From NCBI RefSeq assembly GCF_000153485.2, contig NC_018721.1, forward strand, positions 992,001 through 1,056,000: 64,000 nt of DNA, read 5' to 3'. Under the pieces are notes generated by a model that had not been told where the DNA came from, did not search any database, and worked only from the letters and a program-made list of their open reading frames with translations. The DNA is from Psychroflexus torquis ATCC 700755. Its GTDB lineage: Bacteria; Bacteroidota; Bacteroidia; Flavobacteriales; Flavobacteriaceae. The translations under genes and the position numbers were made by a program. Of this stretch, positions 1-64,000 are shown in pieces (position 1 is the first letter of the stretch; each line of letters starts with the position of its first letter).

Positions 1-615
1 TATGTTGGAAAGAAAACCAAATAAATACATATAATCCCACTGTAGAGACTCATCTCTTTCCTTATATAATTTTTCGAGTGAATCATCTTCACCATATTCA
101 TCAGAATGGGTTTTCATCAGGTAGTTTACTTCTCGATCCTCAGTATCAAAATCCATATCCAACACCTTCGATATTCTTTTGTACGCCAACTCTTTCCCGT
201 GGTATTTATAATCTATATAGCTTAAGACAAAGCTAGTTGCATTGTAGTTTTTTGGAATAAACTCTTTCAACAGTTCTGTAAGGAGTTTGGTGATTTCTTG
301 ATCTGAAGCTCCATCCAAAGCTGAGATTGTTTGCCAATCATAGTTTCTTTTAGTGACCAAATAAGAGATATATCCCTTTAGTGTATGAGCAGCATTGTCT
401 TTTATGTGCCGGTAACCAGGCAATCTATAGCTGTGCTTGTAATGCTTTAGGATTTGGTATAAATCGATGCCGTCATTTACTAATCTAGCCAGTGTATCAA
501 CCTTTTCTTCTATCCCTGTACTATTGAACTCATGAGAACCGTCATCAAGATAAGTTCTAAGAGGATAACTTAGGTTAAGTTGTTTCGATAAGGGTTTGGT
601 TTTTGAAAATCTCAT
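1..615 (-). CDS. Unrecognised protein, 3' end outside the window
   Basis: An open frame of 205 codons reads from an ATG at 615 down to the first base without a stop, so the C-terminus is outside the window. The start encodes MRFSKTKPLSKQLNLSYPLR. The protein is hydrophilic and rich in Tyr, Lys and Asp, with no signal peptide or membrane segment. I do not recognise a family. It lies 20 bases after the lipoprotein gene above it and is probably the third gene of the operon that starts at 1836. The reading frame is certain; the function is unknown. Confidence 0.75.
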   Translation of the reverse strand, partial: MRFSKTKPLSKQLNLSYPLRTYLDDGSHEFNSTGIEEKVDTLARLVNDGIDLYQILKHYKHSYRLPGYRHIKDNAAHTLKGYISYLVTKRNYDWQTISALDGASDQEITKLLTELLKEFIPKNYNATSFVLSYIDYKYHGKELAYKRISKVLDMDFDTEDREVNYLMKTHSDEYGEDDSLEKLYKERDESLQWDYMYLFGFLSNI

Positions 616-635
616 AATTTATCTCGTTTAAAATT

Positions 636-1013
636 TTACTTCTCGTATACTCCCGTAAAGTAACAGCGCATCCCGTGGTGATCGCAGTCCTTTTCGTCCA
701 CTTCTACTTTCTTATGACTAAAGCTAAAAATCAAGCTTCCACAGTCAAAATCACTAAATTCTGCTATGCCATTGGTATTTATCTTTGCCACTCCACTTAG
801 GAGACCGCTACAACCAGAGGCATGTGCCGTTTCTATATGAAAATCTAGTTGGCTGTTTCCCAAATAGTCTATGTAGACTCTGCCAAAAGAAATACCGTGT
901 TTGTTAAATGAATTATTGTACACCCCAGAAAGCTCTTGAAACTTTGTTTCATCCTGGCAACCGCAGAATAAAAAAGCTACAATGGCTAAAAGGATATAAA
1001 AAAATATTCTCAT
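636..1013 (-). CDS. Small predicted lipoprotein
   Basis: A 125-residue protein with a short hydrophobic signal (residues 4-17) ending in a lipobox, LFCGC, with Cys19 as the lipidation site. The next residues are QDETK, which suggests outer-membrane sorting or surface display. The mature part is a small beta-rich domain with several Cys (CSGL, DCGS, DCDHHGMRCYF) that could form disulfides in the periplasm. The gene sits between two unrecognised genes of the same operon, 16 bases below the first. No family recognised; the lipoprotein call rests on the lipobox. Confidence 0.75.
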   Translation of the reverse strand: MRIFFYILLAIVAFLFCGCQDETKFQELSGVYNNSFNKHGISFGRVYIDYLGNSQLDFHIETAHASGCSGLLSGVAKINTNGIAEFSDFDCGSLIFSFSHKKVEVDEKDCDHHGMRCYFTGVYEK

Positions 1014-1029
1014 TGGGCTGTTATTATTT

Positions 1030-1836
1030 TTAAACTCTATCCTCGAGATTTAAAGTTTGTCCCAGACTTTGATGAGTGAGAGGTGTTTCCTCATACTCTA
1101 CCTTTTGAACTTTTACGGATAAAGCGCTCCACTCCCTAATTTTACCTCTATCACCCATATTTATCAGTTTGATGTTCTTCAAATCCAATTGATTTCTTTT
1201 GATGACCTCATCTAGAAATTCAAAATCAAAATGGATAGGTATAAAGTCAGCATAATAATACTGAACCTCCAACTTGCTAAAAAAAGCAGTAAGCATTGCC
1301 ATATCCTTATATCCACCAGTATAACCAACCCCAGCCCTTATCTTAACCACATGACTAATTTTGAAATTGTATTTAAACAAGACTTCTTCCATAAAGTTGA
1401 TGTTTTCCATATAAAAGTAAATCACCTTCGCTTTTTTTATTTCATAGGTACTCCTTACCATGACATTTAACAAGTAGACATGAGGTCTTGCATTGGCATG
1501 GTCCATAAAAGTTACTACTTCAGGGTCGATGAAATAATTGATGCGATCAATAAACTCTAGCTCTAGCATATCTTCAATAACTATAGAAGTTCTGTTATCT
1601 TCAAACGCACAACCTCTTTTTAGTGGTGCAAACTTTGTACTATAATCTGTATGCAAGTACAAGTCTGGTTGTATACTCGTCCTGTATCCCTCTATAAGGT
1701 CTCTAAAGTCTTCTCCAGCGCTAGGATACCACAATATGCTTGGTTTATCTCCTAAACTTGAACTGAGCTCATCTATTTCAACCTGTGCTCTTCTTCTGTG
1801 TTTTCCTTTAAAAATTTCATTCAATTTCTTAATCAT
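1030..1836 (-). CDS. Unrecognised 268-residue cytoplasmic protein
   Basis: First gene of a probable three-gene operon (this gene, a lipoprotein, a truncated unknown). After a basic N-terminus it has an ILWYPSAGEDFRDLI segment near residue 35, then alternating hydrophobic strands and helices such as RPHVYLLNVMV and KAKVIYFYM, which suggest an alpha/beta fold of Rossmann type. The YPSAG-D-R pattern occurs in hypothetical proteins of Bacteroidota as far as I recall, but I cannot give a function. About 37 bases ahead of the start are nearly identical to those ahead of the next gene upstream, so the two may be regulated together. Confidence 0.65.
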   Translation of the reverse strand: MIKKLNEIFKGKHRRRAQVEIDELSSSLGDKPSILWYPSAGEDFRDLIEGYRTSIQPDLYLHTDYSTKFAPLKRGCAFEDNRTSIVIEDMLELEFIDRINYFIDPEVVTFMDHANARPHVYLLNVMVRSTYEIKKAKVIYFYMENINFMEEVLFKYNFKISHVVKIRAGVGYTGGYKDMAMLTAFFSKLEVQYYYADFIPIHFDFEFLDEVIKRNQLDLKNIKLINMGDRGKIREWSALSVKVQKVEYEETPLTHQSLGQTLNLEDRV

Positions 1837-1837
1837 C

Positions 1838-1876
1838 GGTTTAGTTGATTTTAGGTTTATAGATAAATACTGTTCA
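1838..1876 (-). promoter_or_regulatory. Shared leader, copy 1
   Basis: Directly upstream of the 1836 start. Apart from a few substitutions it matches the stretch at 2584-2621 ahead of the neighbouring gene, including an exact TTTTAGGTTTATAGAT and the flanking AATACTGTT. No canonical TAnnTTTG is visible inside. It may hold a promoter or operator shared by the two transcription units. Confidence 0.4.
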
Positions 1877-1892
1877 ATATTATAGGCTAGAT

Positions 1893-2582
1893 TTAGGCTT
1901 CAATTTGATTTGCTAAAAATATTTTGTTAGCGTTCAACTCCTTTATTAAAACTGTTTCTTGATTAAATTCTTTTGCCATTTGCTCAGCTAAAAAAATTAA
2001 GCCTTTTGGTGATATCCCATTCACTTCAATGCTAAGCGATTTTTCATTAAACACTTTATTAGTGTCTCCAATATATCTCCCCAAAAAGAAATGGCCTGTT
2101 GAAAATGCCCCGATATAATCATCGATGTTATCATCAGCTAATTTTTTATCATTTGATAAATTGAATTTATTTATCAAAGACTTTAATTTCAATTTTGAAA
2201 AGAATTTGCTTGTCGAGCTTATCCCTATGTCTTTAAACCAACTTATGAGTTTGTGTTTACTCACATCATTGCGACTCACATCTAGTGAAAAAATAATAAT
2301 CCCACCCCTATAATCAGACAACCCATATTGCTTAGGATGCATGGTTTCAACACTATTAAAATCTGTCTTGATTAAGTAGTGATAATTTTCACTTTTAAAT
2401 TTAAGACTATTGTCACTGCACTCTTTAATAAAACCCTCCTTGGGTGTGGAATGTCCAGAAGGTATATTCTTAATTCCTTCAGGTGAAAAATGTTTAATTT
2501 CAGTAATGTTATGCGTTCTCCCCTCTTCACCTAAATATTCTCTTAGTGTTGTTGCCATGGTTTTTTGTTTTTTCATAATCAT
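1893..2582 (-). CDS. Unrecognised 229-residue protein
   Basis: A hydrophilic protein without signal peptide, membrane segments or a family I recognise. It has basic stretches (KKQK near the start, KFFSKLKLKSLINKF mid-protein) and a C-terminal helix. Three nearby Met codons (residues 1, 3 and 9) are possible starts; the first is used here. The leader closely matches that of the neighbouring gene at 1836, which suggests duplication of a promoter region. Expression and function cannot be judged from sequence. Confidence 0.55.
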   Translation of the reverse strand: MIMKKQKTMATTLREYLGEEGRTHNITEIKHFSPEGIKNIPSGHSTPKEGFIKECSDNSLKFKSENYHYLIKTDFNSVETMHPKQYGLSDYRGGIIIFSLDVSRNDVSKHKLISWFKDIGISSTSKFFSKLKLKSLINKFNLSNDKKLADDNIDDYIGAFSTGHFFLGRYIGDTNKVFNEKSLSIEVNGISPKGLIFLAEQMAKEFNQETVLIKELNANKIFLANQIEA

Positions 2583-2583
2583 T

Positions 2584-2621
2584 GGTTTTAATTAATTTTA
2601 GGTTTATAGATGAATACTGTT
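2584..2621 (-). promoter_or_regulatory. Shared leader, copy 2
   Basis: Second copy of the leader at 1838-1876, directly upstream of the 2582 start. Both copies end just before the translation start, so conserved sequence near the transcript start is more likely than a shared coding remnant. Confidence 0.4.
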
Positions 2622-2724
2622 TAAGGGTTTTACTCAAGAAAACTATAGTAGCTTCAAGAGATTTCGCATTTTATTATATCATAGGCCGTCGTGTTTTTAT
2701 CGTTAGAATTCTTGTCTCTTATCT

Positions 2725-3624
2725 CTACTTATAAAGCTTTTGGAGTTCATTTACTGTAGACATTAATTGCTTTTTAAGTTTTTCGGGTTGTATCACCTTT
2801 ACTTTATCACCCAAAGACAAAATCTCCATAAAGAAATCGTGAGTGATATAGAGTTTGAGACTTATCCTTAACTCCTCCTCGGTATCCCTTAAAATATGCT
2901 GAGTGTGATGAAGCGGTAAAGTCTTGATGTACTTACCTTGAAAGGGAGTAAAGGACAAGACAATGTCTTCTGGTGTATCCTCATTTGGGCTGATAATCCC
3001 AAAGCTATTTTTATAATACTGGTTCACCTGAAAGGCGTTGGGCTTATGAAATTTCTTATTGGTAATGACCAAATCTGATAACCGATCGAGAGCAAAACTT
3101 TTTATAACTCCATTTTTCGGGTCGTTGCCCACCACATACCATCTGTTTTTAAACTCTTTGAGAGCGTAAGGGTCAAGGCTCCTTTCTGTTAAATCATCTT
3201 TCCAAAATTTATAGTAAGTAAATTTGAGTTGCAGGTTATTTTTAATGGCATGAAGCAAACCAAAAAGATGATCTGTGCCTTGTGGCTTTCGCTGTTCAAA
3301 ATGAATATGGTTGGACAGACGGTCCGAGATATTAAGGGCGTTGAATATATCGAAAGCCTCCAGCACCCTCCCTTTTATATCCTGCTGGTCTTCAAAATCT
3401 ATAAAGTACGTTTTAAGAGAAAAATCATATTCAATAGCGATGCTATAAATAGAGTTGATGTCTTTTACGTCTCGTTGAAAAGTGCGTTTAGAGATATTGA
3501 AATCATAGTCTTGCAATTCTGATTCCAAGGCCAATTTCTCTTGAATTTCCTTAAAGGTAGACGATCGTTTTCTCAACGTATTAATGATAATGCTATACCG
3601 ACTTATGGATTCTTTTTTTGACAT
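2725..3624 (-). CDS. WYL-domain transcriptional regulator
   Basis: A 299-residue protein with the usual layout of WYL regulators: an N-terminal winged helix-turn-helix (about residues 1-75, with RYSIIINTLRKR and SKRTFQRDVKDI), a WYL core (about 120-190, with LKFTYYKF, LDPYALKEFKNRWYVVG and IKSFALDRL) and a WCX C-terminal domain (about 215-299). WYL proteins bind ligands, in some cases nucleic acid or nucleotides, and often regulate phage-defence genes (established for BrxR and CapW). The gene starts 5 bases after the AAA+ gene ends and must be co-transcribed with it. A dyad in the shared promoter (5331-5349) is the obvious candidate operator, giving autoregulation. Confidence 0.9.
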   Translation of the reverse strand: MSKKESISRYSIIINTLRKRSSTFKEIQEKLALESELQDYDFNISKRTFQRDVKDINSIYSIAIEYDFSLKTYFIDFEDQQDIKGRVLEAFDIFNALNISDRLSNHIHFEQRKPQGTDHLFGLLHAIKNNLQLKFTYYKFWKDDLTERSLDPYALKEFKNRWYVVGNDPKNGVIKSFALDRLSDLVITNKKFHKPNAFQVNQYYKNSFGIISPNEDTPEDIVLSFTPFQGKYIKTLPLHHTQHILRDTEEELRISLKLYITHDFFMEILSLGDKVKVIQPEKLKKQLMSTVNELQKLYK

Positions 3625-3629
3625 GTGTT

Positions 3630-5294
3630 TTATAGTTTACTGAAACCAATACTTGCTCTTTGACTCACAAGGGTTTCTTCTGAACAGAAGACTAGTAAAT
3701 TTTCTAGAGAGACGGCCTCCCCATGTACGATCTCATTAATTTCACTTTTGCGAATAATATTGTCTATCTGCCCGCCAGAAAAATTAAACTTTCCTGCTAA
3801 GAACTCACAGTCCTCTATGGAAAGAGAAGGCAATTTTGTTTTCCATATTTTAGCTCTTATAGAATTGGAGGGGAGGTTAAAAAGGATCTTAAACAAGAAG
3901 CGTCTCTCAAAAGCTGAATCCAGATTATCAGCAAGATTGGTGGTGGCAATTAAAATTCCTTCAAAATTTTCGAGCTCTTCTAAAATAATGTTTTGAATAG
4001 TATTTTCCGTTTGTCGAGTATTCGATTTGCCAATAGCTCCACGTTTGGAAATAATGGCATCTGCCTCATTCAAAAACAAAATGGGGGTTTCTTCGCTACC
4101 CTCCATAAGGCTTTTATAATCTGTAAATATCTTTTTTACCACTTTCTCACTTTCCCCAAACCACATGGATTTGGATTGGCTTATATCCACTTTCATAAGC
4201 TCTCTGTTGGTCTCCTTGGCAATTTGTTTTACTACTTCTGTTTTACCAGTCCCAGGTGCTCCATGTAACAAAGCAGCTATACCTTTAGGCAAGCTTTTTT
4301 CCTGTAAGCGCTTTTGGGTTTGTTGAAATTGAATAGGTTGAAGCACCTCTTTTAATACATAGAGCTGCTTCATTTCTGAAGGGCTAAACACCAATTTTCG
4401 AGCTATAATATCCTTAGGAAATATGATGTTCTCTTTGCGCTTTTCTTTATTGAAAATAGCAATACCACTTTCCTTCAATAGATCATTAGAAACACTGGTG
4501 AGTTTTATTCTGGTGTCATTTAAAAAATCTGAAGGAACCAATTCTATAAGTTGATGTTGAAGGAGCTCGTTTTTACCAACCAGCAAATCCTGCATATAAT
4601 TCACCCGCTTGGTGGCTCTATCCATAAACCCTTCCAAGGCTCTGGAGACGTCGTAGGCTTCTTTACCTGTAACTGTTTTCCAAATTAAATAGAGATACAG
4701 GAGTTTATCGTCTATAGAAAGTTCAAAGTGCTTAATCTTTTGGAGGAGTACAAACTCATTGTGTTTTTCTAGCAATTGTTTTGTCTGCGTGTAAAGCTGC
4801 CAGGTGCCTATTTCTTTATCATCGCGTTTTTGCCCTAATTGGTATACCTCTTCCAGCAATTCAAAAATATCTGCAATCTCATCTTGAATTTCTGGCATTG
4901 CCGCGTTGTTTAAGATGGCTTCACACACACTTTCATTTACAGTGTATTGGTCGTTGGCACCAGCGACACGTACTCTATGCCTCGACTTCTTTTTATTGAA
5001 AATACCTTTGGTGTGTAAATCGCCAAAATCTTTATTGAACTCCAGAATTTTCATTGGGTTACAATCGAAGTGCTCAATGAGGTCGTTTAAGTCTACAGAA
5101 TCTCCTTTGTAGTTGAGGGCGAAGACAATAGCGATAAATAGAGTTTGACTTTTGGATGTGCCAAAGTAGTCGGAAAGAGTGCTTAACTCAGTGCCTTTCT
5201 CTATAAAAAACTCCTCCTTTAGTTGGCATTTTTTGGACTTTTCGTATAGCTGCCCGATGCTTTCTAGTAGTTTAAATTTTGGGGTTTGCTTCAT
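3630..5294 (-). CDS. AAA+ ATPase, partner of WYL regulator
   Basis: 554 residues. The N-terminal 300 residues are helical with no family I recognise. A classic AAA+ module follows: Walker A GAPGTGKT at 345-352, Walker B region ILFLNEAD near 405-412 (Asn-Glu where Asp-Glu is usual), sensor-1 ATTN and an arginine-finger region FERRF. Single-module AAA+ proteins of this type act as hexameric remodellers or unfoldases. Its operon partner is the WYL regulator. A degraded duplicate of the first 70 or so codons and the promoter lies at 7371-7640, so this unit has been duplicated in the island. A defence role is inferred from context only. Confidence 0.85.
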   Translation of the reverse strand: MKQTPKFKLLESIGQLYEKSKKCQLKEEFFIEKGTELSTLSDYFGTSKSQTLFIAIVFALNYKGDSVDLNDLIEHFDCNPMKILEFNKDFGDLHTKGIFNKKKSRHRVRVAGANDQYTVNESVCEAILNNAAMPEIQDEIADIFELLEEVYQLGQKRDDKEIGTWQLYTQTKQLLEKHNEFVLLQKIKHFELSIDDKLLYLYLIWKTVTGKEAYDVSRALEGFMDRATKRVNYMQDLLVGKNELLQHQLIELVPSDFLNDTRIKLTSVSNDLLKESGIAIFNKEKRKENIIFPKDIIARKLVFSPSEMKQLYVLKEVLQPIQFQQTQKRLQEKSLPKGIAALLHGAPGTGKTEVVKQIAKETNRELMKVDISQSKSMWFGESEKVVKKIFTDYKSLMEGSEETPILFLNEADAIISKRGAIGKSNTRQTENTIQNIILEELENFEGILIATTNLADNLDSAFERRFLFKILFNLPSNSIRAKIWKTKLPSLSIEDCEFLAGKFNFSGGQIDNIIRKSEINEIVHGEAVSLENLLVFCSEETLVSQRASIGFSKL

Positions 5295-5313
5295 ATCTTT
5301 TTTGATTAGGATA

Positions 5314-5349
5314 CAAAGTAAAGGGTGAGGTATGCCAAAAGATGACAGA
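5314..5349 (-). promoter_or_regulatory. Promoter with WYL-type dyad operator (copy 1)
   Basis: The dyad TATGCCAAAAGATGACAGA (5331-5349, plus strand) has arms TATGCCA and TGACAGA around 5 bases. On the minus strand it contains the -33 TTTG, which lies exactly 18 bases ahead of a second TTTG in TTTACTTTG (-7 element). The AAA+ start follows about 20 bases downstream. Three further copies in the window have the same geometry. Confidence 0.6.
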
Positions 5350-5489
5350 CCTATAATTTAATTGAAATTTTAGGAGAAGGCAAGGTTAGTGTGTGGAGCG
5401 TAGTGTTATTTATATTAATAAAATGGGATAAGTCTCGATGACTTAGATGACATTGAATGAAAAACATTTTTTTTACTAATTTAGTCATT

Positions 5490-6818
5490 TTACAACATTC
5501 GTGGTAGAACCAAATTTAGTAAGGTCTCTCCTATTTGCTTTATCTTATTTTCAGGTACCTTTTGTTCCTTGGCAAAGACTTCCCAAGAGTTAACCGTCCT
5601 ATTGATTTCATAAATAATAGCTTCTGCCTTTTTTATATTCATAGCCTCTGCCACAGTGAGTAAATCTTGTTTTAAAATTCCTTTTCGTTTTCCATTAATG
5701 CTTAATGCATGTTGGCTAACCCAAATACTATCTGGTCTATATGCATGACAAATATCGTATGCAGGCGCTAACTCCCATTGTTTGTCTTTTTTTAGTAGAA
5801 AAGAAAAGTTCTTTGTGTGGTCATCACAATTTCTAGCTATTACATTAAACACCATTCTTCTAAACATTTGTATAGCATCCTGATACGATAATTTTAATTC
5901 GCGCAGGGTTTGAAAAAGCTGCTCATAACTAAAACTAGTGACCTCGTTAAAATCGAAATGATTCATTGCACACCAGGTTTGTATATGGTTCTTAGTGGCG
6001 CTTCCTTCTCTATCAAATCGTTTTGTCATATAGTGTGCTCTTCCATTCTCTTCAAACAATCTAGATTCCATCATTTCAATACCACATGCTATAGCCATTT
6101 GGTAATAAGCCATTTCTATCCGGCCATAGCCCTTTGACTCACCAACTTGAACATCGCTAACACCATCTAGTTTTATTAACCAATGCTCAAAACCTTTTGG
6201 GGCGTTGGTTTGTCCTGACCTTACTTCTCCAGTTTTTTCATTATAGGCAATTACAGCTTTCGGTCTTGCTCCACCTGCAGACGTACCAATGGTAATAATT
6301 TCTTTAATTGCTTGCTCTTCATTCTCTTGGACATTTGTGTTGAAATCTTCTCTTTTAGAAATCATTTTTTGAGCGATGTCTACTAAACTTTGAATCTCAA
6401 CTTTAAATGTTTTTTTAGAAGCTTTTAACTGCATAGGTTCAAATTCTAACGCACCCATTCCTCTTGTTCCAATGAAGCATAACATTTCAACAGGATTCAT
6501 ACTGCTTGCTGGACGTCCTTGTTGTGCCAGCCATATTTCGATGAGTTGGTTTCCATACTTATCTGGTAAAACATCTGCCAATACCCCAGGCAAACCTTTA
6601 AATGTATTGAATTCACTGTTGCGCTGTGGTCTTAATCCAGGAAAGGAAAAAATGGTTTGACCAGAGTTTAAAGGCATCTTAAGTGGTGCCAGTTCCCATC
6701 CCTTAGAAATGAATTTTTCATCATATTCAAAGATCCCTAATTGTTGGTCTTGGTCCCATGCGATGGCGCCAACCAGTTCTCCCCATATTTTAACAAATGC
6801 AGTAGTAACCATTACCAA
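5490..6818 (-). CDS. hipA: HipA-family serine/threonine kinase toxin
   Basis: 442 residues, the usual length for full HipA. It has the N-terminal HipA domain (residues 7-120), the Gly-rich TIGTSAGGARPK loop with the autophosphorylatable Ser180, the catalytic motif NCDDHTKN at 330-337 and the metal-binding Asp356 in PAYDICH. Family members phosphorylate aminoacyl-tRNA synthetases such as GltX and stop translation; the target here is unknown. It overlaps the antitoxin gene by 7 bases, which implies translational coupling. All catalytic residues are present, so the toxin looks active. Confidence 0.93.
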   Translation of the reverse strand: MVMVTTAFVKIWGELVGAIAWDQDQQLGIFEYDEKFISKGWELAPLKMPLNSGQTIFSFPGLRPQRNSEFNTFKGLPGVLADVLPDKYGNQLIEIWLAQQGRPASSMNPVEMLCFIGTRGMGALEFEPMQLKASKKTFKVEIQSLVDIAQKMISKREDFNTNVQENEEQAIKEIITIGTSAGGARPKAVIAYNEKTGEVRSGQTNAPKGFEHWLIKLDGVSDVQVGESKGYGRIEMAYYQMAIACGIEMMESRLFEENGRAHYMTKRFDREGSATKNHIQTWCAMNHFDFNEVTSFSYEQLFQTLRELKLSYQDAIQMFRRMVFNVIARNCDDHTKNFSFLLKKDKQWELAPAYDICHAYRPDSIWVSQHALSINGKRKGILKQDLLTVAEAMNIKKAEAIIYEINRTVNSWEVFAKEQKVPENKIKQIGETLLNLVLPRML

Positions 6819-7162
6819 TCACTTTTAGTATCATTTATATCCTTTTTATGACCAGCACGCTGTCTTTTTTCACTCTCTAACTTTGCTAACTTAATAGGAC
6901 TAATTTGAGTTCTTGTTTGAAAGGTATCCATTATATAAAGTAAATCTAACACTCGTAATGCTCGTAAAAAAGTAGTTAAATTAACTGTTTTTCCACGTTC
7001 AAGTAAGCTTAAAGTAGAGCGACTAATATTAGCTGCCTCAGCAACATCTTCTTGTGATTTATTTTGATTTAAACGATGTTGTTTTACAAAGGCACCTATT
7101 GTGGTGTTTAGTGCTTGATCACTCATCGAGTTCCAATTTGTACTGTATGATAACTCGGCCAT
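6812..7162 (-). CDS. hipB: HipB-like antitoxin, helix-turn-helix repressor
   Basis: 116 residues with a central Xre/Cro-type helix-turn-helix (residues 23-80, SQEDVAEAANISRSTLSLLE). It precedes and overlaps hipA, the standard antitoxin-toxin order. HipB proteins neutralise the kinase and repress their own promoter as dimers on inverted repeats. Two matching inverted repeats flank the promoter upstream (7185-7200 and 7237-7252). The basic C-terminal tail (KRQRAGHKKD) may be disordered. Confidence 0.92.
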   Translation of the reverse strand: MAELSYSTNWNSMSDQALNTTIGAFVKQHRLNQNKSQEDVAEAANISRSTLSLLERGKTVNLTTFLRALRVLDLLYIMDTFQTRTQISPIKLAKLESEKRQRAGHKKDINDTKSDW

Positions 7163-7184
7163 TATGTTTGTATATTAATTTAAT

Positions 7185-7200
7185 GAATGATATCTCATAC
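7185..7200. promoter_or_regulatory. hipBA operator O1
   Basis: Inverted repeat GAATGA-TATC-TCATAC. It directly abuts the -7 element TATATTTG (7200-7207, minus strand), so a bound repressor would cover the transcript start. It has the same half-site as O2. Confidence 0.7.
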
Positions 7201-7207
7201 AAATATA
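7200..7207 (-). promoter_or_regulatory. hipBA promoter -7 element
   Basis: TATATTTG on the minus strand fits the Bacteroidota -7 consensus TAnnTTTG. It lies 38 bases ahead of the hipB start and between the two operators. Confidence 0.6.
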
Positions 7208-7236
7208 GGTAATATTATTTAAGTAAAAAAATAAAC

Positions 7237-7252
7237 GAATGACTTATCATTC
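7237..7252. promoter_or_regulatory. hipBA operator O2
   Basis: Perfect inverted repeat GAATGA-CTTA-TCATTC, centred 52 bases (about five helical turns) from O1. The same-face spacing would allow two repressor dimers to interact across the promoter. Confidence 0.7.
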
Positions 7253-7370
7253 AATATAGGTATAATAGTAGTAGTCTAAAGTCTCTTAAACTCTTGAACT
7301 AGCCATATCATAAACTGCAACAATACCTCATCTTCCATTAATACCAGTTTAAACCTATAATGTCAATATA

Positions 7371-7575
7371 AATCTACAGAATCCCACTTATAATTAAGGA
7401 CGAAAACAATGATGATAAATAGGGTTTGATTTTTAGATTTGACGAGGTAGTGGGAAAGAGTGCTTAACTCAGAATCTTTCTCTATAAAAAATGTTTCTTG
7501 AAGTTGGCAATTTTTGGACTTATCGTATAATTGACCAAAGCTTTCTAGTAGTTTAAATTTTGGGGATTATTACAT
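7371..7575 (-). pseudogene. Decayed duplicate of the AAA+ gene 5' end
   Basis: This segment aligns almost without gaps to about the first 67 codons of the AAA+ gene at 3630-5294; for instance TTTCTAGTAGTTTAAATTTT occurs in both. Codons 2 and 3 (AAG CAA in the intact gene) have become TAA TAA straight after the ATG, and frame-disrupting changes follow. The rest of the gene is absent. The promoter and dyad upstream remain well preserved. Confidence 0.85.
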
Positions 7576-7594
7576 ATTCTTTTTAATTAGGATA

Positions 7595-7630
7595 CAAAGT
7601 AAAAGATGCAGTATGCCAAAAGATGACATA
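7595..7630 (-). promoter_or_regulatory. Promoter with dyad operator (copy 2, orphan)
   Basis: TATGCCAAAAGATGACATA at 7612-7630 is the best palindrome of the four copies (TATGCCA and TGACATA around 5 bases). The two TTTG boxes are again 18 bases apart. It drives no intact gene, only the decayed AAA+ duplicate. It could still bind the regulator and act as a titration site. Confidence 0.55.
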
Positions 7631-7756
7631 CCTAAAATTTAAGTTATATTTTCTGGCTTAAGCACTAAAACCGCTATTTATTTATACATCTTTTTTAAGA
7701 TATATAGAGCTGCTGGCCAATCACCACGCCATATGCTTAGTTGTTGGCAACTGGAT

Positions 7757-10700
7757 TTATTCCAAGAGTTGTTCAAATCTATTCCATTTATCATTTCCGT
7801 TCAAAGCATTCACTTCCAAGTGTATCTTTAATTGAGTTTCAACGTTTGGTAGTGGAAATTGAATTTTCATCATTTCTCCCTTCTGTAACTTTCCGCCATT
7901 TGGTCTTGTTTTCAAAAATCCTAAATCTAAATTGGCAAAAATTAGCTGTAAATATTCTTCAGTTAGTTCTTCGTTATTGGTTTTCACAATATGTGCGTGA
8001 TTGTTAACCCACGATTTACCTTCGATTATAAACGCTGTATTATCTCCCTTGTTCCATTTAGCTCCATCTTCGCCTATTAAAACCAACTTTTCATCAAAAA
8101 GAAAACTGTCAATCATTCCTGTTTTTCCTGTCGCTCCATAATAAGCATAATCTGCACTACCACGTTTTGATTTTTTTACAGGTTTACGCTTATGGTCTAA
8201 AATTTCACAAATATTACTGTCAGATAAACTTGTCAAAGGATAAGTATTGAATTCTAAATACGGATTTTTTAATGATTGCATATAAACTCTATAATCGAAA
8301 GTGACGTCTGAAAAATCGAGCATTTCGTTAAACTCTTTAATCTCTACATATTCTTTTAATGAATCTGGAACTGTAATCGGCTCATTTAAAAAGTTATTAT
8401 AAATCAAAGTATTTAGTTTCTCTGGATTTAATAATAATTCTTCATCATACATTTTTGAAAATATTTTACCCGTGTCGTTGTATGGATAGGGATGAACACC
8501 TTCATATTTTGTCATAGACGAATGTTCATAGCCAAGAAAGAGTTTCATTCTATCCTTGTCGCCTGCGTTTCCAATTACAACTTTGTTATTTGTGTTTAAA
8601 AGAAAGATACGAATTTTCTCTTTTTCGTGTATCCAAATTTTATCGTCTTTGATTTTTTCTGTAAAATCTGTAAAATTTTTAAATTGAGTGTTTAATAAAA
8701 TGTATTGGGAAATAATATTCTTAATTCCATCAAATGAAAAGTCTGTTTCTTTCTTTTTGAAGTCACTTAAAAGAACATTTATTTTATCAATTTCTACTTT
8801 TTCTCTTTTTTTGATAAATAGAGCAATAGTTGGCTGACCTGCATATGTAAATGCTTTTGTTCCAAATTCACAAAGACCACAAATTTTAAAATTTTCTAAA
8901 AGTAGTTTACGAGCTTTTTGGTGAATACCTCTATTTAGCAAAATTGTGCTTGGTAAAATTATACCAGCAAAACCATTTTCTTTTAATAATTGAGAAGTTC
9001 GTTCAATAAACAAACATTCTATATCATCACTTTTGTCGGTAATTTGGTCATATAAATCAAAAGTTCCTTTTCCATTTTCCAATACCATTCTAAAACTTTC
9101 AACTGAAAATGGCGGATTTGCAACGATTGCATCAAAAACTGGATTTTGTTTATCTCCTGTTTCATTGTTTAGTTTTCCATAATACAATTTTGAATTAAAA
9201 GGTGCTAAACCATCGCCGTACAATATTTTTGCCTCGCCATCTCCGTTTAAAAAACAAGCTACTTTTGTAGTTTTGGCAAGACGATAATCCTTTTCTATAC
9301 CATAAACAAATTCTTTCGCCCACTTATATGCTCGTTTCCAAGCGTAAAAATTATCTCTCTGAGTATTTGTTCTAAATTCTTCGTTTTTTATCGATTGTAG
9401 AATTTTATCAATTCTGTCCATAGCATCATTTAGGAAGTGACCACTGCCACATGCATAATCGATTACATAAGGAAGGAAATTATTGTCTTTAAGATTAATT
9501 TTATTCTCGATAACTTTCTCAAATGGAATAGAATTACAAATGAATGTTGTTATTGGCGTTGGTGTGAAAAATTGACCAGATTCTTGTTTTATACCGATAT
9601 TAAGAAGTCTTTCAAAAAAATCGCCAAGAAATTTTTGCTTATGTTCATATTTAATTTTGAAAGTTTCTAAAAGTTTGACAACTTCTTTTACTATTTCGGC
9701 ATTTTCATAAAATGTGCGTTCGTTTATTACTTCTTTAAATGCAAACTCATTATTTTTATAAAGACGAAGTTGTTTAAACATATTTTTTATTTCCTGCGTT
9801 TCACCGTCGATTTGGGAAGCTATTCTTAAAAGTTCCCTATCAAAATCTTCTTCCGAGACGTCTGCAACGTCCAATTCCATATAATCCTTCATCCCTCGTT
9901 TGTGCAAGTCGCTTAATCGATATATTACATCAACTGGATTTTCATTATATTTCCATTGAAACTCCATTTCGTAATTTCCATCAACTGCGTTGTCCTCATC
10001 TACTATTTTACAAAGAAATAAGTTGAAAATTTTATTATAAGCATTTGATTTATCTGAAATAGTATGTCTTCTCAAAATTTCTGCAAAACGGTTGAAAATA
10101 GAGCCATCATCGTTATTTTCAGGCGAAAGATAAGAATGGTCAATAGGTTTTAGGTCACTATTTACTATGCCTAAAAAATTTATACCGTATGCAGGAATTG
10201 ATGGCTCAAAAATACCTTTTGTGTAAAATACATTATCCCATATTTCATGGATTTCTACTTGGTTTTGAGCCTTTATGAAGTCCGATGTATGAATTATACT
10301 TGAAAGATAATCTAATTCATTTGTTGAAGTTATTAAGTGTGACGTATAAAGGCAGAGATATTTGGCATTTTGGTCTTGCAAATAATAATTTAAAATTTGT
10401 TCTTTATTTGTATTGTTTTCTAGAGTGATTTTTAAGGCTTTGTTATATTCTTTTCCCCAAGTTTTACACTCAATCATCAAATAAGCTTCTCCTTCGTTAT
10501 TCGTTACGTAGATATCTAAAAATCCACCAACTCGCCAATTTTTTTCGAGTTCAATGTTTTTTGCTGAGTAACCTTTTTTAAGTAAACGAACTACACATTC
10601 TAGAACAACAAGATTTTCAGACTGACTGAAGTTGCAGGTAGTCTGACGATGTGTTCTTATTTCTGAATCATACTCTATTTTCCATTCATTTGATTTTTCG

Positions 10701-10819
10701 CCTTCTAGGTTAATTCCGATTATGCACTCATTTATTTCTGCTTTCCAATATTCTTTTCTTCCATCTGTCAGACTAAATCCTAATGCTGTAATAAATAATT
10801 CAATTTTTGTTTTTGTCAT
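7757..10819 (-). CDS. Single-chain restriction-modification enzyme (R-M-S fusion, type IIG-like)
   Basis: 1020 residues with three parts. Residues 70-125 form a PD-(D/E)xK nuclease (GGFLDIYV with Asp102, then IECK with Glu117 and Lys119). Residues 380-700 are an N6-adenine methyltransferase of the HsdM type, with the SAM motif DYACGSGHF (454-462) and catalytic NPPF (568-571). Residues 840-1010 resemble one HsdS target-recognition half (KRGSADYAYYGATGKTG, LIGEDGAKWNKGDN, LPNVETQLKIH). One polypeptide could thus recognise, methylate and cut DNA, as type IIG enzymes do. All key residues are intact. No separate partner genes are adjacent. Confidence 0.9.
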   Translation of the reverse strand: MTKTKIELFITALGFSLTDGRKEYWKAEINECIIGINLEGEKSNEWKIEYDSEIRTHRQTTCNFSQSENLVVLECVVRLLKKGYSAKNIELEKNWRVGGFLDIYVTNNEGEAYLMIECKTWGKEYNKALKITLENNTNKEQILNYYLQDQNAKYLCLYTSHLITSTNELDYLSSIIHTSDFIKAQNQVEIHEIWDNVFYTKGIFEPSIPAYGINFLGIVNSDLKPIDHSYLSPENNDDGSIFNRFAEILRRHTISDKSNAYNKIFNLFLCKIVDEDNAVDGNYEMEFQWKYNENPVDVIYRLSDLHKRGMKDYMELDVADVSEEDFDRELLRIASQIDGETQEIKNMFKQLRLYKNNEFAFKEVINERTFYENAEIVKEVVKLLETFKIKYEHKQKFLGDFFERLLNIGIKQESGQFFTPTPITTFICNSIPFEKVIENKINLKDNNFLPYVIDYACGSGHFLNDAMDRIDKILQSIKNEEFRTNTQRDNFYAWKRAYKWAKEFVYGIEKDYRLAKTTKVACFLNGDGEAKILYGDGLAPFNSKLYYGKLNNETGDKQNPVFDAIVANPPFSVESFRMVLENGKGTFDLYDQITDKSDDIECLFIERTSQLLKENGFAGIILPSTILLNRGIHQKARKLLLENFKICGLCEFGTKAFTYAGQPTIALFIKKREKVEIDKINVLLSDFKKKETDFSFDGIKNIISQYILLNTQFKNFTDFTEKIKDDKIWIHEKEKIRIFLLNTNNKVVIGNAGDKDRMKLFLGYEHSSMTKYEGVHPYPYNDTGKIFSKMYDEELLLNPEKLNTLIYNNFLNEPITVPDSLKEYVEIKEFNEMLDFSDVTFDYRVYMQSLKNPYLEFNTYPLTSLSDSNICEILDHKRKPVKKSKRGSADYAYYGATGKTGMIDSFLFDEKLVLIGEDGAKWNKGDNTAFIIEGKSWVNNHAHIVKTNNEELTEEYLQLIFANLDLGFLKTRPNGGKLQKGEMMKIQFPLPNVETQLKIHLEVNALNGNDKWNRFEQLLE

Positions 10820-10840
10820 TTGGTGTTCAATTATTTTTTA

Positions 10841-10853
10841 GTTAGTTACTAAC
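10841..10853. promoter_or_regulatory. Inverted repeat ahead of the restriction-modification gene
   Basis: GTTAGTTACTAAC is a perfect 6+6 inverted repeat around one base, 22 bases upstream of the start. Restriction-modification genes are often controlled from such sites by C proteins or by the methylase itself. No C protein gene is nearby, so self-control or an unrelated factor is possible. Confidence 0.35.
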
Positions 10854-10854
10854 A

Positions 10855-10965
10855 TTAGTAAAAACCCTATTTAAATCTTCATTATAGGAGAATATAAATC
10901 TATTATGGGTGTTGTACTTTTATTTTTATTTTTATTAAATTAACACTTTTATGTATATCATACAA
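10855..10965. repeat. Possible third relic of the 31.7/38.1 kb repeat
   Basis: This stretch shares blocks with 38055-38150: AAACCCTATTnAAATC, then TTATAGGAG, then TTAAnTAACACTTTT. The order and approximate spacing are kept but gaps are needed, so homology is likely rather than certain. The remaining bases up to 11108 are AT-rich with no feature I can name. Confidence 0.35.
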
Positions 10966-11108
10966 TGTACTTATTTACCGCTAAAACTCGTGGGTATTAT
11001 TTAAAATTACAAAACTCTAAAATATAAAAATAACTTAATTTATAAGATCAAATACTAAGATATTATGGAAGTTGGCTAATAAATTTTGCTTTCTAATAAT
11101 TATCACCT

Positions 11109-11633
11109 TTAGTATGGATATCTTAAATATAAGCCCCGTGTGCTGTGCTCATAAATTTGTACCTCCGTCTTAAACCTATAGCGATAGGCCTCTATAATAG
11201 GTTTGTAAAGGGTTTCAAACTTTTGGGGATTCCAGTCTGCGGTGATGATTAAATTTTTACTGTTGGTGCCAGAACAATAAAACCAAGTCCTTATGGCGCT
11301 TAACATAACATACTTAAAACCAGCCGCCTTTTTTTTAGGATAATACTTGGCGTCAAAACCTAGACTCACAATGCCAATTAACAAATCAAAGCAAGGTCCT
11401 ACTTGTGAGGTTGGCAATAAATTGTACTGCTGGTTTGCCCCTGAGTGTGCGCTTAAATGTTCCGTAAACCGTATTAAATGATTGGACACCTGTCCTTGGC
11501 ATTCGAGATCGAAACCCAAATCTTCATATTTTATTGGGCTAGTATCCAATTCTGGAATAGTTTCTAAACTATTTAAATATAAAAAGTCGGTCACTAGATC
11601 GTGTACACTATCCACAAACGGCTCCTTCATCAT
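11109..11633 (-). CDS. Unrecognised protein under the shared dyad operator
   Basis: 174 residues, soluble, no signal or membrane segment. It has an acidic N-terminal half (SLETIPELDTSPIKYEDLGF) and a C-terminal half with hydrophobic strands and aromatics (KYVMLSAIRTWFYCSG, NLIITADWNP). I do not recognise a family. Two adjacent Met codons begin the frame. Its leader closely matches that of the operon at 21981, including the dyad and the bases between promoter and start, so it was probably acquired or evolved with that operon. It is expressed as a single-gene unit. Confidence 0.7.
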   Translation of the reverse strand: MMKEPFVDSVHDLVTDFLYLNSLETIPELDTSPIKYEDLGFDLECQGQVSNHLIRFTEHLSAHSGANQQYNLLPTSQVGPCFDLLIGIVSLGFDAKYYPKKKAAGFKYVMLSAIRTWFYCSGTNSKNLIITADWNPQKFETLYKPIIEAYRYRFKTEVQIYEHSTRGLYLRYPY

Positions 11634-11657
11634 TTAGTTTTTTTTGGTTTAATGCTG

Positions 11658-11693
11658 CAAAATAAAAGTCTCTCCTTGCCAAAACGTGTCATA
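11658..11693 (-). promoter_or_regulatory. Promoter with dyad operator (copy 3)
   Basis: The dyad variant CTTGCCAAAACGTGTCATA (11675-11693) overlaps the -33 TTTG. A TTTTATTTTG -7 element lies 18 bases further. Beyond the dyad, the sequence TGTCATACTTAAnAGGTTTG is shared with the copy at 22 kb. Confidence 0.55.
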
Positions 11694-11756
11694 CTTAAAA
11701 GGTTTGTCAGAACTAATTTTGAATTTTGAATGAAGAATTTTGAATTAAAACGACCT

Positions 11757-11783
11757 CTCGATACGATTTTCTATCGAAAATCA
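11757..11783. repeat. 27-base dyad repeat, copy 1
   Basis: Identical over 27 bases to 11893-11919. It contains GATTTTC-TATC-GAAAATC, a perfect 7-base stem, and an alternative CGATA/TATCG stem. Confidence 0.75.
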
Positions 11784-11892
11784 GTTGTCTACCAAGGGAG
11801 GCAAGAAGGCTCGTGGTGAACCATTAATATTTTTTATGCTCTCTAAGTGGTTTCGAGATCATTTCAGTATCTGCGATGACTTAAAGCTACTT

Positions 11893-11919
11893 CTCGATAC
11901 GATTTTCTATCGAAAATCA
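11893..11919. repeat. 27-base dyad repeat, copy 2
   Basis: Second exact copy, 136 bases from the first. This nearly equals the 137-base period of the adjacent array and suggests an older, diverged unit of the same kind. Confidence 0.75.
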
Positions 11920-11945
11920 CTCAGTCATAGAACATAACTTAAAAA

Positions 11946-12534
11946 GATTCCGCATCGCGGCTATAGCCTTGTATGGAATGACAATTATGAATTGGTGGCT
12001 GAGTGACCCGCTATTTTGTAGCGGGGTGTATCGAAGCCACGTTAAAATAGATTTCTTCAATATTAAGAACATCAATTAAAAAGATTCCGCATCGCGGCTA
12101 TCGCCTTGCACGGAATGACAATTATGAATTGGTGGCTGAGTGACCCGCTTTTTTGTAGCGGGGTGTATCGAAGCCACGTTGAGATAGATTTCTTCAATAT
12201 TAAGAACATCAATTAAACTGATTCCGCATCGCGGCTATCGCCTTGCACGGAATGACAATTATGAATTGGTGGCTGAATGACCCGCTTTTTTGTAGCAGGG
12301 TGTATCGAAGCCACGTTAAAATAGATTTTTTCAATATTAAGAACATCAATTAAACAGATTCCGTATCGCGGCTATCGCCTTGCACGGAATAGCAATTATG
12401 AATTGGTGGCTGAGTGACCCGCTTTTTTGTAGCGGGGTGTATCGAAGCCACGTTAAGGTAGATTTCTTCAATATTAAGAATATCAATTAAACAGATTCCG
12501 TATCGCGGCTATCGCCTTGCACGGAATGACAATT
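11946..12534. repeat. 137-base tandem repeat array, four units plus a partial
   Basis: Units begin with GATTCCGnATCGCGGCTAT at 11946, 12083, 12220, 12357 and 12494, exactly 137 bases apart. Each full unit can form two hairpins: ATTCCG...CGGAAT, and a two-step stem GTGGCT...CCCGCT...AGCGGG...AGCCAC. Units differ by scattered substitutions. The last partial unit runs to the stop codon of the gene at 12535. The array lies downstream of operon A, where it may stabilise or end the transcript. No spacer variation is seen, so it is not a CRISPR array. Confidence 0.9.
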
Positions 12535-13200
12535 TTAATCCAGTGAGTATTTCAGGCTTTTTGTTATTTCCCTTATCGTGTTTATTAATGGAAAATATTT
12601 AAAATTATCGTCAATCCTTGCTTCAGGATGACAATAGCTAATTATGATTATATTTTGTTCAGAAACATGGTACCGCACACCCCAAAAGGACAGTTTCCAT
12701 TTGTCAAATTCTTCAACTAGGTTAAACTTTTTTAGAATATCACCTGTAGGTGTCCCACAGCAAACGATAATCTTAGGATCGTATAATTCAATTTGTTTTT
12801 TTAAAAAAAGCTGATCTTCTTTAGCATATCCCCATATGATTTTATTGTTGGCGGTATGACTCCCCGACTCCTTCTTTAAATTAATCGCTGCAATTTTAAG
12901 CAGTTGTTCAATTCTAAATTCTTTAGATCTTAATTCTTTCAATTCAGCCCACAAATAATTTTTATTCAAATTATTTATACCAAATGTCCAAAGGGCAATA
13001 TTATCCCAAGTTGGCTTTCTTTCTCCTTTTTTTAGTAAATCCCGTAAATCCCAATTTTTACCGCCATTTACCTCTTTTAATAAGTAAAGAATTTTAAACT
13101 CCGATTCTAAATAATTATCTAGTTGAACTATGCCATCACTTACAAAGCCTGGTCGTTTTTTTTTCCATTCGTCAAATAACTCTTCTTCTTTTTTTATCAT
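12535..13200 (-). CDS. UDG-like protein 1 of operon A
   Basis: 221 residues. It has the motif pattern of three neighbours: a strand with KILYLLKEVN and WDLRDLL (residues 35-55), a strand with PKIIVCCGTPTG (about 140-150) and a C-terminal HPEAR after a hydrophobic strand (about 190). The order strand-motif 1, central strand, HPxxx resembles the uracil-DNA-glycosylase superfamily, where the His motif contacts DNA. Activity is not established, and the catalytic residues of motif 1 are not the classical ones. Its start overlaps the end of the next gene upstream by 4 bases. It is the last gene of operon A. Confidence 0.7.
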   Translation of the reverse strand: MIKKEEELFDEWKKKRPGFVSDGIVQLDNYLESEFKILYLLKEVNGGKNWDLRDLLKKGERKPTWDNIALWTFGINNLNKNYLWAELKELRSKEFRIEQLLKIAAINLKKESGSHTANNKIIWGYAKEDQLFLKKQIELYDPKIIVCCGTPTGDILKKFNLVEEFDKWKLSFWGVRYHVSEQNIIIISYCHPEARIDDNFKYFPLINTIREITKSLKYSLD

Positions 13201-14006
13201 TTATGTTTTGGTTTTTTATTAATATCTATAAAAGCTTGTTCCAAATTATCTTTAATTGGCTTAATCTCCACAAGCCTTTCATACTGTAAAGTTTTTAATA
13301 GGCTAGCTTTTATTTTTTCTATTTGATTTAAAGAATCACAAATCTTATTATTTAAAATTTCGAGATCATTTTCATATAACGCATCTGGATAACTATTATC
13401 AATTTGCTTTTTAAAAGCGGTGTAGCCTTTTAAAATATCTTCAAAATAGTATTGACCGCTCATCCTTGCATTTGGATGATCAGCATTTATATAAATCCTC
13501 CCAGATTTAGCAGTGGCGTGACAAGTTCCAAAACTGTTCATTTGGTTTAGTCTTAGTTCACTTTCAAAAAACGGATAAGTTTCACCGAATATGACCACAT
13601 CAGGTTCAAGAGCTTCTATAATTTGAACAATCAGATGCTTTGACTTTTTATAAAATTCTAAAGGATGCCTTCTGACTGCAAGATTTTGGTTCTCTATGTT
13701 TGATATACATATTACAGGTGTTTCTTTCTGTATGCTAGATCCCGTTTTATTAGCTTCTGTACTATCGGTATTTAAAGCACGCCACACTTTAGTCTTATTA
13801 CTTAATTCGTTTTTATTGGTTAGTAAACTAGTTGAGTAATCGCTTACTGATTTGTCTTGTTGTACCCAAATTATTTTCAACTTGCTGACGGCATAGGCTT
13901 TTTTGTCAAGGCTCAGCTTAAAGATTGGTAACATTTCAAATTTTTCAGCTAGCCTTTTTGCTCTTGTCAATAAGCCTTCCACTTCGGTATATTTAGATAA
14001 ATCCAT
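13197..14006 (-). CDS. UDG-like protein 2 of operon A
   Basis: 269 residues. PDVVIFGETYPFFESEL, NSFGTCHATAKSGRIYI and DHPNARMSGQYYFEDIL (about 135-210) align with the same positions of the protein encoded at 14101, so the two are paralogues. The N-terminal motif (LKIIWVQQDKSVSDYS) is more diverged. A C-terminal helical extension of about 55 residues is unique to this copy. The HPNAR motif fits motif 2 of uracil-DNA-glycosylase folds (inference). It is translationally coupled to the downstream paralogue. Confidence 0.7.
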   Translation of the reverse strand: MDLSKYTEVEGLLTRAKRLAEKFEMLPIFKLSLDKKAYAVSKLKIIWVQQDKSVSDYSTSLLTNKNELSNKTKVWRALNTDSTEANKTGSSIQKETPVICISNIENQNLAVRRHPLEFYKKSKHLIVQIIEALEPDVVIFGETYPFFESELRLNQMNSFGTCHATAKSGRIYINADHPNARMSGQYYFEDILKGYTAFKKQIDNSYPDALYENDLEILNNKICDSLNQIEKIKASLLKTLQYERLVEIKPIKDNLEQAFIDINKKPKHK

Positions 14007-14013
14007 GGTTATT

Positions 14014-14058
14014 TAATTTTGTACAAATTAAATATAGCGGTCTATCATTTAGTGATAG
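14014..14058. promoter_or_regulatory. Two inverted repeats between UDG-like genes
   Basis: TAATTT-TGTAC-AAATTA (14014-14030) and CTATCA-TTTAG-TGATAG (14042-14058) lie in the 94-base gap ahead of the 14006 start. A TTTAATTTG resembling the -7 element of the regulon promoters overlaps the first. They could form an internal promoter and operator; no U-run argues for a terminator. Confidence 0.4.
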
Positions 14059-14100
14059 GGTAATTAAAATTTATTTTCTAATGAGAAGATTAAAAATCTT

Positions 14101-14757
14101 TTATAATTTAGATTTACTAAGATTAACAGTCTCTAAAATATCATTGAAATAAGTTTCTTCTTTAATAGTATACATTGGATGGTATGCATCAATATATAAA
14201 GTGCCCTTTTCAAGTGCAGACTTACAACTCCCAAAATCATTAAATTCCAAATTTAAATCATTTTTAAAAAATTTATAAGTGCCGCCAAAAATTATAATAT
14301 TTGGTTTAAATTCTTCTATTTGATTAAAGAGTAGAGTTTTAGAAAATTTATAGTAATCACTTATTTCATTTGGATTTGCTTTAGCTCCTCCACCTGTTTT
14401 TTTGACATTTATGTAAGCAACTTTTTTTAATTCATCTATTACTTCTGGTTTGTAGGAAGGATGATATAGTTCGTCACACCAAGATAAGTTGTTTAAAATA
14501 CCGTTTGTAACATAGATTATTTTTTTAAAGGTTTGGCTCCAACCCTTACGGATTCCTGTCTCTGTTTTCAATTTTTCATTAATATGATCTCGCATATCCC
14601 AAGATTCATTTTCACCTGTACTATTGGCTTCTTTTAAAATCCATAAAATTTTAATACCTGTTTTGTTATATTCAATTTCATTTACAATACCATCAAATAT
14701 TGCAGGTCTATCAAAATGTCTTCCTACTTTCTCTATTTCTTGATCAAAATTTTTCAT
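14101..14757 (-). CDS. UDG-like protein 3 of operon A
   Basis: 218 residues combining the motifs of both downstream copies: IKILWILKEAN and SWDMRDHI (about residues 33-60), PNIIIFGGTYKFF (about 155-168), FGSCKSALEKGTLYI and YHPMYTIKEETYFNDIL (about 175-210). This makes it the best bridge showing that the three are one family. The HP motif is kept. It begins 87 bases after the coiled-coil gene, so it may be partly uncoupled from the rest of the operon. Function is inferred from fold-like motifs only. Confidence 0.7.
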   Translation of the reverse strand: MKNFDQEIEKVGRHFDRPAIFDGIVNEIEYNKTGIKILWILKEANSTGENESWDMRDHINEKLKTETGIRKGWSQTFKKIIYVTNGILNNLSWCDELYHPSYKPEVIDELKKVAYINVKKTGGGAKANPNEISDYYKFSKTLLFNQIEEFKPNIIIFGGTYKFFKNDLNLEFNDFGSCKSALEKGTLYIDAYHPMYTIKEETYFNDILETVNLSKSKL

Positions 14758-14844
14758 TTTATATAAATTTGGTTAAACTTTCTGGACTAGTTGTGAAGTA
14801 TTACTTTAAACTCCATTACGAAGTTGTAAATTTTGAAGAATGGG

Positions 14845-15366
14845 TTATTCTCCATCACCTTCCATGTCAAAATCTTCATCGTCAGCATCAGGCTCTACTT
14901 CGTCAAAATTAGTACCTGTTGCATCTAGTATAGATTCTAATTTATTTTTAACGTCTTCTGCTCTTTCTAACAAATTCTCTGTCATGTCCTTTAACTCGTC
15001 CACTTGATTACTTATTTGTTCCAAATTAGAAGTTAAATTGTTGATAATACCTTTTAGATTAACAATTGTTTCCGAAATAACATCAATAAGATTTGGAACC
15101 TCTTCTATTTCTATTTCGTTAACTTCAAGTTTTTCCTCAACTTTTTCTATCTTTTCTGAGGATTCCTTTAGCCCCTCTAAACTTTCATTCTTTTCAGGTA
15201 CTTCTGTTAAAGATTTCAAGTCACCGCTCTCCGATACTTGATCCTTTAATGGTGATAATTTTTCACTTGCTTCTTTTAGCTTATCAGTGAAGTCTTTAAC
15301 TTTAGAAAGACCTTCATTTGCCTTTGCAAGTCCTTCCATTAGTGGTTTAATTAATTGAATTGCCAT
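14845..15366 (-). CDS. Acidic coiled-coil protein
   Basis: 173 residues, almost entirely charged heptad-like helices (for example LVNNL-type repeats, KIEKVEEKLEVNEIEIEE and NQVDELKDMTENLLERAEDV). It ends in a very acidic tail, DEVEPDADDEDFDMEGDGE. No Cys or catalytic motif. Such proteins serve as oligomer scaffolds or DNA mimics. It sits 3 bases after the HerA-type ATPase gene and is probably its physical partner. Family not recognised. Confidence 0.75.
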   Translation of the reverse strand: MAIQLIKPLMEGLAKANEGLSKVKDFTDKLKEASEKLSPLKDQVSESGDLKSLTEVPEKNESLEGLKESSEKIEKVEEKLEVNEIEIEEVPNLIDVISETIVNLKGIINNLTSNLEQISNQVDELKDMTENLLERAEDVKNKLESILDATGTNFDEVEPDADDEDFDMEGDGE

Positions 15367-15369
15367 AAT

Positions 15370-18300
15370 TTATACACAGTTTAAGTTTCTATTTTTAATA
15401 TCTGATAAATAAGCATTTAGAATAGGTAAATACTTGTTGTCTTTTTTAACTTTATAAATAATAGTGAAGCCAACAATATTTATAAAGTTTTTATCTTTAG
15501 GGTTAAATCCCCATTTGTTGCAAAGTATTTCTTTATAAAGGAGAAGCGCCTTGTAAAAGCTATGTTGTTTTTCATTGCTCAAGGTTAACATTAAATCTAA
15601 AGCTGTGTCTACTTCTAATAATTTACACAATGCGTCCTGAATGAATTCTTCATCAATATCAGATTTAAGTAATCTATTAGATATATAACTAGAATCTTTA
15701 AACTTTGAGGTTTTGGTTAATTTAATAGTGTCTAATGCATTTCCATTGTAGCTTTCAACAAGCTGATATGCTAAGAATTTTACAATCTTTACTTTTACTT
15801 TTTTGTTATTGTAAAAAATAAATTTTGATTCTTTTTTTTCAAATAAATTAAACTTACACAAAACGGCCTCTTGCCAGTCATTTTGATAAACTGCAGCTAC
15901 TCCTGTTTCCAATTTAGCCAATTCCTTAATTTGATCATCATTTAAATTCATTGATTTGCCGACTAGTTCTCTATCATCTTGTGAAGGTAATCGCAAACAA
16001 ATCTTTGTATTTGTATTTCTAATTGCAGATGGATCTAATAGACTAGGTGCTTGGTCTGCTAAAATAAAGCCTTGCCCATAAGTTCTCATCTCAGCAATAG
16101 CATTAGAAATCATCTCTACAGATTTACCTTGTAAATTAGCACTCTCTTGACCTTGCTCTGAACTAGTTTTTTTTAATAGATTATGTGCTTCTTCAATTAT
16201 GGTTACATGTTTTAATTTACTATTTGCTTCTAACGCGGTAGTCATTCTGTACTCTTGCAGTTTCATAAACAAAACACCCATAATTAAAGATTTTGTTTCT
16301 GCTGATGCTACTCTTGATAAATCCACAATTGCATTGTTGTCAAAAATTATTTCAGAAGTTATCTCCTCATCTGTAAAAATTAATTTGAATATACCATTGG
16401 TCATACTATTTACCCTAGTTACTAAAGCGCCAGAATAATTAGAAATCATCTCTTGTGAATAACCACTATTTTCAATTAGTTTAGGTAATATTTTAGCTAA
16501 ATCATTAAAAGTTGGATATAATAATTTTCCAGTTAAATTTTCTGAAGCAACTAAATCCCACCCTTTACTTTCATAGACCTTTTCAACAGCATCTTTCAAG
16601 ATTGCTGGCATTGCTGCATACATTGGCCAAGAAGCATTTAATATCTCAATGAACCGATCTATATGTTCATGTATATGAATACTTTCAGGAAAAGAAAATG
16701 GATTAATTTTTAAGACTTTAGTATGATTAAGATTAGTCCCATAGACGTTTACATCCTCTCGATTACCAAAAACGTCTTTATACTCACCTTTAGCTGGTTC
16801 TATTACTAAGAACTTTATATTTTTTCTTATAAGGTTGTTTACAAGATTATAAGTAACATTTGACTTTCCAGATCCTGTACTTCCAGTCACAAAAATATGC
16901 CCAGTGAATTTTTCTATGTCTAAAGAAAATTCTTGATCAAATTCTTTTTCGTAATTATATAACTTACCGATGGAAACTAGATTATCCCCTCGATGCTTAA
17001 TATTGTTGCCAAAAGGAGCAGTTTCCACAACATCTAAACCAACAAATGATTTATGGGGCATTGATGCCTGAATGCATAACTCTGCTGTATTTGTTATTGT
17101 AGCAAGCTTGATACTAGTCTCCGATCTTGAGACTTTTGTTTTTATAGTAGGTAAGTTATAGGATTTTAATGCTTCTAACAAATTTGAGTGGTTCTCTTTA
17201 TCTTCATGAGTAGTAAATGTGTGAACGACAGACTTCTCAACTCCTGTATCATTCCCCTTAATTAAACCACCGTATATATTTGCAGCAACAATACTATTTT
17301 GTTGTTCCTTGGACATAAAATAGGCACCCGTATTCCAAAGACCCAAACTTTCTCCTCTTTTTAAACGGTCAAATTGTAAATCTAACTTATCGAGTATATT
17401 GACAATGGTTTTGTTTTGACTTACAGACTGGATACTTCTACTAGATCCTTTTGATTTCGCTTCGGAATTAGAAGTACTCTCACTATTACTTTTGCTAGAG
17501 GAATTTGACTTAGTGTTAGCACTTGAGCTTGTTTTAGTTAAAGAAGTACCTTTAGTTTTCGAAGTTGCTTTTGTATTTAACAACTGCCCATCATTTACCT
17601 CTTTAAAACGAATTTCCCTTCTTACTTTATTCGCGACACTAACCGATTTATTATTAATTTGGTTAAGAGAGTAACTAATTGGATTAGGTATATTAAGTTT
17701 GCTTTGTGTTCCAACAACAACATTCATTACTCTTTTCACAATCCAAGGATTCGAATTTTCTGTATGAGATGTATTTTTTCCTTTAGCTAAAGATTCTGTT
17801 TCTGTTTGAGATACTGAATTTGTATAAGTTGATCCTATTGTTTCTGTAATTCCATCAGTCAAGGCTATAGATTCATTCCAACTTAAATTTTTTGTTTGTT
17901 CTTTTAAAGGATATAACTGCGAGTATATATTTTCATAAAAGCGTTTAGCTGTATCAATTTCTTTTGGTTTTATGGGTTCTGCAATAAATAACGCAGAGAA
18001 TTCTTTCCCTTGCATCGCAATTATTAAGTTTTCAATACCTTGAACAAAATTATCTTCTTCTTTATTTTTCAATGCCGCAACGCCTAAAGAACAAGAAATT
18101 TCATCTGCATTTTGAAAAACAGCACTATTTAATTTTTCAATTTCTTTGTTAGGCAAAGAATCTTTAGTAAAAGTTGTTCCTGGAAAGTTTCCTTCAAAAG
18201 CTCCTTTAAGAATCTTTAAACTTTTAGCGGCGTCATATTGCTTTTTTACACCTATATAAAGATCACATTGATTACCATTAGATACTAGCTTTATAATAAG

Positions 18301-18579
18301 AGTTGTGCCTGTTGAATAAAGAGCGCTATAAACAGAGAGTAATTTATCCGTGATTTTTATATCTTTTTCGTAAACAAACTTATGAAGATGAAGAAATCTT
18401 ATATTAGAGGAAAATCCAATCTCATCATGATCATTGGCTAATATCTCAAAATTTTTATCGATGAGATATTGTCTCGTTAAAAAATTAAGAGAAGCTTCAA
18501 AGTCTTTTATGGATGTCTCTATCTCGTTATCCTTATTGGATGAATCGTTGACATAGTTATCGTTGTTTTGATCTTTCAT
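15370..18579 (-). CDS. HerA/DUF87-type ATPase with Ser-rich linker
   Basis: 1069 residues. The ATPase has Walker A GSTGSGKS (566-573), the HerA-like IEPAKGEYKDVFG after it, Walker B VTIIEEAHNLL (792-802) and a conserved ADQAPSLLDPSAIRNTNTK (about 841-860). HerA proteins form hexameric rings that translocate DNA and often pair with nucleases or other effectors in defence systems. The N-terminal 300 residues are an uncharacterised domain. Residues 341-385 are a Ser/Lys/Asn low-complexity linker. It lies between the membrane protein gene and the coiled-coil gene with gaps of 5 and 3 bases. Confidence 0.88.
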   Translation of the reverse strand: MKDQNNDNYVNDSSNKDNEIETSIKDFEASLNFLTRQYLIDKNFEILANDHDEIGFSSNIRFLHLHKFVYEKDIKITDKLLSVYSALYSTGTTLIIKLVSNGNQCDLYIGVKKQYDAAKSLKILKGAFEGNFPGTTFTKDSLPNKEIEKLNSAVFQNADEISCSLGVAALKNKEEDNFVQGIENLIIAMQGKEFSALFIAEPIKPKEIDTAKRFYENIYSQLYPLKEQTKNLSWNESIALTDGITETIGSTYTNSVSQTETESLAKGKNTSHTENSNPWIVKRVMNVVVGTQSKLNIPNPISYSLNQINNKSVSVANKVRREIRFKEVNDGQLLNTKATSKTKGTSLTKTSSSANTKSNSSSKSNSESTSNSEAKSKGSSRSIQSVSQNKTIVNILDKLDLQFDRLKRGESLGLWNTGAYFMSKEQQNSIVAANIYGGLIKGNDTGVEKSVVHTFTTHEDKENHSNLLEALKSYNLPTIKTKVSRSETSIKLATITNTAELCIQASMPHKSFVGLDVVETAPFGNNIKHRGDNLVSIGKLYNYEKEFDQEFSLDIEKFTGHIFVTGSTGSGKSNVTYNLVNNLIRKNIKFLVIEPAKGEYKDVFGNREDVNVYGTNLNHTKVLKINPFSFPESIHIHEHIDRFIEILNASWPMYAAMPAILKDAVEKVYESKGWDLVASENLTGKLLYPTFNDLAKILPKLIENSGYSQEMISNYSGALVTRVNSMTNGIFKLIFTDEEITSEIIFDNNAIVDLSRVASAETKSLIMGVLFMKLQEYRMTTALEANSKLKHVTIIEEAHNLLKKTSSEQGQESANLQGKSVEMISNAIAEMRTYGQGFILADQAPSLLDPSAIRNTNTKICLRLPSQDDRELVGKSMNLNDDQIKELAKLETGVAAVYQNDWQEAVLCKFNLFEKKESKFIFYNNKKVKVKIVKFLAYQLVESYNGNALDTIKLTKTSKFKDSSYISNRLLKSDIDEEFIQDALCKLLEVDTALDLMLTLSNEKQHSFYKALLLYKEILCNKWGFNPKDKNFINIVGFTIIYKVKKDNKYLPILNAYLSDIKNRNLNCV

Positions 18580-18584
18580 ATTGC

Positions 18585-19034
18585 CTATCTAAATAATCTA
18601 TAAAGAATATACCCGCTTACAATAATTGACGCTCCAATTAATAAATATGTTTTTGTATTCAACTTAACGCCATTCTTTCTATTTACATCAGTCAGATCCT
18701 CTTCCGGATTATCACCAAAAAAGTTGTCTTTTTCTACCATTAATGGATACAGTCGAATAACCTCGTTGAAGCGTTCTCTTGAAAAATTAGAACGCAGTTC
18801 CACTTTTTCAGCATAAAAAAAATCACTATTCGATGACCTAATAACTTCTGTTTCAGTTTCTAGATGTCCTTCAAACTTAAAAGAACAATTATTCTCTGCA
18901 TATTCCACTGCTTGTTTAAGCTCAAATATATTTCCTTGAAATAACATTATCATTTCTGATAATTGGGATTTTACCATTTTCAAGTCATTTTCCTTAACTC
19001 CGTCCACAAAGGATTTATTTTTTTTAAATTCCAT
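18585..19034 (-). CDS. Small C-terminally membrane-anchored protein
   Basis: 149 residues. The first 120 are soluble and charged (several FKF and ELR segments). A single membrane helix, YLLIGASIIVSGYILYRLF, ends the protein at about 129-147, giving a tail-anchored topology with the bulk in the cytoplasm. It lies 7 bases after the dynamin-like gene, so it may anchor the GTPase or ATPase to the inner membrane (inference). No family recognised. Confidence 0.75.
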   Translation of the reverse strand: MEFKKNKSFVDGVKENDLKMVKSQLSEMIMLFQGNIFELKQAVEYAENNCSFKFEGHLETETEVIRSSNSDFFYAEKVELRSNFSRERFNEVIRLYPLMVEKDNFFGDNPEEDLTDVNRKNGVKLNTKTYLLIGASIIVSGYILYRLFR

Positions 19035-19041
19035 TAGAATA

Positions 19042-21303
19042 TTATTTACACTTATTAATTTGTTCTAGATAATTCTGCAAATCGTATTTAATATTGTCAG
19101 TTTTTTGATTAATCTCAGTAATATTATTTTGCAAGTCTAACAGTTTTGGAGTCGTTCTTTGACTAAAATCGCTTTCTATAGTGTTAACTATTTTTTTACC
19201 TTCTTTTATGTAAAGATTTACGTTGTCATTATAATTTTTATTTACGTTATCAAGCATTCCTTCGACCTTAAGCTTAAGCTCAGGAATCTTTAATTCATTG
19301 TATATCTTATTAAGATCGTATTCATCACGGATTTCCCAGACCTCTTCTTTTTTAAAACTAAACCAAGACTTAGGTTTCCACCATGTTGATGTACTTATTT
19401 CCACTTCACCTGTTTTAACTATTCTTCTTGTCTTAACTCGATATATATTACTGCTATTTAATATGATATGAAAATCATTAGAGAGAATACTGGTTGCCTT
19501 ATCTGATAGATCCAAATCATTTATGAAATCGTCAAAATCTATTTTGATAATATTAATTATCCCTATCCATTTTTTTTTTAAATCATAATCTAACTCAAGC
19601 CTTACACTTGATTTCAAACTTATTTCCAGATTCTGAATAACCTTATTTGCTATATGCCTTGCTCTATAAGCTTGTGATTTAGTTGCTTCTTCATCTCTAA
19701 GATTCGTATAAATTTGACCGAAATCTTTTTCAACACGATTTTTGAGTTTATCTATAGTGTTATTTTTAGAAGAAATTTCACTTAATTTAGATGTTAAAAT
19801 TTCTAATTTAGAATTCAAAACTTTTTCAGATTTTTTTATTTTTTTAATATCCTCCTTTATTGCTTTCTTTTCTTTTTCAGTTAATCCTTGCACTTGATTT
19901 TTCAATTTATCAAAATGAGGTATTAAGTTTGAAAGTAAGTCATGTCCAAGCTCGGTCTCATGAACATTTTCGATATACTTTTGAATATGTAATTGCAAAG
20001 CCGAAATTCCAGATCTGTGTAAGCATTGCGTTAACCTGTCCTTACTATCTAAGTTTTTTAAAAGTGACTCTTTATCTTTTTCTAAAATAGGGGCAAATTT
20101 AATGATATCTATTCCAGCATATTCTTCATCAGCATCAGGCAAAAATATATCTTCATATTTTCTCAAGGCTAACTTTTCATTTCTAGTAAGTTTTCCCGTT
20201 TGATTTGATTGACATAAACGGGCAAACTCTGCTGAAATTGGAAATATTTTTGGATTACTTATCCCTATAGTCTCTGCTAGATATTTCTTAGTTGAAATAA
20301 TGATCGTTTCTATAGATTCCTTTTCATGGTCTAAATCGTCAATTCTGTTAAGCACAAATAGAAACCGATCCTCTGTTGATACACCTTTATCCTTTATGAA
20401 CTCTGCTATTTCTTCCAAAACACTTTTGTCATCTGTCGTTTTAAGTTTAGTAACATCCAATAAATATATTATTAAGGGCTTATGATTACTATCCTTTATA
20501 TAATTATATGTTACTTCTTTGTGCTGGTCATTTTGAGAATTATTGGGGCCAGGAGTATCAATCAAAACAACGCTTATATTTTCAGATGAAATATTTTTAA
20601 TATCTCCTTCTATTTCGACGGTCAGAAACTTATCATTACCACTATCGTTTATCTTACTTAAGGTATCAGCGTTTAAGTCATTGTGTTCATCAATTATATT
20701 TCCATTTTCATTTTTAACTAACGCACTAAAATTCTCCTTTCCATCAATATCTTTAATCTTACATATAGTAGCTGTACAAGCTTCATTTTTACTGGGCATT
20801 AAACTTTCTCCCAATAAAGCATTAATCAAAGTAGATTTTCCTGCACTCATAGTGGCAGCAATGACTATTTGTGCTTCAGACTTATCTATCTTATCGAGAT
20901 AGGTGAACAAGTTTTTCTCAACAAAATATTGTTTTATTACGTCGTCCTTATCCTTCTGTTTTATTTCAGTAAGAATCGACTTAAAATCTTTTATCAAATT
21001 GGACTTCTCTAATTCTCTAGTTTTCAGTTCGACTTTTACTTTCCTATCTTTATTAAACCGAAATACAATGTCGCTAACGACCTCTATTTCATGTCTTGTA
21101 GAACTAAAAGCTATATCAAATATTTCCTCGTTGAGTTCTTCTTGATATTTATTTAAAAAATCATAGAACCAGTTCTCGATTCGTCTATTTTTATTATTGT
21201 CCTTTATAACTTTAATAGACTGTTCGAAGCCTTTCCCTTTATTTAAGAAACCTTTATACTTAACCCTATAGGAATGTTTATTATAATCAATGCTTAAAAT
21301 CAT
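19042..21303 (-). CDS. Dynamin-like GTPase
   Basis: 753 residues. The GTPase motifs are complete: G1 TMSAGKST (151-158), G2 Thr in CTATI (about 176-180), G3 DTPG (249-252) and G4 NRID (319-322). A long coiled-coil stalk follows (about 465-535 and again near the C-terminus). A Trp-rich patch, STWWKPKSWFSF, near residue 640 could be a membrane paddle. Bacterial dynamins remodel or protect membranes, and some act against phage. Its place between a UDG-like gene (21-base gap) and a membrane protein gene suggests a membrane-linked response. Confidence 0.9.
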   Translation of the reverse strand: MILSIDYNKHSYRVKYKGFLNKGKGFEQSIKVIKDNNKNRRIENWFYDFLNKYQEELNEEIFDIAFSSTRHEIEVVSDIVFRFNKDRKVKVELKTRELEKSNLIKDFKSILTEIKQKDKDDVIKQYFVEKNLFTYLDKIDKSEAQIVIAATMSAGKSTLINALLGESLMPSKNEACTATICKIKDIDGKENFSALVKNENGNIIDEHNDLNADTLSKINDSGNDKFLTVEIEGDIKNISSENISVVLIDTPGPNNSQNDQHKEVTYNYIKDSNHKPLIIYLLDVTKLKTTDDKSVLEEIAEFIKDKGVSTEDRFLFVLNRIDDLDHEKESIETIIISTKKYLAETIGISNPKIFPISAEFARLCQSNQTGKLTRNEKLALRKYEDIFLPDADEEYAGIDIIKFAPILEKDKESLLKNLDSKDRLTQCLHRSGISALQLHIQKYIENVHETELGHDLLSNLIPHFDKLKNQVQGLTEKEKKAIKEDIKKIKKSEKVLNSKLEILTSKLSEISSKNNTIDKLKNRVEKDFGQIYTNLRDEEATKSQAYRARHIANKVIQNLEISLKSSVRLELDYDLKKKWIGIINIIKIDFDDFINDLDLSDKATSILSNDFHIILNSSNIYRVKTRRIVKTGEVEISTSTWWKPKSWFSFKKEEVWEIRDEYDLNKIYNELKIPELKLKVEGMLDNVNKNYNDNVNLYIKEGKKIVNTIESDFSQRTTPKLLDLQNNITEINQKTDNIKYDLQNYLEQINKCK

Positions 21304-21324
21304 TATTCTATTTTAATATTTAAT

Positions 21325-21981
21325 TTATTTTCCCAAAACACCCAAAACAAGCTCACTGAGCTTCTCTTTATTTTTTATCTGACTAAATAATCGTTTATAA
21401 CCAATAACATGTGTGTTACCCCATTTGGTGTAAGCAACATCAGCATTCCATTCAGCTTGGAGGTTTTTATGTTGCGTTACTTTGGTGAAGGCAGACTTAC
21501 CTTCACAGATAATTATTTTAGGCTGAATTATTTCAATAAGTCGGTTATTCCAATCGATAGATTTTTTTTCAAATTCTAGATCACCAACTAAAGTAATGAT
21601 TTTATTTAGGTTTTGTTCATTTTCAGTGGCTAAAAAATAAAAATTGGTCTTAACGGCTTTGCTTAAGTCCGCATCAGTAAGTCCGAGTAATCCAAAGAGT
21701 GCCTTAGTTTCTCTAGCCAAAGCGTAATTTTCATAAACATATTCCATGGTCTTTTCTGGCGCAAGTCTATGTGAGGTCTTACCCGTACTCTTATAATGAC
21801 CAGCTCCTGGATTTATGCCTATAAACATAAAGTTGGGTTGCTTTTGTAATGGTGACATAAGAATCTGAAACCCTCTAAATTTGTCTTTCACTGTTTCGAA
21901 TATATCAGAAGATATAAGTTCGTTTTTAAAATCGGCAACCTCCTGCATAAGTTGGTTATAATCTGCTTCAAGTTCATTCAT
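21325..21981 (-). CDS. GINPG-motif glycosylase-like protein, first gene of operon A
   Basis: 218 residues from the ATG at 21981. It has NFMFIGINPGAGHYKS, matching the GINPG motif 1 of the MUG/TDG branch of uracil-DNA glycosylases, and a central strand PKIIICEGKSAF. The C-terminal motif is HVIGYKRLFSQI, without the usual HPS. The frame extends 30 codons upstream, but those codons read through the dyad and promoter at 22010-22045, and MNELEADY starts right after a leader shared with the 11.6 kb gene, so the shorter form is correct. It heads an operon of up to eight genes. Confidence 0.75.
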   Translation of the reverse strand: MNELEADYNQLMQEVADFKNELISSDIFETVKDKFRGFQILMSPLQKQPNFMFIGINPGAGHYKSTGKTSHRLAPEKTMEYVYENYALARETKALFGLLGLTDADLSKAVKTNFYFLATENEQNLNKIITLVGDLEFEKKSIDWNNRLIEIIQPKIIICEGKSAFTKVTQHKNLQAEWNADVAYTKWGNTHVIGYKRLFSQIKNKEKLSELVLGVLGK

Positions 21982-22009
21982 TTTTTCTTGGTTTTTTTTA
22001 TTAATACAA

Positions 22010-22045
22010 CAAATTAAAAGTGAAACAACGCCAAAGCATGTCATA
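22010..22045 (-). promoter_or_regulatory. Promoter with dyad operator (copy 4), drives operon A
   Basis: AACGCCAAAGCATGTCATA (22027-22045) is the dyad. Its -33 TTTG lies 18 bases from the TTTG of TTTTAATTTG (22010-22018). The start at 21981 is about 29 bases downstream. Flanking bases (TGTCATACTTAAnAGGTTTG and AAnTAAAAGT) match the copy at 11.68 kb. Confidence 0.6.
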
Positions 22046-22249
22046 CTTAAGAGGTTTGTTGTGAATTTCACGAATAAAAGCAGTTAACGTTTCTATATAA
22101 GTACTTTCAGTTCTATTTATAAGTTTGTATTCTATAGCCTAAACCTGAATTAAGTAACTCGTTTTCGAGGTTAATTTAGAATTTAATTTTATTAAAGTCC
22201 GACCGATATCTAAACCTTACTCTTGAATTTTAAGTAAAAGACTCTGTTT

Positions 22250-22726
22250 TCAATTACAATCAAAAAACTCTAAAACAGACTCCCAGTTTGGGTACTCATT
22301 GTCTTTTTGATTTACATAGTCCCAACCAAAATGAATGTGTTTTCCCTTAAATTCTGAAGCACCCCGTGCCGTACGATCATCTATAAGATAATCCCCAATT
22401 AGTAAATCTTTACGATGTGTGATTATTATTTTTTGATAAAACTTGTCACCGAAGTGTTTTTCGATCCAAGTCCGTTTATGCATCCAAGCACTGGGATTAT
22501 CCCATGGCGCTGTGGTTAGTATAAATAAGTCAAATCGTTTCGTGTCATGCAGCTTGTTTACGGCTTCAATTGCGTCCTTTATCGGTGGTAAATTTTCGAA
22601 AATATCGGGAATATCATCTGGATCGTTTTTATATTGGTCTTCTTGAAATAATGGACTAGCCTTTGCACCCGCACCAAGATCGGCTAATACACCATCCATG
22701 TCGATAAAAACTATTGGTTTTTCCAT
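22250..22726 (-). CDS. NT5C-type 5'(3')-deoxyribonucleotidase, HAD fold
   Basis: 158 residues. HAD motif I is DMDGVLAD (residues 9-16), motif II is LTTAPWDNPSAW (about 77-88) and motif III/IV are KDLLIGDYLIDDR (about 112-124). The family (Pfam NT5C) dephosphorylates deoxyribonucleoside monophosphates; bacterial members are short like this one. Inside a defence-type island it might lower nucleotide pools during infection, but a housekeeping salvage role is equally possible. It is transcribed alone, with gaps of more than 160 bases on both sides. Confidence 0.8.
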   Translation of the reverse strand: MEKPIVFIDMDGVLADLGAGAKASPLFQEDQYKNDPDDIPDIFENLPPIKDAIEAVNKLHDTKRFDLFILTTAPWDNPSAWMHKRTWIEKHFGDKFYQKIIITHRKDLLIGDYLIDDRTARGASEFKGKHIHFGWDYVNQKDNEYPNWESVLEFFDCN

Positions 22727-22776
22727 GTTATAAGGTTTTATTCTTAATCGCTTTTATTAAACGAACTCTTTTATTT

Positions 22777-22896
22777 CTATGAAGCGGAAACGTTAACATC
22801 ACATTCAATTGAGCCATACTTTCTTTTGCATCTTGTGAGAGTTCCAAAAAAATCATATTCTAAATCAGTATCAAGTCTACAAACCCAATGTGTTGA
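22777..22896 (-). pseudogene. Possible gene fragment without a start
   Basis: A 40-codon open stretch between stops encodes a Cys-containing peptide with WVCRLDTDLEYDFFGTLTRC and then KRKYGSIECDV. The amino-acid pattern looks like a real C-terminal domain, but no start or upstream continuation is present. I cannot name its family. The rest of the 22727-23013 gap shows nothing else. Confidence 0.3.
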
Positions 22897-23013
22897 CTAG
22901 TAATTTAGACGCTTTATTATGGTTTCGTCTTGTTTATAGCGTTGGAAAAGAATTACTCTTTTGCGGGTTATGGCTTGTGTGTGGCTGGTACAAATTGCAA
23001 ATGTCTATAACTT

Positions 23014-23304
23014 TTAGCTTTGACTTTTCTCTCTATTTATAAATAGGCTTCCAATTAATCCAATTCCGACAATAACGTCAACGATATTCCACATTTCTCT
23101 TCCCAAAGCGATTTTGAAAAACGGTTGAAAAAGTAGTGCAAGCCCACCATAAATGATCAATTCAGTATTCTTGTTCGCCTCATTAGCTTTATAAGCTAAA
23201 ATTCCAAATCCTATTAATGCTACAAATCGTACAAATTGATAAAATCCATAAGGCATATCTAACAAGCACAGAAACAGTAATACTGCTAATGCAATCTTTA
23301 ACAT
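23014..23304 (-). CDS. Small membrane protein, DUF6804-like
   Basis: 96 residues with three or four membrane helices (about 4-14, 20-38, 47-62 and 70-88). The GFYQFVRFVALIGF and IYGGLALLFQPFFKIALGREMW patterns match small membrane proteins that I believe are annotated as DUF6804. It is the last gene of operon B, 7 bases after the TerB-like gene. Its biochemical role is unknown. Confidence 0.75.
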   Translation of the reverse strand: MLKIALAVLLFLCLLDMPYGFYQFVRFVALIGFGILAYKANEANKNTELIIYGGLALLFQPFFKIALGREMWNIVDVIVGIGLIGSLFINREKSQS

Positions 23305-23311
23305 GGCTTCA

Positions 23312-23851
23312 CTATTCTTTATTTTTTTCTTTCAAGCTGTCTAAAATGTCATTATCAATTTCACTTATTAACTCAAATTCATTTGAAATATGCGTGTCAA
23401 AAAAGGCGTCTTGCAACCTTGATAAATAAGAATCAGTAATTATATCTTGTTCCAAATAGTCTTCAAAGTCAGGGTGCTTTTTAAGAATTTGATTGTTGTC
23501 AATTTTCAATTTTGAGCGAATGACTTTAAAAAACTTAATTTCGCTATATTCAACTTTTTGATCTGCTTTGATGGTGTCAATTGCTACTTCAATTAAGTTT
23601 AATTCATTGGCTTCACTTAAATTAGAAGTTGTTAATTCATCAAAATAATTTTTCATAAACAGGTGTCCATTGTTATTGATAGCAATTAACAGATTGTCCA
23701 TTTCTGCATTGACATCAATCTCACCAAAGGTTTTCTTTTCGTTATGTAAACGCTTTATCAACTTTATTTCTCGTTTATCAATATCTCCATCACAAGCCAT
23801 ACAGGAAAATGCTGTCTTTAATAATAGTTTGTCAAAGTTTATTGTTTTCAT
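23312..23851 (-). CDS. TerB-like protein
   Basis: 179 residues, all helical. The N-terminus has the TerB/DjlA-type signature (LLKTAFSCMACDGDIDKREIKLI, with acidic Asp and Glu that could bind metal), repeated more weakly at IDTIKADQKVEYSEIKFFK. TerB domains occur in tellurite-resistance and stress systems and often partner with kinases and ATPases. It starts 2 bases after the kinase-AAA+ gene. It is a likely sensor or adaptor in operon B. Confidence 0.75.
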   Translation of the reverse strand: MKTINFDKLLLKTAFSCMACDGDIDKREIKLIKRLHNEKKTFGEIDVNAEMDNLLIAINNNGHLFMKNYFDELTTSNLSEANELNLIEVAIDTIKADQKVEYSEIKFFKVIRSKLKIDNNQILKKHPDFEDYLEQDIITDSYLSRLQDAFFDTHISNEFELISEIDNDILDSLKEKNKE

Positions 23852-23853
23852 AT

Positions 23854-25626
23854 CTATTTATTTTTAAAACCAATTCTTGGTCGTTGGTTAGTGTTTTCTG
23901 TTAAACCTTCCATTTTAGCCTTAATTGCTTTGTAACTATTCAATTCTTTTAAGGAAATTGAAGGACGGTTTTGTTTTATAGTTTCAAGTAGAATTTCTTT
24001 TGAAATTCTAGATTTTGTTTTTAATGCAGTTCTCGATGCTTCATCACAAAGAAACTTTATATCACTTGAAACATAGTTTTCTGTAAATTTTGCTAATGAA
24101 GAGTAGTCTAAACCAATTTCTCTTGGTCGGTTTTCTAAATATAATTTAAACATCAATTCACGAGCGTCGAAGTCTGGTGGTGGTAAATAAATTACTTTGT
24201 CTAGACGACCTGCTCTTAATATTGCAGGGTCAATTGAATTAGGTCTATTTGTTGCTCCAATTACAAAAACACCATCATCTCCGCAATTATTCATTTGTGC
24301 TAAAAATTCGTTGACTGCGCTCGTGTTCATATGATTTACGTTTGAGTTATCCCTATTTGGAACAACAGCATCTAATTCATCAACAAAGACGATACTCGGT
24401 GCATTTTCACGCGCCTTATTAAAAAGATTTTTAATTTTTTCCTGTGATTCATTGATAAATTTACTTTGAATATCAGAAGGTTTTATTTGATAGAAGTTAA
24501 ATCCGACCTCTTCAGCCATACGTTCTGCGAAAAAGGTTTTTCCACAACCTGGCGGGCCATATAGCAGCATTCCGTTTGGAATTGTTAAGCCATATTCTGC
24601 ATATTTTTCTTTATCGTTTAAAGCATCAATGACATCTAATTGGATAGTATCTTTTAGTTGTTGCATTCCTGCAATAGCCTTAAAACCTTGACCATTTTTT
24701 ATGTTTTTTAGTTTGGGCTTGGTTAATTCATTTGAATTAGAAACTTGTTTAATTTCTAATTCTCCGTTAATAGCTCGAATAAACTCCTTTACACTTTTAA
24801 AACGATTTTCTACATTTGGTTGTAAAGCTTTGGTTATGATGTTTTGTGTTTGTTCATCTATGGTGTTTTCAAACCTTAATGGTTTCTTACGTTCTTCCAA
24901 AACAGCATCTTCCAACTTTATTTTATCAGATTTATATTTTGATATTTCTACAAACCAAGGTGGTAAACCAAATAACAAATGATAGTATAAAGCTCCAACT
25001 GAAAATACATCACTTTGCACAGAAAACACTTTATTAAAACTTTCATTGGATTGATAAAATGGATTTAATCCTTCTTTTAGAAAGTCTTGGTTTGATTGAC
25101 TTAAATAACGTGCATAACCAAAGTCAATAATTTTAGGGATTACAACTTTGCCTGATAAGTCATTCATAATATTTAGGTTGGTAATATCATTATGAATGAC
25201 GGGATTTAAAAGATTATGTAAATAGTTTAATCCATTTAATACACCTGAAATTATATCTTTTGCGTCATATGGATTTAATGTTTGTTCTCGCTTCATTTTA
25301 TCAGCTAAAGTTTCTCCACTAATATAATCGAGAATTACAAAAGCATATTTTTGTTTTTCTAAAAGCAATTCGCCATTATCACAATACTTTACCAAGTTTG
25401 GATGTTTACTTTGCTTTAAAATTTCAATTTCTAAAACAGCACCATTCACCTCAAACTGTGTTCTGTTTAATTTAGAATAATGAAAAAGTTTTAATAACTT
25501 GGTTTTTCCATCTGGGGCTTTTACACGATAAGTTTCGGCATAATTCCCTTTTTTTAAGAAGAAGTTTACGGTATACTTTTCTTTAATGACTTGTCCCTTG
25601 ATTAGTATGTGTTTCGTTTTATTCAT
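23854..25626 (-). CDS. Protein kinase fused to an AAA+ ATPase
   Basis: 590 residues. Residues 15-290 are an eukaryote-like protein kinase: Lys46 in the ATP site, catalytic loop HNDITNLN (144-151, where HND replaces HRD but the Asp and Asn are kept) and DFG (168-170). Residues 310-570 are an FtsH/Cdc48-type AAA+ module: Walker A GPPGCGKT (357-364), Walker B IVFVDE (411-416), sensor-1 GATNRPNSIDPAILRAGRLD with the arginine fingers. The fusion suggests phosphorylation coupled to protein remodelling. The gene directly follows the lipoprotein gene with no spacer. Confidence 0.9.
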   Translation of the reverse strand: MNKTKHILIKGQVIKEKYTVNFFLKKGNYAETYRVKAPDGKTKLLKLFHYSKLNRTQFEVNGAVLEIEILKQSKHPNLVKYCDNGELLLEKQKYAFVILDYISGETLADKMKREQTLNPYDAKDIISGVLNGLNYLHNLLNPVIHNDITNLNIMNDLSGKVVIPKIIDFGYARYLSQSNQDFLKEGLNPFYQSNESFNKVFSVQSDVFSVGALYYHLLFGLPPWFVEISKYKSDKIKLEDAVLEERKKPLRFENTIDEQTQNIITKALQPNVENRFKSVKEFIRAINGELEIKQVSNSNELTKPKLKNIKNGQGFKAIAGMQQLKDTIQLDVIDALNDKEKYAEYGLTIPNGMLLYGPPGCGKTFFAERMAEEVGFNFYQIKPSDIQSKFINESQEKIKNLFNKARENAPSIVFVDELDAVVPNRDNSNVNHMNTSAVNEFLAQMNNCGDDGVFVIGATNRPNSIDPAILRAGRLDKVIYLPPPDFDARELMFKLYLENRPREIGLDYSSLAKFTENYVSSDIKFLCDEASRTALKTKSRISKEILLETIKQNRPSISLKELNSYKAIKAKMEGLTENTNQRPRIGFKNK

Positions 25627-26325
25627 TTAAAATGCTTCATCAGAATTACTAGGTTTTGTGCTGAAGTTTCCACTTTGTTGTAAAATCAATTCATAACTCA
25701 ACACGGCATTCTCTAGCATTTGAGGTTTGTCTTTGCTAAAGGATTCCTTTACTATAAATCCTCCTTTTAAAACACCACAGTTTACTTTTTTCATAAATTT
25801 ATTTGGATTCCAACCTTTACCATAATAGAAAAATGCTTGATAACGACCATTAGGAAATTCAAATTTATAAGTACTGCCAGCCTTTATATATGCATGTCTA
25901 TAAACTTCACCATTCTTTTTAATGGTAACCATGACATCTGAGTTGCTTGGCGTTTTTACAGATATCCCAGCACAACCCCATTCCGAACAGGATATATTTC
26001 TACCGAAACAATAAGCATACGGCGTTGCACCTGTTCTTAATGAATTATAAATATACTTATCATACAAAGCTTTTTCTTTTCGTTGCTTCTCTAGTTTCGC
26101 TTGTTTTTCTAAGCGTTCAGTTTTTTCACGTTTTTGACGCTCAATTCTTTTTTGTTCTTTTTGGAAGGCAATTTCTTTAGCCTTATTTTTCATTTGAGTC
26201 TTTAATTCAACTCTTTGTAACTCTTCTTTTGCCTCGCGCTTTTTTCTTTCTGTTCCACTTTCACACGAAGAAAATACAAGTAGAAAACAGAGCAGAAATA
26301 AAGTGTATGTTAGTTTGTTTTTCAT
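25627..26325 (-). CDS. Lipoprotein with coiled-coil and C-terminal domain
   Basis: 232 residues. The signal peptide ends in the lipobox VFSSC (Cys20). Residues 28-90 are a highly charged helix (KKREAKEELQ, KRIERQKREKTERLEKQAK). A C-terminal beta-rich domain with Cys residues (SCSEWGCAG and VNCGVLKGG) follows. The protein should sit in the periplasm on a membrane and could carry signals from the envelope to the cytoplasmic kinase and Hsp70 encoded beside it (inference). No family recognised. Confidence 0.8.
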   Translation of the reverse strand: MKNKLTYTLFLLCFLLVFSSCESGTERKKREAKEELQRVELKTQMKNKAKEIAFQKEQKRIERQKREKTERLEKQAKLEKQRKEKALYDKYIYNSLRTGATPYAYCFGRNISCSEWGCAGISVKTPSNSDVMVTIKKNGEVYRHAYIKAGSTYKFEFPNGRYQAFFYYGKGWNPNKFMKKVNCGVLKGGFIVKESFSKDKPQMLENAVLSYELILQQSGNFSTKPSNSDEAF

Positions 26326-26334
26326 AGCTAGAAT

Positions 26335-28851
26335 TTATCCGACTAAAACTGAATCATCTCCACTTGGTCTTTCATTATTAGGTAACATGTCATACAATGA
26401 AACTAATAATTGTCTTAAATCTTCTGCATCTGGATTTTCAGATATCTTATTAATACCACTATTTACCAATTGCCTTGCTCTATTAGAATCACTCCAATTA
26501 TAATCTCCAAAATTCTCATTAAAGTTTCTTACCATAGCCATGAGTTGATATATTAGTGTTAATTCAAAAAAGAAGCTATTGATTTCTTCTAAAAGAATAT
26601 TACCAATTTTTACATCTTTAGCCTTTATAACTTCTTCTAATTGTGAACGAAATTGAGTAACAATTTGAGTGGTCTTTTCGTTACCTAAATCAGTATTAGC
26701 TTTTTCCAACCGATAAAACTGCTCTTTAATTTCTTCTTCTAATTTTGGCCATTCTGTTTTAGCACTTAATTCATCAATTGTTTTTAATGATTTTCTTAAA
26801 TTGGTCAAAACTCCTTGTTTGCCATCAACATCATTTTTATTGTTTTCAAATGATTTTTCTAGTTGTTCAATTTCTTTTTCAACTTTATTCAATTTTGAAT
26901 CATCAGAATGATTTCCATCTTGTTTCAATTCTATAATACTCCCTTTGGCTTTTCTAATTTCATTTTGAAGCCAATTTGTTTCTACGGATTGTACATTATT
27001 GGTAGGAATTTCAATTTCAGAAGTATGGTCTAAATATGGAAAAAAGGCTTGAATGGACATCTTTTGCGACTTATCTAAATTGATGGTTAAATCCACATCA
27101 CTATTTGCAGGAAGTAGTGCAGGTAAATCATTTCCGCTTATAATAATATCGTAAACGTGTTCATTGTAGATTGCTCTTGTTCCATCTGAATTATGTTCGC
27201 CTTGATAAATTGGGATTTTAATAAAATCTGTCTCCATCCCTGGGCGAATTTGTTTTTGAGTTTTTAATCCGTTTCTTGTTCCAATTGCTGGTAAGGATTG
27301 ATTTTTCTCCGTTCCTTTAATTGTTTGAAAAAAAATCTTTCCTGTTACTTTTTGCTTGATTTCAATACCTACATTATATGGTAGTGTTGCATTACCAATT
27401 TTAGAACCTTGAATAATATTAAAACTATTGGGTTCACATTCTAAATTATTTCCTTTATCATCATATAAAACAACATCAAAAACATTTGTTTTACCTTCTA
27501 AAAGATGAATTTCTACAACATCTCCTGTAGTGTTAATTTCAACTTTGCCGCTCGACCAAGCCTTATCTCCTCTTGTTATTTCAGCAAATACTTTTTTCGG
27601 AATTTCACCATCAGTTTTATCTGCTAAAATTTTGATTGGTACGTATTCTTCCATTTCTACGGTAGAAGATTCGTGAGCAATTTCTAATTGAATTTTTGCA
27701 GTATCCCGTGTTTGTTCTCTTACTTCTTCTGAAACATCAACTGTTGAAGCGTACAAAGCCGCTCCTATTGCTACAACAGTCATAGGATTTGAACTTGTAT
27801 CTGGTTTGCATATTTGTTTTTCCAACATTCCTCTCATAATAGGCGATAATGTTGGACCACCAACTAAAATAAGAGAGTCTAATAAATTTCCTTTTAAATT
27901 GTTCCGCTCTAATAAACTTTGACTCACATCAATTGCTTTTTGAAAAATAGGACTTAATACTTTTTTTAATTCTGATTGCTTTAATGTGATATCAATTTCA
28001 ATTTCTTCTCCATCATCATCGAACCCACAACCATCTTCTTCATAAACACTGTGGCTATCTTTGAACGAAAGTTCATTTTTTAACGACTCTGCAAATGGTT
28101 TAAGGGTTTCTCTATAGACACTTTTTTTATTCTCGTTAGAAAGAATATTATCAATGTTGTAATTTTCCTGAATGTGTGGGATGATAACTTTATCTACAAT
28201 GGCAAAATCTAAATTCTTACCTCCCAGATGATTATCTCCTTCAGTATCCGCAACTTTCATTATACCTTCCTCGACTTTAATTAGTGCTGAATCAAAAGTT
28301 CCTCCACCAAAATCAAAAACTAACCAAAAACCATCTTTTTTTCCTGAATCCAAACCATAAGCCATTGATGCAGCAACTGGTTCTTGTAGCACTTCAATAT
28401 GTTCAAAACCTGCTAATTTTCCTGCACGTCTTGTTGCATCAATCTGATTTATTTTGAAAGCGGCAGGAATTGTTATTACAATGGAAGAAAAATTATCATC
28501 AGTTACAAATGATTTTAGAGTTTTAAGAATTTCGGATGAAAGTTCTTCCGAACTTAAATATTTTCCAAGGTGACTACTATGGTAAGTTTCATCTGTACCC
28601 ATTGTCCGTTTAAATTCAATAAATGAATTCACTCTAACTTCTTTTGACAGAGCCTTAAATTTTTCATCTCTATAAAAGCGATGTGCATCATCACCTACAA
28701 TTACACCTTTTTTATTATAAGCAACACAAGATGCCATTGTATCTCTTCTCTTGTTTGTTTGTATTATTGTTGCCTTACCTTTTTCTATTCTTGATATTGC
28801 GGAATTTGTTGTTCCTAAATCAATACCATAATCTATTTTTATTCTAGCCAT
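26335..28851 (-). CDS. Hsp70-family protein of operon B
   Basis: 838 residues, about 200 longer than DnaK. The actin-like ATPase is complete: phosphate-1 GIDLGTTNSAIS (9-20), phosphate-2 LVFDFGGGTFD (about 175-185) and adenosine motif LILVGGPTLSPIMRG (about 330-345). Then come a DnaK-like substrate domain (about 385-545) and a long helical C-terminus (about 630-830) unlike DnaK. Gaps to its neighbours are 11 and 9 bases. Sequence and context suggest a dedicated chaperone of this operon rather than the housekeeping DnaK. Confidence 0.92.
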   Translation of the reverse strand: MARIKIDYGIDLGTTNSAISRIEKGKATIIQTNKRRDTMASCVAYNKKGVIVGDDAHRFYRDEKFKALSKEVRVNSFIEFKRTMGTDETYHSSHLGKYLSSEELSSEILKTLKSFVTDDNFSSIVITIPAAFKINQIDATRRAGKLAGFEHIEVLQEPVAASMAYGLDSGKKDGFWLVFDFGGGTFDSALIKVEEGIMKVADTEGDNHLGGKNLDFAIVDKVIIPHIQENYNIDNILSNENKKSVYRETLKPFAESLKNELSFKDSHSVYEEDGCGFDDDGEEIEIDITLKQSELKKVLSPIFQKAIDVSQSLLERNNLKGNLLDSLILVGGPTLSPIMRGMLEKQICKPDTSSNPMTVVAIGAALYASTVDVSEEVREQTRDTAKIQLEIAHESSTVEMEEYVPIKILADKTDGEIPKKVFAEITRGDKAWSSGKVEINTTGDVVEIHLLEGKTNVFDVVLYDDKGNNLECEPNSFNIIQGSKIGNATLPYNVGIEIKQKVTGKIFFQTIKGTEKNQSLPAIGTRNGLKTQKQIRPGMETDFIKIPIYQGEHNSDGTRAIYNEHVYDIIISGNDLPALLPANSDVDLTINLDKSQKMSIQAFFPYLDHTSEIEIPTNNVQSVETNWLQNEIRKAKGSIIELKQDGNHSDDSKLNKVEKEIEQLEKSFENNKNDVDGKQGVLTNLRKSLKTIDELSAKTEWPKLEEEIKEQFYRLEKANTDLGNEKTTQIVTQFRSQLEEVIKAKDVKIGNILLEEINSFFFELTLIYQLMAMVRNFNENFGDYNWSDSNRARQLVNSGINKISENPDAEDLRQLLVSLYDMLPNNERPSGDDSVLVG

Positions 28852-28862
28852 TTTAAATATTT

Positions 28863-29804
28863 TTAGTTTTGTGAAACGTCAACTTGTGCTCTCTGAATTA
28901 ATATGCCATTAAAATTTACTTGTAGCTTTATTATTCTAGAAATTATTCTGCTATCAGTAGATAAGTTTTCCTCTGAAACAAAGTTAATTACATCAATATT
29001 CATTCGGTCATCATACTCTTTGTTCATATGATTAATCATTTCATAACCATTTGCAGCAAAATTATTTTGAATACGTTCTATTCCTTTTAAAAGTGGTTTT
29101 ATCCCTTTGGTTGAACTTTCCATTTTTGCAATATTCTTTTGCATACGCACAACTTCATCAGCAACCTTTATGGCTAAAGAATGGTCAGTTTTTTTAGTAG
29201 AAATACTTGGTTGTGTTTTGGTTTCTTCTTCTTTTAGTTTTAATTGTGTTTCTAAAATTTCCACTAACTTATTATCCAACTTCACGCTTTCTTCTTCTAA
29301 TGCCGTTTTTGTGTTCTTTATTTGAGTTTCAACATCTGTTCTACTCGATTGAATACGTTTGCCTAAGAACCAATACACCAAACCTCCTAATAAAAGAGTT
29401 GCCAGAGTGGCAATAATCCAATACAATCGGTTTTTATCTAAACTGTTATCGAGTTCAGAGATTTTTGAATTATTGGAAGTTACTGTTTCATCTGTTTGCT
29501 TAATTTTAGAGTCGAGATTATCGTTAACTTGCACCAACTTTTGGTTACTAGCATTGATGAGTTGATTTAAACTGTCAATTGAGTTTTTTTGCTTTGTGAT
29601 CTTTTTTTGCGTTTCTTTTTTGACACCTCTATAAGTCCAATAGTCTTTGTCTAATTCTAAAGATATTTTTTTGATATCTTGTTGATGTTTATTGACTAGA
29701 GCTTCAAGTTTTATTACTTTGTTTGCCAAAATAGAATCTTGTTGCTGTTGAGCAAAAAGATTTGATGCTGCTAAAAACGCAGTTACTAGTAAAATATTTT
29801 TCAT
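28863..29804 (-). CDS. Membrane-anchored coiled-coil protein
   Basis: 313 residues. It has a signal sequence (MKNILLVTAFLAASNLFAQ, cleavage near AQ/QQQ), a periplasmic coiled coil (about 25-125), one membrane helix (LYWIIATLATLLLGGLVYWFL, about 127-147) and a cytoplasmic part with more coiled coil and a small C-terminal domain. It thus spans the inner membrane and could relay a signal. Its stop overlaps by one base with the gene upstream. No family recognised. Confidence 0.75.
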   Translation of the reverse strand: MKNILLVTAFLAASNLFAQQQQDSILANKVIKLEALVNKHQQDIKKISLELDKDYWTYRGVKKETQKKITKQKNSIDSLNQLINASNQKLVQVNDNLDSKIKQTDETVTSNNSKISELDNSLDKNRLYWIIATLATLLLGGLVYWFLGKRIQSSRTDVETQIKNTKTALEEESVKLDNKLVEILETQLKLKEEETKTQPSISTKKTDHSLAIKVADEVVRMQKNIAKMESSTKGIKPLLKGIERIQNNFAANGYEMINHMNKEYDDRMNIDVINFVSEENLSTDSRIISRIIKLQVNFNGILIQRAQVDVSQN

Positions 29805-30298
29805 TATTTTTTGATTGCTTTAATAAGTTGGTCTAATCCTTTTCGGATTATGAGGTTGATATTTTGTCTACCTTTTAGCTTTTCAACTAAACTTGGTGAA
29901 TACTTGTAATAGAGCTTGATAAAACTTCTTCCAATTATGGATTTACTTAAAAACTCATCTCTAAAACTTCTTAGTTCCTTAACTTGTGGATGGTCGTAAT
30001 CGCCATATGCCATTGTAGCGATGTAGCAACCGCTATCAGTTGCGCTACTGATAGTTGAACCAACTTTCTTTGCTGTAGATTTTGCTTGAGATGCTCTTAC
30101 GTCTTTCCAGTAGCATATGTATTTTATCTGATTTATTTGAAGTGGTCCAAGTTTGCTAAACAAGAAGTCTACTAGATTTTTATATTCAGAAACCTTACTT
30201 TGATTTGCGCAACTTTGTATGGTTACAATATTATTTACACTGATTCCATCGCTGATAATCTCAGTAACCTTGGACCAGTCCAAACAGCTTAACTTCAT
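29804..30298 (-). CDS. CFI-box C-terminal domain protein
   Basis: 164 residues. The C-terminal part (about 90-150) matches the CFI-box motif: CYIATMAYGDYDHPQVKELR, then FRDEFLSKSIIGR, then YYKYSPSLVEKLK. This domain is found at the C-terminus of many bacterial proteins of unknown role and often carries a hydrophobic or processed region. The N-terminal part is unrecognised. The gene sits 3 bases after the first gene of operon B. Confidence 0.75.
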   Translation of the reverse strand: MKLSCLDWSKVTEIISDGISVNNIVTIQSCANQSKVSEYKNLVDFLFSKLGPLQINQIKYICYWKDVRASQAKSTAKKVGSTISSATDSGCYIATMAYGDYDHPQVKELRSFRDEFLSKSIIGRSFIKLYYKYSPSLVEKLKGRQNINLIIRKGLDQLIKAIKK

Positions 30299-30301
30299 TT
30301 T

Positions 30302-31450
30302 TTAAACTTTGGAATAATTGATAGTTTGATTATATGACATCGTTATGCTCATTGAAGAAACTTGGGCATCAATTTCACTAATAGCTTTGTCATAAGCTAA
30401 CTTAATAGAGCTCAATACTGCAATAGCTTGATTTATCTCTCGGTCTTTCATATCAGCAAGTGAAGCAAGACTATCTTTTGCTCTATCTTTTGTTAATTTA
30501 CCTACCGCAATTCGATCTGCGATTTTTGTTAACTTTTGAGCTTGTTCTAAATAGTTGTCATTAGAATCATTTTCTAAGCTTTCGTTGAAATAATCAATTC
30601 CAGATTGCATTATTTCATTTGCTAATTGGTCAGCAATTGTTTTATATTTTAAGTCAGTAATTCCAAGTAGTGTTTGTAGAGTTACTAAGTCATCTTTACA
30701 GTTTACAGCTAAGTTTAATCCAGATTGGTAGGCCCCAATTTTGTTGTCCTTTCTTTTGTTTTTGCTACTTAAAATTTGGCTTTCAATATTATGTAATGGT
30801 TCTTCTGTAAACTTTTTTGAAAGATAATTTTGAGTAGAACCCTCGCAGCTGCTAAACAAGTGTAATGTTTCAGAGCTTGAATACTGGCTTTTAAACTGCG
30901 TCAGCAATTCATCAACCAATTTTTCAATTTGTTTTTTATTGTCAATCGTAAATGTTTCATCAGCTACAGAATGAATAAAATTTTCAAAGTAGTCAGATTC
31001 AATTAGTTTGATTTTGGCTTCAATGCCTTGTTTTATATTGTCTTGGCTTTGGCTTAATAATTTGTAAGTTCCCAAATTGTTCAACGCAGAGAAGTTTTTA
31101 GAATTTACTTTTTTATTTAGGGTTACTTTTTCCCAAATTTCTACAGCTTTGTCTCCATCACCTTTTTTAAGATATGCAATTGCCGTATTGTCAGAGGGAT
31201 TTGCATTTAAAAACCAAAATAAAGCGAAGTTTACCTTATCTTGGTTTTGCTCAATATTTGAGAAAGCCTTATCTATTGAGCCTTCTGTTCTTGTGATATT
31301 TTCAAAAATTTGGAAATCATATTCAGATTTGATTTCTTTACCAACCTTTGCGAAGGCTCTAATTTTGGTTTTTTGCTTTTGTAATTCTCGTTCAGTAAAG
31401 TTGGACAGAATACCTGCAATTCGATAAGGATTATTTTGGATTAGCTCCAT
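30302..31450 (-). CDS. J-like/TPR-like protein, first gene of operon B
   Basis: 382 residues, all helical. The N-terminus, NPYRIAGILSNFTERELQKQ, resembles the NPYRVLGL start of proteins with a degenerate J domain that co-occur with Hsp70 genes. TPR-like helices follow (for example NFALFWFLNANPSDNTAIAYLKKGDGDKAVEIWEK split over residues 90-130). It probably is the co-chaperone or substrate adaptor of the Hsp70 encoded downstream. The operon promoter must lie in 31451-31700 but no clear TAnnTTTG stands out. Confidence 0.75.
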   Translation of the reverse strand: MELIQNNPYRIAGILSNFTERELQKQKTKIRAFAKVGKEIKSEYDFQIFENITRTEGSIDKAFSNIEQNQDKVNFALFWFLNANPSDNTAIAYLKKGDGDKAVEIWEKVTLNKKVNSKNFSALNNLGTYKLLSQSQDNIKQGIEAKIKLIESDYFENFIHSVADETFTIDNKKQIEKLVDELLTQFKSQYSSSETLHLFSSCEGSTQNYLSKKFTEEPLHNIESQILSSKNKRKDNKIGAYQSGLNLAVNCKDDLVTLQTLLGITDLKYKTIADQLANEIMQSGIDYFNESLENDSNDNYLEQAQKLTKIADRIAVGKLTKDRAKDSLASLADMKDREINQAIAVLSSIKLAYDKAISEIDAQVSSMSITMSYNQTINYSKV

Positions 31451-32027
31451 ATTTTTTCTGTTGGTTTGAAATTCCTAAAAATACAATTCATTCTATTGTC
31501 TTTATAACTGTTTTGCGCAGTTCTAATCAATTTTATTTGAGCGTTTACAAAAAGTAGCTCTCTTGTTTTAAGAGTTGGATTTAGAGTTTGACAAAGTAAA
31601 TGTGCTGTCTATGATGTTGATTTTTAGACACATTTAAAGGGTTTACAAGATTTTTCATGAACATTATTTACACTAATGAACTGAGCTGAAAACAACACTT
31701 TTTTTGGTTAATTTTTTATAATATTTAACTAAACTAACACTTTTGTATATTTTATCCAAGGAAATTTAAATCAATATTAAAAAAATGCTGCATTTAAGAT
31801 TCTAACCCAACGAAAGTTTGCTAACACTACTCACTTATCTTTTTATTTATCAGGTATACGTAGGTTTTCGTCATTTTTTTATCCACAGTTATTTTTAAGA
31901 ACAATTATTATTTTCAGGGACATTATTTATTTTCAAAAATAATTAGTTGAATAAAGGTACTTTCCTATTTGGAAAGCATTTAAAAACAAGTTCAAAAGGA
32001 GGTAAAAACCTTGGCAGACTATAAGTA
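31451..32027. other. Gene-free stretch: operon B upstream region and IS110 relic
   Basis: The first 270 bases should hold the promoter of operon B; I see no clear consensus. From 31727 the sequence is the repeat shared with 38129-38470 and leads into the transposase relic. Confidence 0.6.
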
Positions 32028-32321
32028 TTGATCGAACAAGAGCATCAAAATGTTTTAACGTGCCTAAAACCCATATTAGAGATTTTGTATAAAACAGCTT
32101 TTATGCTGCTTGTCCAAACAAATGACTTTGACAGTTTCACATGTGGAAGTGTGCTATGTAATTATGCAGGTCTAACACTATTGATTAGAAAAAGCAAAGG
32201 CAATTTAAATAGCCGTAGCTGCATCAGTGAAATAAAAAACAGATTATCCATGTGTATTTTAAACACCTATAAACACAAAAAGGCTTTAAAAGAGCTCTGC
32301 GAGCGTATCGCAAACAAATAG
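31727..32321 (+). mobile_element. Relic of an IS110-type insertion element (copy B)
   Basis: The 3' part (32028-32321) encodes 97 residues like the C-terminal Transposase_20 domain of IS110/IS116/IS902 proteins: KTAFMLLVQTNDFDSF, LCNYAGL, IRKSKG and SCISEI. The frame has only a TTG at its start and the DEDD N-terminal domain is missing, so the element is dead. Bases 31727-32060 are closely similar to 38129-38470. Confidence 0.75.
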
Positions 32322-32558
32322 GTATAGTTGTAAGCTAGCCTTGATCGCCGTACCTAGTTAGCTGTTAAAATAAGTTTTTGCCATTGCTAGATCAAGCCTA
32401 CTCTGTAATAAGAGATATGTTTCTGTATTACCTAAATAAATAAACTGAAAATAGTTAAAAAAGCTCAAAGAATCTGTTTTTTGAATCTATTAGCGTAGAA
32501 TAATAGTAATTCAAATTGAAAAAGAAAAGTATTTTTTTAACTCAGTTCTTTATTTGCC

Positions 32559-32798
32559 CTAGTTGTTGTTTAGAGTAAATAGCAATTCATCAATTTTCCC
32601 AAGTCGTTTTGATAATTTTTCAATTGTGTTTTCCTTGTCTAACAAACTTCTCGTTGGATGTGCTATTCTTTTTCTAATTTCGTTTATGATATTATATTTA
32701 CTCCAATATGTTCCGCTAGTTCCTAAATGTTCGTACAATTTTAGATCGTTAATTATATTGAAGAAATCTACGAAATAGAAGTGTTCGGTGATTTTATT
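32559..32798 (-). pseudogene. Separated C-terminal part of the CBS-like gene
   Basis: Directly after the TAA at 32799-32801 the same frame stays open for about 79 codons (NKITEHFYFVDFFNIIND, then RKRIAHPTRSLLDKE, then IDELLFTLNNN) to a TAG at 32559. It contains a HEPN-like RIAHP motif. One in-frame nonsense codon therefore splits a 269-residue protein. The stretch 32322-32558 beyond it shows no gene. Confidence 0.65.
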
Positions 32799-33368
32799 TT
32801 ATAAATCTAATTTCGTAAGATTCTCGTACAGTTCTATAATTTCTGAATACTTATCATTTTCTTTTTTAGGATTACTTTTACCTTTTATCCATTCTATAAT
32901 TTCGTCGTGATTTAGCTTACTATTTAGAAAGTCTCCGAGTGTTCTTTCTAAATCACATAAATGCTGAAAAATATAAATTTGAACTTGTCTACGGTTCAAA
33001 TTTCCAATTGTGATAAGACCAGTAATCTCTTTCCGGAATGTCAAAAAATAAAATGTCCTTTTTTTTGTACTGAAATTATCAATTACATTTCTGATGTTTG
33101 TATTCAGGTCAAGAGTATCTTCAAAAATTATTTTTTTCCTTTCTATTTCAGTAAAGTCATTTGGTTTTTTAATAATGAAATATTCTTTGACTTCTTCCTT
33201 TGAAATTATTGGTAATAAATCAAATCTATTCTTACTCATCAATTCGAAATAAGGTTTATTTCCAATTTCTGATTGGTTGGCACAAATCCACCTACGTTTA
33301 CTTATTCCAACAGAAGCTGCTGTAATATTAACTTTACCATCGTCCTTAAAATAAATTTCATCTATCAT
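32799..33368 (-). CDS. CBS-like protein, truncated by an in-frame stop
   Basis: 189 residues up to the stop. WICANQSEIG, RFDLLPIISK, ITGLITIGNLNRRQV and YIFQHLCDLERTLGDFL resemble a divergent CBS-domain pair followed by a helix, as in ligand-binding regulators. The natural C-terminus appears to continue for 79 more codons in the same frame after a TAA codon (see 32559-32798). The gene is thus either a recent nonsense mutant or uses read-through. The CBS call is tentative. Confidence 0.6.
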   Translation of the reverse strand: MIDEIYFKDDGKVNITAASVGISKRRWICANQSEIGNKPYFELMSKNRFDLLPIISKEEVKEYFIIKKPNDFTEIERKKIIFEDTLDLNTNIRNVIDNFSTKKRTFYFLTFRKEITGLITIGNLNRRQVQIYIFQHLCDLERTLGDFLNSKLNHDEIIEWIKGKSNPKKENDKYSEIIELYENLTKLDL

Positions 33369-33797
33369 ATATGTTTATTTTCCAGTTAGGGCTAGCGACT
33401 AGCGATGATAAGTGGATTAGAAAGCACTAATTTTTTGGTTTAATAGAGGGTTTGATATGAACCAAAAGTCTTGATTTTACTTCTATTTCGCCTATTTTGT
33501 ATATACATCTTAAAACTCTGGTACAAGACCCGTTATGAGTAATAATATAACTAAAATCCTAATTTTTCTCAACCAATTTTTTTACTCTTTTTCGCGTTTC
33601 TTTTACACCTTTATTGGTAAAGGCTACACAAAGGATATGAGAAGAATTAATTCCTAAAACTACAACACTGTAGATAAATCTTGAAGTAAAAGCTTTTGTT
33701 TTTCCCAAACAGCACCTACAATTACACTCACAAAGCCCTCTGTTTCTGTAACGGCCTCCAATTACTCTTTGTTTATATCTTTTTTAAGTTATCAATA
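33369..33797. other. Gene-free stretch with possible coding relic
   Basis: On the minus strand two overlapping frames stay open between about 33560 and 33770. One reads VIGGRYRNRGLCECNCRCC and then LGKTKAF and VVVLGINSSHILCVAF, ending at a TAG. The other reads LEAVTETEGFVSVIVGAVW and is closed by a TAG. Neither has a start. I cannot assign a family and regard them as decayed sequence at best. Confidence 0.35.
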
Positions 33798-35297
33798 TTA
33801 TTCATCATCTGACTCTTCAACCTTAATACTATCAGGTAATTCTAAAATTTCTTTTGATTCTAATGCGGTAAAGGTTTCAACATCTTTAAGCTTTCTTTCC
33901 ATTACATTCGTTCTTGTTGTACGTAATGTTTCAAGTGTGCCAGAAGCAGTATTTAGTTGTTTGTGTACTTTAGATAAAACCCCTGAAAACTCTTTAAATT
34001 CAAACTTTACTGCTTTTAGGATATCCCAAACTTCACTACTTCTTTTTTGAACAGCAAGTGTTCTAAATCCCATTTGTAAACTATTTAATAATGCAGATAA
34101 AGTCGTTGGTCCAGTAACAGTTATTTTATACTTTCTTTGAAGTATTTCAAATAATCCAGGATGCCTTAAAACTTCTGCATATAAACTTTCAACTGGTAAA
34201 AACATTATACCAAAATCAGTTGTGTGAGGTGGATCAATATATTTTTCACTTATGCTTTTTGCAAAACTTTCAATCTTTTTTAGTAAAACTTTTTGAGCAG
34301 ATTCTATACCTTCTTTCTCTCCTTTATCAAATGCGTCAAGAAGTCTATCGTAATCCTCAATTGGAAATTTAGAATCGATTGGCATCCATACTTCTTTTCC
34401 TTCTTCTTTTCCTGGTAATTTTAATGCAAACTCAACATTGGCTTGGCTACCTTTTTTAGTTGCAACATTTTTTGCATATTGGTCAGGAGTTAATATTTGT
34501 TCTAAAATATTTTCAAGTTGATATTCTCCAAGTACACCTCTTGTTTTAACATTAGATAAGACTTTCTTCAAATCACCTACTCCAATTGCAATATTTTGCA
34601 TTTCACCCAATCCTTTATGCACTTGTTCCAGCCTGTCACTTACTTGTTTGAAAGATTCCCCTAATCGTTTTTCTAAAGTAGTTTGAAGTTTTTCATCAAC
34701 TGTTTTTCTCATTTCATTAAGCTGAATAGTATTGTCTTCCCTGATTGATTTAAGATTTTTTTCAATTGTTTTTTCTACATTTTTTATATTTTCTGTAGCC
34801 TGTCCATTTAAGTCAATTTGTTGTTTGTTAAAATCTCCGAAATTTTGTCTTAGCAGGTCATTTAGGTTTTTAATATTTTCTGAGAAATTTTCTTCAAAAG
34901 ATTTTAGTGATTTTGATAATTCATTTCTATTTTCTTTTGTACTATCAACTGTTTGTTGGTTAAATTCAATTTGCCGTTTATTCTGAATTGCAAATTTATC
35001 ATTCAATAAGTCATTTAATTCCTTAACGTTTTTAGAGAATTGTTCTCCAAATAAATTAAGTGATTTTGTTAATTCTTCTCTGTTTGTTTTTGAAAAATCA
35101 TTGGTTTCTGACCTATTTCTTTGAAACTCATCTTTGATTGATTTTTCAGTTCGCTCTAAAGTTGTATCAAACTTTAAAATAGATTCTTCAACATCTTTTA
35201 ATTGGGGTTTAATGTCAAGAATAACTTTTTTCTTTAATCCTATTACAATATTTACTATTGCAAGAATAATCAATGTGATCAATAATATTTCAATCAT
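33798..35297 (-). CDS. rmuC: RmuC-family protein
   Basis: 499 residues. An N-terminal membrane helix (IEILLITLIILAIVNIVIGL) is followed by a long coiled coil (about 25-225) and the RmuC domain (about 230-445) with GVLGEYQLENILEQIL, MPIDSKFPIEDYDRLLDA and DFGIMFLPVESLYAE. RmuC limits DNA inversions and is thought to have a nuclease-like (PD-(D/E)xK-related) core; the DSKFP motif is kept. Being beside an SMC/PrrC-like ATPase within an island, it may be an accessory copy rather than the housekeeping gene. Confidence 0.92.
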   Translation of the reverse strand: MIEILLITLIILAIVNIVIGLKKKVILDIKPQLKDVEESILKFDTTLERTEKSIKDEFQRNRSETNDFSKTNREELTKSLNLFGEQFSKNVKELNDLLNDKFAIQNKRQIEFNQQTVDSTKENRNELSKSLKSFEENFSENIKNLNDLLRQNFGDFNKQQIDLNGQATENIKNVEKTIEKNLKSIREDNTIQLNEMRKTVDEKLQTTLEKRLGESFKQVSDRLEQVHKGLGEMQNIAIGVGDLKKVLSNVKTRGVLGEYQLENILEQILTPDQYAKNVATKKGSQANVEFALKLPGKEEGKEVWMPIDSKFPIEDYDRLLDAFDKGEKEGIESAQKVLLKKIESFAKSISEKYIDPPHTTDFGIMFLPVESLYAEVLRHPGLFEILQRKYKITVTGPTTLSALLNSLQMGFRTLAVQKRSSEVWDILKAVKFEFKEFSGVLSKVHKQLNTASGTLETLRTTRTNVMERKLKDVETFTALESKEILELPDSIKVEESDDE

Positions 35298-35395
35298 AAA
35301 ATTGTGTTTTTTGCACTAAGCCCAACGTTTGGCTAATAAACGGAGCCGTACCTATGGGAGGATCTGTTTTCTTAGGTTTTGTTATGCTTTGTTTT

Positions 35396-38017
35396 TTATC
35401 TTCTTCTATCTCTTATTTCTTTTATATAATCTTCTAATGCTTTTACATCCGAAAGAAATTCCGCTGAATCAGGCATTTCCTCAATTAAAATTCCTGCTGT
35501 ATCATGTCCCGTGAAATATGTTGAACATTTGCTCATGTTCGAATCCACAAGACTATAATCTGCAGCAGTTAAATCAATTACTTTTGAGAGTCTTTGTGTT
35601 TGGATTGCTCTACCAAATCTTTGAATTGCTCCGTTCAAGAAAACTTCTTCTATAAATCGTTCCCAAGTTTCCCTTAGCTTTCCATATAGAGTTTTTGCTC
35701 TTTCCTTATAAGCCTCTTCTGTTTCTGTCCTTTCTATTTTATCAAGTTGTTGGTGTGCACTTTTTAAAATACCAATTCTCTTTCCTACAGATAATGCGTC
35801 CCAAGGTGGATTTTTAGCAATAATCCCTGTTTCTTTTTTCTTTCTTGTCAGACTTGTAATTTCCAAATCAGAATCTAGCTCATCTGAATGCTCTTGAATT
35901 AACAATAGAAAAGTAATGTCGTGAGTGAAAACAATTACCTGTCTGCTCTTAGATTCCTCTACTATTCTTTTAGATATTTTATATCTCCACTTGTGGTCAA
36001 GTGATGAAACTGGGTCATCAAAAATCGCAGCACTTTTGTTCTCAGATATTGATAATTCAGAAAGAAATGTTGCTAAGGAAATGCATCTATGTTCACCTTC
36101 GCTTAAAACGTCCTTTAATGCAATATTTGTTGCGTTTTCTTCTTCTAGCTTTAAAAAGTGATACTGCTTTCCTCTTTCCCCTTTTGTTTCTGTCTCAATT
36201 TTGATATTCTTAAAACCAAGTTTGTTTAACTCAACTCTGAAACTATCTTTAAGACTTTGAGTAATATACTTTGTCGTTAGTTCATTGCTGAGAGTCGTAA
36301 CAGAATGAGTTTTACATTTGCTAACGCACTTATTAAGCAATTTTATTTTTTTCTGTCTGTATATTTCACGACCCAATTTCGGTTTGGCATCATAAATCTT
36401 TTTCTCACCGTTTAGTTGATTCAGTGCTGCAATGAGTGGTTTTAAATCTTCTTCAATTGATTGGATTTCTAGTCTTTTATTCTCCTCTATTAAATTAGCT
36501 ACAATATCGATTATAGCTGTCTTAGGTGTGTTCTCAACGTCAATAGACTCAATTGTTTCAACAAGGTTTCTTGAATTGAATAGACGAACTAGATAATTTC
36601 TTTGTTTAGTTAATAAATCTAGATACTCCTTTTGCTTTTGAATGAAGTCACTTGTTATCTCATTTAATTCACTAGTTGTGGGCTCCTGCTCAACAACGGA
36701 AAAATCCAATCCATTAAGGTTGTAGATTGCTAAAGAATACTTTTCTAAGGCCTCATCATAAGTTCTTTGAATATCATTTTTTATAAATTCTTCAAAGAGG
36801 GTGAAACGTTGTTTTGCTTCTTCTCCTAAATCTTGTAAGCACAGAGGACAATTGCTGTCATCATTAGTTTCGGGAAAACTCTCGTTTCCTGTACTTTCAT
36901 TAAAGAATTTTCGAGCACTTTCCCAAAGAACCTTCCAAGAATTGTTTCCTACACCTTTTATGGGTAATTCAGAAAATGCTTCCTCCGAAGATTTCTTAAG
37001 AGCCTCACTAGTTTCGACATAATAATTCAAAATTGTCTTTAAATCAATTAAAACCTGACCTGATAAAGCGTTTTCAAGAACTTGTAATTTGTTTTTTAAA
37101 ATTTGAAACCTCTTTATTTTTTCAATATTGTCTTTAAGATTTTTATTTGGGTCAGTTGATTTTAACTTATCAATTTTTTTAATCAGTTCTTCTACTTTAT
37201 AGGCTTTACTTGAATCCCAAATTGATTCGGCTCTTAATTCATCGAGGGTTGTGTATTGATTTAAATTTTCAAGAAAAGTCTTAGCAGTTGTGCCTTCTAC
37301 TACCTCTAAGAAAGAATAATCAAACTTTGCCAAAGCTGGGCTTGATAACTCTGCATTTATTTCATTTTCAATTCTTTTTAGGTAGAGCGCAAATTTTTCA
37401 ACTATGGATAGACCTTGTGGTATGAATGCAATTTCATCTTCTCCTTCTATATAGTGATTTGCACTAAAGGTGTCGAAAACATCAACACTTTTGAGGGTCG
37501 AGTCATTTATTTCACCATTTAAAAAATTGACAGTTTTAAAACTCGTTCCATCGATTGTATATTCTATTTCTGCTTTTTTATCGTTCCTAAAAATAGTTGG
37601 GTCATATAAATTTCCATTTATTGTTGGTTTATGACCTCTCGTATTGCAAGTATGTTTTAATACGCTAACATAACTTGATTTTCCCGCTCCATTATCTCCA
37701 TATACTAAGGTCAAACCACCTGGGGCAAACTCTAATACACTCGTTTGAGAAAGAGCACTTATGTTCTCAACGTTGGATATTTTTGATAGGATAATATCCT
37801 CATTGTTAATAGCTCTATCGGCAAACTCCCTTAATTCATCAAAATCTATTGTATCAAATTGAATATCTGACAATCCAAAGTCAGCCTTGCAGATTTCTTT
37901 AATTTCCACAATGTCAGCATCCGAAAGTTGATTATTCCTGATTAATCGATCAATTGCAACCTGCCAAAATTCGGGCCTGTTTTCTACCCAATCAATTATG
38001 TCGTTTAGTATTGGCAT
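35396..38017 (-). CDS. AAA_13/SMC-type ATPase with CPLC motif
   Basis: 873 residues. The split ABC-type ATPase has Walker A GDNGAGKS (107-114), signature LSEGE (638-642), Walker B AIFDDPVSSLD (664-674) and H-loop FTHD. Coiled coils run between about 190 and 560, with CPLC at 390-393 at the apex, like the zinc hook of Rad50 or RloC. A C-terminal extension of about 150 residues is present but no PrrC-type nuclease triad is evident. AAA_13 proteins include the anticodon nucleases PrrC and RloC. It is probably a DNA-break or phage sensor. The gene ends 98 bases before rmuC starts. Confidence 0.88.
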   Translation of the reverse strand: MPILNDIIDWVENRPEFWQVAIDRLIRNNQLSDADIVEIKEICKADFGLSDIQFDTIDFDELREFADRAINNEDIILSKISNVENISALSQTSVLEFAPGGLTLVYGDNGAGKSSYVSVLKHTCNTRGHKPTINGNLYDPTIFRNDKKAEIEYTIDGTSFKTVNFLNGEINDSTLKSVDVFDTFSANHYIEGEDEIAFIPQGLSIVEKFALYLKRIENEINAELSSPALAKFDYSFLEVVEGTTAKTFLENLNQYTTLDELRAESIWDSSKAYKVEELIKKIDKLKSTDPNKNLKDNIEKIKRFQILKNKLQVLENALSGQVLIDLKTILNYYVETSEALKKSSEEAFSELPIKGVGNNSWKVLWESARKFFNESTGNESFPETNDDSNCPLCLQDLGEEAKQRFTLFEEFIKNDIQRTYDEALEKYSLAIYNLNGLDFSVVEQEPTTSELNEITSDFIQKQKEYLDLLTKQRNYLVRLFNSRNLVETIESIDVENTPKTAIIDIVANLIEENKRLEIQSIEEDLKPLIAALNQLNGEKKIYDAKPKLGREIYRQKKIKLLNKCVSKCKTHSVTTLSNELTTKYITQSLKDSFRVELNKLGFKNIKIETETKGERGKQYHFLKLEEENATNIALKDVLSEGEHRCISLATFLSELSISENKSAAIFDDPVSSLDHKWRYKISKRIVEESKSRQVIVFTHDITFLLLIQEHSDELDSDLEITSLTRKKKETGIIAKNPPWDALSVGKRIGILKSAHQQLDKIERTETEEAYKERAKTLYGKLRETWERFIEEVFLNGAIQRFGRAIQTQRLSKVIDLTAADYSLVDSNMSKCSTYFTGHDTAGILIEEMPDSAEFLSDVKALEDYIKEIRDRRR

Positions 38018-38945
38018 TGTTTCTATGTTTCTCGGGTAGTCTTTTTTAATAAAGCATTACATCCATAAAACCCTATTCAAATCATCAGTATAGAGTATAT
38101 CTTTATTATAGGAGGTTATTTTTTTATTAACTAAACTAACACTTTTGAATACTTTATCCAAGGGGCTTTTAATTAATCTCTAAAAATGCTGCAATCAAGA
38201 TTTTAAATCATCAGATGTTTATCTACACTTTTCATTGATCTTTTTACTTATAAGGCATACGCAGGTTTTCGTCATCTTCATATCCACAGTTATTTTTAAG
38301 AATAATGATTATTTTCAGGGACATTATTTATTTTCAAAAATAATTAGCAGAATAAAAGAAGTTCTCAATTTGGAAAGCAGTTAAAAACAAATTCAAAAGA
38401 GAATAAAAACTTTAGAAGACAAACTATTCATATTAGTCAGACAAGAGCATCAAGACATTTTAACGCTTCTGAGGCTAGTTATAGTTAGGGATTACTAGAT
38501 AAATCTATTATAAAATAGCATCATTATCTGTTTCAAAACGTATAAATACAAATTCATACAAGTTATCGCAGCTTTAAAGCGTGTTTAAACGTATTAATTT
38601 GCTTTTAAATGGGTTAAAGTGCTCTTAAGCTAGTATTCTTTCAGCAAAAGCAATCCCATATTAGAATGTAGACGAAAAACGATACAAAGGCGAGACTTCT
38701 TATGTTGCTCTGCCAAGTCAAAACTCACCTCTACTCTACCATTTATAAATTGAAGAGTTATAAGTGGATTTAGTAAAGACAATAGGGGTTTTATAGGCTA
38801 AGTATTCACTATATTTAAGAAGGTGGTAGAAATTACTTATACAAGGAATGGAAGATGAGTTACTTAGTTAAGAAAAGTAAGAGTGTTTTTCTCTAACTCA
38901 ATTAATGAGTTTTATTGATAAATTTTTTTTCTTTAAACTCAGTTA
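38018..38945. other. Gene-free stretch: IS110 relic copy C and decayed sequence
   Basis: The segment 38129-38470 repeats the relic at 31.7 kb. The stretch 38484-38880 has scattered short open frames (for example one reading RYKGETSYVALPSQNSPLL) with no recognisable family. Near 38935-38959 there is a perfect 25-base palindrome covering the end of the next gene. Confidence 0.6.
38129..38470 (+). mobile_element. Relic of an IS110-type insertion element (copy C)
   Basis: Similar to 31727-32060 over its whole length, including a long exact block ending in CAAAAATAATTAG. Its end encodes RQEHQDILTLL in the same register as EQEHQNVLTCL of copy B, so it too reached into a transposase gene. The rest of the transposase is lost. 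Confidence 0.7.
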
Positions 38946-38959
38946 TTATAACTGAGTTT
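38935..38959. terminator. Palindrome over the 38946 gene end
   Basis: AAACTCAGTTAT-T-ATAACTGAGTTT, 12 bases each side of one central base. It includes the stop codon of the small gene. On the minus strand an A-rich rather than U-rich run follows, so a canonical terminator for that strand is doubtful. Confidence 0.45.
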
Positions 38960-39143
38960 CTTGCTCTTTTTGGCTTTCTAATAATGCCATATAGATAATC
39001 GCTATAGTGAACGATAACCCTATAACTAGCACAATATTCATCAACTTTTTATTTTGGACTTGAAGAGTCTCTAACTTTTCAAATCTAGAAAAATCTAAAT
39101 TGGCATCAAGAGGTCGAATTTTGTTTAAATCAATTTTATTCAC
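38946..39143 (-). CDS. Small single-helix membrane protein
   Basis: 65 residues with one membrane helix (LMNIVLVIGLSFTIAIIYMALL, about 34-55) and a charged N-terminus in the cytoplasm. It overlaps the preceding gene by 8 bases, so both are translated from one message. Small proteins of this kind are common next to integrase genes. No family recognised. Confidence 0.6.
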   Translation of the reverse strand: MNKIDLNKIRPLDANLDFSRFEKLETLQVQNKKLMNIVLVIGLSFTIAIIYMALLESQKEQETQL

Positions 39144-39513
39144 TTTTAATTATTTTATAATTATTAATGTCTGTCTGATAATATTTAAAGCCATATACTT
39201 CATAAACTATGTTGCCTTCTTCTGTTTTATAAGCTGTAGTATATAAATTAAATAAAAAACCAGCACCGCTTAAATATTCTTTATGAACTATGCTTTTTTT
39301 CTCATCGTTTACTAGCTTCCAAAGGATATCGTAGTTTTTAGCCAATTTTTTGTTTACTACGGAAGTATACTTCCTCTTCTCATGACTTTTGTTATTGTTA
39401 TGCGCTATGCGATAACTAGAGTTAACATAAATCTGATTTCTACGCTTTGGTATAAATTCCTCACCACTATAAGGGCATATTCGTTTTTTATATTTTGTTT
39501 CCATAGTAATCAT
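39136..39513 (-). CDS. Unrecognised basic protein next to the mobility genes
   Basis: 125 residues. The N-terminus KKRICPYSGEEFIPKRRNQIY looks like a short DNA- or RNA-contact segment and resembles starts of hypothetical proteins on Bacteroidota mobile elements. The rest is alpha/beta. A better start is the third-codon-on ATG at 39504: the -7 element at 39524-39531 would place the transcript start only a few bases before 39513. Transcribed divergently from the MerR-like gene. Confidence 0.6.
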   Translation of the reverse strand: MITMETKYKKRICPYSGEEFIPKRRNQIYVNSSYRIAHNNNKSHEKRKYTSVVNKKLAKNYDILWKLVNDEKKSIVHKEYLSGAGFLFNLYTTAYKTEEGNIVYEVYGFKYYQTDINNYKIIKSE

Positions 39514-39523
39514 ATTTAGAAAA

Positions 39524-39531
39524 CAAAAATA
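39524..39531 (-). promoter_or_regulatory. -7 element of the small divergent operon
   Basis: TATTTTTG on the minus strand fits TAnnTTTG. It lies within the 84-base divergent intergenic region. Confidence 0.45.
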
Positions 39532-39550
39532 TAAAATATAATTTACATGA

Positions 39551-39582
39551 TTGTAATCTTTTAAATATTTTATTTACCTTTG
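39551..39582 (+). promoter_or_regulatory. Promoter of the MerR-like gene
   Basis: TACCTTTG at 39575-39582 fits the -7 consensus TAnnTTTG, with TTG at 39551-39553 as -33 element 21 bases upstream. The transcript should begin near 39588, between a TTG codon that is part of the -7 element and the ATG at 39598. Confidence 0.6.
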
Positions 39583-39597
39583 AGTAAAATATTAATC

Positions 39598-40452
39598 ATG
39601 AATGATGAATTTCATATTGAGTTTGGTAAACTCTTGTTTCACAAAAATATCCTCCCAAAAGATTTGAACATCTCCTCAAGACAGGTTTCTTATTGGAAGT
39701 CCAAAAACCTTCTTCCTAATTTAGAGTATAACCAACACGGCAAAATGAATGTCTTGGAGGCCACCTGGATGTCGATCATCAAAGAGTTATCTGATATAGG
39801 AATTAAAACTCAAAAATTAGAGCAATTATCAATAGATGTTTGGGTCAAACCAAGACATGAAAAATATGCCGATAGGGTCCTAAAAGACAATATTAATTTT
39901 AAAAGAAGTAAACTCTCTGAAGGAGGAAAAAACACCTTGAGAGAAAACCTGAAAGATGAAATGTTGATGAATACATTAAGAGGTGAAATCACACCTTTTA
40001 CTGACTTAATTAAATCATGCTTGATTCATAAAGAACAACCTCATGCCTTCATTTATATACCAGAGACAAATGAACATAAGTGTTTATTGGGTGACTCTAA
40101 GCTTTTGGAAAAGTTACATGCTCTTTATTCTAATAAAACACTTATATCAATTCCAATTTTCAATAAAGTAGGCAAGATGCTGAGCATTGATTTAAAGTCA
40201 AATGAAAAGGATCTAGAGTACTTATCCAGCATTGAAAATCAAATTCGAAACATTGTGATCTTTAAGCGTCCCAAAGTAGTTGAAATCGCTTTTGATGATA
40301 ATCACATCAAACCTAGGACGATTACAGAGAAACATATAAAACACGAAGAACTTGCCGATTACTTTATGAAAAATAAGATACCTAAAGGGACAAAGCTTTT
40401 AATCGATGTAAGATCGCAAGACAATTATAAATTAACCTTAATCACTAAATGA
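39598..40452 (+). CDS. MerR-like DNA-binding regulator of the mobility module
   Basis: 284 residues from the ATG. The N-terminus (DLNISSRQVSYWKSKNLLPN, about 20-38) is a MerR-type winged helix-turn-helix. The rest is an alpha/beta region with no domain I can name. The frame stays open to a TTG at 39580, but that TTG is inside the -7 promoter element, so the ATG is the likely start. It precedes a 55-residue protein and the serine recombinase on the same strand and may act as an excision or expression regulator. Confidence 0.7.
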   Translation: MNDEFHIEFGKLLFHKNILPKDLNISSRQVSYWKSKNLLPNLEYNQHGKMNVLEATWMSIIKELSDIGIKTQKLEQLSIDVWVKPRHEKYADRVLKDNINFKRSKLSEGGKNTLRENLKDEMLMNTLRGEITPFTDLIKSCLIHKEQPHAFIYIPETNEHKCLLGDSKLLEKLHALYSNKTLISIPIFNKVGKMLSIDLKSNEKDLEYLSSIENQIRNIVIFKRPKVVEIAFDDNHIKPRTITEKHIKHEELADYFMKNKIPKGTKLLIDVRSQDNYKLTLITK

Positions 40453-40518
40453 TGATGACAACTTATGTACAACATATTCGGTCCTTGAAACCTCAACCCG
40501 ATTTTTACCTATCTCGCT

Positions 40519-40686
40519 ATGGGCCGAAAATCAATTCAAGACAAAAAGGATAATCAAATTCTCACCCCTAAAGAATTTGAAAATATTCTTGGTGAAGACT
40601 ACACCTCTTTAAATGATGAGCAAAAAAATGATATCGCTATACACTTATATCAGTTTACCAAACTATTTGTTGAATCCTTAAACTAA
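40519..40686 (+). CDS. 55-residue protein ahead of the recombinase
   Basis: An ATG at 40519 opens a 55-codon frame (MGRKSIQDKKDNQILTPKEF, then NILGEDYTSLNDEQKNDIAI) that ends 7 bases before the recombinase start. It is small, basic at the N-terminus and acidic after, with helical character. Position and coupling suggest an accessory factor of the recombinase. No family recognised. Confidence 0.6.
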   Translation: MGRKSIQDKKDNQILTPKEFENILGEDYTSLNDEQKNDIAIHLYQFTKLFVESLN

Positions 40687-40693
40687 AATACCG

Positions 40694-42366
<1,673 letters not shown>

Positions 42367-42450
42367 ATATATGTTTGAAAATTGTTTTTCTCTGTATCGG
42401 ACTGCAAATATAAAACAAATAATAAGTCCAACAATATAAAATGTGAAATA

Positions 42451-42633
42451 TTATTGCTCTATATCTTCCGCTCTAAATTCTTGAAGTTCTTCGCCTTCAA
42501 AACGAGGAGTAACCTCAATAGGATTACAACAGACTTCACAATCTTCTACGTAGGTTTGTTGACGTATAGACGGGTCTAAAAGCATGCTTATGTCTTCCCA
42601 GCAATAAGGGCATTGAAAGTGATGTTCGAACAT
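42451..42633 (-). CDS. CPXCG-motif cysteine-rich protein
   Basis: 60 residues. CPYCWED (9-15) and CEVCCNP (about 33-39) form the two halves of a zinc ribbon of the CPXCG family (PF14255). Its role is unknown. It overlaps the last base of the tolC-like gene and is the end of the efflux operon. Confidence 0.88.
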
Positions 42634-43958
42634 TAAAATTCTATATTTAAAAGTTGACCTGTAAGTTGTAAAAGCTCAAGCTCGGCTAATTTTGCATCAT
42701 ACTTATCCAGATTTTTACTGGTCTGGGCATTAAGCAAGTTCACCTGAGCCTGCCGTAACTCTACAGAGGTAATCTGCCCTAGTTTATACTGTTCACTAGA
42801 GCGCTCAAAATTATTCTTGGCTGTTGATATATTTTTTGTTTGCAAATCTAAAACTTCAAGTCGGTTTTGGTAATTTCCTCTGGCATTAAAAATATCTCGG
42901 GTCACCTCTTTCTTAATCTGCTCCTTGGCGAGTTGCTGATTGTCGTATTGTATTTTGGCGTTTTTCGTAGTGGTAATCCCACGGCCTCCGTCAAAAAGAT
43001 CCCATCTAAGACTTACTCCTCCAGAAACACCAGTCGTGGTACTTGATGTGGCAAAACTCGTCACTGGAAAGTTACCTTCATTCCAACCATATGAGCCTGT
43101 CAACCCAATAGAAGGCAAAAATACAGCTTTACTAGCTTTGTAGTCGTAATCACTAATAATTATATTCTTTTCTGCCTGAAGTAGGCTAACGTTATTGGCA
43201 TCTGCACTATTGACATAATTCTCCAATTGAATTTGGCTAGTGAAATCGACTAGGGTATCCACTTCAAAATTTCGATCCAAATTAGTATTAATAACCACAT
43301 TTAAATCACGCTTTGCATTTTCTAATAGCTGCCGTGTATTTAATAAATTGATGCTGTCGTTCACCATATCTACCTCAGCATTAAACACATCTAACTTATT
43401 CACTTGACCGTATTCAAAGCTGTATTCTGCACGCTTTAACCGCTGTTGAGTATTCCCATAGGTCTGTTTCAATACCTGTTCATTTTCAGTAAGACGGGCA
43501 ACTTCGTAATAAACGGTAAATAGCTGGAGAAGAGTAATTTCTATGGTTTCACGCGCTTGTAAAGAAGATAAATTATACTCCTCTTTGAGACTTTTATAAT
43601 TCCAGAATCGCCCTAATCCATCAAATAACACGTAGTTAAAATTAACAGAAGCATTGTAACGTGTGGTTTCAGCACCTACTATAGAATTGCTCTCTCCGTC
43701 CCGAAAGGTCACATCTTGATCGTCTTTCGTATAGTTAGCTCCCGCATTTCCAGTAAGGGAAGGAAGATATCCCGAATTGAGGATATCCTGATTATTATCT
43801 GCTATTTCCACCTGATTTTCAGCGAATTGAATGCCAAAATTATTGGCCAACATTTGAGTGACTGCTTCTTGTTTGCTCAACACCTCCTGCGCGTTAGAAG
43901 GACTGTACATGCCAAACACTATAAAAAACGCAAGTAGGCTCTTATAAAATACTCTCAT
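42633..43958 (-). CDS. TolC-family outer-membrane efflux channel
   Basis: 441 residues with a signal peptide (residues 1-23, [13 protein letters not shown] then QE). Two OEP repeats of long helices follow, as in TolC proteins, with [19 protein letters not shown] and [16 protein letters not shown] segments. It forms the outer-membrane exit of a tripartite pump. It is third in an operon after the adaptor and the RND transporter, with 5 bases to the latter. Confidence 0.92.
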
Positions 43959-43963
43959 ACGGC

Positions 43964-46900
43964 TTATTTGTCTAGATATTGAAGTTGGTTTTTCTCTTGT
44001 TCTGCCTTGCTTTTGGCCTCATCGATTTCTTCTTGGCGCTGTATCTCTTCATTTTGCTCTTTTATAGCCCGTTCAACAGACTCTTTATTAACATGTTCGC
44101 CGGTCACCAACCATTTGTATTTTGTCTTTGCTGAATTTGTTATTGAAAGCAATAGTGGCAAAAATAATAAGGTGAGAAAAGTTGCAATAAAAATACCATA
44201 GGCTATGGATATAGCCATTGGTTTAAGAAACTGAGCCTGTCTACTGCGTTCTAATAGCAGTGGTGCAATCCCGGCTATCGTTGTGAGCGAGGTTAAAAAT
44301 ATAGCTCTAAACCTAGACTTACCTGCCTCGATAAGTGCATTATCGAAAGACATCCCTTCCCGAAGATAGGCATTGAATTTCCCTATAAGAACTAGCCCAT
44401 CGTTCACCATAATACCCACCAGAGCAATAACTCCAAGAAGCGATAATATATTGACTGGGAATCCATGCAAATAATGCCCCCAGGCTACTCCAATAATACT
44501 AAACGGGATAAGCAGCATGAGAAGTAGAGGTTGACTGTAACTTCTAAAGGTAAAGGCAATTACTGCATAGATGAGAAATAGAACCACAGGTAACACTTTC
44601 TTGGCCGAATCCGTCAACTTATCTGCTTCTCGGTTTTGGCCTTCGTAAGAGACAGAAACACTAGGATATTTTGATAAAATACTTGGTAAAATATTATCAT
44701 CGATATTGGCAATAGCATCTGTAGCACTGGCATTGGGATCTTCCATATCCGCTTCTACCCGTATCTCCCGCAATCCATCCAAATGACTTATCGATTCTGT
44801 TCCCCTTTGGATCGTATAGCTAGCAATTTCTCCAAAAGGAACACGATCTCCAGTAGGCGTTACAATACGCATATCGTCCAAATCATTTATAGACTCCCTA
44901 TTTTCACGATCGTATCTTACCCAAACTTTAATTTCATCCTGACCTCTTTGAAAGCGCTGGGCCTGTAGCCCAAAAAAACCAGCTCTTACTTGACTCATCA
45001 CTTCACCTAAACTCAGTCCGAGGGCGTAAGCTTCGTCTTTGAGATCTATTGATATTTCTTTGATCCCCAAAGGGTCGGTGTCGGTCACATCCTTAAGCGA
45101 AGAACTGTCTTCTAAAACTGCTGTCAACTCTTCCTTGGCTCGTTCTAGCTCATTCAAATTATTTCCTAAGAGCGAAACCGAAACGGGCTTGCCTCCAAAG
45201 TTTCCTCCAGAACCAAAGGTAAGGCGTTCTACTCCATAGACTTCTCCTACTTCTTCCCTGATGGCATTGGTGATTTCTGGAGATCCAAAATCACGCTCTT
45301 CACCTGGCAAAAGATTAACACGCAGAGAAGCTTTGTTGTTCCCAGGGCCTACTCGCCTAACGATATTACGTACCACTTGCTTATTGCCAGATTGGCGAGC
45401 AGAAAAGTCTTCATTTACTCTCATGGCTGCATCTTCAACCATAGAGATTATACTGTCTGTTTTCTTAGGGTTAGTCCCTTCAGGCATCAACAGATCTATA
45501 CTTACTCGATCACTCGCGATACTAGGAAATAAGGTCACTTTTACAACACCTCCCTTAATAGAACCAATAGTCAAAATAAGCATAGCTGTTATAATAGCAA
45601 AGCTGATGAATCGGTTTTTGACTGTAAACCTCACCACAGGCTCATAAAACTTATCTCTCAAAAAGACCATCACTCGGTCACCGTAAACATTCAGTCCTCT
45701 CAACTTTTTAAAGAAACGATCAAGACCGCTTTTCTTAGTTTTATCAGCTTCATTATCCCTTACCAAAGCTTTGGAGTGGGCAATGTGAGCCGGCAAAATG
45801 ATTAAAGCTTCAATTAATGAGACTACCAAGGTTAAAATAACCACTATACTCACTTCACCAAAAAACTTACCGATACGGCTGTCCAAAAACAAAAAGGTAG
45901 AAAAGGCCAATACGGTGGTGATAATCGCTGAGATAATCGGGGGGAGCACCTCCATAGTTCCATCGATGGCCGCCTGAACAGGCTTTTTCCCCATTTCGTA
46001 GTGCTGGTAGATATTTTCTGAAATTACTATTCCATCATCAACTAAGATTCCGATCACGATAATCATTCCAAAAAGAGACAAGACGTTGATAGTCACTCCA
46101 AAGGCACTAGCAAAAATAAACATACCCAAAAACGAAATCGGTAAACCAAAGGCCACCCAAAAAGCCAAACGTGTATTTAGAAAAAGGGATAAAAACACCA
46201 AAACCAAAAGTATACCCACGGTTCCATTTTCAATCAACAAATCGGTACGCTGACTTAAAGTAATGCTCCGGTCGTCTTCCACGATAATTTCAATGGTATC
46301 GTTTTTCTCGTTAAACTCCTTGACGTATTGCCTCACTTTTTCTGCTGCAGCCATCAGATCCTCGTTGTTGGTCGTTGAAATATTGACACTTACCGCTACT
46401 CTCCCATTGATATAAGACGCATTGGGAGTTTCCGAAAATCGATCACGGATAGTCGCCACATCCCTTAGAGTCACTAGTGTCCCGTCCGGTTGAGATTTCA
46501 CCACCAAATTATTTAATTCCTTACCATAATAAGACCGATTATCAGCCCGAATAAGAAAGTCCTCTGCTTCTGTTTTTATACTTCCGCCAGTAGTCAAAAT
46601 ATTAGCTCTAGATACGGCTTCAGCAACTTCAGCGAAGGTGAGGTTATAGGCCAATAAATTATTTTCATCTACAGCGATTTCAATTTCTTCTTCAGGATAC
46701 CCTTCGATTTCAATTTGCGAGAGTCCGTCCATAGCTCGTAGATCATATTCCATTTGCCTCGCAATCTGCTTCAGAGTGGCAAGATCTACATCTTCACCAC
46801 TTACAAAATAATCGAAGGTTTCACGAATGTTTTCTTGTTTCGCCACCACCAAAGGTTCCATACCCGAGGGGAAATTGGGCACACGATCTACTGCATTTTT

Positions 46901-47227
46901 AACTTCGGTCAACATGACATCAATATCCTCATCGGTCTCGATTTCAACCGTGATGCTTCCTCCATTTTCACGGGAAGTTGAAGTCACCCGTTCTACACCA
47001 ACCAGTCCTTTTAAATTGTCCTCAATCTTGAGAACAATACCCTCCTCAATCTCTTCAGGAGCAGCCCCCGGATAAGTCACGTTTATAGTGATGATTTCCG
47101 ACTCAATCAAAGGAAAGTAGGACGATTGTAAGCTAAACATCCCGACAACACCAAAAATCACGAAAGCTAAGATCATGACATTCACAGCCACATGGTACTT
47201 TATAAAATAAGAGATTATTTTTCTCAT
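43964..47227 (-). CDS. RND-family efflux transporter
   Basis: 1087 residues. The two-fold AcrB-type layout is present: membrane helix 1 at 12-32, periplasmic pore and docking domains, helices 2-7 (about 335-500) and 8-12 (about 870-1030). LVDDGIVISENIYQH and NDGLVLIGKFN match helix 4 and helix 10 motifs; Asp residues for proton relay appear in the first. Substrate is unknown; Bacteroidota members of this type export drugs or metals. A charged C-terminal tail is present. It overlaps the adaptor gene by 4 bases. Confidence 0.93.
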   Translation of the reverse strand: MRKIISYFIKYHVAVNVMILAFVIFGVVGMFSLQSSYFPLIESEIITINVTYPGAAPEEIEEGIVLKIEDNLKGLVGVERVTSTSRENGGSITVEIETDEDIDVMLTEVKNAVDRVPNFPSGMEPLVVAKQENIRETFDYFVSGEDVDLATLKQIARQMEYDLRAMDGLSQIEIEGYPEEEIEIAVDENNLLAYNLTFAEVAEAVSRANILTTGGSIKTEAEDFLIRADNRSYYGKELNNLVVKSQPDGTLVTLRDVATIRDRFSETPNASYINGRVAVSVNISTTNNEDLMAAAEKVRQYVKEFNEKNDTIEIIVEDDRSITLSQRTDLLIENGTVGILLVLVFLSLFLNTRLAFWVAFGLPISFLGMFIFASAFGVTINVLSLFGMIIVIGILVDDGIVISENIYQHYEMGKKPVQAAIDGTMEVLPPIISAIITTVLAFSTFLFLDSRIGKFFGEVSIVVILTLVVSLIEALIILPAHIAHSKALVRDNEADKTKKSGLDRFFKKLRGLNVYGDRVMVFLRDKFYEPVVRFTVKNRFISFAIITAMLILTIGSIKGGVVKVTLFPSIASDRVSIDLLMPEGTNPKKTDSIISMVEDAAMRVNEDFSARQSGNKQVVRNIVRRVGPGNNKASLRVNLLPGEERDFGSPEITNAIREEVGEVYGVERLTFGSGGNFGGKPVSVSLLGNNLNELERAKEELTAVLEDSSSLKDVTDTDPLGIKEISIDLKDEAYALGLSLGEVMSQVRAGFFGLQAQRFQRGQDEIKVWVRYDRENRESINDLDDMRIVTPTGDRVPFGEIASYTIQRGTESISHLDGLREIRVEADMEDPNASATDAIANIDDNILPSILSKYPSVSVSYEGQNREADKLTDSAKKVLPVVLFLIYAVIAFTFRSYSQPLLLMLLIPFSIIGVAWGHYLHGFPVNILSLLGVIALVGIMVNDGLVLIGKFNAYLREGMSFDNALIEAGKSRFRAIFLTSLTTIAGIAPLLLERSRQAQFLKPMAISIAYGIFIATFLTLLFLPLLLSITNSAKTKYKWLVTGEHVNKESVERAIKEQNEEIQRQEEIDEAKSKAEQEKNQLQYLDK

Positions 47228-48381
47228 TGGTTAACCGCTTCTAGGCTTGTATTAGATTCGCTTTTGCTTAGACTATCGCCAACAACTTTAACCAGCATGC
47301 CTTTATAAGCCCCTGAAATTTGCTTCGCTAAAATAACTTCTCCGTCAGGAATTCCTTTCACCACGACGTGTTTGTCTGAAAAGTAGATGGGTTGCACCTT
47401 AATAGTGCTTAAAATAGTATCCTTTACTACAAACATCTCATCGCTATCGTTTACTAAACTGCGATCTAAAGCGATAGCATTCTCTACTTTTTTCGCTTCA
47501 ATATCAGCTTTTAAATACATGCCTTCTTTTAAAGAAGAGCCTCTGACTTCAATAAACACGCTTACAGTTTGAGTCGACTGTTCTATACTAGCATTAATTC
47601 GACTCACTGTACCGGTATAGCTTTGTGTTTTCTTGTTGTTGCTTAATGAAACTGATTCCCCTTCCTGTAAGAGGTCGGCATACTCTTTAGCAATTGCTAC
47701 TTGGAGCTCGTAGACTTCAGGATCGATATATTCACCCAACTTTTGCCCACTTCGTATAAGAGTACCCTCAGTCACAAGAGCCTCGATCAGTACCCCGTTA
47801 AAAGGCGCCGTAATTTTGTATTTCACCAAGCGCTCTTCTAAATTTTTAACATTATAGTAGGCTGTATTGATACCTCTACCATAAATAAAAAACCGCTCTT
47901 TATCCGTTTTAGACTCAGGAAGTGGTAGGACCGCTTTATCAATGTTAAAGCGGTTGAGATAGTTAAGCCACTTTGGATGGACCTCAGGGAAGTCCAGTCT
48001 CAAATCGGGCATGATAGCTGTGATTTGATTATACAAATCGCTCTTGGCAGATTGTACCGAAGCTCGGTATTCTAATGCATCCATTTTGATCAAAACTTGA
48101 CCTTTTTTATACCTCTGTCCAGCCCTAAAGGGCTTTGCACTAAATTTAAAGACCCCTTGCACCTCAGCATAAAGCTCTACCCTATGTTTAGCTATAAGAT
48201 TCCCGTTGGCGGGAATAAGGATTGGAACCGTAGAGTTATGAACGGTCTCTACAAATACAGTTTTGACAGTTTTTCGGATTTTTGTTTCTGGAGGTTCTTT
48301 GCTATCGATGATAAACTTGGCTCCAAAAATAGCTCCAACCAATAAAACAACCCCAAGGACGAATAATATAATTTTTCTCAT
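47224..48381 (-). CDS. Periplasmic adaptor (membrane fusion protein) of the RND pump
   Basis: 385 residues with an N-terminal membrane anchor (IILFVLGVVLLVGAIFGAKF), a barrel-sandwich lipoyl fold (about 65-110 and 195-225), an alpha hairpin, and a beta barrel (about 225-295) with SRINASIEQSTQTVSVFIEV. It links the transporter to the outer channel. First gene of the operon. Confidence 0.92.
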   Translation of the reverse strand: MRKIILFVLGVVLLVGAIFGAKFIIDSKEPPETKIRKTVKTVFVETVHNSTVPILIPANGNLIAKHRVELYAEVQGVFKFSAKPFRAGQRYKKGQVLIKMDALEYRASVQSAKSDLYNQITAIMPDLRLDFPEVHPKWLNYLNRFNIDKAVLPLPESKTDKERFFIYGRGINTAYYNVKNLEERLVKYKITAPFNGVLIEALVTEGTLIRSGQKLGEYIDPEVYELQVAIAKEYADLLQEGESVSLSNNKKTQSYTGTVSRINASIEQSTQTVSVFIEVRGSSLKEGMYLKADIEAKKVENAIALDRSLVNDSDEMFVVKDTILSTIKVQPIYFSDKHVVVKGIPDGEVILAKQISGAYKGMLVKVVGDSLSKSESNTSLEAVNQ

Positions 48382-48443
48382 AGTACTTTTAGGACGATAC
48401 AGAAGGATGAAGGTTACACCCTACTTTAAAATTTTGTGAAAAC

Positions 48444-50354
48444 TTAAAGACTTTCAATTTTAACCTGAAGGTCCTCCCAAGATTTCATGAGAGTTTCCAA
48501 CTGGCTTTTTTTGGCATTATAAGTGTCAAAAAAGTGAGGTTGTTTTATAGTCTCTTCATATTTCAAGACAAGATCTTGATCACTTTTCTTGATTTCTTTT
48601 TCCAACTTGGAGATTTTAGACTCTACTCCGCTTAGTTTATTCTGAAGGGATTTTTGCTTCTTCTGAAATTCGTAGTCGTTTTTGTTTGAATTCGCTGTTT
48701 TCTCTTGCTTTTTTTGTTTGTCCTTTTTTTCAACTTCACGCATGGACTCTAGCTCACGATATTTCAAATAATCGTTGATATCCCCTAGAAATTCTTTGAC
48801 TTGGTGATTTCTGAATTCGTAGATAGAATCTGCTAAACCTTGAAGAAAGTCCCTATCGTGCGATACTAAAATCAGGGTGCCTTCAAAATTATTAAGCGCT
48901 GCCTTCAAAACATTTTTAGATTGAATATCTAAATGGTTGGTAGGCTCATCCATAATCAAAACATTGAAGGGAGTTAACGACATTTTGGCCAAGGCCAAAC
49001 GGTTTCTCTCTCCTCCAGAAAGGACTTTAACGAACTTGCCTACGTCATCTCCCTTAAATAAGAATGACCCTAAAATATCTCTTACACGGCTTCTGTTGCT
49101 TTGGTTAGCAGCATCAAGCATAGTGTCTAAAACAGTTTTATTGCCGTCTAGATATTCTGCTTGGTTTTGGGCAAAGTATCCAATCTGGACATTATGGCCT
49201 AGCTTTATGTGTCCTCCATGCTCAAGTTCTCCTACAATAATTTTAGCCAAAGTAGATTTCCCCTGACCGTTCTGCCCTACAAAAGCTATTTTGGAATTCC
49301 GCTCTATAAGAAAGTTTACATCTTTAAAAACCGTATCCTCTCCAAAGGCTTTAGAAAGGTCTTCTGCTTCAATCACAACTTTTCCAGGGTTTTTAGAAGT
49401 GCTAAATTTGACATTCATAACTTTGTTGTCCTCTTCATCCACTTCGATGACTTCAGTTTTTTCAAGTTTTTTAATGAGGGATTGAGCCATAGACGCTTTA
49501 CTAGCTTTGGCTCTAAACTTACTGATCAGTTTTTCGGTTTGTTCAATTTCCTTTTGCTGATTCTTTTGAGAAGCCAATTGTTGCTCTCTCAATTCTTCTC
49601 TTAAAACTTTGAACTTGGAATAAGGTTTATTATAATCGTAAATTTGACCTAAAGACAACTCGATCGTTCTATTGGTGACGTTATCCAAAAACATCTTATC
49701 GTGAGACACGATAACAACACAACCAGCAAAATTTTGTAAAAAGCCTTCCAACCATAGAATACTCTCTATATCTAGGTGGTTGGTGGGCTCATCCAGTAGT
49801 AAAATATCATTGGTCTGTAAAAGCAGTTTAGCAAGCTCTATACGCATTCTCCAGCCTCCAGAAAAGGTATCCGTTTGCTTTTCAAATCCTTCCGTTGTAA
49901 AGCCAAGGCCCTTTAGAACTTTCTCTGTCTCTCCTTGGTAATTATAACCACCCAAAATCTCATACTGATGCTGATAATCATTAAGATCAATCATCAACTG
50001 ATTATAAGATTCGCTTTCATAATCTGTTCTTTCTACCAATTGATGATTGATATGGTCTAATTTGGATTCTATCGTTTTTATAGCTTCAAAAGCCTGATAA
50101 GTTTCCTCCAAAACGGTTCTTCCTTGCTGAAAATCTATATCTTGCTTTAAAAAACCGATACTTATCTCTTTATCTTTTGCAATTTGACCTGTATCTAAGG
50201 TCATTTCACCAGAGATAATTTTAAGCATTGTTGATTTTCCGGCTCCGTTTTTACCTATGAGACCTAGCCTGTTTCCTGAGCTTAGCTTGAAACTGATCTC
50301 CTTAAAAAGATACTCTCCACCAAATGAAATGGAAAGATTATGAATATGTAGCAT
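48444..50354 (-). CDS. ABC-F family ATPase (Uup-like)
   Basis: 636 residues with two ABC modules: Walker A GLIGKNGAGKST (about 33-44) and FVGQNGQGKST (about 355-365), signatures FSGGWRMR and LSGGERNR, Walker B LLLDEPTNHLD and LIMDEPTNHLD. No membrane segment. The linker and the C-terminal coiled coil (about 540-636) fit the Uup/EttA group, which acts on ribosomes, and in Uup the tail binds DNA. Divergent from the DUF983 gene. Confidence 0.92.
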   Translation of the reverse strand: MLHIHNLSISFGGEYLFKEISFKLSSGNRLGLIGKNGAGKSTMLKIISGEMTLDTGQIAKDKEISIGFLKQDIDFQQGRTVLEETYQAFEAIKTIESKLDHINHQLVERTDYESESYNQLMIDLNDYQHQYEILGGYNYQGETEKVLKGLGFTTEGFEKQTDTFSGGWRMRIELAKLLLQTNDILLLDEPTNHLDIESILWLEGFLQNFAGCVVIVSHDKMFLDNVTNRTIELSLGQIYDYNKPYSKFKVLREELREQQLASQKNQQKEIEQTEKLISKFRAKASKASMAQSLIKKLEKTEVIEVDEEDNKVMNVKFSTSKNPGKVVIEAEDLSKAFGEDTVFKDVNFLIERNSKIAFVGQNGQGKSTLAKIIVGELEHGGHIKLGHNVQIGYFAQNQAEYLDGNKTVLDTMLDAANQSNRSRVRDILGSFLFKGDDVGKFVKVLSGGERNRLALAKMSLTPFNVLIMDEPTNHLDIQSKNVLKAALNNFEGTLILVSHDRDFLQGLADSIYEFRNHQVKEFLGDINDYLKYRELESMREVEKKDKQKKQEKTANSNKNDYEFQKKQKSLQNKLSGVESKISKLEKEIKKSDQDLVLKYEETIKQPHFFDTYNAKKSQLETLMKSWEDLQVKIESL

Positions 50355-50417
50355 ATGTTACTTAAAATTTCTGCAAATATTGTTATATTTACTCAACAAA
50401 GCTAAATTTTATTAAAA

Positions 50418-50813
50418 ATGCTTAAAGGCTCAAAATTATACAGCGTATTTACAGGAAAATGTCCGGTATGCCATGGGGATAAAATGTATAAAGAATCCAA
50501 TCCTTTCAAACTGAATAAAATTTACGACATGCATAAGAGATGCTCTGTTTGTGATACTAAATACAAAATAGAACCTTCCTTTTTTTATGGAGCTATGTAT
50601 GTTAGTTATGGCCTGGGAGTTGCATTTTCAGTCGCGGCTTTTATTACCTCCTATTTCATTGTAGGTTTAGGAGTTATCCCCTCTTTCATCTCTATTATTG
50701 TAGTCTTAGTCCTTATGATGCCGATTAACATGAGGCTAGCTAGAAACATATGGATTAATTTATTCTTATCTTACGATAAAGATGCTAAGAATAAAATTTC
50801 AAAAACCGATTAA
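50418..50813 (+). CDS. DUF983 membrane protein
   Basis: 131 residues. CPVCHGDKM and CSVCDTKYK form a zinc-ribbon pair (about 15-45), followed by FFYGAMYVSYGLG and two or three membrane helices (about 58-105). The match to DUF983 is good; function unknown. Its 3' end overlaps the convergent oxidoreductase gene by 29 bases. Confidence 0.9.
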   Translation: MLKGSKLYSVFTGKCPVCHGDKMYKESNPFKLNKIYDMHKRCSVCDTKYKIEPSFFYGAMYVSYGLGVAFSVAAFITSYFIVGLGVIPSFISIIVVLVLMMPINMRLARNIWINLFLSYDKDAKNKISKTD

Positions 50814-51834
50814 TGTCAGTTTCCTTATCAATAGGTTTCCCTTCGAATATATGTTCCGTTAATTCACGTGATAAAGTTGGTGCACACATCACCCCCCTAC
50901 TTCCAAATCCATTAAGAATATAGAGATGTTGATGCTCTGGATGCTTGCCTAAAACAGGTATTCGGTCTCTTACAGTAGGGCGAACTCCCGCAATCTGATC
51001 TATAATTTTAAAATCACACTGAATAAGCTCTGATAGTTTTTCCACAAGATCTTTTCTACCCTCTGTGGTTGGTAAGTCATTAAGCTCATCTCTAGAATAA
51101 GTTGCTCCATATTTATAAATATCATTTCCAAGGGGAATAATAAAATAACGCGATTTCAAGATACTTGAATTGGCCTTTAGGTCTTTTGACTCAAATATCA
51201 AATACTCCCCTTTGTTCCCATACAGGGGAAGCCAATTAAAAAAGGGATTGGAATGCACTCCATAGCCTTCACAAAAGATAACCTTGCGGTATGTGTTCTC
51301 ATGGTAACTTACATGATCCTCGCCGACTTTCAGATCGGCATATGAAAAGGATTCACTTTTAAAGTTATGAAGTGTATTAAATTTATTTTTTTGAATAGCT
51401 AACAATCTTTTTAAATGAAGGAGATGAGATTGAAGGACTTGCCCACGTTTGAAAGAAGACGATACTGAAGCGGACACCTTTTGGATAACAGGATCTATAA
51501 ATGGCTCAAGAGCAAGCTGGTCTGAGGCTACTGTCCAATTATTTTGATCTTCAATAGAAGAAAATAATTTATAAACAGGAATGGCTTCAAAAAATGATTC
51601 AGAATAATCAGTATTGAATTGAGTATAGAAATCAATTGCTTCAGGCATAAATTTAGCCGCATTCCAGGCTAAATTATAACGTTTTAGAGCTACAGGATTA
51701 AGAACTCCCCCAGCTACTTTTGAGGACTGCTGACTTTCATCTGATATAATGTCAAAGGTTTTAGAAGATTCCTCTAACCTTCTGGCTACACATAGACCAG
51801 AAATACCAAACCCGACAATCAAAACATCTTTCAT
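50785..51834 (-). CDS. FAD-dependent oxidoreductase, DAO family
   Basis: 349 residues. The Rossmann dinucleotide motif VLIVGFGISGLCVARRLEE starts at residue 4, so no later start is possible. The C-terminus has GVRPTVRDRIPVLGK and NGFGSRGVMCAPTLSREL, typical of DAO/MnmC-like amine or amino-acid oxidases. Substrate is unknown. The start codon is only 5 bases after a terminator hairpin, so initiation is unusual (see findings). Confidence 0.88.
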   Translation of the reverse strand: MKDVLIVGFGISGLCVARRLEESSKTFDIISDESQQSSKVAGGVLNPVALKRYNLAWNAAKFMPEAIDFYTQFNTDYSESFFEAIPVYKLFSSIEDQNNWTVASDQLALEPFIDPVIQKVSASVSSSFKRGQVLQSHLLHLKRLLAIQKNKFNTLHNFKSESFSYADLKVGEDHVSYHENTYRKVIFCEGYGVHSNPFFNWLPLYGNKGEYLIFESKDLKANSSILKSRYFIIPLGNDIYKYGATYSRDELNDLPTTEGRKDLVEKLSELIQCDFKIIDQIAGVRPTVRDRIPVLGKHPEHQHLYILNGFGSRGVMCAPTLSRELTEHIFEGKPIDKETDINRFLKFYS

Positions 51835-51861
51835 AAAAAAGCCCTTACAATTATAAGGGCT
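51835..51861 (-). terminator. Terminator of the gldKLMN operon
   Basis: AGCCCTTA-CAATTA-TAAGGGCT (51840-51861) is a perfect 8-base stem with a 6-base loop. On the minus strand it is followed by TTTTTT and then at once by ATG of the oxidoreductase gene. gldN ends 28 bases before it. Confidence 0.88.
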
Positions 51862-51889
51862 AATTTAAAGGTTTTAAAAAGAATAAGGT

Positions 51890-52924
51890 TTAGTAATTCC
51901 ACATATCCAATTCAAAGTTTCTAATTCCTTCTTTTATTCTATTGGACTCCAAAAGTTGCAGTAAGGCATTATCTTGAATATAATCTGAAATCTCTCTATC
52001 TTCATAAACATTTTGAGTTTTATAAATAAATGCATCGAAACGTCTAGAGTTAAGAAGATGATCAAAACTAAAAGGCATTGAACTATTATTATTATTTATA
52101 ACTTTTGCGCTGTGCAGTACTTGCCTAGCATCAGAAAACCAAACCCAAAAATAAGGAACAATTTGTGGATTACCGGAGAAGCTTTGATTTTGGCTCTGAA
52201 TATCGAAACCTGCTGGAGCTATGCCAAGCAGACGGTATTTCATTTCACCTTGAAGCTTATCAAAATACCACATCCCTTTAATATGATATTCAAGAATATC
52301 CCTACTTGTAATTGCAGTAGGAATCAAAAAAGGCTCCATCTTTGCCACTAGCTCTTGAGAGTAAAGTTGTGGAAACTCAGAAAGTTTACCTACTAAAGAT
52401 CTATTGATAAATGTTTGAACATTTTCTGTTCCTGTAACACCATATTGGCCTAAAACATCTAGAGCTACATCGGGGAGAAAAAGCGACTTCGTTGAGCTTA
52501 AAATATCTGCGTAAGTTTTTCTCTTATTAAAATAACTTGTCGCATACACTTCTGTAATTGCAGAAGTGGAAGTAGAGTCCACAGAACCTTCTTCAATAGC
52601 ATCTAAGAGAACTTTGTACAAAGAGCGTCTTCCTCTTGGAAAAGCACCATCTTGTGTAGGATAGAGCAAAGGGAAATTAATTCTTTGCTTTAAATCTATC
52701 TTTTCCCAAACGATCTTAGACCATAAAATATCTCTATCACCAATATATCCGTATTCAAGTGGCTTATCATCATCAGAAATCTTTTGACTTTCTGTGAGTA
52801 CACCAACCTGTGAAGGTTCGGAAGCGTTCAGAATATTAGACGACTGCGCTAAAGCTGAACTTGAACTTAGAACTATCGCTGAATATAAAAAGAATTTAAG
52901 ATTTGAATAACTCATCATCATCAT
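51890..52924 (-). CDS. gldN: Gliding and type IX secretion protein GldN
   Basis: 344 residues, first 26 a signal peptide (FLYSAIVLSSSSALA then QSS). The start codons are four adjacent Met. Central segments such as YGYIGDRDILWSKIVWEKIDL and GRRSLYKVLLDAIE are typical of GldN. GldN binds GldK in the periplasmic ring of the type IX secretion system. Last gene of gldKLMN. Confidence 0.93.
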   Translation of the reverse strand: MMMMSYSNLKFFLYSAIVLSSSSALAQSSNILNASEPSQVGVLTESQKISDDDKPLEYGYIGDRDILWSKIVWEKIDLKQRINFPLLYPTQDGAFPRGRRSLYKVLLDAIEEGSVDSTSTSAITEVYATSYFNKRKTYADILSSTKSLFLPDVALDVLGQYGVTGTENVQTFINRSLVGKLSEFPQLYSQELVAKMEPFLIPTAITSRDILEYHIKGMWYFDKLQGEMKYRLLGIAPAGFDIQSQNQSFSGNPQIVPYFWVWFSDARQVLHSAKVINNNNSSMPFSFDHLLNSRRFDAFIYKTQNVYEDREISDYIQDNALLQLLESNRIKEGIRNFELDMWNY

Positions 52925-52925
52925 T

Positions 52926-54494
52926 TTAGTTTGTTAATTGGACTAATATTGCGGGCATATTTTTAACGTTCACGCCAGGAACATCAGCTTTAATATCGAA
53001 TATTTGAATAATATCTCCTGCTCTAGCTAAATCTAAAAGGCCTTGTGCTTTTGAATCCATTCTGCTACCATTGACAACGACTGAGGGCTGTCCTGGAATA
53101 CTTAGCGTGAATTGCTTAACAACTGGAGTAATATCAAAATCGAAATTTTCAAATGTAGCACCGATTGGGGAAATCTTTAGAGCATTCTTAGGCATCTGTA
53201 TAGCAGCACCCTCTTGTATCTGTCCTCTTACTGTAGGCGTGGGTCTTGGTAAACTTTTAATTCTAAAAATCGCTGAAGAGGGAATTATTTCTCCTTCAAT
53301 TTCACCAGTTACATTAATTTTTAATTCAGTTCCAGTTGTAGGTTTCACCATATATTGAGAACCCTTTATGCGTCTCAAACCATCAGCAGATGCATTGACT
53401 TTATTCTCTGGTACTCCTGGCATAGAGACCGTAATTGGATTCTCAATACCACGATACACCACATTCATTTTATCGGCTGAAACAATCGCTTGATTCGGCT
53501 TAGGAATTACTGAAAATGATTTGTCAACTGAAACAGGTATATTTTTACCATTTTGAATAAAAATAAGGACACCTTCAATTTTATGATCACCAACACTTCC
53601 TGCGCTAACATTTAGCTTAACCTGGCCCCCTTCGAGTGTGAAATCTTTACCCTTAACAAGACGTCTACCATCTAAGGTCAGTTTGACTTCATTTGGAACG
53701 GTTTCACTATCAGTACGACCTAAAACGATAGATCCATCAAATATATTACCTTGATAATAAGCGCCTCTACTTTGTTCTAATAAGGTTGAATAATTATCCA
53801 TCGAAGCAATCTGAGTTAATTGACCAGAAAGCATAGAGGATAATATTTCATTTTCAAGAACCTTTAAGTTATTTTGAAGAGCGGTAATTTTAGTTATGGA
53901 TGAAATTAATGGATATTCAACAAAATGATGTCTAACGTAATTTACTTTGGCATTCTTAACCCCAGAATCAGGAGAAACTGGATCTCCACTAAATTTATCA
54001 TTAATAGTGGATAAAAAAACATCATACTTTGTATTACCCGCTAAAGTTTGATTCATCTTATCTTTATAGGATCTCATCTTAATCAAGAACTCTTCTCCGG
54101 CTGGTGTTAATTTTTCACCTTTGACAAATAATTCATTTGCATAAGATGATTTATCCATAGTTTCATAGTCTTTTGGATCTTCAACTGAATTATACATCCC
54201 TTCTTTGAGCCCAGCGAAATAGGTGAATAATTCTGAAGTTGCTGTAGAGACAATTTGTGCATTTTTGAAAACTTCTTTAAATTGCTCTTCAGATTCATCA
54301 GCCTTCACAGCAAGACCCGCAAGTGCTGCATCATTTTTGTCTTCAAAATTAGTATTGGTATCTTCTAAGGATTCATTAATTGTTCCAAATGCAGATAATA
54401 CTTCTCTAGACATATTCAAAGCTAGCATTGCAATGAAGACTAAATACATCATGTTAATCATCTTCTGTCTTGGGGTTTCCTTTCCTCCAGCCAT
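52926..54494 (-). CDS. gldM: Gliding motor subunit GldM
   Basis: 522 residues. It begins with GGKETPRQKMINMMYLVFIAMLALNMSREVL in two short pieces: the KMINMMYLVFIAMLALN helix crosses the inner membrane, and the rest (about 45-522) is a periplasmic rod of helical and Ig-like domains D1 to D4. GldM with GldL is the proton-driven motor of gliding and T9SS. One base separates it from gldN. Confidence 0.95.
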   Translation of the reverse strand: MAGGKETPRQKMINMMYLVFIAMLALNMSREVLSAFGTINESLEDTNTNFEDKNDAALAGLAVKADESEEQFKEVFKNAQIVSTATSELFTYFAGLKEGMYNSVEDPKDYETMDKSSYANELFVKGEKLTPAGEEFLIKMRSYKDKMNQTLAGNTKYDVFLSTINDKFSGDPVSPDSGVKNAKVNYVRHHFVEYPLISSITKITALQNNLKVLENEILSSMLSGQLTQIASMDNYSTLLEQSRGAYYQGNIFDGSIVLGRTDSETVPNEVKLTLDGRRLVKGKDFTLEGGQVKLNVSAGSVGDHKIEGVLIFIQNGKNIPVSVDKSFSVIPKPNQAIVSADKMNVVYRGIENPITVSMPGVPENKVNASADGLRRIKGSQYMVKPTTGTELKINVTGEIEGEIIPSSAIFRIKSLPRPTPTVRGQIQEGAAIQMPKNALKISPIGATFENFDFDITPVVKQFTLSIPGQPSVVVNGSRMDSKAQGLLDLARAGDIIQIFDIKADVPGVNVKNMPAILVQLTN

Positions 54495-54518
54495 AATGGT
54501 AAATTTATATAATTATAA

Positions 54519-55169
54519 TTAAGCTTTTGGTCTCATAGCAGTTAACATTCCGCCATAAACACCATTAAGAGAATTTAAATTAGCGGTTAAGGATTCCATT
54601 TGATCTTTGAGCTTTCCTGCATTATTTGTTACTGCTTCGTTAACTTCAGCTTGACGCATAGCTGAATCCACTTGGACTTTATACAAGTTATTTAAGGACT
54701 CCATTTGTTGAGCAGCCATTGAAATTTGATCACCATATTTCTTTTGCGAATTCATTGAATCTGTTGTTGGAGCAATGTTTTTTGCAGCACCCTCAAAGTT
54801 TTTAATACTTTCTCCAAGGCTCTCCATAAGTTTAGAATCTATCTTTGCTTCCTTAAGCATATCATCTAATTTCTGTGATAAAAGACCACTTTCCTCTTTC
54901 AAATCTTGCTTTGGATTTTTAGATGAAGGATTATTTCCAGTTAATTCTGGGTAAACTTTTTCCCAATCTAGTTCTTTGTCTACTGGCTCAAATGCTGAAA
55001 TTGTAAATATTACTGCCTCAGTAATAAGCCCAATAGTCAACATTAAACCACCTGTTATAGGTCCAATAGAAATATGCTGAATTTTAAATAGTGCCCCAAT
55101 AATTACAATAGCCGCTCCAAGGCCATACACCATACTCATTACTTTCTTTCTTTTGTTTGAGTTTGCCAT
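54519..55169 (-). CDS. gldL: Gliding motor subunit GldL
   Basis: 216 residues with two membrane helices (about 13-29 and 34-58) that include the Glu in GLITEAVIFTISAFEP, a conserved site for proton coupling. The C-terminal part is cytoplasmic, coiled and helical. It precedes gldM by 24 bases and forms the GldLM complex. Confidence 0.94.
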   Translation of the reverse strand: MANSNKRKKVMSMVYGLGAAIVIIGALFKIQHISIGPITGGLMLTIGLITEAVIFTISAFEPVDKELDWEKVYPELTGNNPSSKNPKQDLKEESGLLSQKLDDMLKEAKIDSKLMESLGESIKNFEGAAKNIAPTTDSMNSQKKYGDQISMAAQQMESLNNLYKVQVDSAMRQAEVNEAVTNNAGKLKDQMESLTANLNSLNGVYGGMLTAMRPKA

Positions 55170-55202
55170 AATAAAATATTTGATTGTTTAGTTTTCTTTT
55201 TT

Positions 55203-56558
55203 TTAATTTAAATAAAGTGAATTCCCTAAGAAATCTTGTACGGTTCTAAAACCAATATAACTTCTTGCAGAATCTGAATATTCATAATCTCTTGTACTTA
55301 CTTGCAGATAATAGCTTACATCTTTCCAAGACCCTCCACGAACAACTTTACGCTTATTTTCAGAGTTGTTTACATTAGGATTCATAGATGACATGTATTC
55401 ATAAGAAGCTGGATCGTAGGACGTATTAACCCACTCCGCAACATTTCCAGACATATTATATAAACCGTAGTCATTGGGTTCGTAAGCATCAGATTCTACT
55501 GTATATAAAGCCTCATCAGCCGCATAATCACCTCTATAAGGCTTGAAGTTAGCCAAAAAACAAGCCCTATCGTCTTTAGCATAAGGCCCACCCCAGGGGA
55601 AAGTCCCACCTTCTATACCACCTCTGGCAGCGTATTCCCATTCTGCCTCTGAAGGCAATCTAAAAAAATTGACGTTTGCTTCTTTTTTTTGTTTTCTAAA
55701 ATCATTCAGATATTTGGTTCTCCAATTCGCAAAAGCCTTTGCTTGGCCCCAAGTCACCCCAACAACTGGATAATTATCGTATGCTGTATGAGAAAAATAA
55801 TCATTATGCATAGGCTCGTTGTAAGAGTAATTAAAATCTTTAATCCAAACTGTTGTATCTGGATAAACCATTACTTCTTCTTCTGTAATAAAGTTGGTTC
55901 GCACCCCTTTAGCTCTTGCAGCGGCATCGAGATCTATCGTTTTATAACTATACTTAAATTTAGTAACATCAAGCATTCTTCGTCCATTATAGGACTGGTC
56001 GTTAGAGAGATAGAACTCATCCATGACATAAACATAGTCTTCATCTGGATATTGGGCTGGATCCCAAATAATTTCTGTATTCCAATTTAAAGCTTGATCT
56101 AATGGGTCATAATATCTAGAAAATTCCTGAAATGGACTTAAATCATCATCTGAATTCGTGTTCTTAAAAGCGAAATTTTGGACAGAACGGTTATTATTTC
56201 CATCTCCATCTCCCGCCAATTCTGCTGCTTCAGCCAATTTCTGTCTAATTACAGAATCTCTGACATGAGAAACAAATTGCCTGTACTCAGAATTTGTGAT
56301 TTCAGTTTCATCCATATAAAAGGAAGGAACTGTAACTGTTTTAGGTGGAGCATTTTGGACACTAGCCAAGTCATCGTCAGACTTACCCATAATGAAGGAA
56401 CCTCCCTCGACTAGAACCATCCCAAAGGGCTTTTCTGGGTACCATCTCTTCCCTTCCACTCCTACAAGTTGACCTTTGTCACTTTTTCCACAACTCAAGA
56501 CTAAAAGAGCTATAAATGCAAAGCAAAAGCCTTTAAAAAATGTAAAATATAATTTCAT
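55203..56558 (-). CDS. gldK: Gliding lipoprotein GldK
   Basis: 451 residues. Signal peptide with lipobox LVLSC (Cys23). The mature part is an FGE-sulfatase-like fold (about 45-445): VLVEGGSFIMG, FYMDETEITNSEYRQF, FRLPSEAEWEYAARGG, GNVAEWVNTSYDP and VRGGSWKDVSYYL. It forms the outer-membrane ring of the type IX secretion system with GldN. First of the operon, 74 bases after the arginase-fold gene. Confidence 0.95.
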   Translation of the reverse strand: MKLYFTFFKGFCFAFIALLVLSCGKSDKGQLVGVEGKRWYPEKPFGMVLVEGGSFIMGKSDDDLASVQNAPPKTVTVPSFYMDETEITNSEYRQFVSHVRDSVIRQKLAEAAELAGDGDGNNNRSVQNFAFKNTNSDDDLSPFQEFSRYYDPLDQALNWNTEIIWDPAQYPDEDYVYVMDEFYLSNDQSYNGRRMLDVTKFKYSYKTIDLDAAARAKGVRTNFITEEEVMVYPDTTVWIKDFNYSYNEPMHNDYFSHTAYDNYPVVGVTWGQAKAFANWRTKYLNDFRKQKKEANVNFFRLPSEAEWEYAARGGIEGGTFPWGGPYAKDDRACFLANFKPYRGDYAADEALYTVESDAYEPNDYGLYNMSGNVAEWVNTSYDPASYEYMSSMNPNVNNSENKRKVVRGGSWKDVSYYLQVSTRDYEYSDSARSYIGFRTVQDFLGNSLYLN

Positions 56559-56587
56559 AACAAAATGATTAAATTCAAGTCTGACTA

Positions 56588-56595
56588 CAAATAAA
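56588..56595 (-). promoter_or_regulatory. Possible -7 element of gldKLMN
   Basis: TTTATTTG on the minus strand deviates at one position from TAnnTTTG, 29 bases ahead of gldK, with a TTG about 17 bases further upstream. Confidence 0.35.
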
Positions 56596-56632
56596 CAATT
56601 TTTTTCTTAACAACAATTAAAATAAATTCAAA

Positions 56633-57784
56633 CTAAGTGGTGTTTTTATATTTCGCTTTCAACCATCTATCTGGAATCACAGATCCTGTCGCATCAATAT
56701 AATCTTGTTTATCACAAGCTAATAACGAAGGTTTATAAACATTATTTTCATTTTGTATTTTAATCCACCACCGATTTGAAATCTCACTCTTAAAAAAAAC
56801 TAAAATTTCATCTTCGATCGGAACACTATATTTTATGAAATTCGGGCTCTTTTCAGTAATGTGCTCATTTAACCTCAAACTAAAACCTTCTACAAAATAC
56901 CATAACATCTGAGCTATCAAACTGATAAGTCCTTCAGATTTCTGCATCGACTGCAATTCATAAACACCAAAAGAACTCAATTTATCACTCATACCTGCAT
57001 ATCTACACAGCTTACATAAATCAAAAGTGCTGAATCCGTTAATATTTTCGTGATTTGGATCAGCAATTTCTGAAGACTTAACACAATGTATGTCAATACT
57101 AAACAAGTCAGTGTCTCTTAAGATAGGCTCAGCCTTTGTGAAATCTGACTTCAGAGTTCCTAACCTTAGTGCATCAAAAAAAAGTTTTTCCATTAAATCA
57201 ATCTCTTCTTGAGGAGATAAATACGTCTGATACCCCAGATTAGCAAAATTAAACAAGTTATAAGGCTCATCAATAATCATTTTACCCACATAAGATTGAC
57301 TATCCATTGGTAACTCTGAATTACCAATATCAAACTTATGATCTGCTGTTGCTAAATTGATCATATATTTAATTCCGTCGTAGGCTCTATATTGCGAAAA
57401 CGTGAGGTCTTGACTCCCTCCTAAAATAATAGGCAAAATAGATTTCTTATAAAGACTAGACAGTATATTTTTTACTACATAAGCCGTGTCGGAAACCTTA
57501 TCCCCCCTGTTGATATCTCCTAAATCAATAATATCCACTTGCCAATTACCTACATACATCGCATATAAGCTCAACCTTATTTCCTCATAAAAAAAATCTG
57601 ATTTTCTTGGATAGACACTATTTCTTTCCTCTTTAATACACACTATAGCTAACTGAAACTTATTGAGCTGAATGTCCTCATCCTCATCAAAAAAACTGAC
57701 GTAATTTGATAAGGTTTGGTTTGAGAAATTTTTAATTTTATTTTGAAGCTCAGGATGAACAGGTTCTAAAAATTCGAATGCCAT
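56633..57784 (-). CDS. Arginase-fold protein lacking metal ligands
   Basis: 383 residues of the arginase/formimidoylglutamase superfamily. LGGSQDLTFS (121-130) holds Gln-Asp where enzymes have a His, and SIDIHCVKSSEIADP (229-243) has His in place of the second Asp of SxDxD. Of the DAHxD motif only an ADHKFD (147-152) remains. Binding of the two Mn ions is therefore doubtful, although relatives are often annotated as formimidoylglutamase. It is probably non-catalytic or altered. Follows topA by 9 bases. Confidence 0.8.
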   Translation of the reverse strand: MAFEFLEPVHPELQNKIKNFSNQTLSNYVSFFDEDEDIQLNKFQLAIVCIKEERNSVYPRKSDFFYEEIRLSLYAMYVGNWQVDIIDLGDINRGDKVSDTAYVVKNILSSLYKKSILPIILGGSQDLTFSQYRAYDGIKYMINLATADHKFDIGNSELPMDSQSYVGKMIIDEPYNLFNFANLGYQTYLSPQEEIDLMEKLFFDALRLGTLKSDFTKAEPILRDTDLFSIDIHCVKSSEIADPNHENINGFSTFDLCKLCRYAGMSDKLSSFGVYELQSMQKSEGLISLIAQMLWYFVEGFSLRLNEHITEKSPNFIKYSVPIEDEILVFFKSEISNRWWIKIQNENNVYKPSLLACDKQDYIDATGSVIPDRWLKAKYKNTT

Positions 57785-57793
57785 TAACGTGGG

Positions 57794-60430
57794 TTAAGAT
57801 TTAGTTGTCTTTTTTGTGCTTGTTTTCTTTTTGGCAGTCGTTTTTTTAGCTGGCTTTTTCTTCACAGCAGTTTTCTTCTCAGTTGTTTTCTTCTCAGTTG
57901 TTTTTTTAGCAGCAGTTTTCTTCGCAGTTGTTTTCTTCGCAGCTGTCTTTTTTACAGCAGTTTTCTTAGTCGTTTTTTTCTTAGTCTTTGTGTTTTTGGC
58001 TAAAATAGCTTCAGCCTCATCCAACGCCATTCCTTCTGCTTCCGTAGTTTTAGGCAATTCTACTTTTGTATTTCCCTTAGAAAGTTTAAAACGTCCCCAC
58101 CTTGCCTTTTCTAGTTTTATACCTTGTTCTTCCCAATGATGGATTAATTTATCTTTTTCTTTCTGAATTTTATCTTCGATCAATTCAACGATATCCTCTT
58201 CAGAAAGATTGTCAAAATCATATTTTTTATTCACATTGATGAACATGCCGTCCCATTTCAAGTACGGACCAAAACGACCTACTCCTTTCTGGACTCCTTT
58301 TTCGTTATGATAGCATACGGGCTCTTCTGCTTTTTCTTTTGCCTTTATAAGCTCAATAGCACGATCGTAAGTGACGTCCAAAGGATCATCATCTTTTTCT
58401 AAAGAGACAAACTTTTTGCCAAACCGGACGTAAGGACCAAAACGGCCAATGTTGGTCTCCACCTCTTCTTCCTTATATTCTCCCAGTTGTTTGGGAAGTT
58501 TAAATAAGTCCATGGCTTCTTCATAAGTCACAGAAGATAAGGTTTGACTGGGTTTTAGGCTTGCAAACCTAGGCTTTTCATCGTCTTCCACAGAACCAAT
58601 TTGAACCATAGGACCAAATTTTCCCAGACGTGCACTCACAGGTTTGCCTGATACAGGGTCTTCTCCTAAGACTCGCTCGCCTACTTCTCGTTCTGCATTG
58701 GCAGCAACGTCTATGACCTTAGGATGAAAATGTACATAAAAGTCACTCATCACTCTGGTCCACTTGGCGTTACCCTCAGCAACCTCATCGAAGTCTTGTT
58801 CGAGTTTAGCCGTAAAATTATAATCTAAAATAGCTTCAAAATGTTTCACCAGAAAGTCATTAACCACCATACCAACATCTGTTGGCACAAGTTTGCCTTT
58901 ATCGCTTCCTACTTTTTCAGATAATGTTTTACTTTTTATATCGGTATCTTTTAAAGTATATTGAATATACTCTCTATCGGTACCGTCAATACTTCCTTTT
59001 TCGACATATTTCCTGTTTTGAATTGTCGAAATCGTGGGAGCATAAGTCGATGGGCGTCCAATTCCTAATTCTTCTAATTTTTTCACTAGAGACGCTTCTG
59101 TATATCTAGACGGTGGCCTTGAATAGCGCTCTGTCGCTTGAATATAAGAATTCTGTAATTTCTCTCCTACAGACATGGCTGGAAGCAATCCACTTTGCTC
59201 TTCGTCTTCTTCATCCTGACCTTCTAGATAAACTTTTAGAAATCCATCAAACTTAATAACTTCACCGTTCGCCGTAAAGTGACGATCGTCTTTATCTGAA
59301 GATATCTTCACGTTGGTTCTTTCAAGTTCAGCATCGCTCATCTGCGAAGCAATACCCCGTTTCCAAATCAGCTCATATAAACGCTGTTGGTCCCGTTCTG
59401 CATCGATTTGATGTTCAGCAAAATTTGTTGGTCGTATAGCTTCATGGGCCTCTTGTGCTCCTTTAGACTTTCCTTTATAATTTCTAGCTTTATGGTATTT
59501 ATCACCATAAGCACTTTTAATCTCATCTTCAGCTCCTTCTTTAGCTTGAGAAGATAAATTTACACTATCGGTTCTCATGTAGGTGATATGTCCAGCTTCA
59601 TACAGTCGCTGAGCCATATTCATGGTTTTACTAACAGAAAAATATAACTTCCGAGCAGCTTCTTGTTGTAATGTAGAGGTCGTAAATGGTGGTGCTGGAG
59701 ATTTTTTTGCAGGTTTTTTGGTCAAGTCATCTACATTGAAATTGGCCTGTTTCTGGATTTCTAAAAAATCTTCTACTTCTATTTGAGACTCAAGGTTCTT
59801 AGGTAGTTTTGCTTTAAAGCTTGCGCCATTTGTAGTTTGGAATTGAGCATCTACTCTATAAAATACGTGAGGATCGAAGTTTAATACCTCTCTTTCCCGC
59901 TCTACTATTAATCTAACGGAAACCGATTGAACTCTACCGGCAGAAAGGCCCCCTTTCACTTTTCTCCATAAGATTGGAGATAATTCGTACCCTACTAAAC
60001 GGTCTAAAATCCGTCTCGCTTTTTGAGCATTAACTAAATTATAATTAATTTCTCTCGGATTCTTTATCGCCTTTTGTATAGCTGATTTGGTAATTTCGGA
60101 AAAGACAATTCGCTTGGTTTTTTTTTCTTCTAGCTTCAGTTCATCGGCTAGATGCCAAGCTATGGCCTCTCCTTCTCTATCTTCATCACTCGCTAACCAA
60201 ACAATTTCGGATTCTTTTGCTAGTTTGGCGAGCTTTCTAACAACATCTTTCTTATCAGCGTTAACTATATATGTAGGCTTGAAGTCGTTGTCTACATCCA
60301 CCCCCAGCTCTTTAGACGGTAAATCCGCAATATGACCAAAACTTGAGGCCACTTTATAATCTTTACCTAAAAATTTTTCTATTGTCTTAGCTTTGGCAGG
60401 AGACTCAACTATTACTAGATTTTTTGCCAT
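57794..60430 (-). CDS. topA: DNA topoisomerase I
   Basis: 878 residues from the ATG at 60430, where MAKNLVIVESPAKAKTIEKF opens the Toprim domain. DEDREGEAIAW follows, and the catalytic Tyr284 sits in ITYMRTDSVN. C-terminal GRFGPYVRFG-type repeats lack zinc-ribbon Cys. The last 65 or so residues are Lys/Thr/Ala repeats (KKTAAKKTTAKK-type). The frame extends 26 codons upstream through the promoter region, which is not likely to be translated. Confidence 0.94.
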   Translation of the reverse strand: MAKNLVIVESPAKAKTIEKFLGKDYKVASSFGHIADLPSKELGVDVDNDFKPTYIVNADKKDVVRKLAKLAKESEIVWLASDEDREGEAIAWHLADELKLEEKKTKRIVFSEITKSAIQKAIKNPREINYNLVNAQKARRILDRLVGYELSPILWRKVKGGLSAGRVQSVSVRLIVEREREVLNFDPHVFYRVDAQFQTTNGASFKAKLPKNLESQIEVEDFLEIQKQANFNVDDLTKKPAKKSPAPPFTTSTLQQEAARKLYFSVSKTMNMAQRLYEAGHITYMRTDSVNLSSQAKEGAEDEIKSAYGDKYHKARNYKGKSKGAQEAHEAIRPTNFAEHQIDAERDQQRLYELIWKRGIASQMSDAELERTNVKISSDKDDRHFTANGEVIKFDGFLKVYLEGQDEEDEEQSGLLPAMSVGEKLQNSYIQATERYSRPPSRYTEASLVKKLEELGIGRPSTYAPTISTIQNRKYVEKGSIDGTDREYIQYTLKDTDIKSKTLSEKVGSDKGKLVPTDVGMVVNDFLVKHFEAILDYNFTAKLEQDFDEVAEGNAKWTRVMSDFYVHFHPKVIDVAANAEREVGERVLGEDPVSGKPVSARLGKFGPMVQIGSVEDDEKPRFASLKPSQTLSSVTYEEAMDLFKLPKQLGEYKEEEVETNIGRFGPYVRFGKKFVSLEKDDDPLDVTYDRAIELIKAKEKAEEPVCYHNEKGVQKGVGRFGPYLKWDGMFINVNKKYDFDNLSEEDIVELIEDKIQKEKDKLIHHWEEQGIKLEKARWGRFKLSKGNTKVELPKTTEAEGMALDEAEAILAKNTKTKKKTTKKTAVKKTAAKKTTAKKTAAKKTTEKKTTEKKTAVKKKPAKKTTAKKKTSTKKTTKS

Positions 60431-60449
60431 TGTTGATTTATTTATGATA

Positions 60450-60457
60450 CAAAAGTA
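60450..60457 (-). promoter_or_regulatory. -7 element of the topA promoter
   Basis: TACTTTTG on the minus strand fits TAnnTTTG, 20 bases ahead of the 60430 start. It lies within the longer upstream frame and argues for the shorter protein. Confidence 0.55.
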
Positions 60458-60588
60458 TACGAATTTTTGGATTTTAATTTTAGAAAGCGCTATAAAGTAA
60501 CTTTTCAAATCGATTTCAACATCTTATACCAAAGCAAATTTTGCTAAAGGAACTAAATTTATAACTCATAAAATTGATAAAATGACAG

Positions 60589-60619
60589 TTTGTCAGTAAT
60601 TTCATAACTTGTATCTTTG
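60589..60619 (+). promoter_or_regulatory. miaB promoter
   Basis: TTTG (60589-60592), 19 bases, then TATCTTTG (60612-60619), a full match to the Bacteroidota promoter. The transcript should start near 60626. A TTG inside the -7 element could be misread as a start codon; the ATG at 60641 is the likely one. Confidence 0.75.
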
Positions 60620-60640
60620 CTTAAAATATTACAACTTCAT

Positions 60641-62098
60641 ATGGAGAAGATTATTGATGAGACTCTACAGGGGCAAACCTTGGTTAAAGAAAAGAAGGAA
60701 AATAACACTAAGAAACTTTACATTGAAAGTTACGGTTGCGCTATGAATTTTAGCGATAGTGAAATCGTAGCATCTATATTGAATAAAGAAGGATACAATA
60801 CTACCAACGAACTTTCTGAAGCTGACCTTGTTTTGGTTAACACCTGTTCTATACGAGATAAAGCAGAGCAAACGGTAAGAAAACGGTTGGAAAAATATAA
60901 CGCGGTCAAGAAAATCAATCCTTCTATGAAGGTAGGCGTTTTGGGCTGTATGGCAGAACGCTTAAAAAGTAAATTTCTTGAAGAAGAGAAAATTGTAGAC
61001 CTGGTTGTAGGACCAGATGCCTACAAGGATTTACCAAACTTACTGGAGGAGGTTGAAAGTGGTAGAGATGCCATAAACGTGATTTTATCTAAAGAAGAAA
61101 CTTACGGAGATATTTCACCGGTACGTTTGCAAAGCAACGGTGTGTCCGCTTTTGTGTCGATTACAAGAGGCTGTGATAATATGTGTACCTTTTGCATAGT
61201 ACCATTTACTCGCGGTAGAGAACGAAGCCGTGATCCTTTAAGCATTATTGATGAAGTAAATGATTTGTGGAGTAAAGGCTTTAAGGAAATCACTTTACTA
61301 GGCCAAAATGTAGATAGCTATTTGTGGTATGGTGGCGGTTTGAAAAAAGATTTCAAAAGCGCAACGGAAATGCAAAAAGCTACAGCAGTCGGGTTTTCAC
61401 ACTTACTTGACATTGTAGCAAAAGCTCAGCCAGGAATGCGCATTCGCTTTTCTACTTCAAATCCACAGGATATGACGATAGATGTGATTGAAGTCATGGC
61501 AAAACACAACAACATTTGCGATTATATACATCTTCCCGTACAAAGTGGAAGTGATAGGATTTTAAAGAAAATGAATAGGCTACACACCCGCGAAGAATAC
61601 TTTAGGTTGATAGATAATATTAGAAAAATAATACCTGGCTGCGGTATCTCTCAAGATATGATCATTGGATTTCCTTCAGAAACAGAAGAAGATCACAAAG
61701 ACACCCTATCCTTAATGGAAAATGTAAAATATAATTTCGGGTATATGTTTGCTTATTCTGAGCGACCAGGAACTCTTGGCGCCAAGAAATTTGAAGATGA
61801 TATTCCAGAGGCTACAAAGAAAAAACGCCTTCAAGAAATCATAGACGTTCAGCAAAAACATTCACGTTTTAGAACGGAACAGCATCTCGGCAAAATTGAA
61901 GAGGTCTTAGTTGAAAAAGAATCTAAAAAATCCGACTCACAATGGAGCGGACGAAACACTCAAAACACAACCGTTGTCTTTCCTAAAAAAGACTACAAAT
62001 TAGGAGATTATGTTTTAGTAAAAATGGAAAAGTGCACAAGTGCCACTTTAATCGGCGAACCTGTTGGTTATGGTCCTATGCAAGCTCTTTCATCTTAA
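60641..62098 (+). CDS. miaB: tRNA methylthiotransferase MiaB
   Basis: 485 residues from the ATG. It has the N-terminal UPF0004 domain (YIESYGCAMNFSDSE with a cluster-binding Cys, more Cys at NTCSIRDKAEQ and LGCMAERLK), the radical SAM domain with CDNMCTFC (CxxxCxxC) and TRGRERSR, and a TRAM domain (about 410-475). MiaB adds the 2-methylthio group to i6A37 of tRNAs using two Fe-S clusters and SAM. Divergent from topA. Confidence 0.95.
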   Translation: MEKIIDETLQGQTLVKEKKENNTKKLYIESYGCAMNFSDSEIVASILNKEGYNTTNELSEADLVLVNTCSIRDKAEQTVRKRLEKYNAVKKINPSMKVGVLGCMAERLKSKFLEEEKIVDLVVGPDAYKDLPNLLEEVESGRDAINVILSKEETYGDISPVRLQSNGVSAFVSITRGCDNMCTFCIVPFTRGRERSRDPLSIIDEVNDLWSKGFKEITLLGQNVDSYLWYGGGLKKDFKSATEMQKATAVGFSHLLDIVAKAQPGMRIRFSTSNPQDMTIDVIEVMAKHNNICDYIHLPVQSGSDRILKKMNRLHTREEYFRLIDNIRKIIPGCGISQDMIIGFPSETEEDHKDTLSLMENVKYNFGYMFAYSERPGTLGAKKFEDDIPEATKKKRLQEIIDVQQKHSRFRTEQHLGKIEEVLVEKESKKSDSQWSGRNTQNTTVVFPKKDYKLGDYVLVKMEKCTSATLIGEPVGYGPMQALSS

Positions 62099-62112
62099 AA
62101 TAAATTTAAAAT

Positions 62113-63384
62113 ATGGAATCTCCACAAGCTGTTAAGCAGCGATTTGAAATTATAGGGAACGACCCCAACCTCAATAGGGCTATAGAAAAATCTATACGCG
62201 TGGCACCTACAGATATTTCTGTTTTGGTCACAGGAGAAAGTGGAGTTGGTAAAGAAAGTCTACCCAAAATTATACATTCCCTTTCTCATAGAAAACACGC
62301 TAAATATATCGCTGTAAACTGCGGTGCTATCCCAGAAGGCACTATTGATAGTGAATTATTTGGACACGAAAAGGGGGCTTTTACAGGAGCCAATCAATCC
62401 AGAGATGGCTATTTTAAAGAAGCCGACGGAGGGACTATTTTTCTAGATGAAGTAGGAGAATTACCCCTCACCACTCAGGTAAGGCTTTTGAGAGTTCTAG
62501 AGACTGGAGAATTTATAAAGGTAGGATCCTCTAAAGTTCAAAAATCTGATATTAGAATCGTTGCGGCAACCAACGTAAATATGATTGAAGCTATAAAAGA
62601 AAATAAATTTAGAGAAGATTTATACTACAGACTCAATACTGTTGAAATTCAACTTTCCCCCTTAAGAGAACGCCGATCGGATATTCACTTATTGTTCAGA
62701 AAGTTCGCTTCAGATTTTGCGATTAAATATAAAATGCCAACGATACGTTTGACAGACCAAGCCATTAAAGCGCTAGAAAAATGCGGCTGGCCAGGTAACA
62801 TCAGACAGCTCAAAAATGTTGCTGAACAAATATCAGTATTAGAGACTAGCCGAGAAGTGGATGAAGCCATACTAACGCATTATTTACCGAGTAACAGTTC
62901 CAATCTACCCTCTGTAATTTCAGAATCAAAAAGCAACAAAAGCGATTTTAGCAACGAAAGAGAAATTCTTTACAAAGTTCTTTTTGATATGAAAAACGAC
63001 CTTCATGATCTTAAGAAATTGACTCTAGAGTTCATGGAAAAAGAAAATGATGAAGCCTTTAAAGAAGAAAACAGAAGCTTAATTAGGAAAGTATACGGCG
63101 ATTCCGACACAAAAGAATTCTCTGAAGAATCTCATCAAGAGCAGCTAGAAATTTTGCAAATCCCTGAAAAAAAGAAAACAAAGCCGATTGAGCAACACAT
63201 AGAAAATCCTTACGATTATGCTGAGGATATCGAAGAAGAGGAGACTTTGTCGCTTCAAGATAAAGAAGTGGAACTCATCAAAAAATCTTTGAATAGACAC
63301 CAAGGAAAACGAAAGCCTGCTGCAGATGAATTGGGAATTAGCGAAAGAACACTATATAGAAAAATAAAGCAATACGATTTATAA
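62113..63384 (+). CDS. Sigma-54-dependent transcriptional activator
   Basis: 423 residues. The AAA+ domain (about 10-240) has Walker A GESGVGKE (41-48), the sigma-54-contact loop GAFTGA (88-93) and Walker B GGTIFLDEVGEL (106-117). A Fis-type helix-turn-helix ends the protein (ELGISERTLYRKIKQYDL). No receiver or sensor domain precedes the ATPase, so control must come from elsewhere or be constitutive. 14 bases after miaB; overlaps lptE by one base. The miaB-activator-lptE order is common in Bacteroidota. Confidence 0.93.
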   Translation: MESPQAVKQRFEIIGNDPNLNRAIEKSIRVAPTDISVLVTGESGVGKESLPKIIHSLSHRKHAKYIAVNCGAIPEGTIDSELFGHEKGAFTGANQSRDGYFKEADGGTIFLDEVGELPLTTQVRLLRVLETGEFIKVGSSKVQKSDIRIVAATNVNMIEAIKENKFREDLYYRLNTVEIQLSPLRERRSDIHLLFRKFASDFAIKYKMPTIRLTDQAIKALEKCGWPGNIRQLKNVAEQISVLETSREVDEAILTHYLPSNSSNLPSVISESKSNKSDFSNEREILYKVLFDMKNDLHDLKKLTLEFMEKENDEAFKEENRSLIRKVYGDSDTKEFSEESHQEQLEILQIPEKKKTKPIEQHIENPYDYAEDIEEEETLSLQDKEVELIKKSLNRHQGKRKPAADELGISERTLYRKIKQYDL

Positions 63385-63884
63385 TGAAGATAAAAATAAT
63401 TGGAATTTTAGTGCTGATTTTTAGTCTACAGTCGTGTGGTTATTATTCTTTTACAGGAGCCGACACTGGAAATGCAGAAACCTTTCAAGTGAATTTCTTT
63501 CAAAATAATGCCAAACTCATTGAACCAGGTATTGATAGAGATTTTACGTTGCAACTCCAAGATTTAATACAAAACCAGACCAAATTGAGCCTTACAAACT
63601 CCAATGCAGATCTTGTCTATGAGGGAGAAATCACTCGATACTACGTGGCGCCTATGACTGCCACAGCAGATAGCCGAGCTGCCCAAAATCGACTAACCAT
63701 TGCCGTAAATGTTCGATTTTATAACACTTTAGATCCAGAAAAAGATTTTGAACAAAATTTTTCATTTTATTTTGATTTTCCAGCAAACGAACAATTAAGT
63801 GGCGCTACAAGGGATGTAGCTATTGAAGAAGTGTACCTAAGGATTACTCAGGATATATTTAATGCCTCTTTAACAAATTGGTAA
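63384..63884 (+). CDS. lptE: LPS-assembly lipoprotein LptE
   Basis: 166 residues. Signal with lipobox SLQSC (Cys18). The mature part matches LptE of Bacteroidota: GYYSFTGADT, DRDFTLQLQDLIQNQTKLSL, and YEGEITRYYVAP. It plugs LptD in the outer membrane and delivers lipopolysaccharide. Follows and overlaps the activator gene; stop and next start share TAATG. Confidence 0.9.
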   Translation: MKIKIIGILVLIFSLQSCGYYSFTGADTGNAETFQVNFFQNNAKLIEPGIDRDFTLQLQDLIQNQTKLSLTNSNADLVYEGEITRYYVAPMTATADSRAAQNRLTIAVNVRFYNTLDPEKDFEQNFSFYFDFPANEQLSGATRDVAIEEVYLRITQDIFNASLTNW

Positions 63885-64000
63885 TGGACAAAGAAACGGT
63901 TTTAAATCTTATTAAATCTCCAAAGGAATTTGAGGTGAATAGCTTAACAGCTATTACTGAGATGATTCTCAAGTATCCCTATTTCCAACCTTTATATGCT
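63884..64000 (+). CDS. Unrecognised gene after lptE, 3' end outside the window
   Basis: An ATG overlaps the lptE stop. 39 codons are visible (MDKETVLNLIKSPKEFEVNS, then EMILKYPYFQPLYA). The short ...KYPYFQ... segment recalls hypothetical proteins that follow lptE in Bacteroidota, but I cannot name a function. It is co-transcribed with lptE. Confidence 0.65.
   Translation, partial: MDKETVLNLIKSPKEFEVNSLTAITEMILKYPYFQPLYA

Follow-up and report, generated by a model that had tools for sequence, protein, structure and literature searches.

Psychroflexus torquis appears to carry a flavobacterial branch of a widespread dynamin–HerA cargo cassette

Anti-phage defence is known to employ HerA complexes as well as dynamins. 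Dynamin defence operons of the Eleos/Leo type are not known to contain a HerA ATPase or a cargo slot. The route of travel is the basis on which polymorphic toxins are classified, and the FtsK/HerA ATPases of T7SS provide one of the routes; in the part of the survey covered here, the word 'dynamin' does not occur (PMC3482391). GTPase- and ATPase-regulated conflict systems are treated in two papers, each covered here in part (PMC7159879, PMC8195603), and word counts found no mention of dynamin in the former. Like the cassette described below, the GAP1/DO-GTPase systems are GTPase-centred operons with swapped effectors, but they differ in that no HerA–cargo pair is described for them in that part (PMC7159879). 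In the literature searched (titles and the beginnings of abstracts, most subscription journals lying outside), no report joined dynamin, HerA and toxins.

The window analysed here, a 64,000-nucleotide stretch of P. torquis ATCC 700755 DNA, spans positions 992001–1056000 of a single-contig genome of 4,321,832 bases. It contains the following genes, lettered A to H in transcription order.

A, 21325–21981, minus strand: 218 aa from ATG (an upstream GTG extends it to 22071, 248 aa); GINPG motif, UDG-superfamily-like
B, 19042–21303, minus strand: 753 aa; dynamin-like GTPase, cassette core
C, 18585–19034, minus strand: 149 aa; small tail-anchored protein, cassette core
D, 15370–18579, minus strand: 1069 aa; HerA/VirB4/FtsK-superfamily ATPase, cassette core
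E, 14845–15366, minus strand: 173 aa; acidic helical protein, cargo slot
F, 14101–14757, minus strand: 218 aa; UDG-fold protein, of a family separate from the cassette core
G, 13197–14006, minus strand: 269 aa; divergent F-family paralogue, first motif lost
H, 12535–13200, minus strand: 221 aa; F-family paralogue

All eight ORFs lie on one strand and the first five are separated by 21 (A–B), 7 (B–C), 5 (C–D) and 3 (D–E) bases, as an earlier sequence-only reading had stated; the spacing then widens to 87 (E–F) and 94 bases (F–G), and G and H overlap by 4. Promoter and terminator scans stayed at the level of shuffled sequence (47 versus 50.2 and 3 versus 3.9, respectively), so that an operon boundary could not be drawn. 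The window also carries a WYL regulator and AAA ATPase pair (2725–5294) and 137-base repeats whose surroundings gave no RNA family match at E 1.

The identities proposed for the core genes held up well. Protein B matches Dynamin_N (1.3e-17; 64.8 bits against a cut-off of 27), which makes it a dynamin-like GTPase; a sequence search of solved structures returned nothing for it at E 0.001. The plasmid search with B yielded 10 records, of which the seven best were D-bearing plasmids (Treponema, five from Lactococcus, E. coli). The Eleos/Leo-type operons and CrfC likewise have dynamin GTPases, of which relatives of the cassette often carry a tandem pair; the CrfC model, however, gives B 41 versus 1146 bits. 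The most hydrophobic 19 residues of C (mean hydropathy 1.64) end one residue from its C-terminus, in agreement with a tail-anchored protein, and C has no match in Pfam, PADLOC or NCBIfam.

Protein D matches DUF87 (1.8e-14), the mark of a HerA-family ATPase, and contains a RecA-like motor with a Walker A motif; structure comparison places this motor fold nearest VirB4, DndH, TrwB and HerA. Residues 236–381 form a serine-rich stretch of low confidence. Close kin of D occur in Algibacter and Aequorivita, genomes that were absent from the draws described below, and the related ATPases among the matches listed are named 'ATP-binding protein', 'HerA-like' or hypothetical; the names EccC and EssC are absent from the family matches of D. 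Against NCBIfam, D scores 47 bits with HerA_antiphage (cut-off 800) and, as its second-best match, 88.6 bits with the DNA-translocating ATPase CedD (cut-off 600). CedD serves archaeal import, whereas D is found in a bacterial setting with dynamin and toxin neighbours. The motor fold is also common to the HerA–nuclease, SIR2–HerA and DUF4297–HerA defence complexes, but the neighbours of D, C and E, have no SIR2, NurA or DUF4297 match, and no adjoining nuclease or NADase partner was found in them (C is matchless and E gives coiled-coil-type matches only).

The glycosylase-like character ascribed to the small proteins was borne out to differing degrees. The 248-aa form of A exceeds the Pfam UDG cut-off (6.3e-6; 26.8 bits against 24.3). 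F has no Pfam family match above threshold, and its structure model, compared with known folds, has the UDG fold, the test that had been set beforehand for these proteins; by this predicted fold F would belong to the UDG superfamily. H falls below the cut-offs of both Pfam UDG (0.0021) and TIGR00758 UDG_fam4 (8.3e-5), and profile searches gave no UDG family match for G, although both are homologous to F (E 1.6e-11 for H; E 1.5e-15 for G, over F residues 133–212). Thus F, G and H are indeed paralogues, but the three motifs said to unite them are complete in F only (KILWILKEAN, FGGT and HP): H has KILYLLKEVN and HP but CCGT as its second motif, and G has FGET and HP but IIWVQQDKS as its first. 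Among 71 F-family proteins, H193–P194 is invariant and E43, which by eye may be equivalent to the family-4 motif, is nearly so; G lacks a counterpart of E43. The fold of F resembles that of family 4 uracil-DNA glycosylases and MUG/TDG, to whose motifs the HP pair and the nearly invariant Glu43 may correspond; this group differs from them in identity (18% or less to F among the matches listed), in the first motif missing from G and in the lack of a family match to F above threshold. The solved-structure sequence search found nothing for H or A at E 1. A counterpart of the F gene, 96% identical, is present in Psychroflexus gondwanensis. On viral contigs, 66 pattern stretches for F and 5 for A included no relative of either; the plasmid search gave no match to A and a single Vibrio record for F.

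Analysis of the distribution of these genes separates them from the dynamin–HerA pair. Scanning genome contigs with the F-family alignment gave 72 loci, 69 of them with an F match in the gene calls; at least 5 kb was available on both sides in 40 of the 69 and on at least one side in 54. None of the 69 carries B, C, D or E. A relative of A lies near the F-family gene in one (L050), and another lies in L105, downstream of an unclassified 886-aa gene. Genes that recur within 4.5 kb of F are those for a WYL regulator (in 19 loci) and for an AAA ATPase of ∼ 555 aa (11 loci). Only one of 50 F-carrying genomes, which account for 50 of the 72 loci, has a relative of D at E ≤ 1e-60; this relative is distant and lies on a different contig. 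Conversely, D has no A, F, G or H beside it in any of the 47 loci collected outside the window, within the available sequence of at most 7.5 kb to either side. These counts rule out one conserved eight-gene system and, because the glycosylase-like genes and the dynamin–HerA pair are unlinked elsewhere, the joint model of the sequence-only reading (base inspection, HerA ring, dynamin) lacks support.

A natural deletion bears on the same question. In P. gondwanensis L004 the segments matching 12522–14770 (95.8%) and 21876–22760 (90.2%) of the window are adjacent, and the intervening stretch, comprising most of A and all of B–E, is missing; a short AAATTTA is present at both of its edges. A deletion in the L004 lineage is the simpler reading, since A is cut short there. 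F, G and H are still open in L004; the deletion may be recent, and their persistence is therefore mild evidence that they are independent of B–E. It seems highly improbable, then, that the eight genes form a single anti-phage system with base inspection by UDG-fold proteins, a HerA that moves on DNA and a dynamin acting at the membrane. Adjacency of all eight on one strand, the 21 bases between A and B, the UDG fold of F, the E–F interval free of any outstanding terminator-like site in the scan and the loss of most of A together with B–E would fit such a system, but the linkage counts, the wide E–F and F–G gaps and the open F–G–H of L004 speak against it. A and F–G–H look like UDG-fold genes of other modules that happen to stand beside the cassette, A being an apparent accessory outside the conserved core.

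The remaining genes, B–C–D–E, recur together. Locus L095, from Flavobacterium genome G686, has the order WYL-B-C-D-E (B 322, C 54 and D 1057 bits), and A, F, G or H was not found among its called genes. At E ≤ 1e-60, D is rare near the window: it was found in one of 299 genomes of the family (the window's own), one of 299 in the genus draw and two of 395 in the phylum draw (its own and a distant one). Farther away, D was matched at E ≤ 1e-100 in 9 of 195 genomes of the family to which a Treponema genome belongs and in 15 of 196 from the order of a Clostridiales MAG; 10 of 11 places (all but G1135:C107) and all 16 places, respectively, were taken from these two groups. The 47 other D loci thus come from plasmid records (12 of the 51 that matched D), viral contigs, one phage-collection record and genomes, after the duplicates L086 and L118 were dropped, and for 33 of them the D profile gives more than 800 bits; these are referred to as core loci.

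A dynamin label is found upstream of D (within 5.5 kb, same strand) in 17 of the 33 core loci, and several of these have two dynamins in tandem ahead of a protein whose C-terminus carries a hydrophobic segment; in 10 of the 33, the gene next upstream of D encodes such a segment, whose mean exceeds 2 and which lies within 5 residues of the C-terminus. Among the 36 upstream proteins chosen, to which some loci contributed two, Dynamin_N was matched by 25 and GAP1-N2 and GAP1-M by one each. The other 16 core loci have no dynamin label, and their partners include Sel1/TPR proteins, Hsp70 and a protein of 525–680 aa that weakly shares the N-terminal part of dynamin; the dynamin is therefore not essential to the ATPase–cargo pair. 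On a D tree of 45 rows the dynamin label changes 9 times, against a shuffled mean of 14.2 (2 of 500 shuffles as low), a rough count because 11 proteins of unknown neighbourhood were scored as lacking dynamin. As judged from gene content, these data support B–C–D–E as a unit, probably the flavobacterial branch of a widespread and apparently undescribed dynamin–HerA cargo cassette.

As a rule, a small gene follows D directly, sharing exactly 4 bases with the ATPase gene at 12 of 45 loci. Plasmid annotation alone indicates its nature in several cases: an HNH-type nuclease followed by SMI1/KNR4 in E. coli pTW10590_133, Exiguobacterium and Treponema pTS2, and an HNH gene with an unnamed follower in Lactococcus pB26B; slot genes of the Ruminococcus and Photobacterium plasmids have no product name. 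We scanned 37 candidate cargo proteins with Pfam, namely 32 of the 45 slot genes and 5 further candidates from viral contigs; the 13 slot genes outside the scan belong to nine D relatives below 800 bits and to core loci L083, L087, L089 and L093. Four distant slots were included (L102 and L126–L128), L102 having been chosen with its toxin annotation already known. The domains found were Colicin-DNase and WHH (11 each, and in five proteins checked singly these were the same proteins), LHH (4), Endonuclea_NS_2 (2) and one each of HNH, Gln_amidase and ADP-ribosyltransferase, the last adjoining a distant relative of D. Single scans confirmed a toxin in 11 loci (L077, L079, L080, L085, L102, L120, L124, L145, L147, L150 and L155) and found none in L095, L122, L125, L146, one L083 candidate and the L087 candidate; L119 (NERD) and another L083 candidate (HNH) gave sub-threshold matches only. 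In L083, L087, L089 and L093 the gene that follows D either is cut or does not resemble a toxin, candidate toxins lying further on, beyond another protein, in the first three; L084 and L088 have no slot gene adjacent to D. Among 29 next genes (41 minus 13 left out, plus one added for L083), SMI1_KNR4 was matched in 12 and DUF6985 in 4 at E 0.01.

Most of the recognised slot domains are nucleases, and the nearest solved motors to D include DNA movers. Both facts would suit a role of D as a translocase on plasmid or phage DNA, like HerA–NurA or conjugation motors, with the slot nucleases cutting that DNA. We consider this role improbable: glutamine deamidase and ADP-ribosyltransferase slots have no evident use for a DNA track, and E has no nuclease domain.

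Comparison of slot proteins points to polymorphic toxins. The L122 and L123 ATPases are identical at 980 of 1038 positions and their cargo proteins at 51 of the first 60, whereas the last 90 residues of the cargo have no clear similarity (score 35); the L123 end is WHH-like (221 bits) and the L122 end has no recognised toxin. Here alone is it clear that the C-terminus has been exchanged while the leader was kept, a pattern typical of polymorphic toxins. In L078 and L147, 22 of 35 leader residues are common and the ends are different; L120/L121 and L078/L150 have common ends behind more divergent leaders. Leader amphipathicity was no different from controls (p 0.24 and 0.36). In the wider family of D, then, a changed C-terminal toxin behind a conserved leader, with an adjacent immunity gene, is found at the level of predicted proteins. 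The same features, together with adjacent SUKH immunity and a HerA/FtsK-superfamily ATPase, characterize T7SS polymorphic toxin systems; however, D belongs to another, HerA/VirB4-like family, the slots listed include no WXG or LXG match, and the cassette has dynamin and tail-anchored partners, a cargo of ∼ 200 aa and, in the window, a cargo without a toxin domain.

That cargo, E, is acidic and helical, and its seven Pfam matches at 0.001 are all of coiled-coil type, in line with the acidic coil recognized earlier; no toxin, nuclease or WXG/LXG family is among them, and the WXG/LXG family is equally absent from the slot tally. A weak match to a YwqH-like family (0.00078) falls on the coiled coil; YwqH is linked to T7SS. 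The L095 slot protein (170 aa) went unmatched to E in the pairwise search, and the two are 25% identical with common ends (MAI... and GDGE). A profile of both found five more proteins of 164–173 aa that align with E throughout; of the six proteins matched in the database, one is the E of L095 itself, which formed part of the query, and four lie on contigs equal in size to those of D homologues (1737342, 381488, 214813 and 20279 bases). The genome holds one E.

The first 35 residues of E resemble those of 27 slot proteins (22.2 versus 19.6 for shuffled sequences; 7 of 500 shuffles reach this value), although the leaders are K/E-rich and four called starts were moved by hand. For six relatives of E, which are not independent of one another, 0–1 of 500 shuffles did so, compared with 147–453 of 500 in the control region, slot residues 60–95. 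Within a filtered set of 14 slot proteins, leader similarity was reached by 0 of 200 shuffles and faded over the next 35 residues (26 of 200). The E profile also weakly finds the slot toxin proteins L128 and L125 (0.0005 and 0.003 among 37). E, which is conserved in flavobacterial D loci, thus appears, by position and sequence, to belong in the cargo slot. Neither a toxin domain in E nor an SMI1/KNR4 immunity gene was found for the window copy, a genome-wide SMI1/KNR4 search giving no protein at E 0.01; the toxin role may therefore not apply here, and the flavobacterial cargo would be an adaptor or else an effector of a new kind.

On balance, we favour the view that B–C–D–E represents, in flavobacteria, one branch of a mobile conflict cassette that handles leader-bearing cargo. 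D, a HerA/VirB4-type ring and presumably a hexamer, would work with C and B at the inner face of the membrane, engage the product of the next gene through its N-terminal leader and drive it onward, for export or release. In other phyla the slot often encodes a small toxin of the polymorphic kind, accompanied by an immunity gene of its own; here the cargo would be E, which has kept the leader and has no recognised toxin domain. The immunity genes argue for delivery to kin cells; no export channel gene was recognised. That the dynamin–HerA part deploys a cargo that is a toxin in other lineages is likely; the ring, its site, recognition of the leader by D, transport and the action of E are what we infer from these comparisons.

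Two further readings each seem rather unlikely. One is a protein-delivery machine, spread by plasmids and islands across several phyla, in which dynamins pinch or gate the membrane and the ring ATPase loads leader-tagged toxins for neighbours, E being the novel cargo of the flavobacterial branch. The other, the main rival of the favoured view, is intracellular immunity, in which the dynamin, tail-anchored protein and HerA would sense phage DNA or membrane damage and unleash the slot protein inside the same cell, with the immunity genes restraining it. SIR2–HerA anti-phage complexes among the structure matches of D, other defence-like genes in the window and the presence of a WYL gene close to D at 15 of 34 core loci (a total that includes the window, itself not one of the 15) are consistent with immunity, and effector swapping is found in immune systems too (PMC7159879, in the part covered). 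Against it, in the PADLOC scan D matched HerA/mad8 partially, E had matches of coiled-coil type only and nothing was found for C or B, the latter matching no family, including any catalogued dynamin defence model, at E 1 (2023 library), and the slot toxins are of the polymorphic kind with SUKH immunity genes. We take this combination to be more typical of toxins passed to neighbouring cells.

If the view of B–C–D–E as a cargo-handling cassette is correct, a HerA/VirB4-like motor and dynamins acting with leader-tagged toxins would constitute a new delivery route or, alternatively, a new way of holding and releasing toxins inside the cell. It would also give a job to a broad, vaguely named group of ATPases and a concrete role to bacterial dynamins.

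Around the eight minus-strand genes A to H, the window holds other defence-like matches, a tandem repeat and a recombinase gene (window positions):

2725-5294, WYL and AAA gene pair
5490-7162, HipA/HTH pair
7757-10819, type IIG-like restriction-methyltransferase that includes a specificity domain
11929-12534, 137-base unit repeated in tandem (4.4 copies), flanked by H and an unnamed 174-aa gene
23014-31450, run of genes for DUF6804 and TerB-like proteins, a Ser/Thr kinase-AAA fusion and an 838-aa HSP70, plus several without a name
33798-35297, RmuC protein, adjoining the SMC-like gene
35396-38017, SMC-like protein (PADLOC candidate family PDC-S06, 983 bits)
40694-42366, serine recombinase, its end overlapping a tRNA-Met gene
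48444-50354, 636-aa protein (PADLOC mad3, 7.8e-41)

The Ser/Thr kinase-AAA protein matches the PADLOC models mad6, PD-T4-6 and IetA. The overlap of the serine recombinase with tRNA-Met marks a possible island edge, and the tRNA region has two additional 60-base matches in the P. curvus locus (L025). Copies of the 137-base repeat are also present in the P. gondwanensis locus (L004), and an Rfam search with this repeat returned no match.

Relatives of D, the HerA-type ATPase, occur in three viral-collection contigs (L087-L089), where other partners stand in place of dynamin: one protein of 525 aa, an Hsp70 and one of ~400 aa that, judged by eye, looks J-domain-like. An acidic protein or a gap accompanies the ATPase there, and candidate cargo genes (cargo usually being the product of the gene next after D) lie further along. 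In a further genome of the family (L105:6838-10421), a relative of the UDG-like A (42% identity) comes after an 886-aa gene that is unclassified.

A distant relative of F, one of the UDG-fold proteins, is encoded on a Vibrio alginolyticus plasmid (L096:5929-6660), near genes encoding a restriction enzyme of the HaeIII family and a protein with an AHH domain. In other Psychroflexus and in Kaistella loci, F-type genes are accompanied by relatives of the window's WYL-AAA pair, which suggests a separate WYL-AAA-UDG module.
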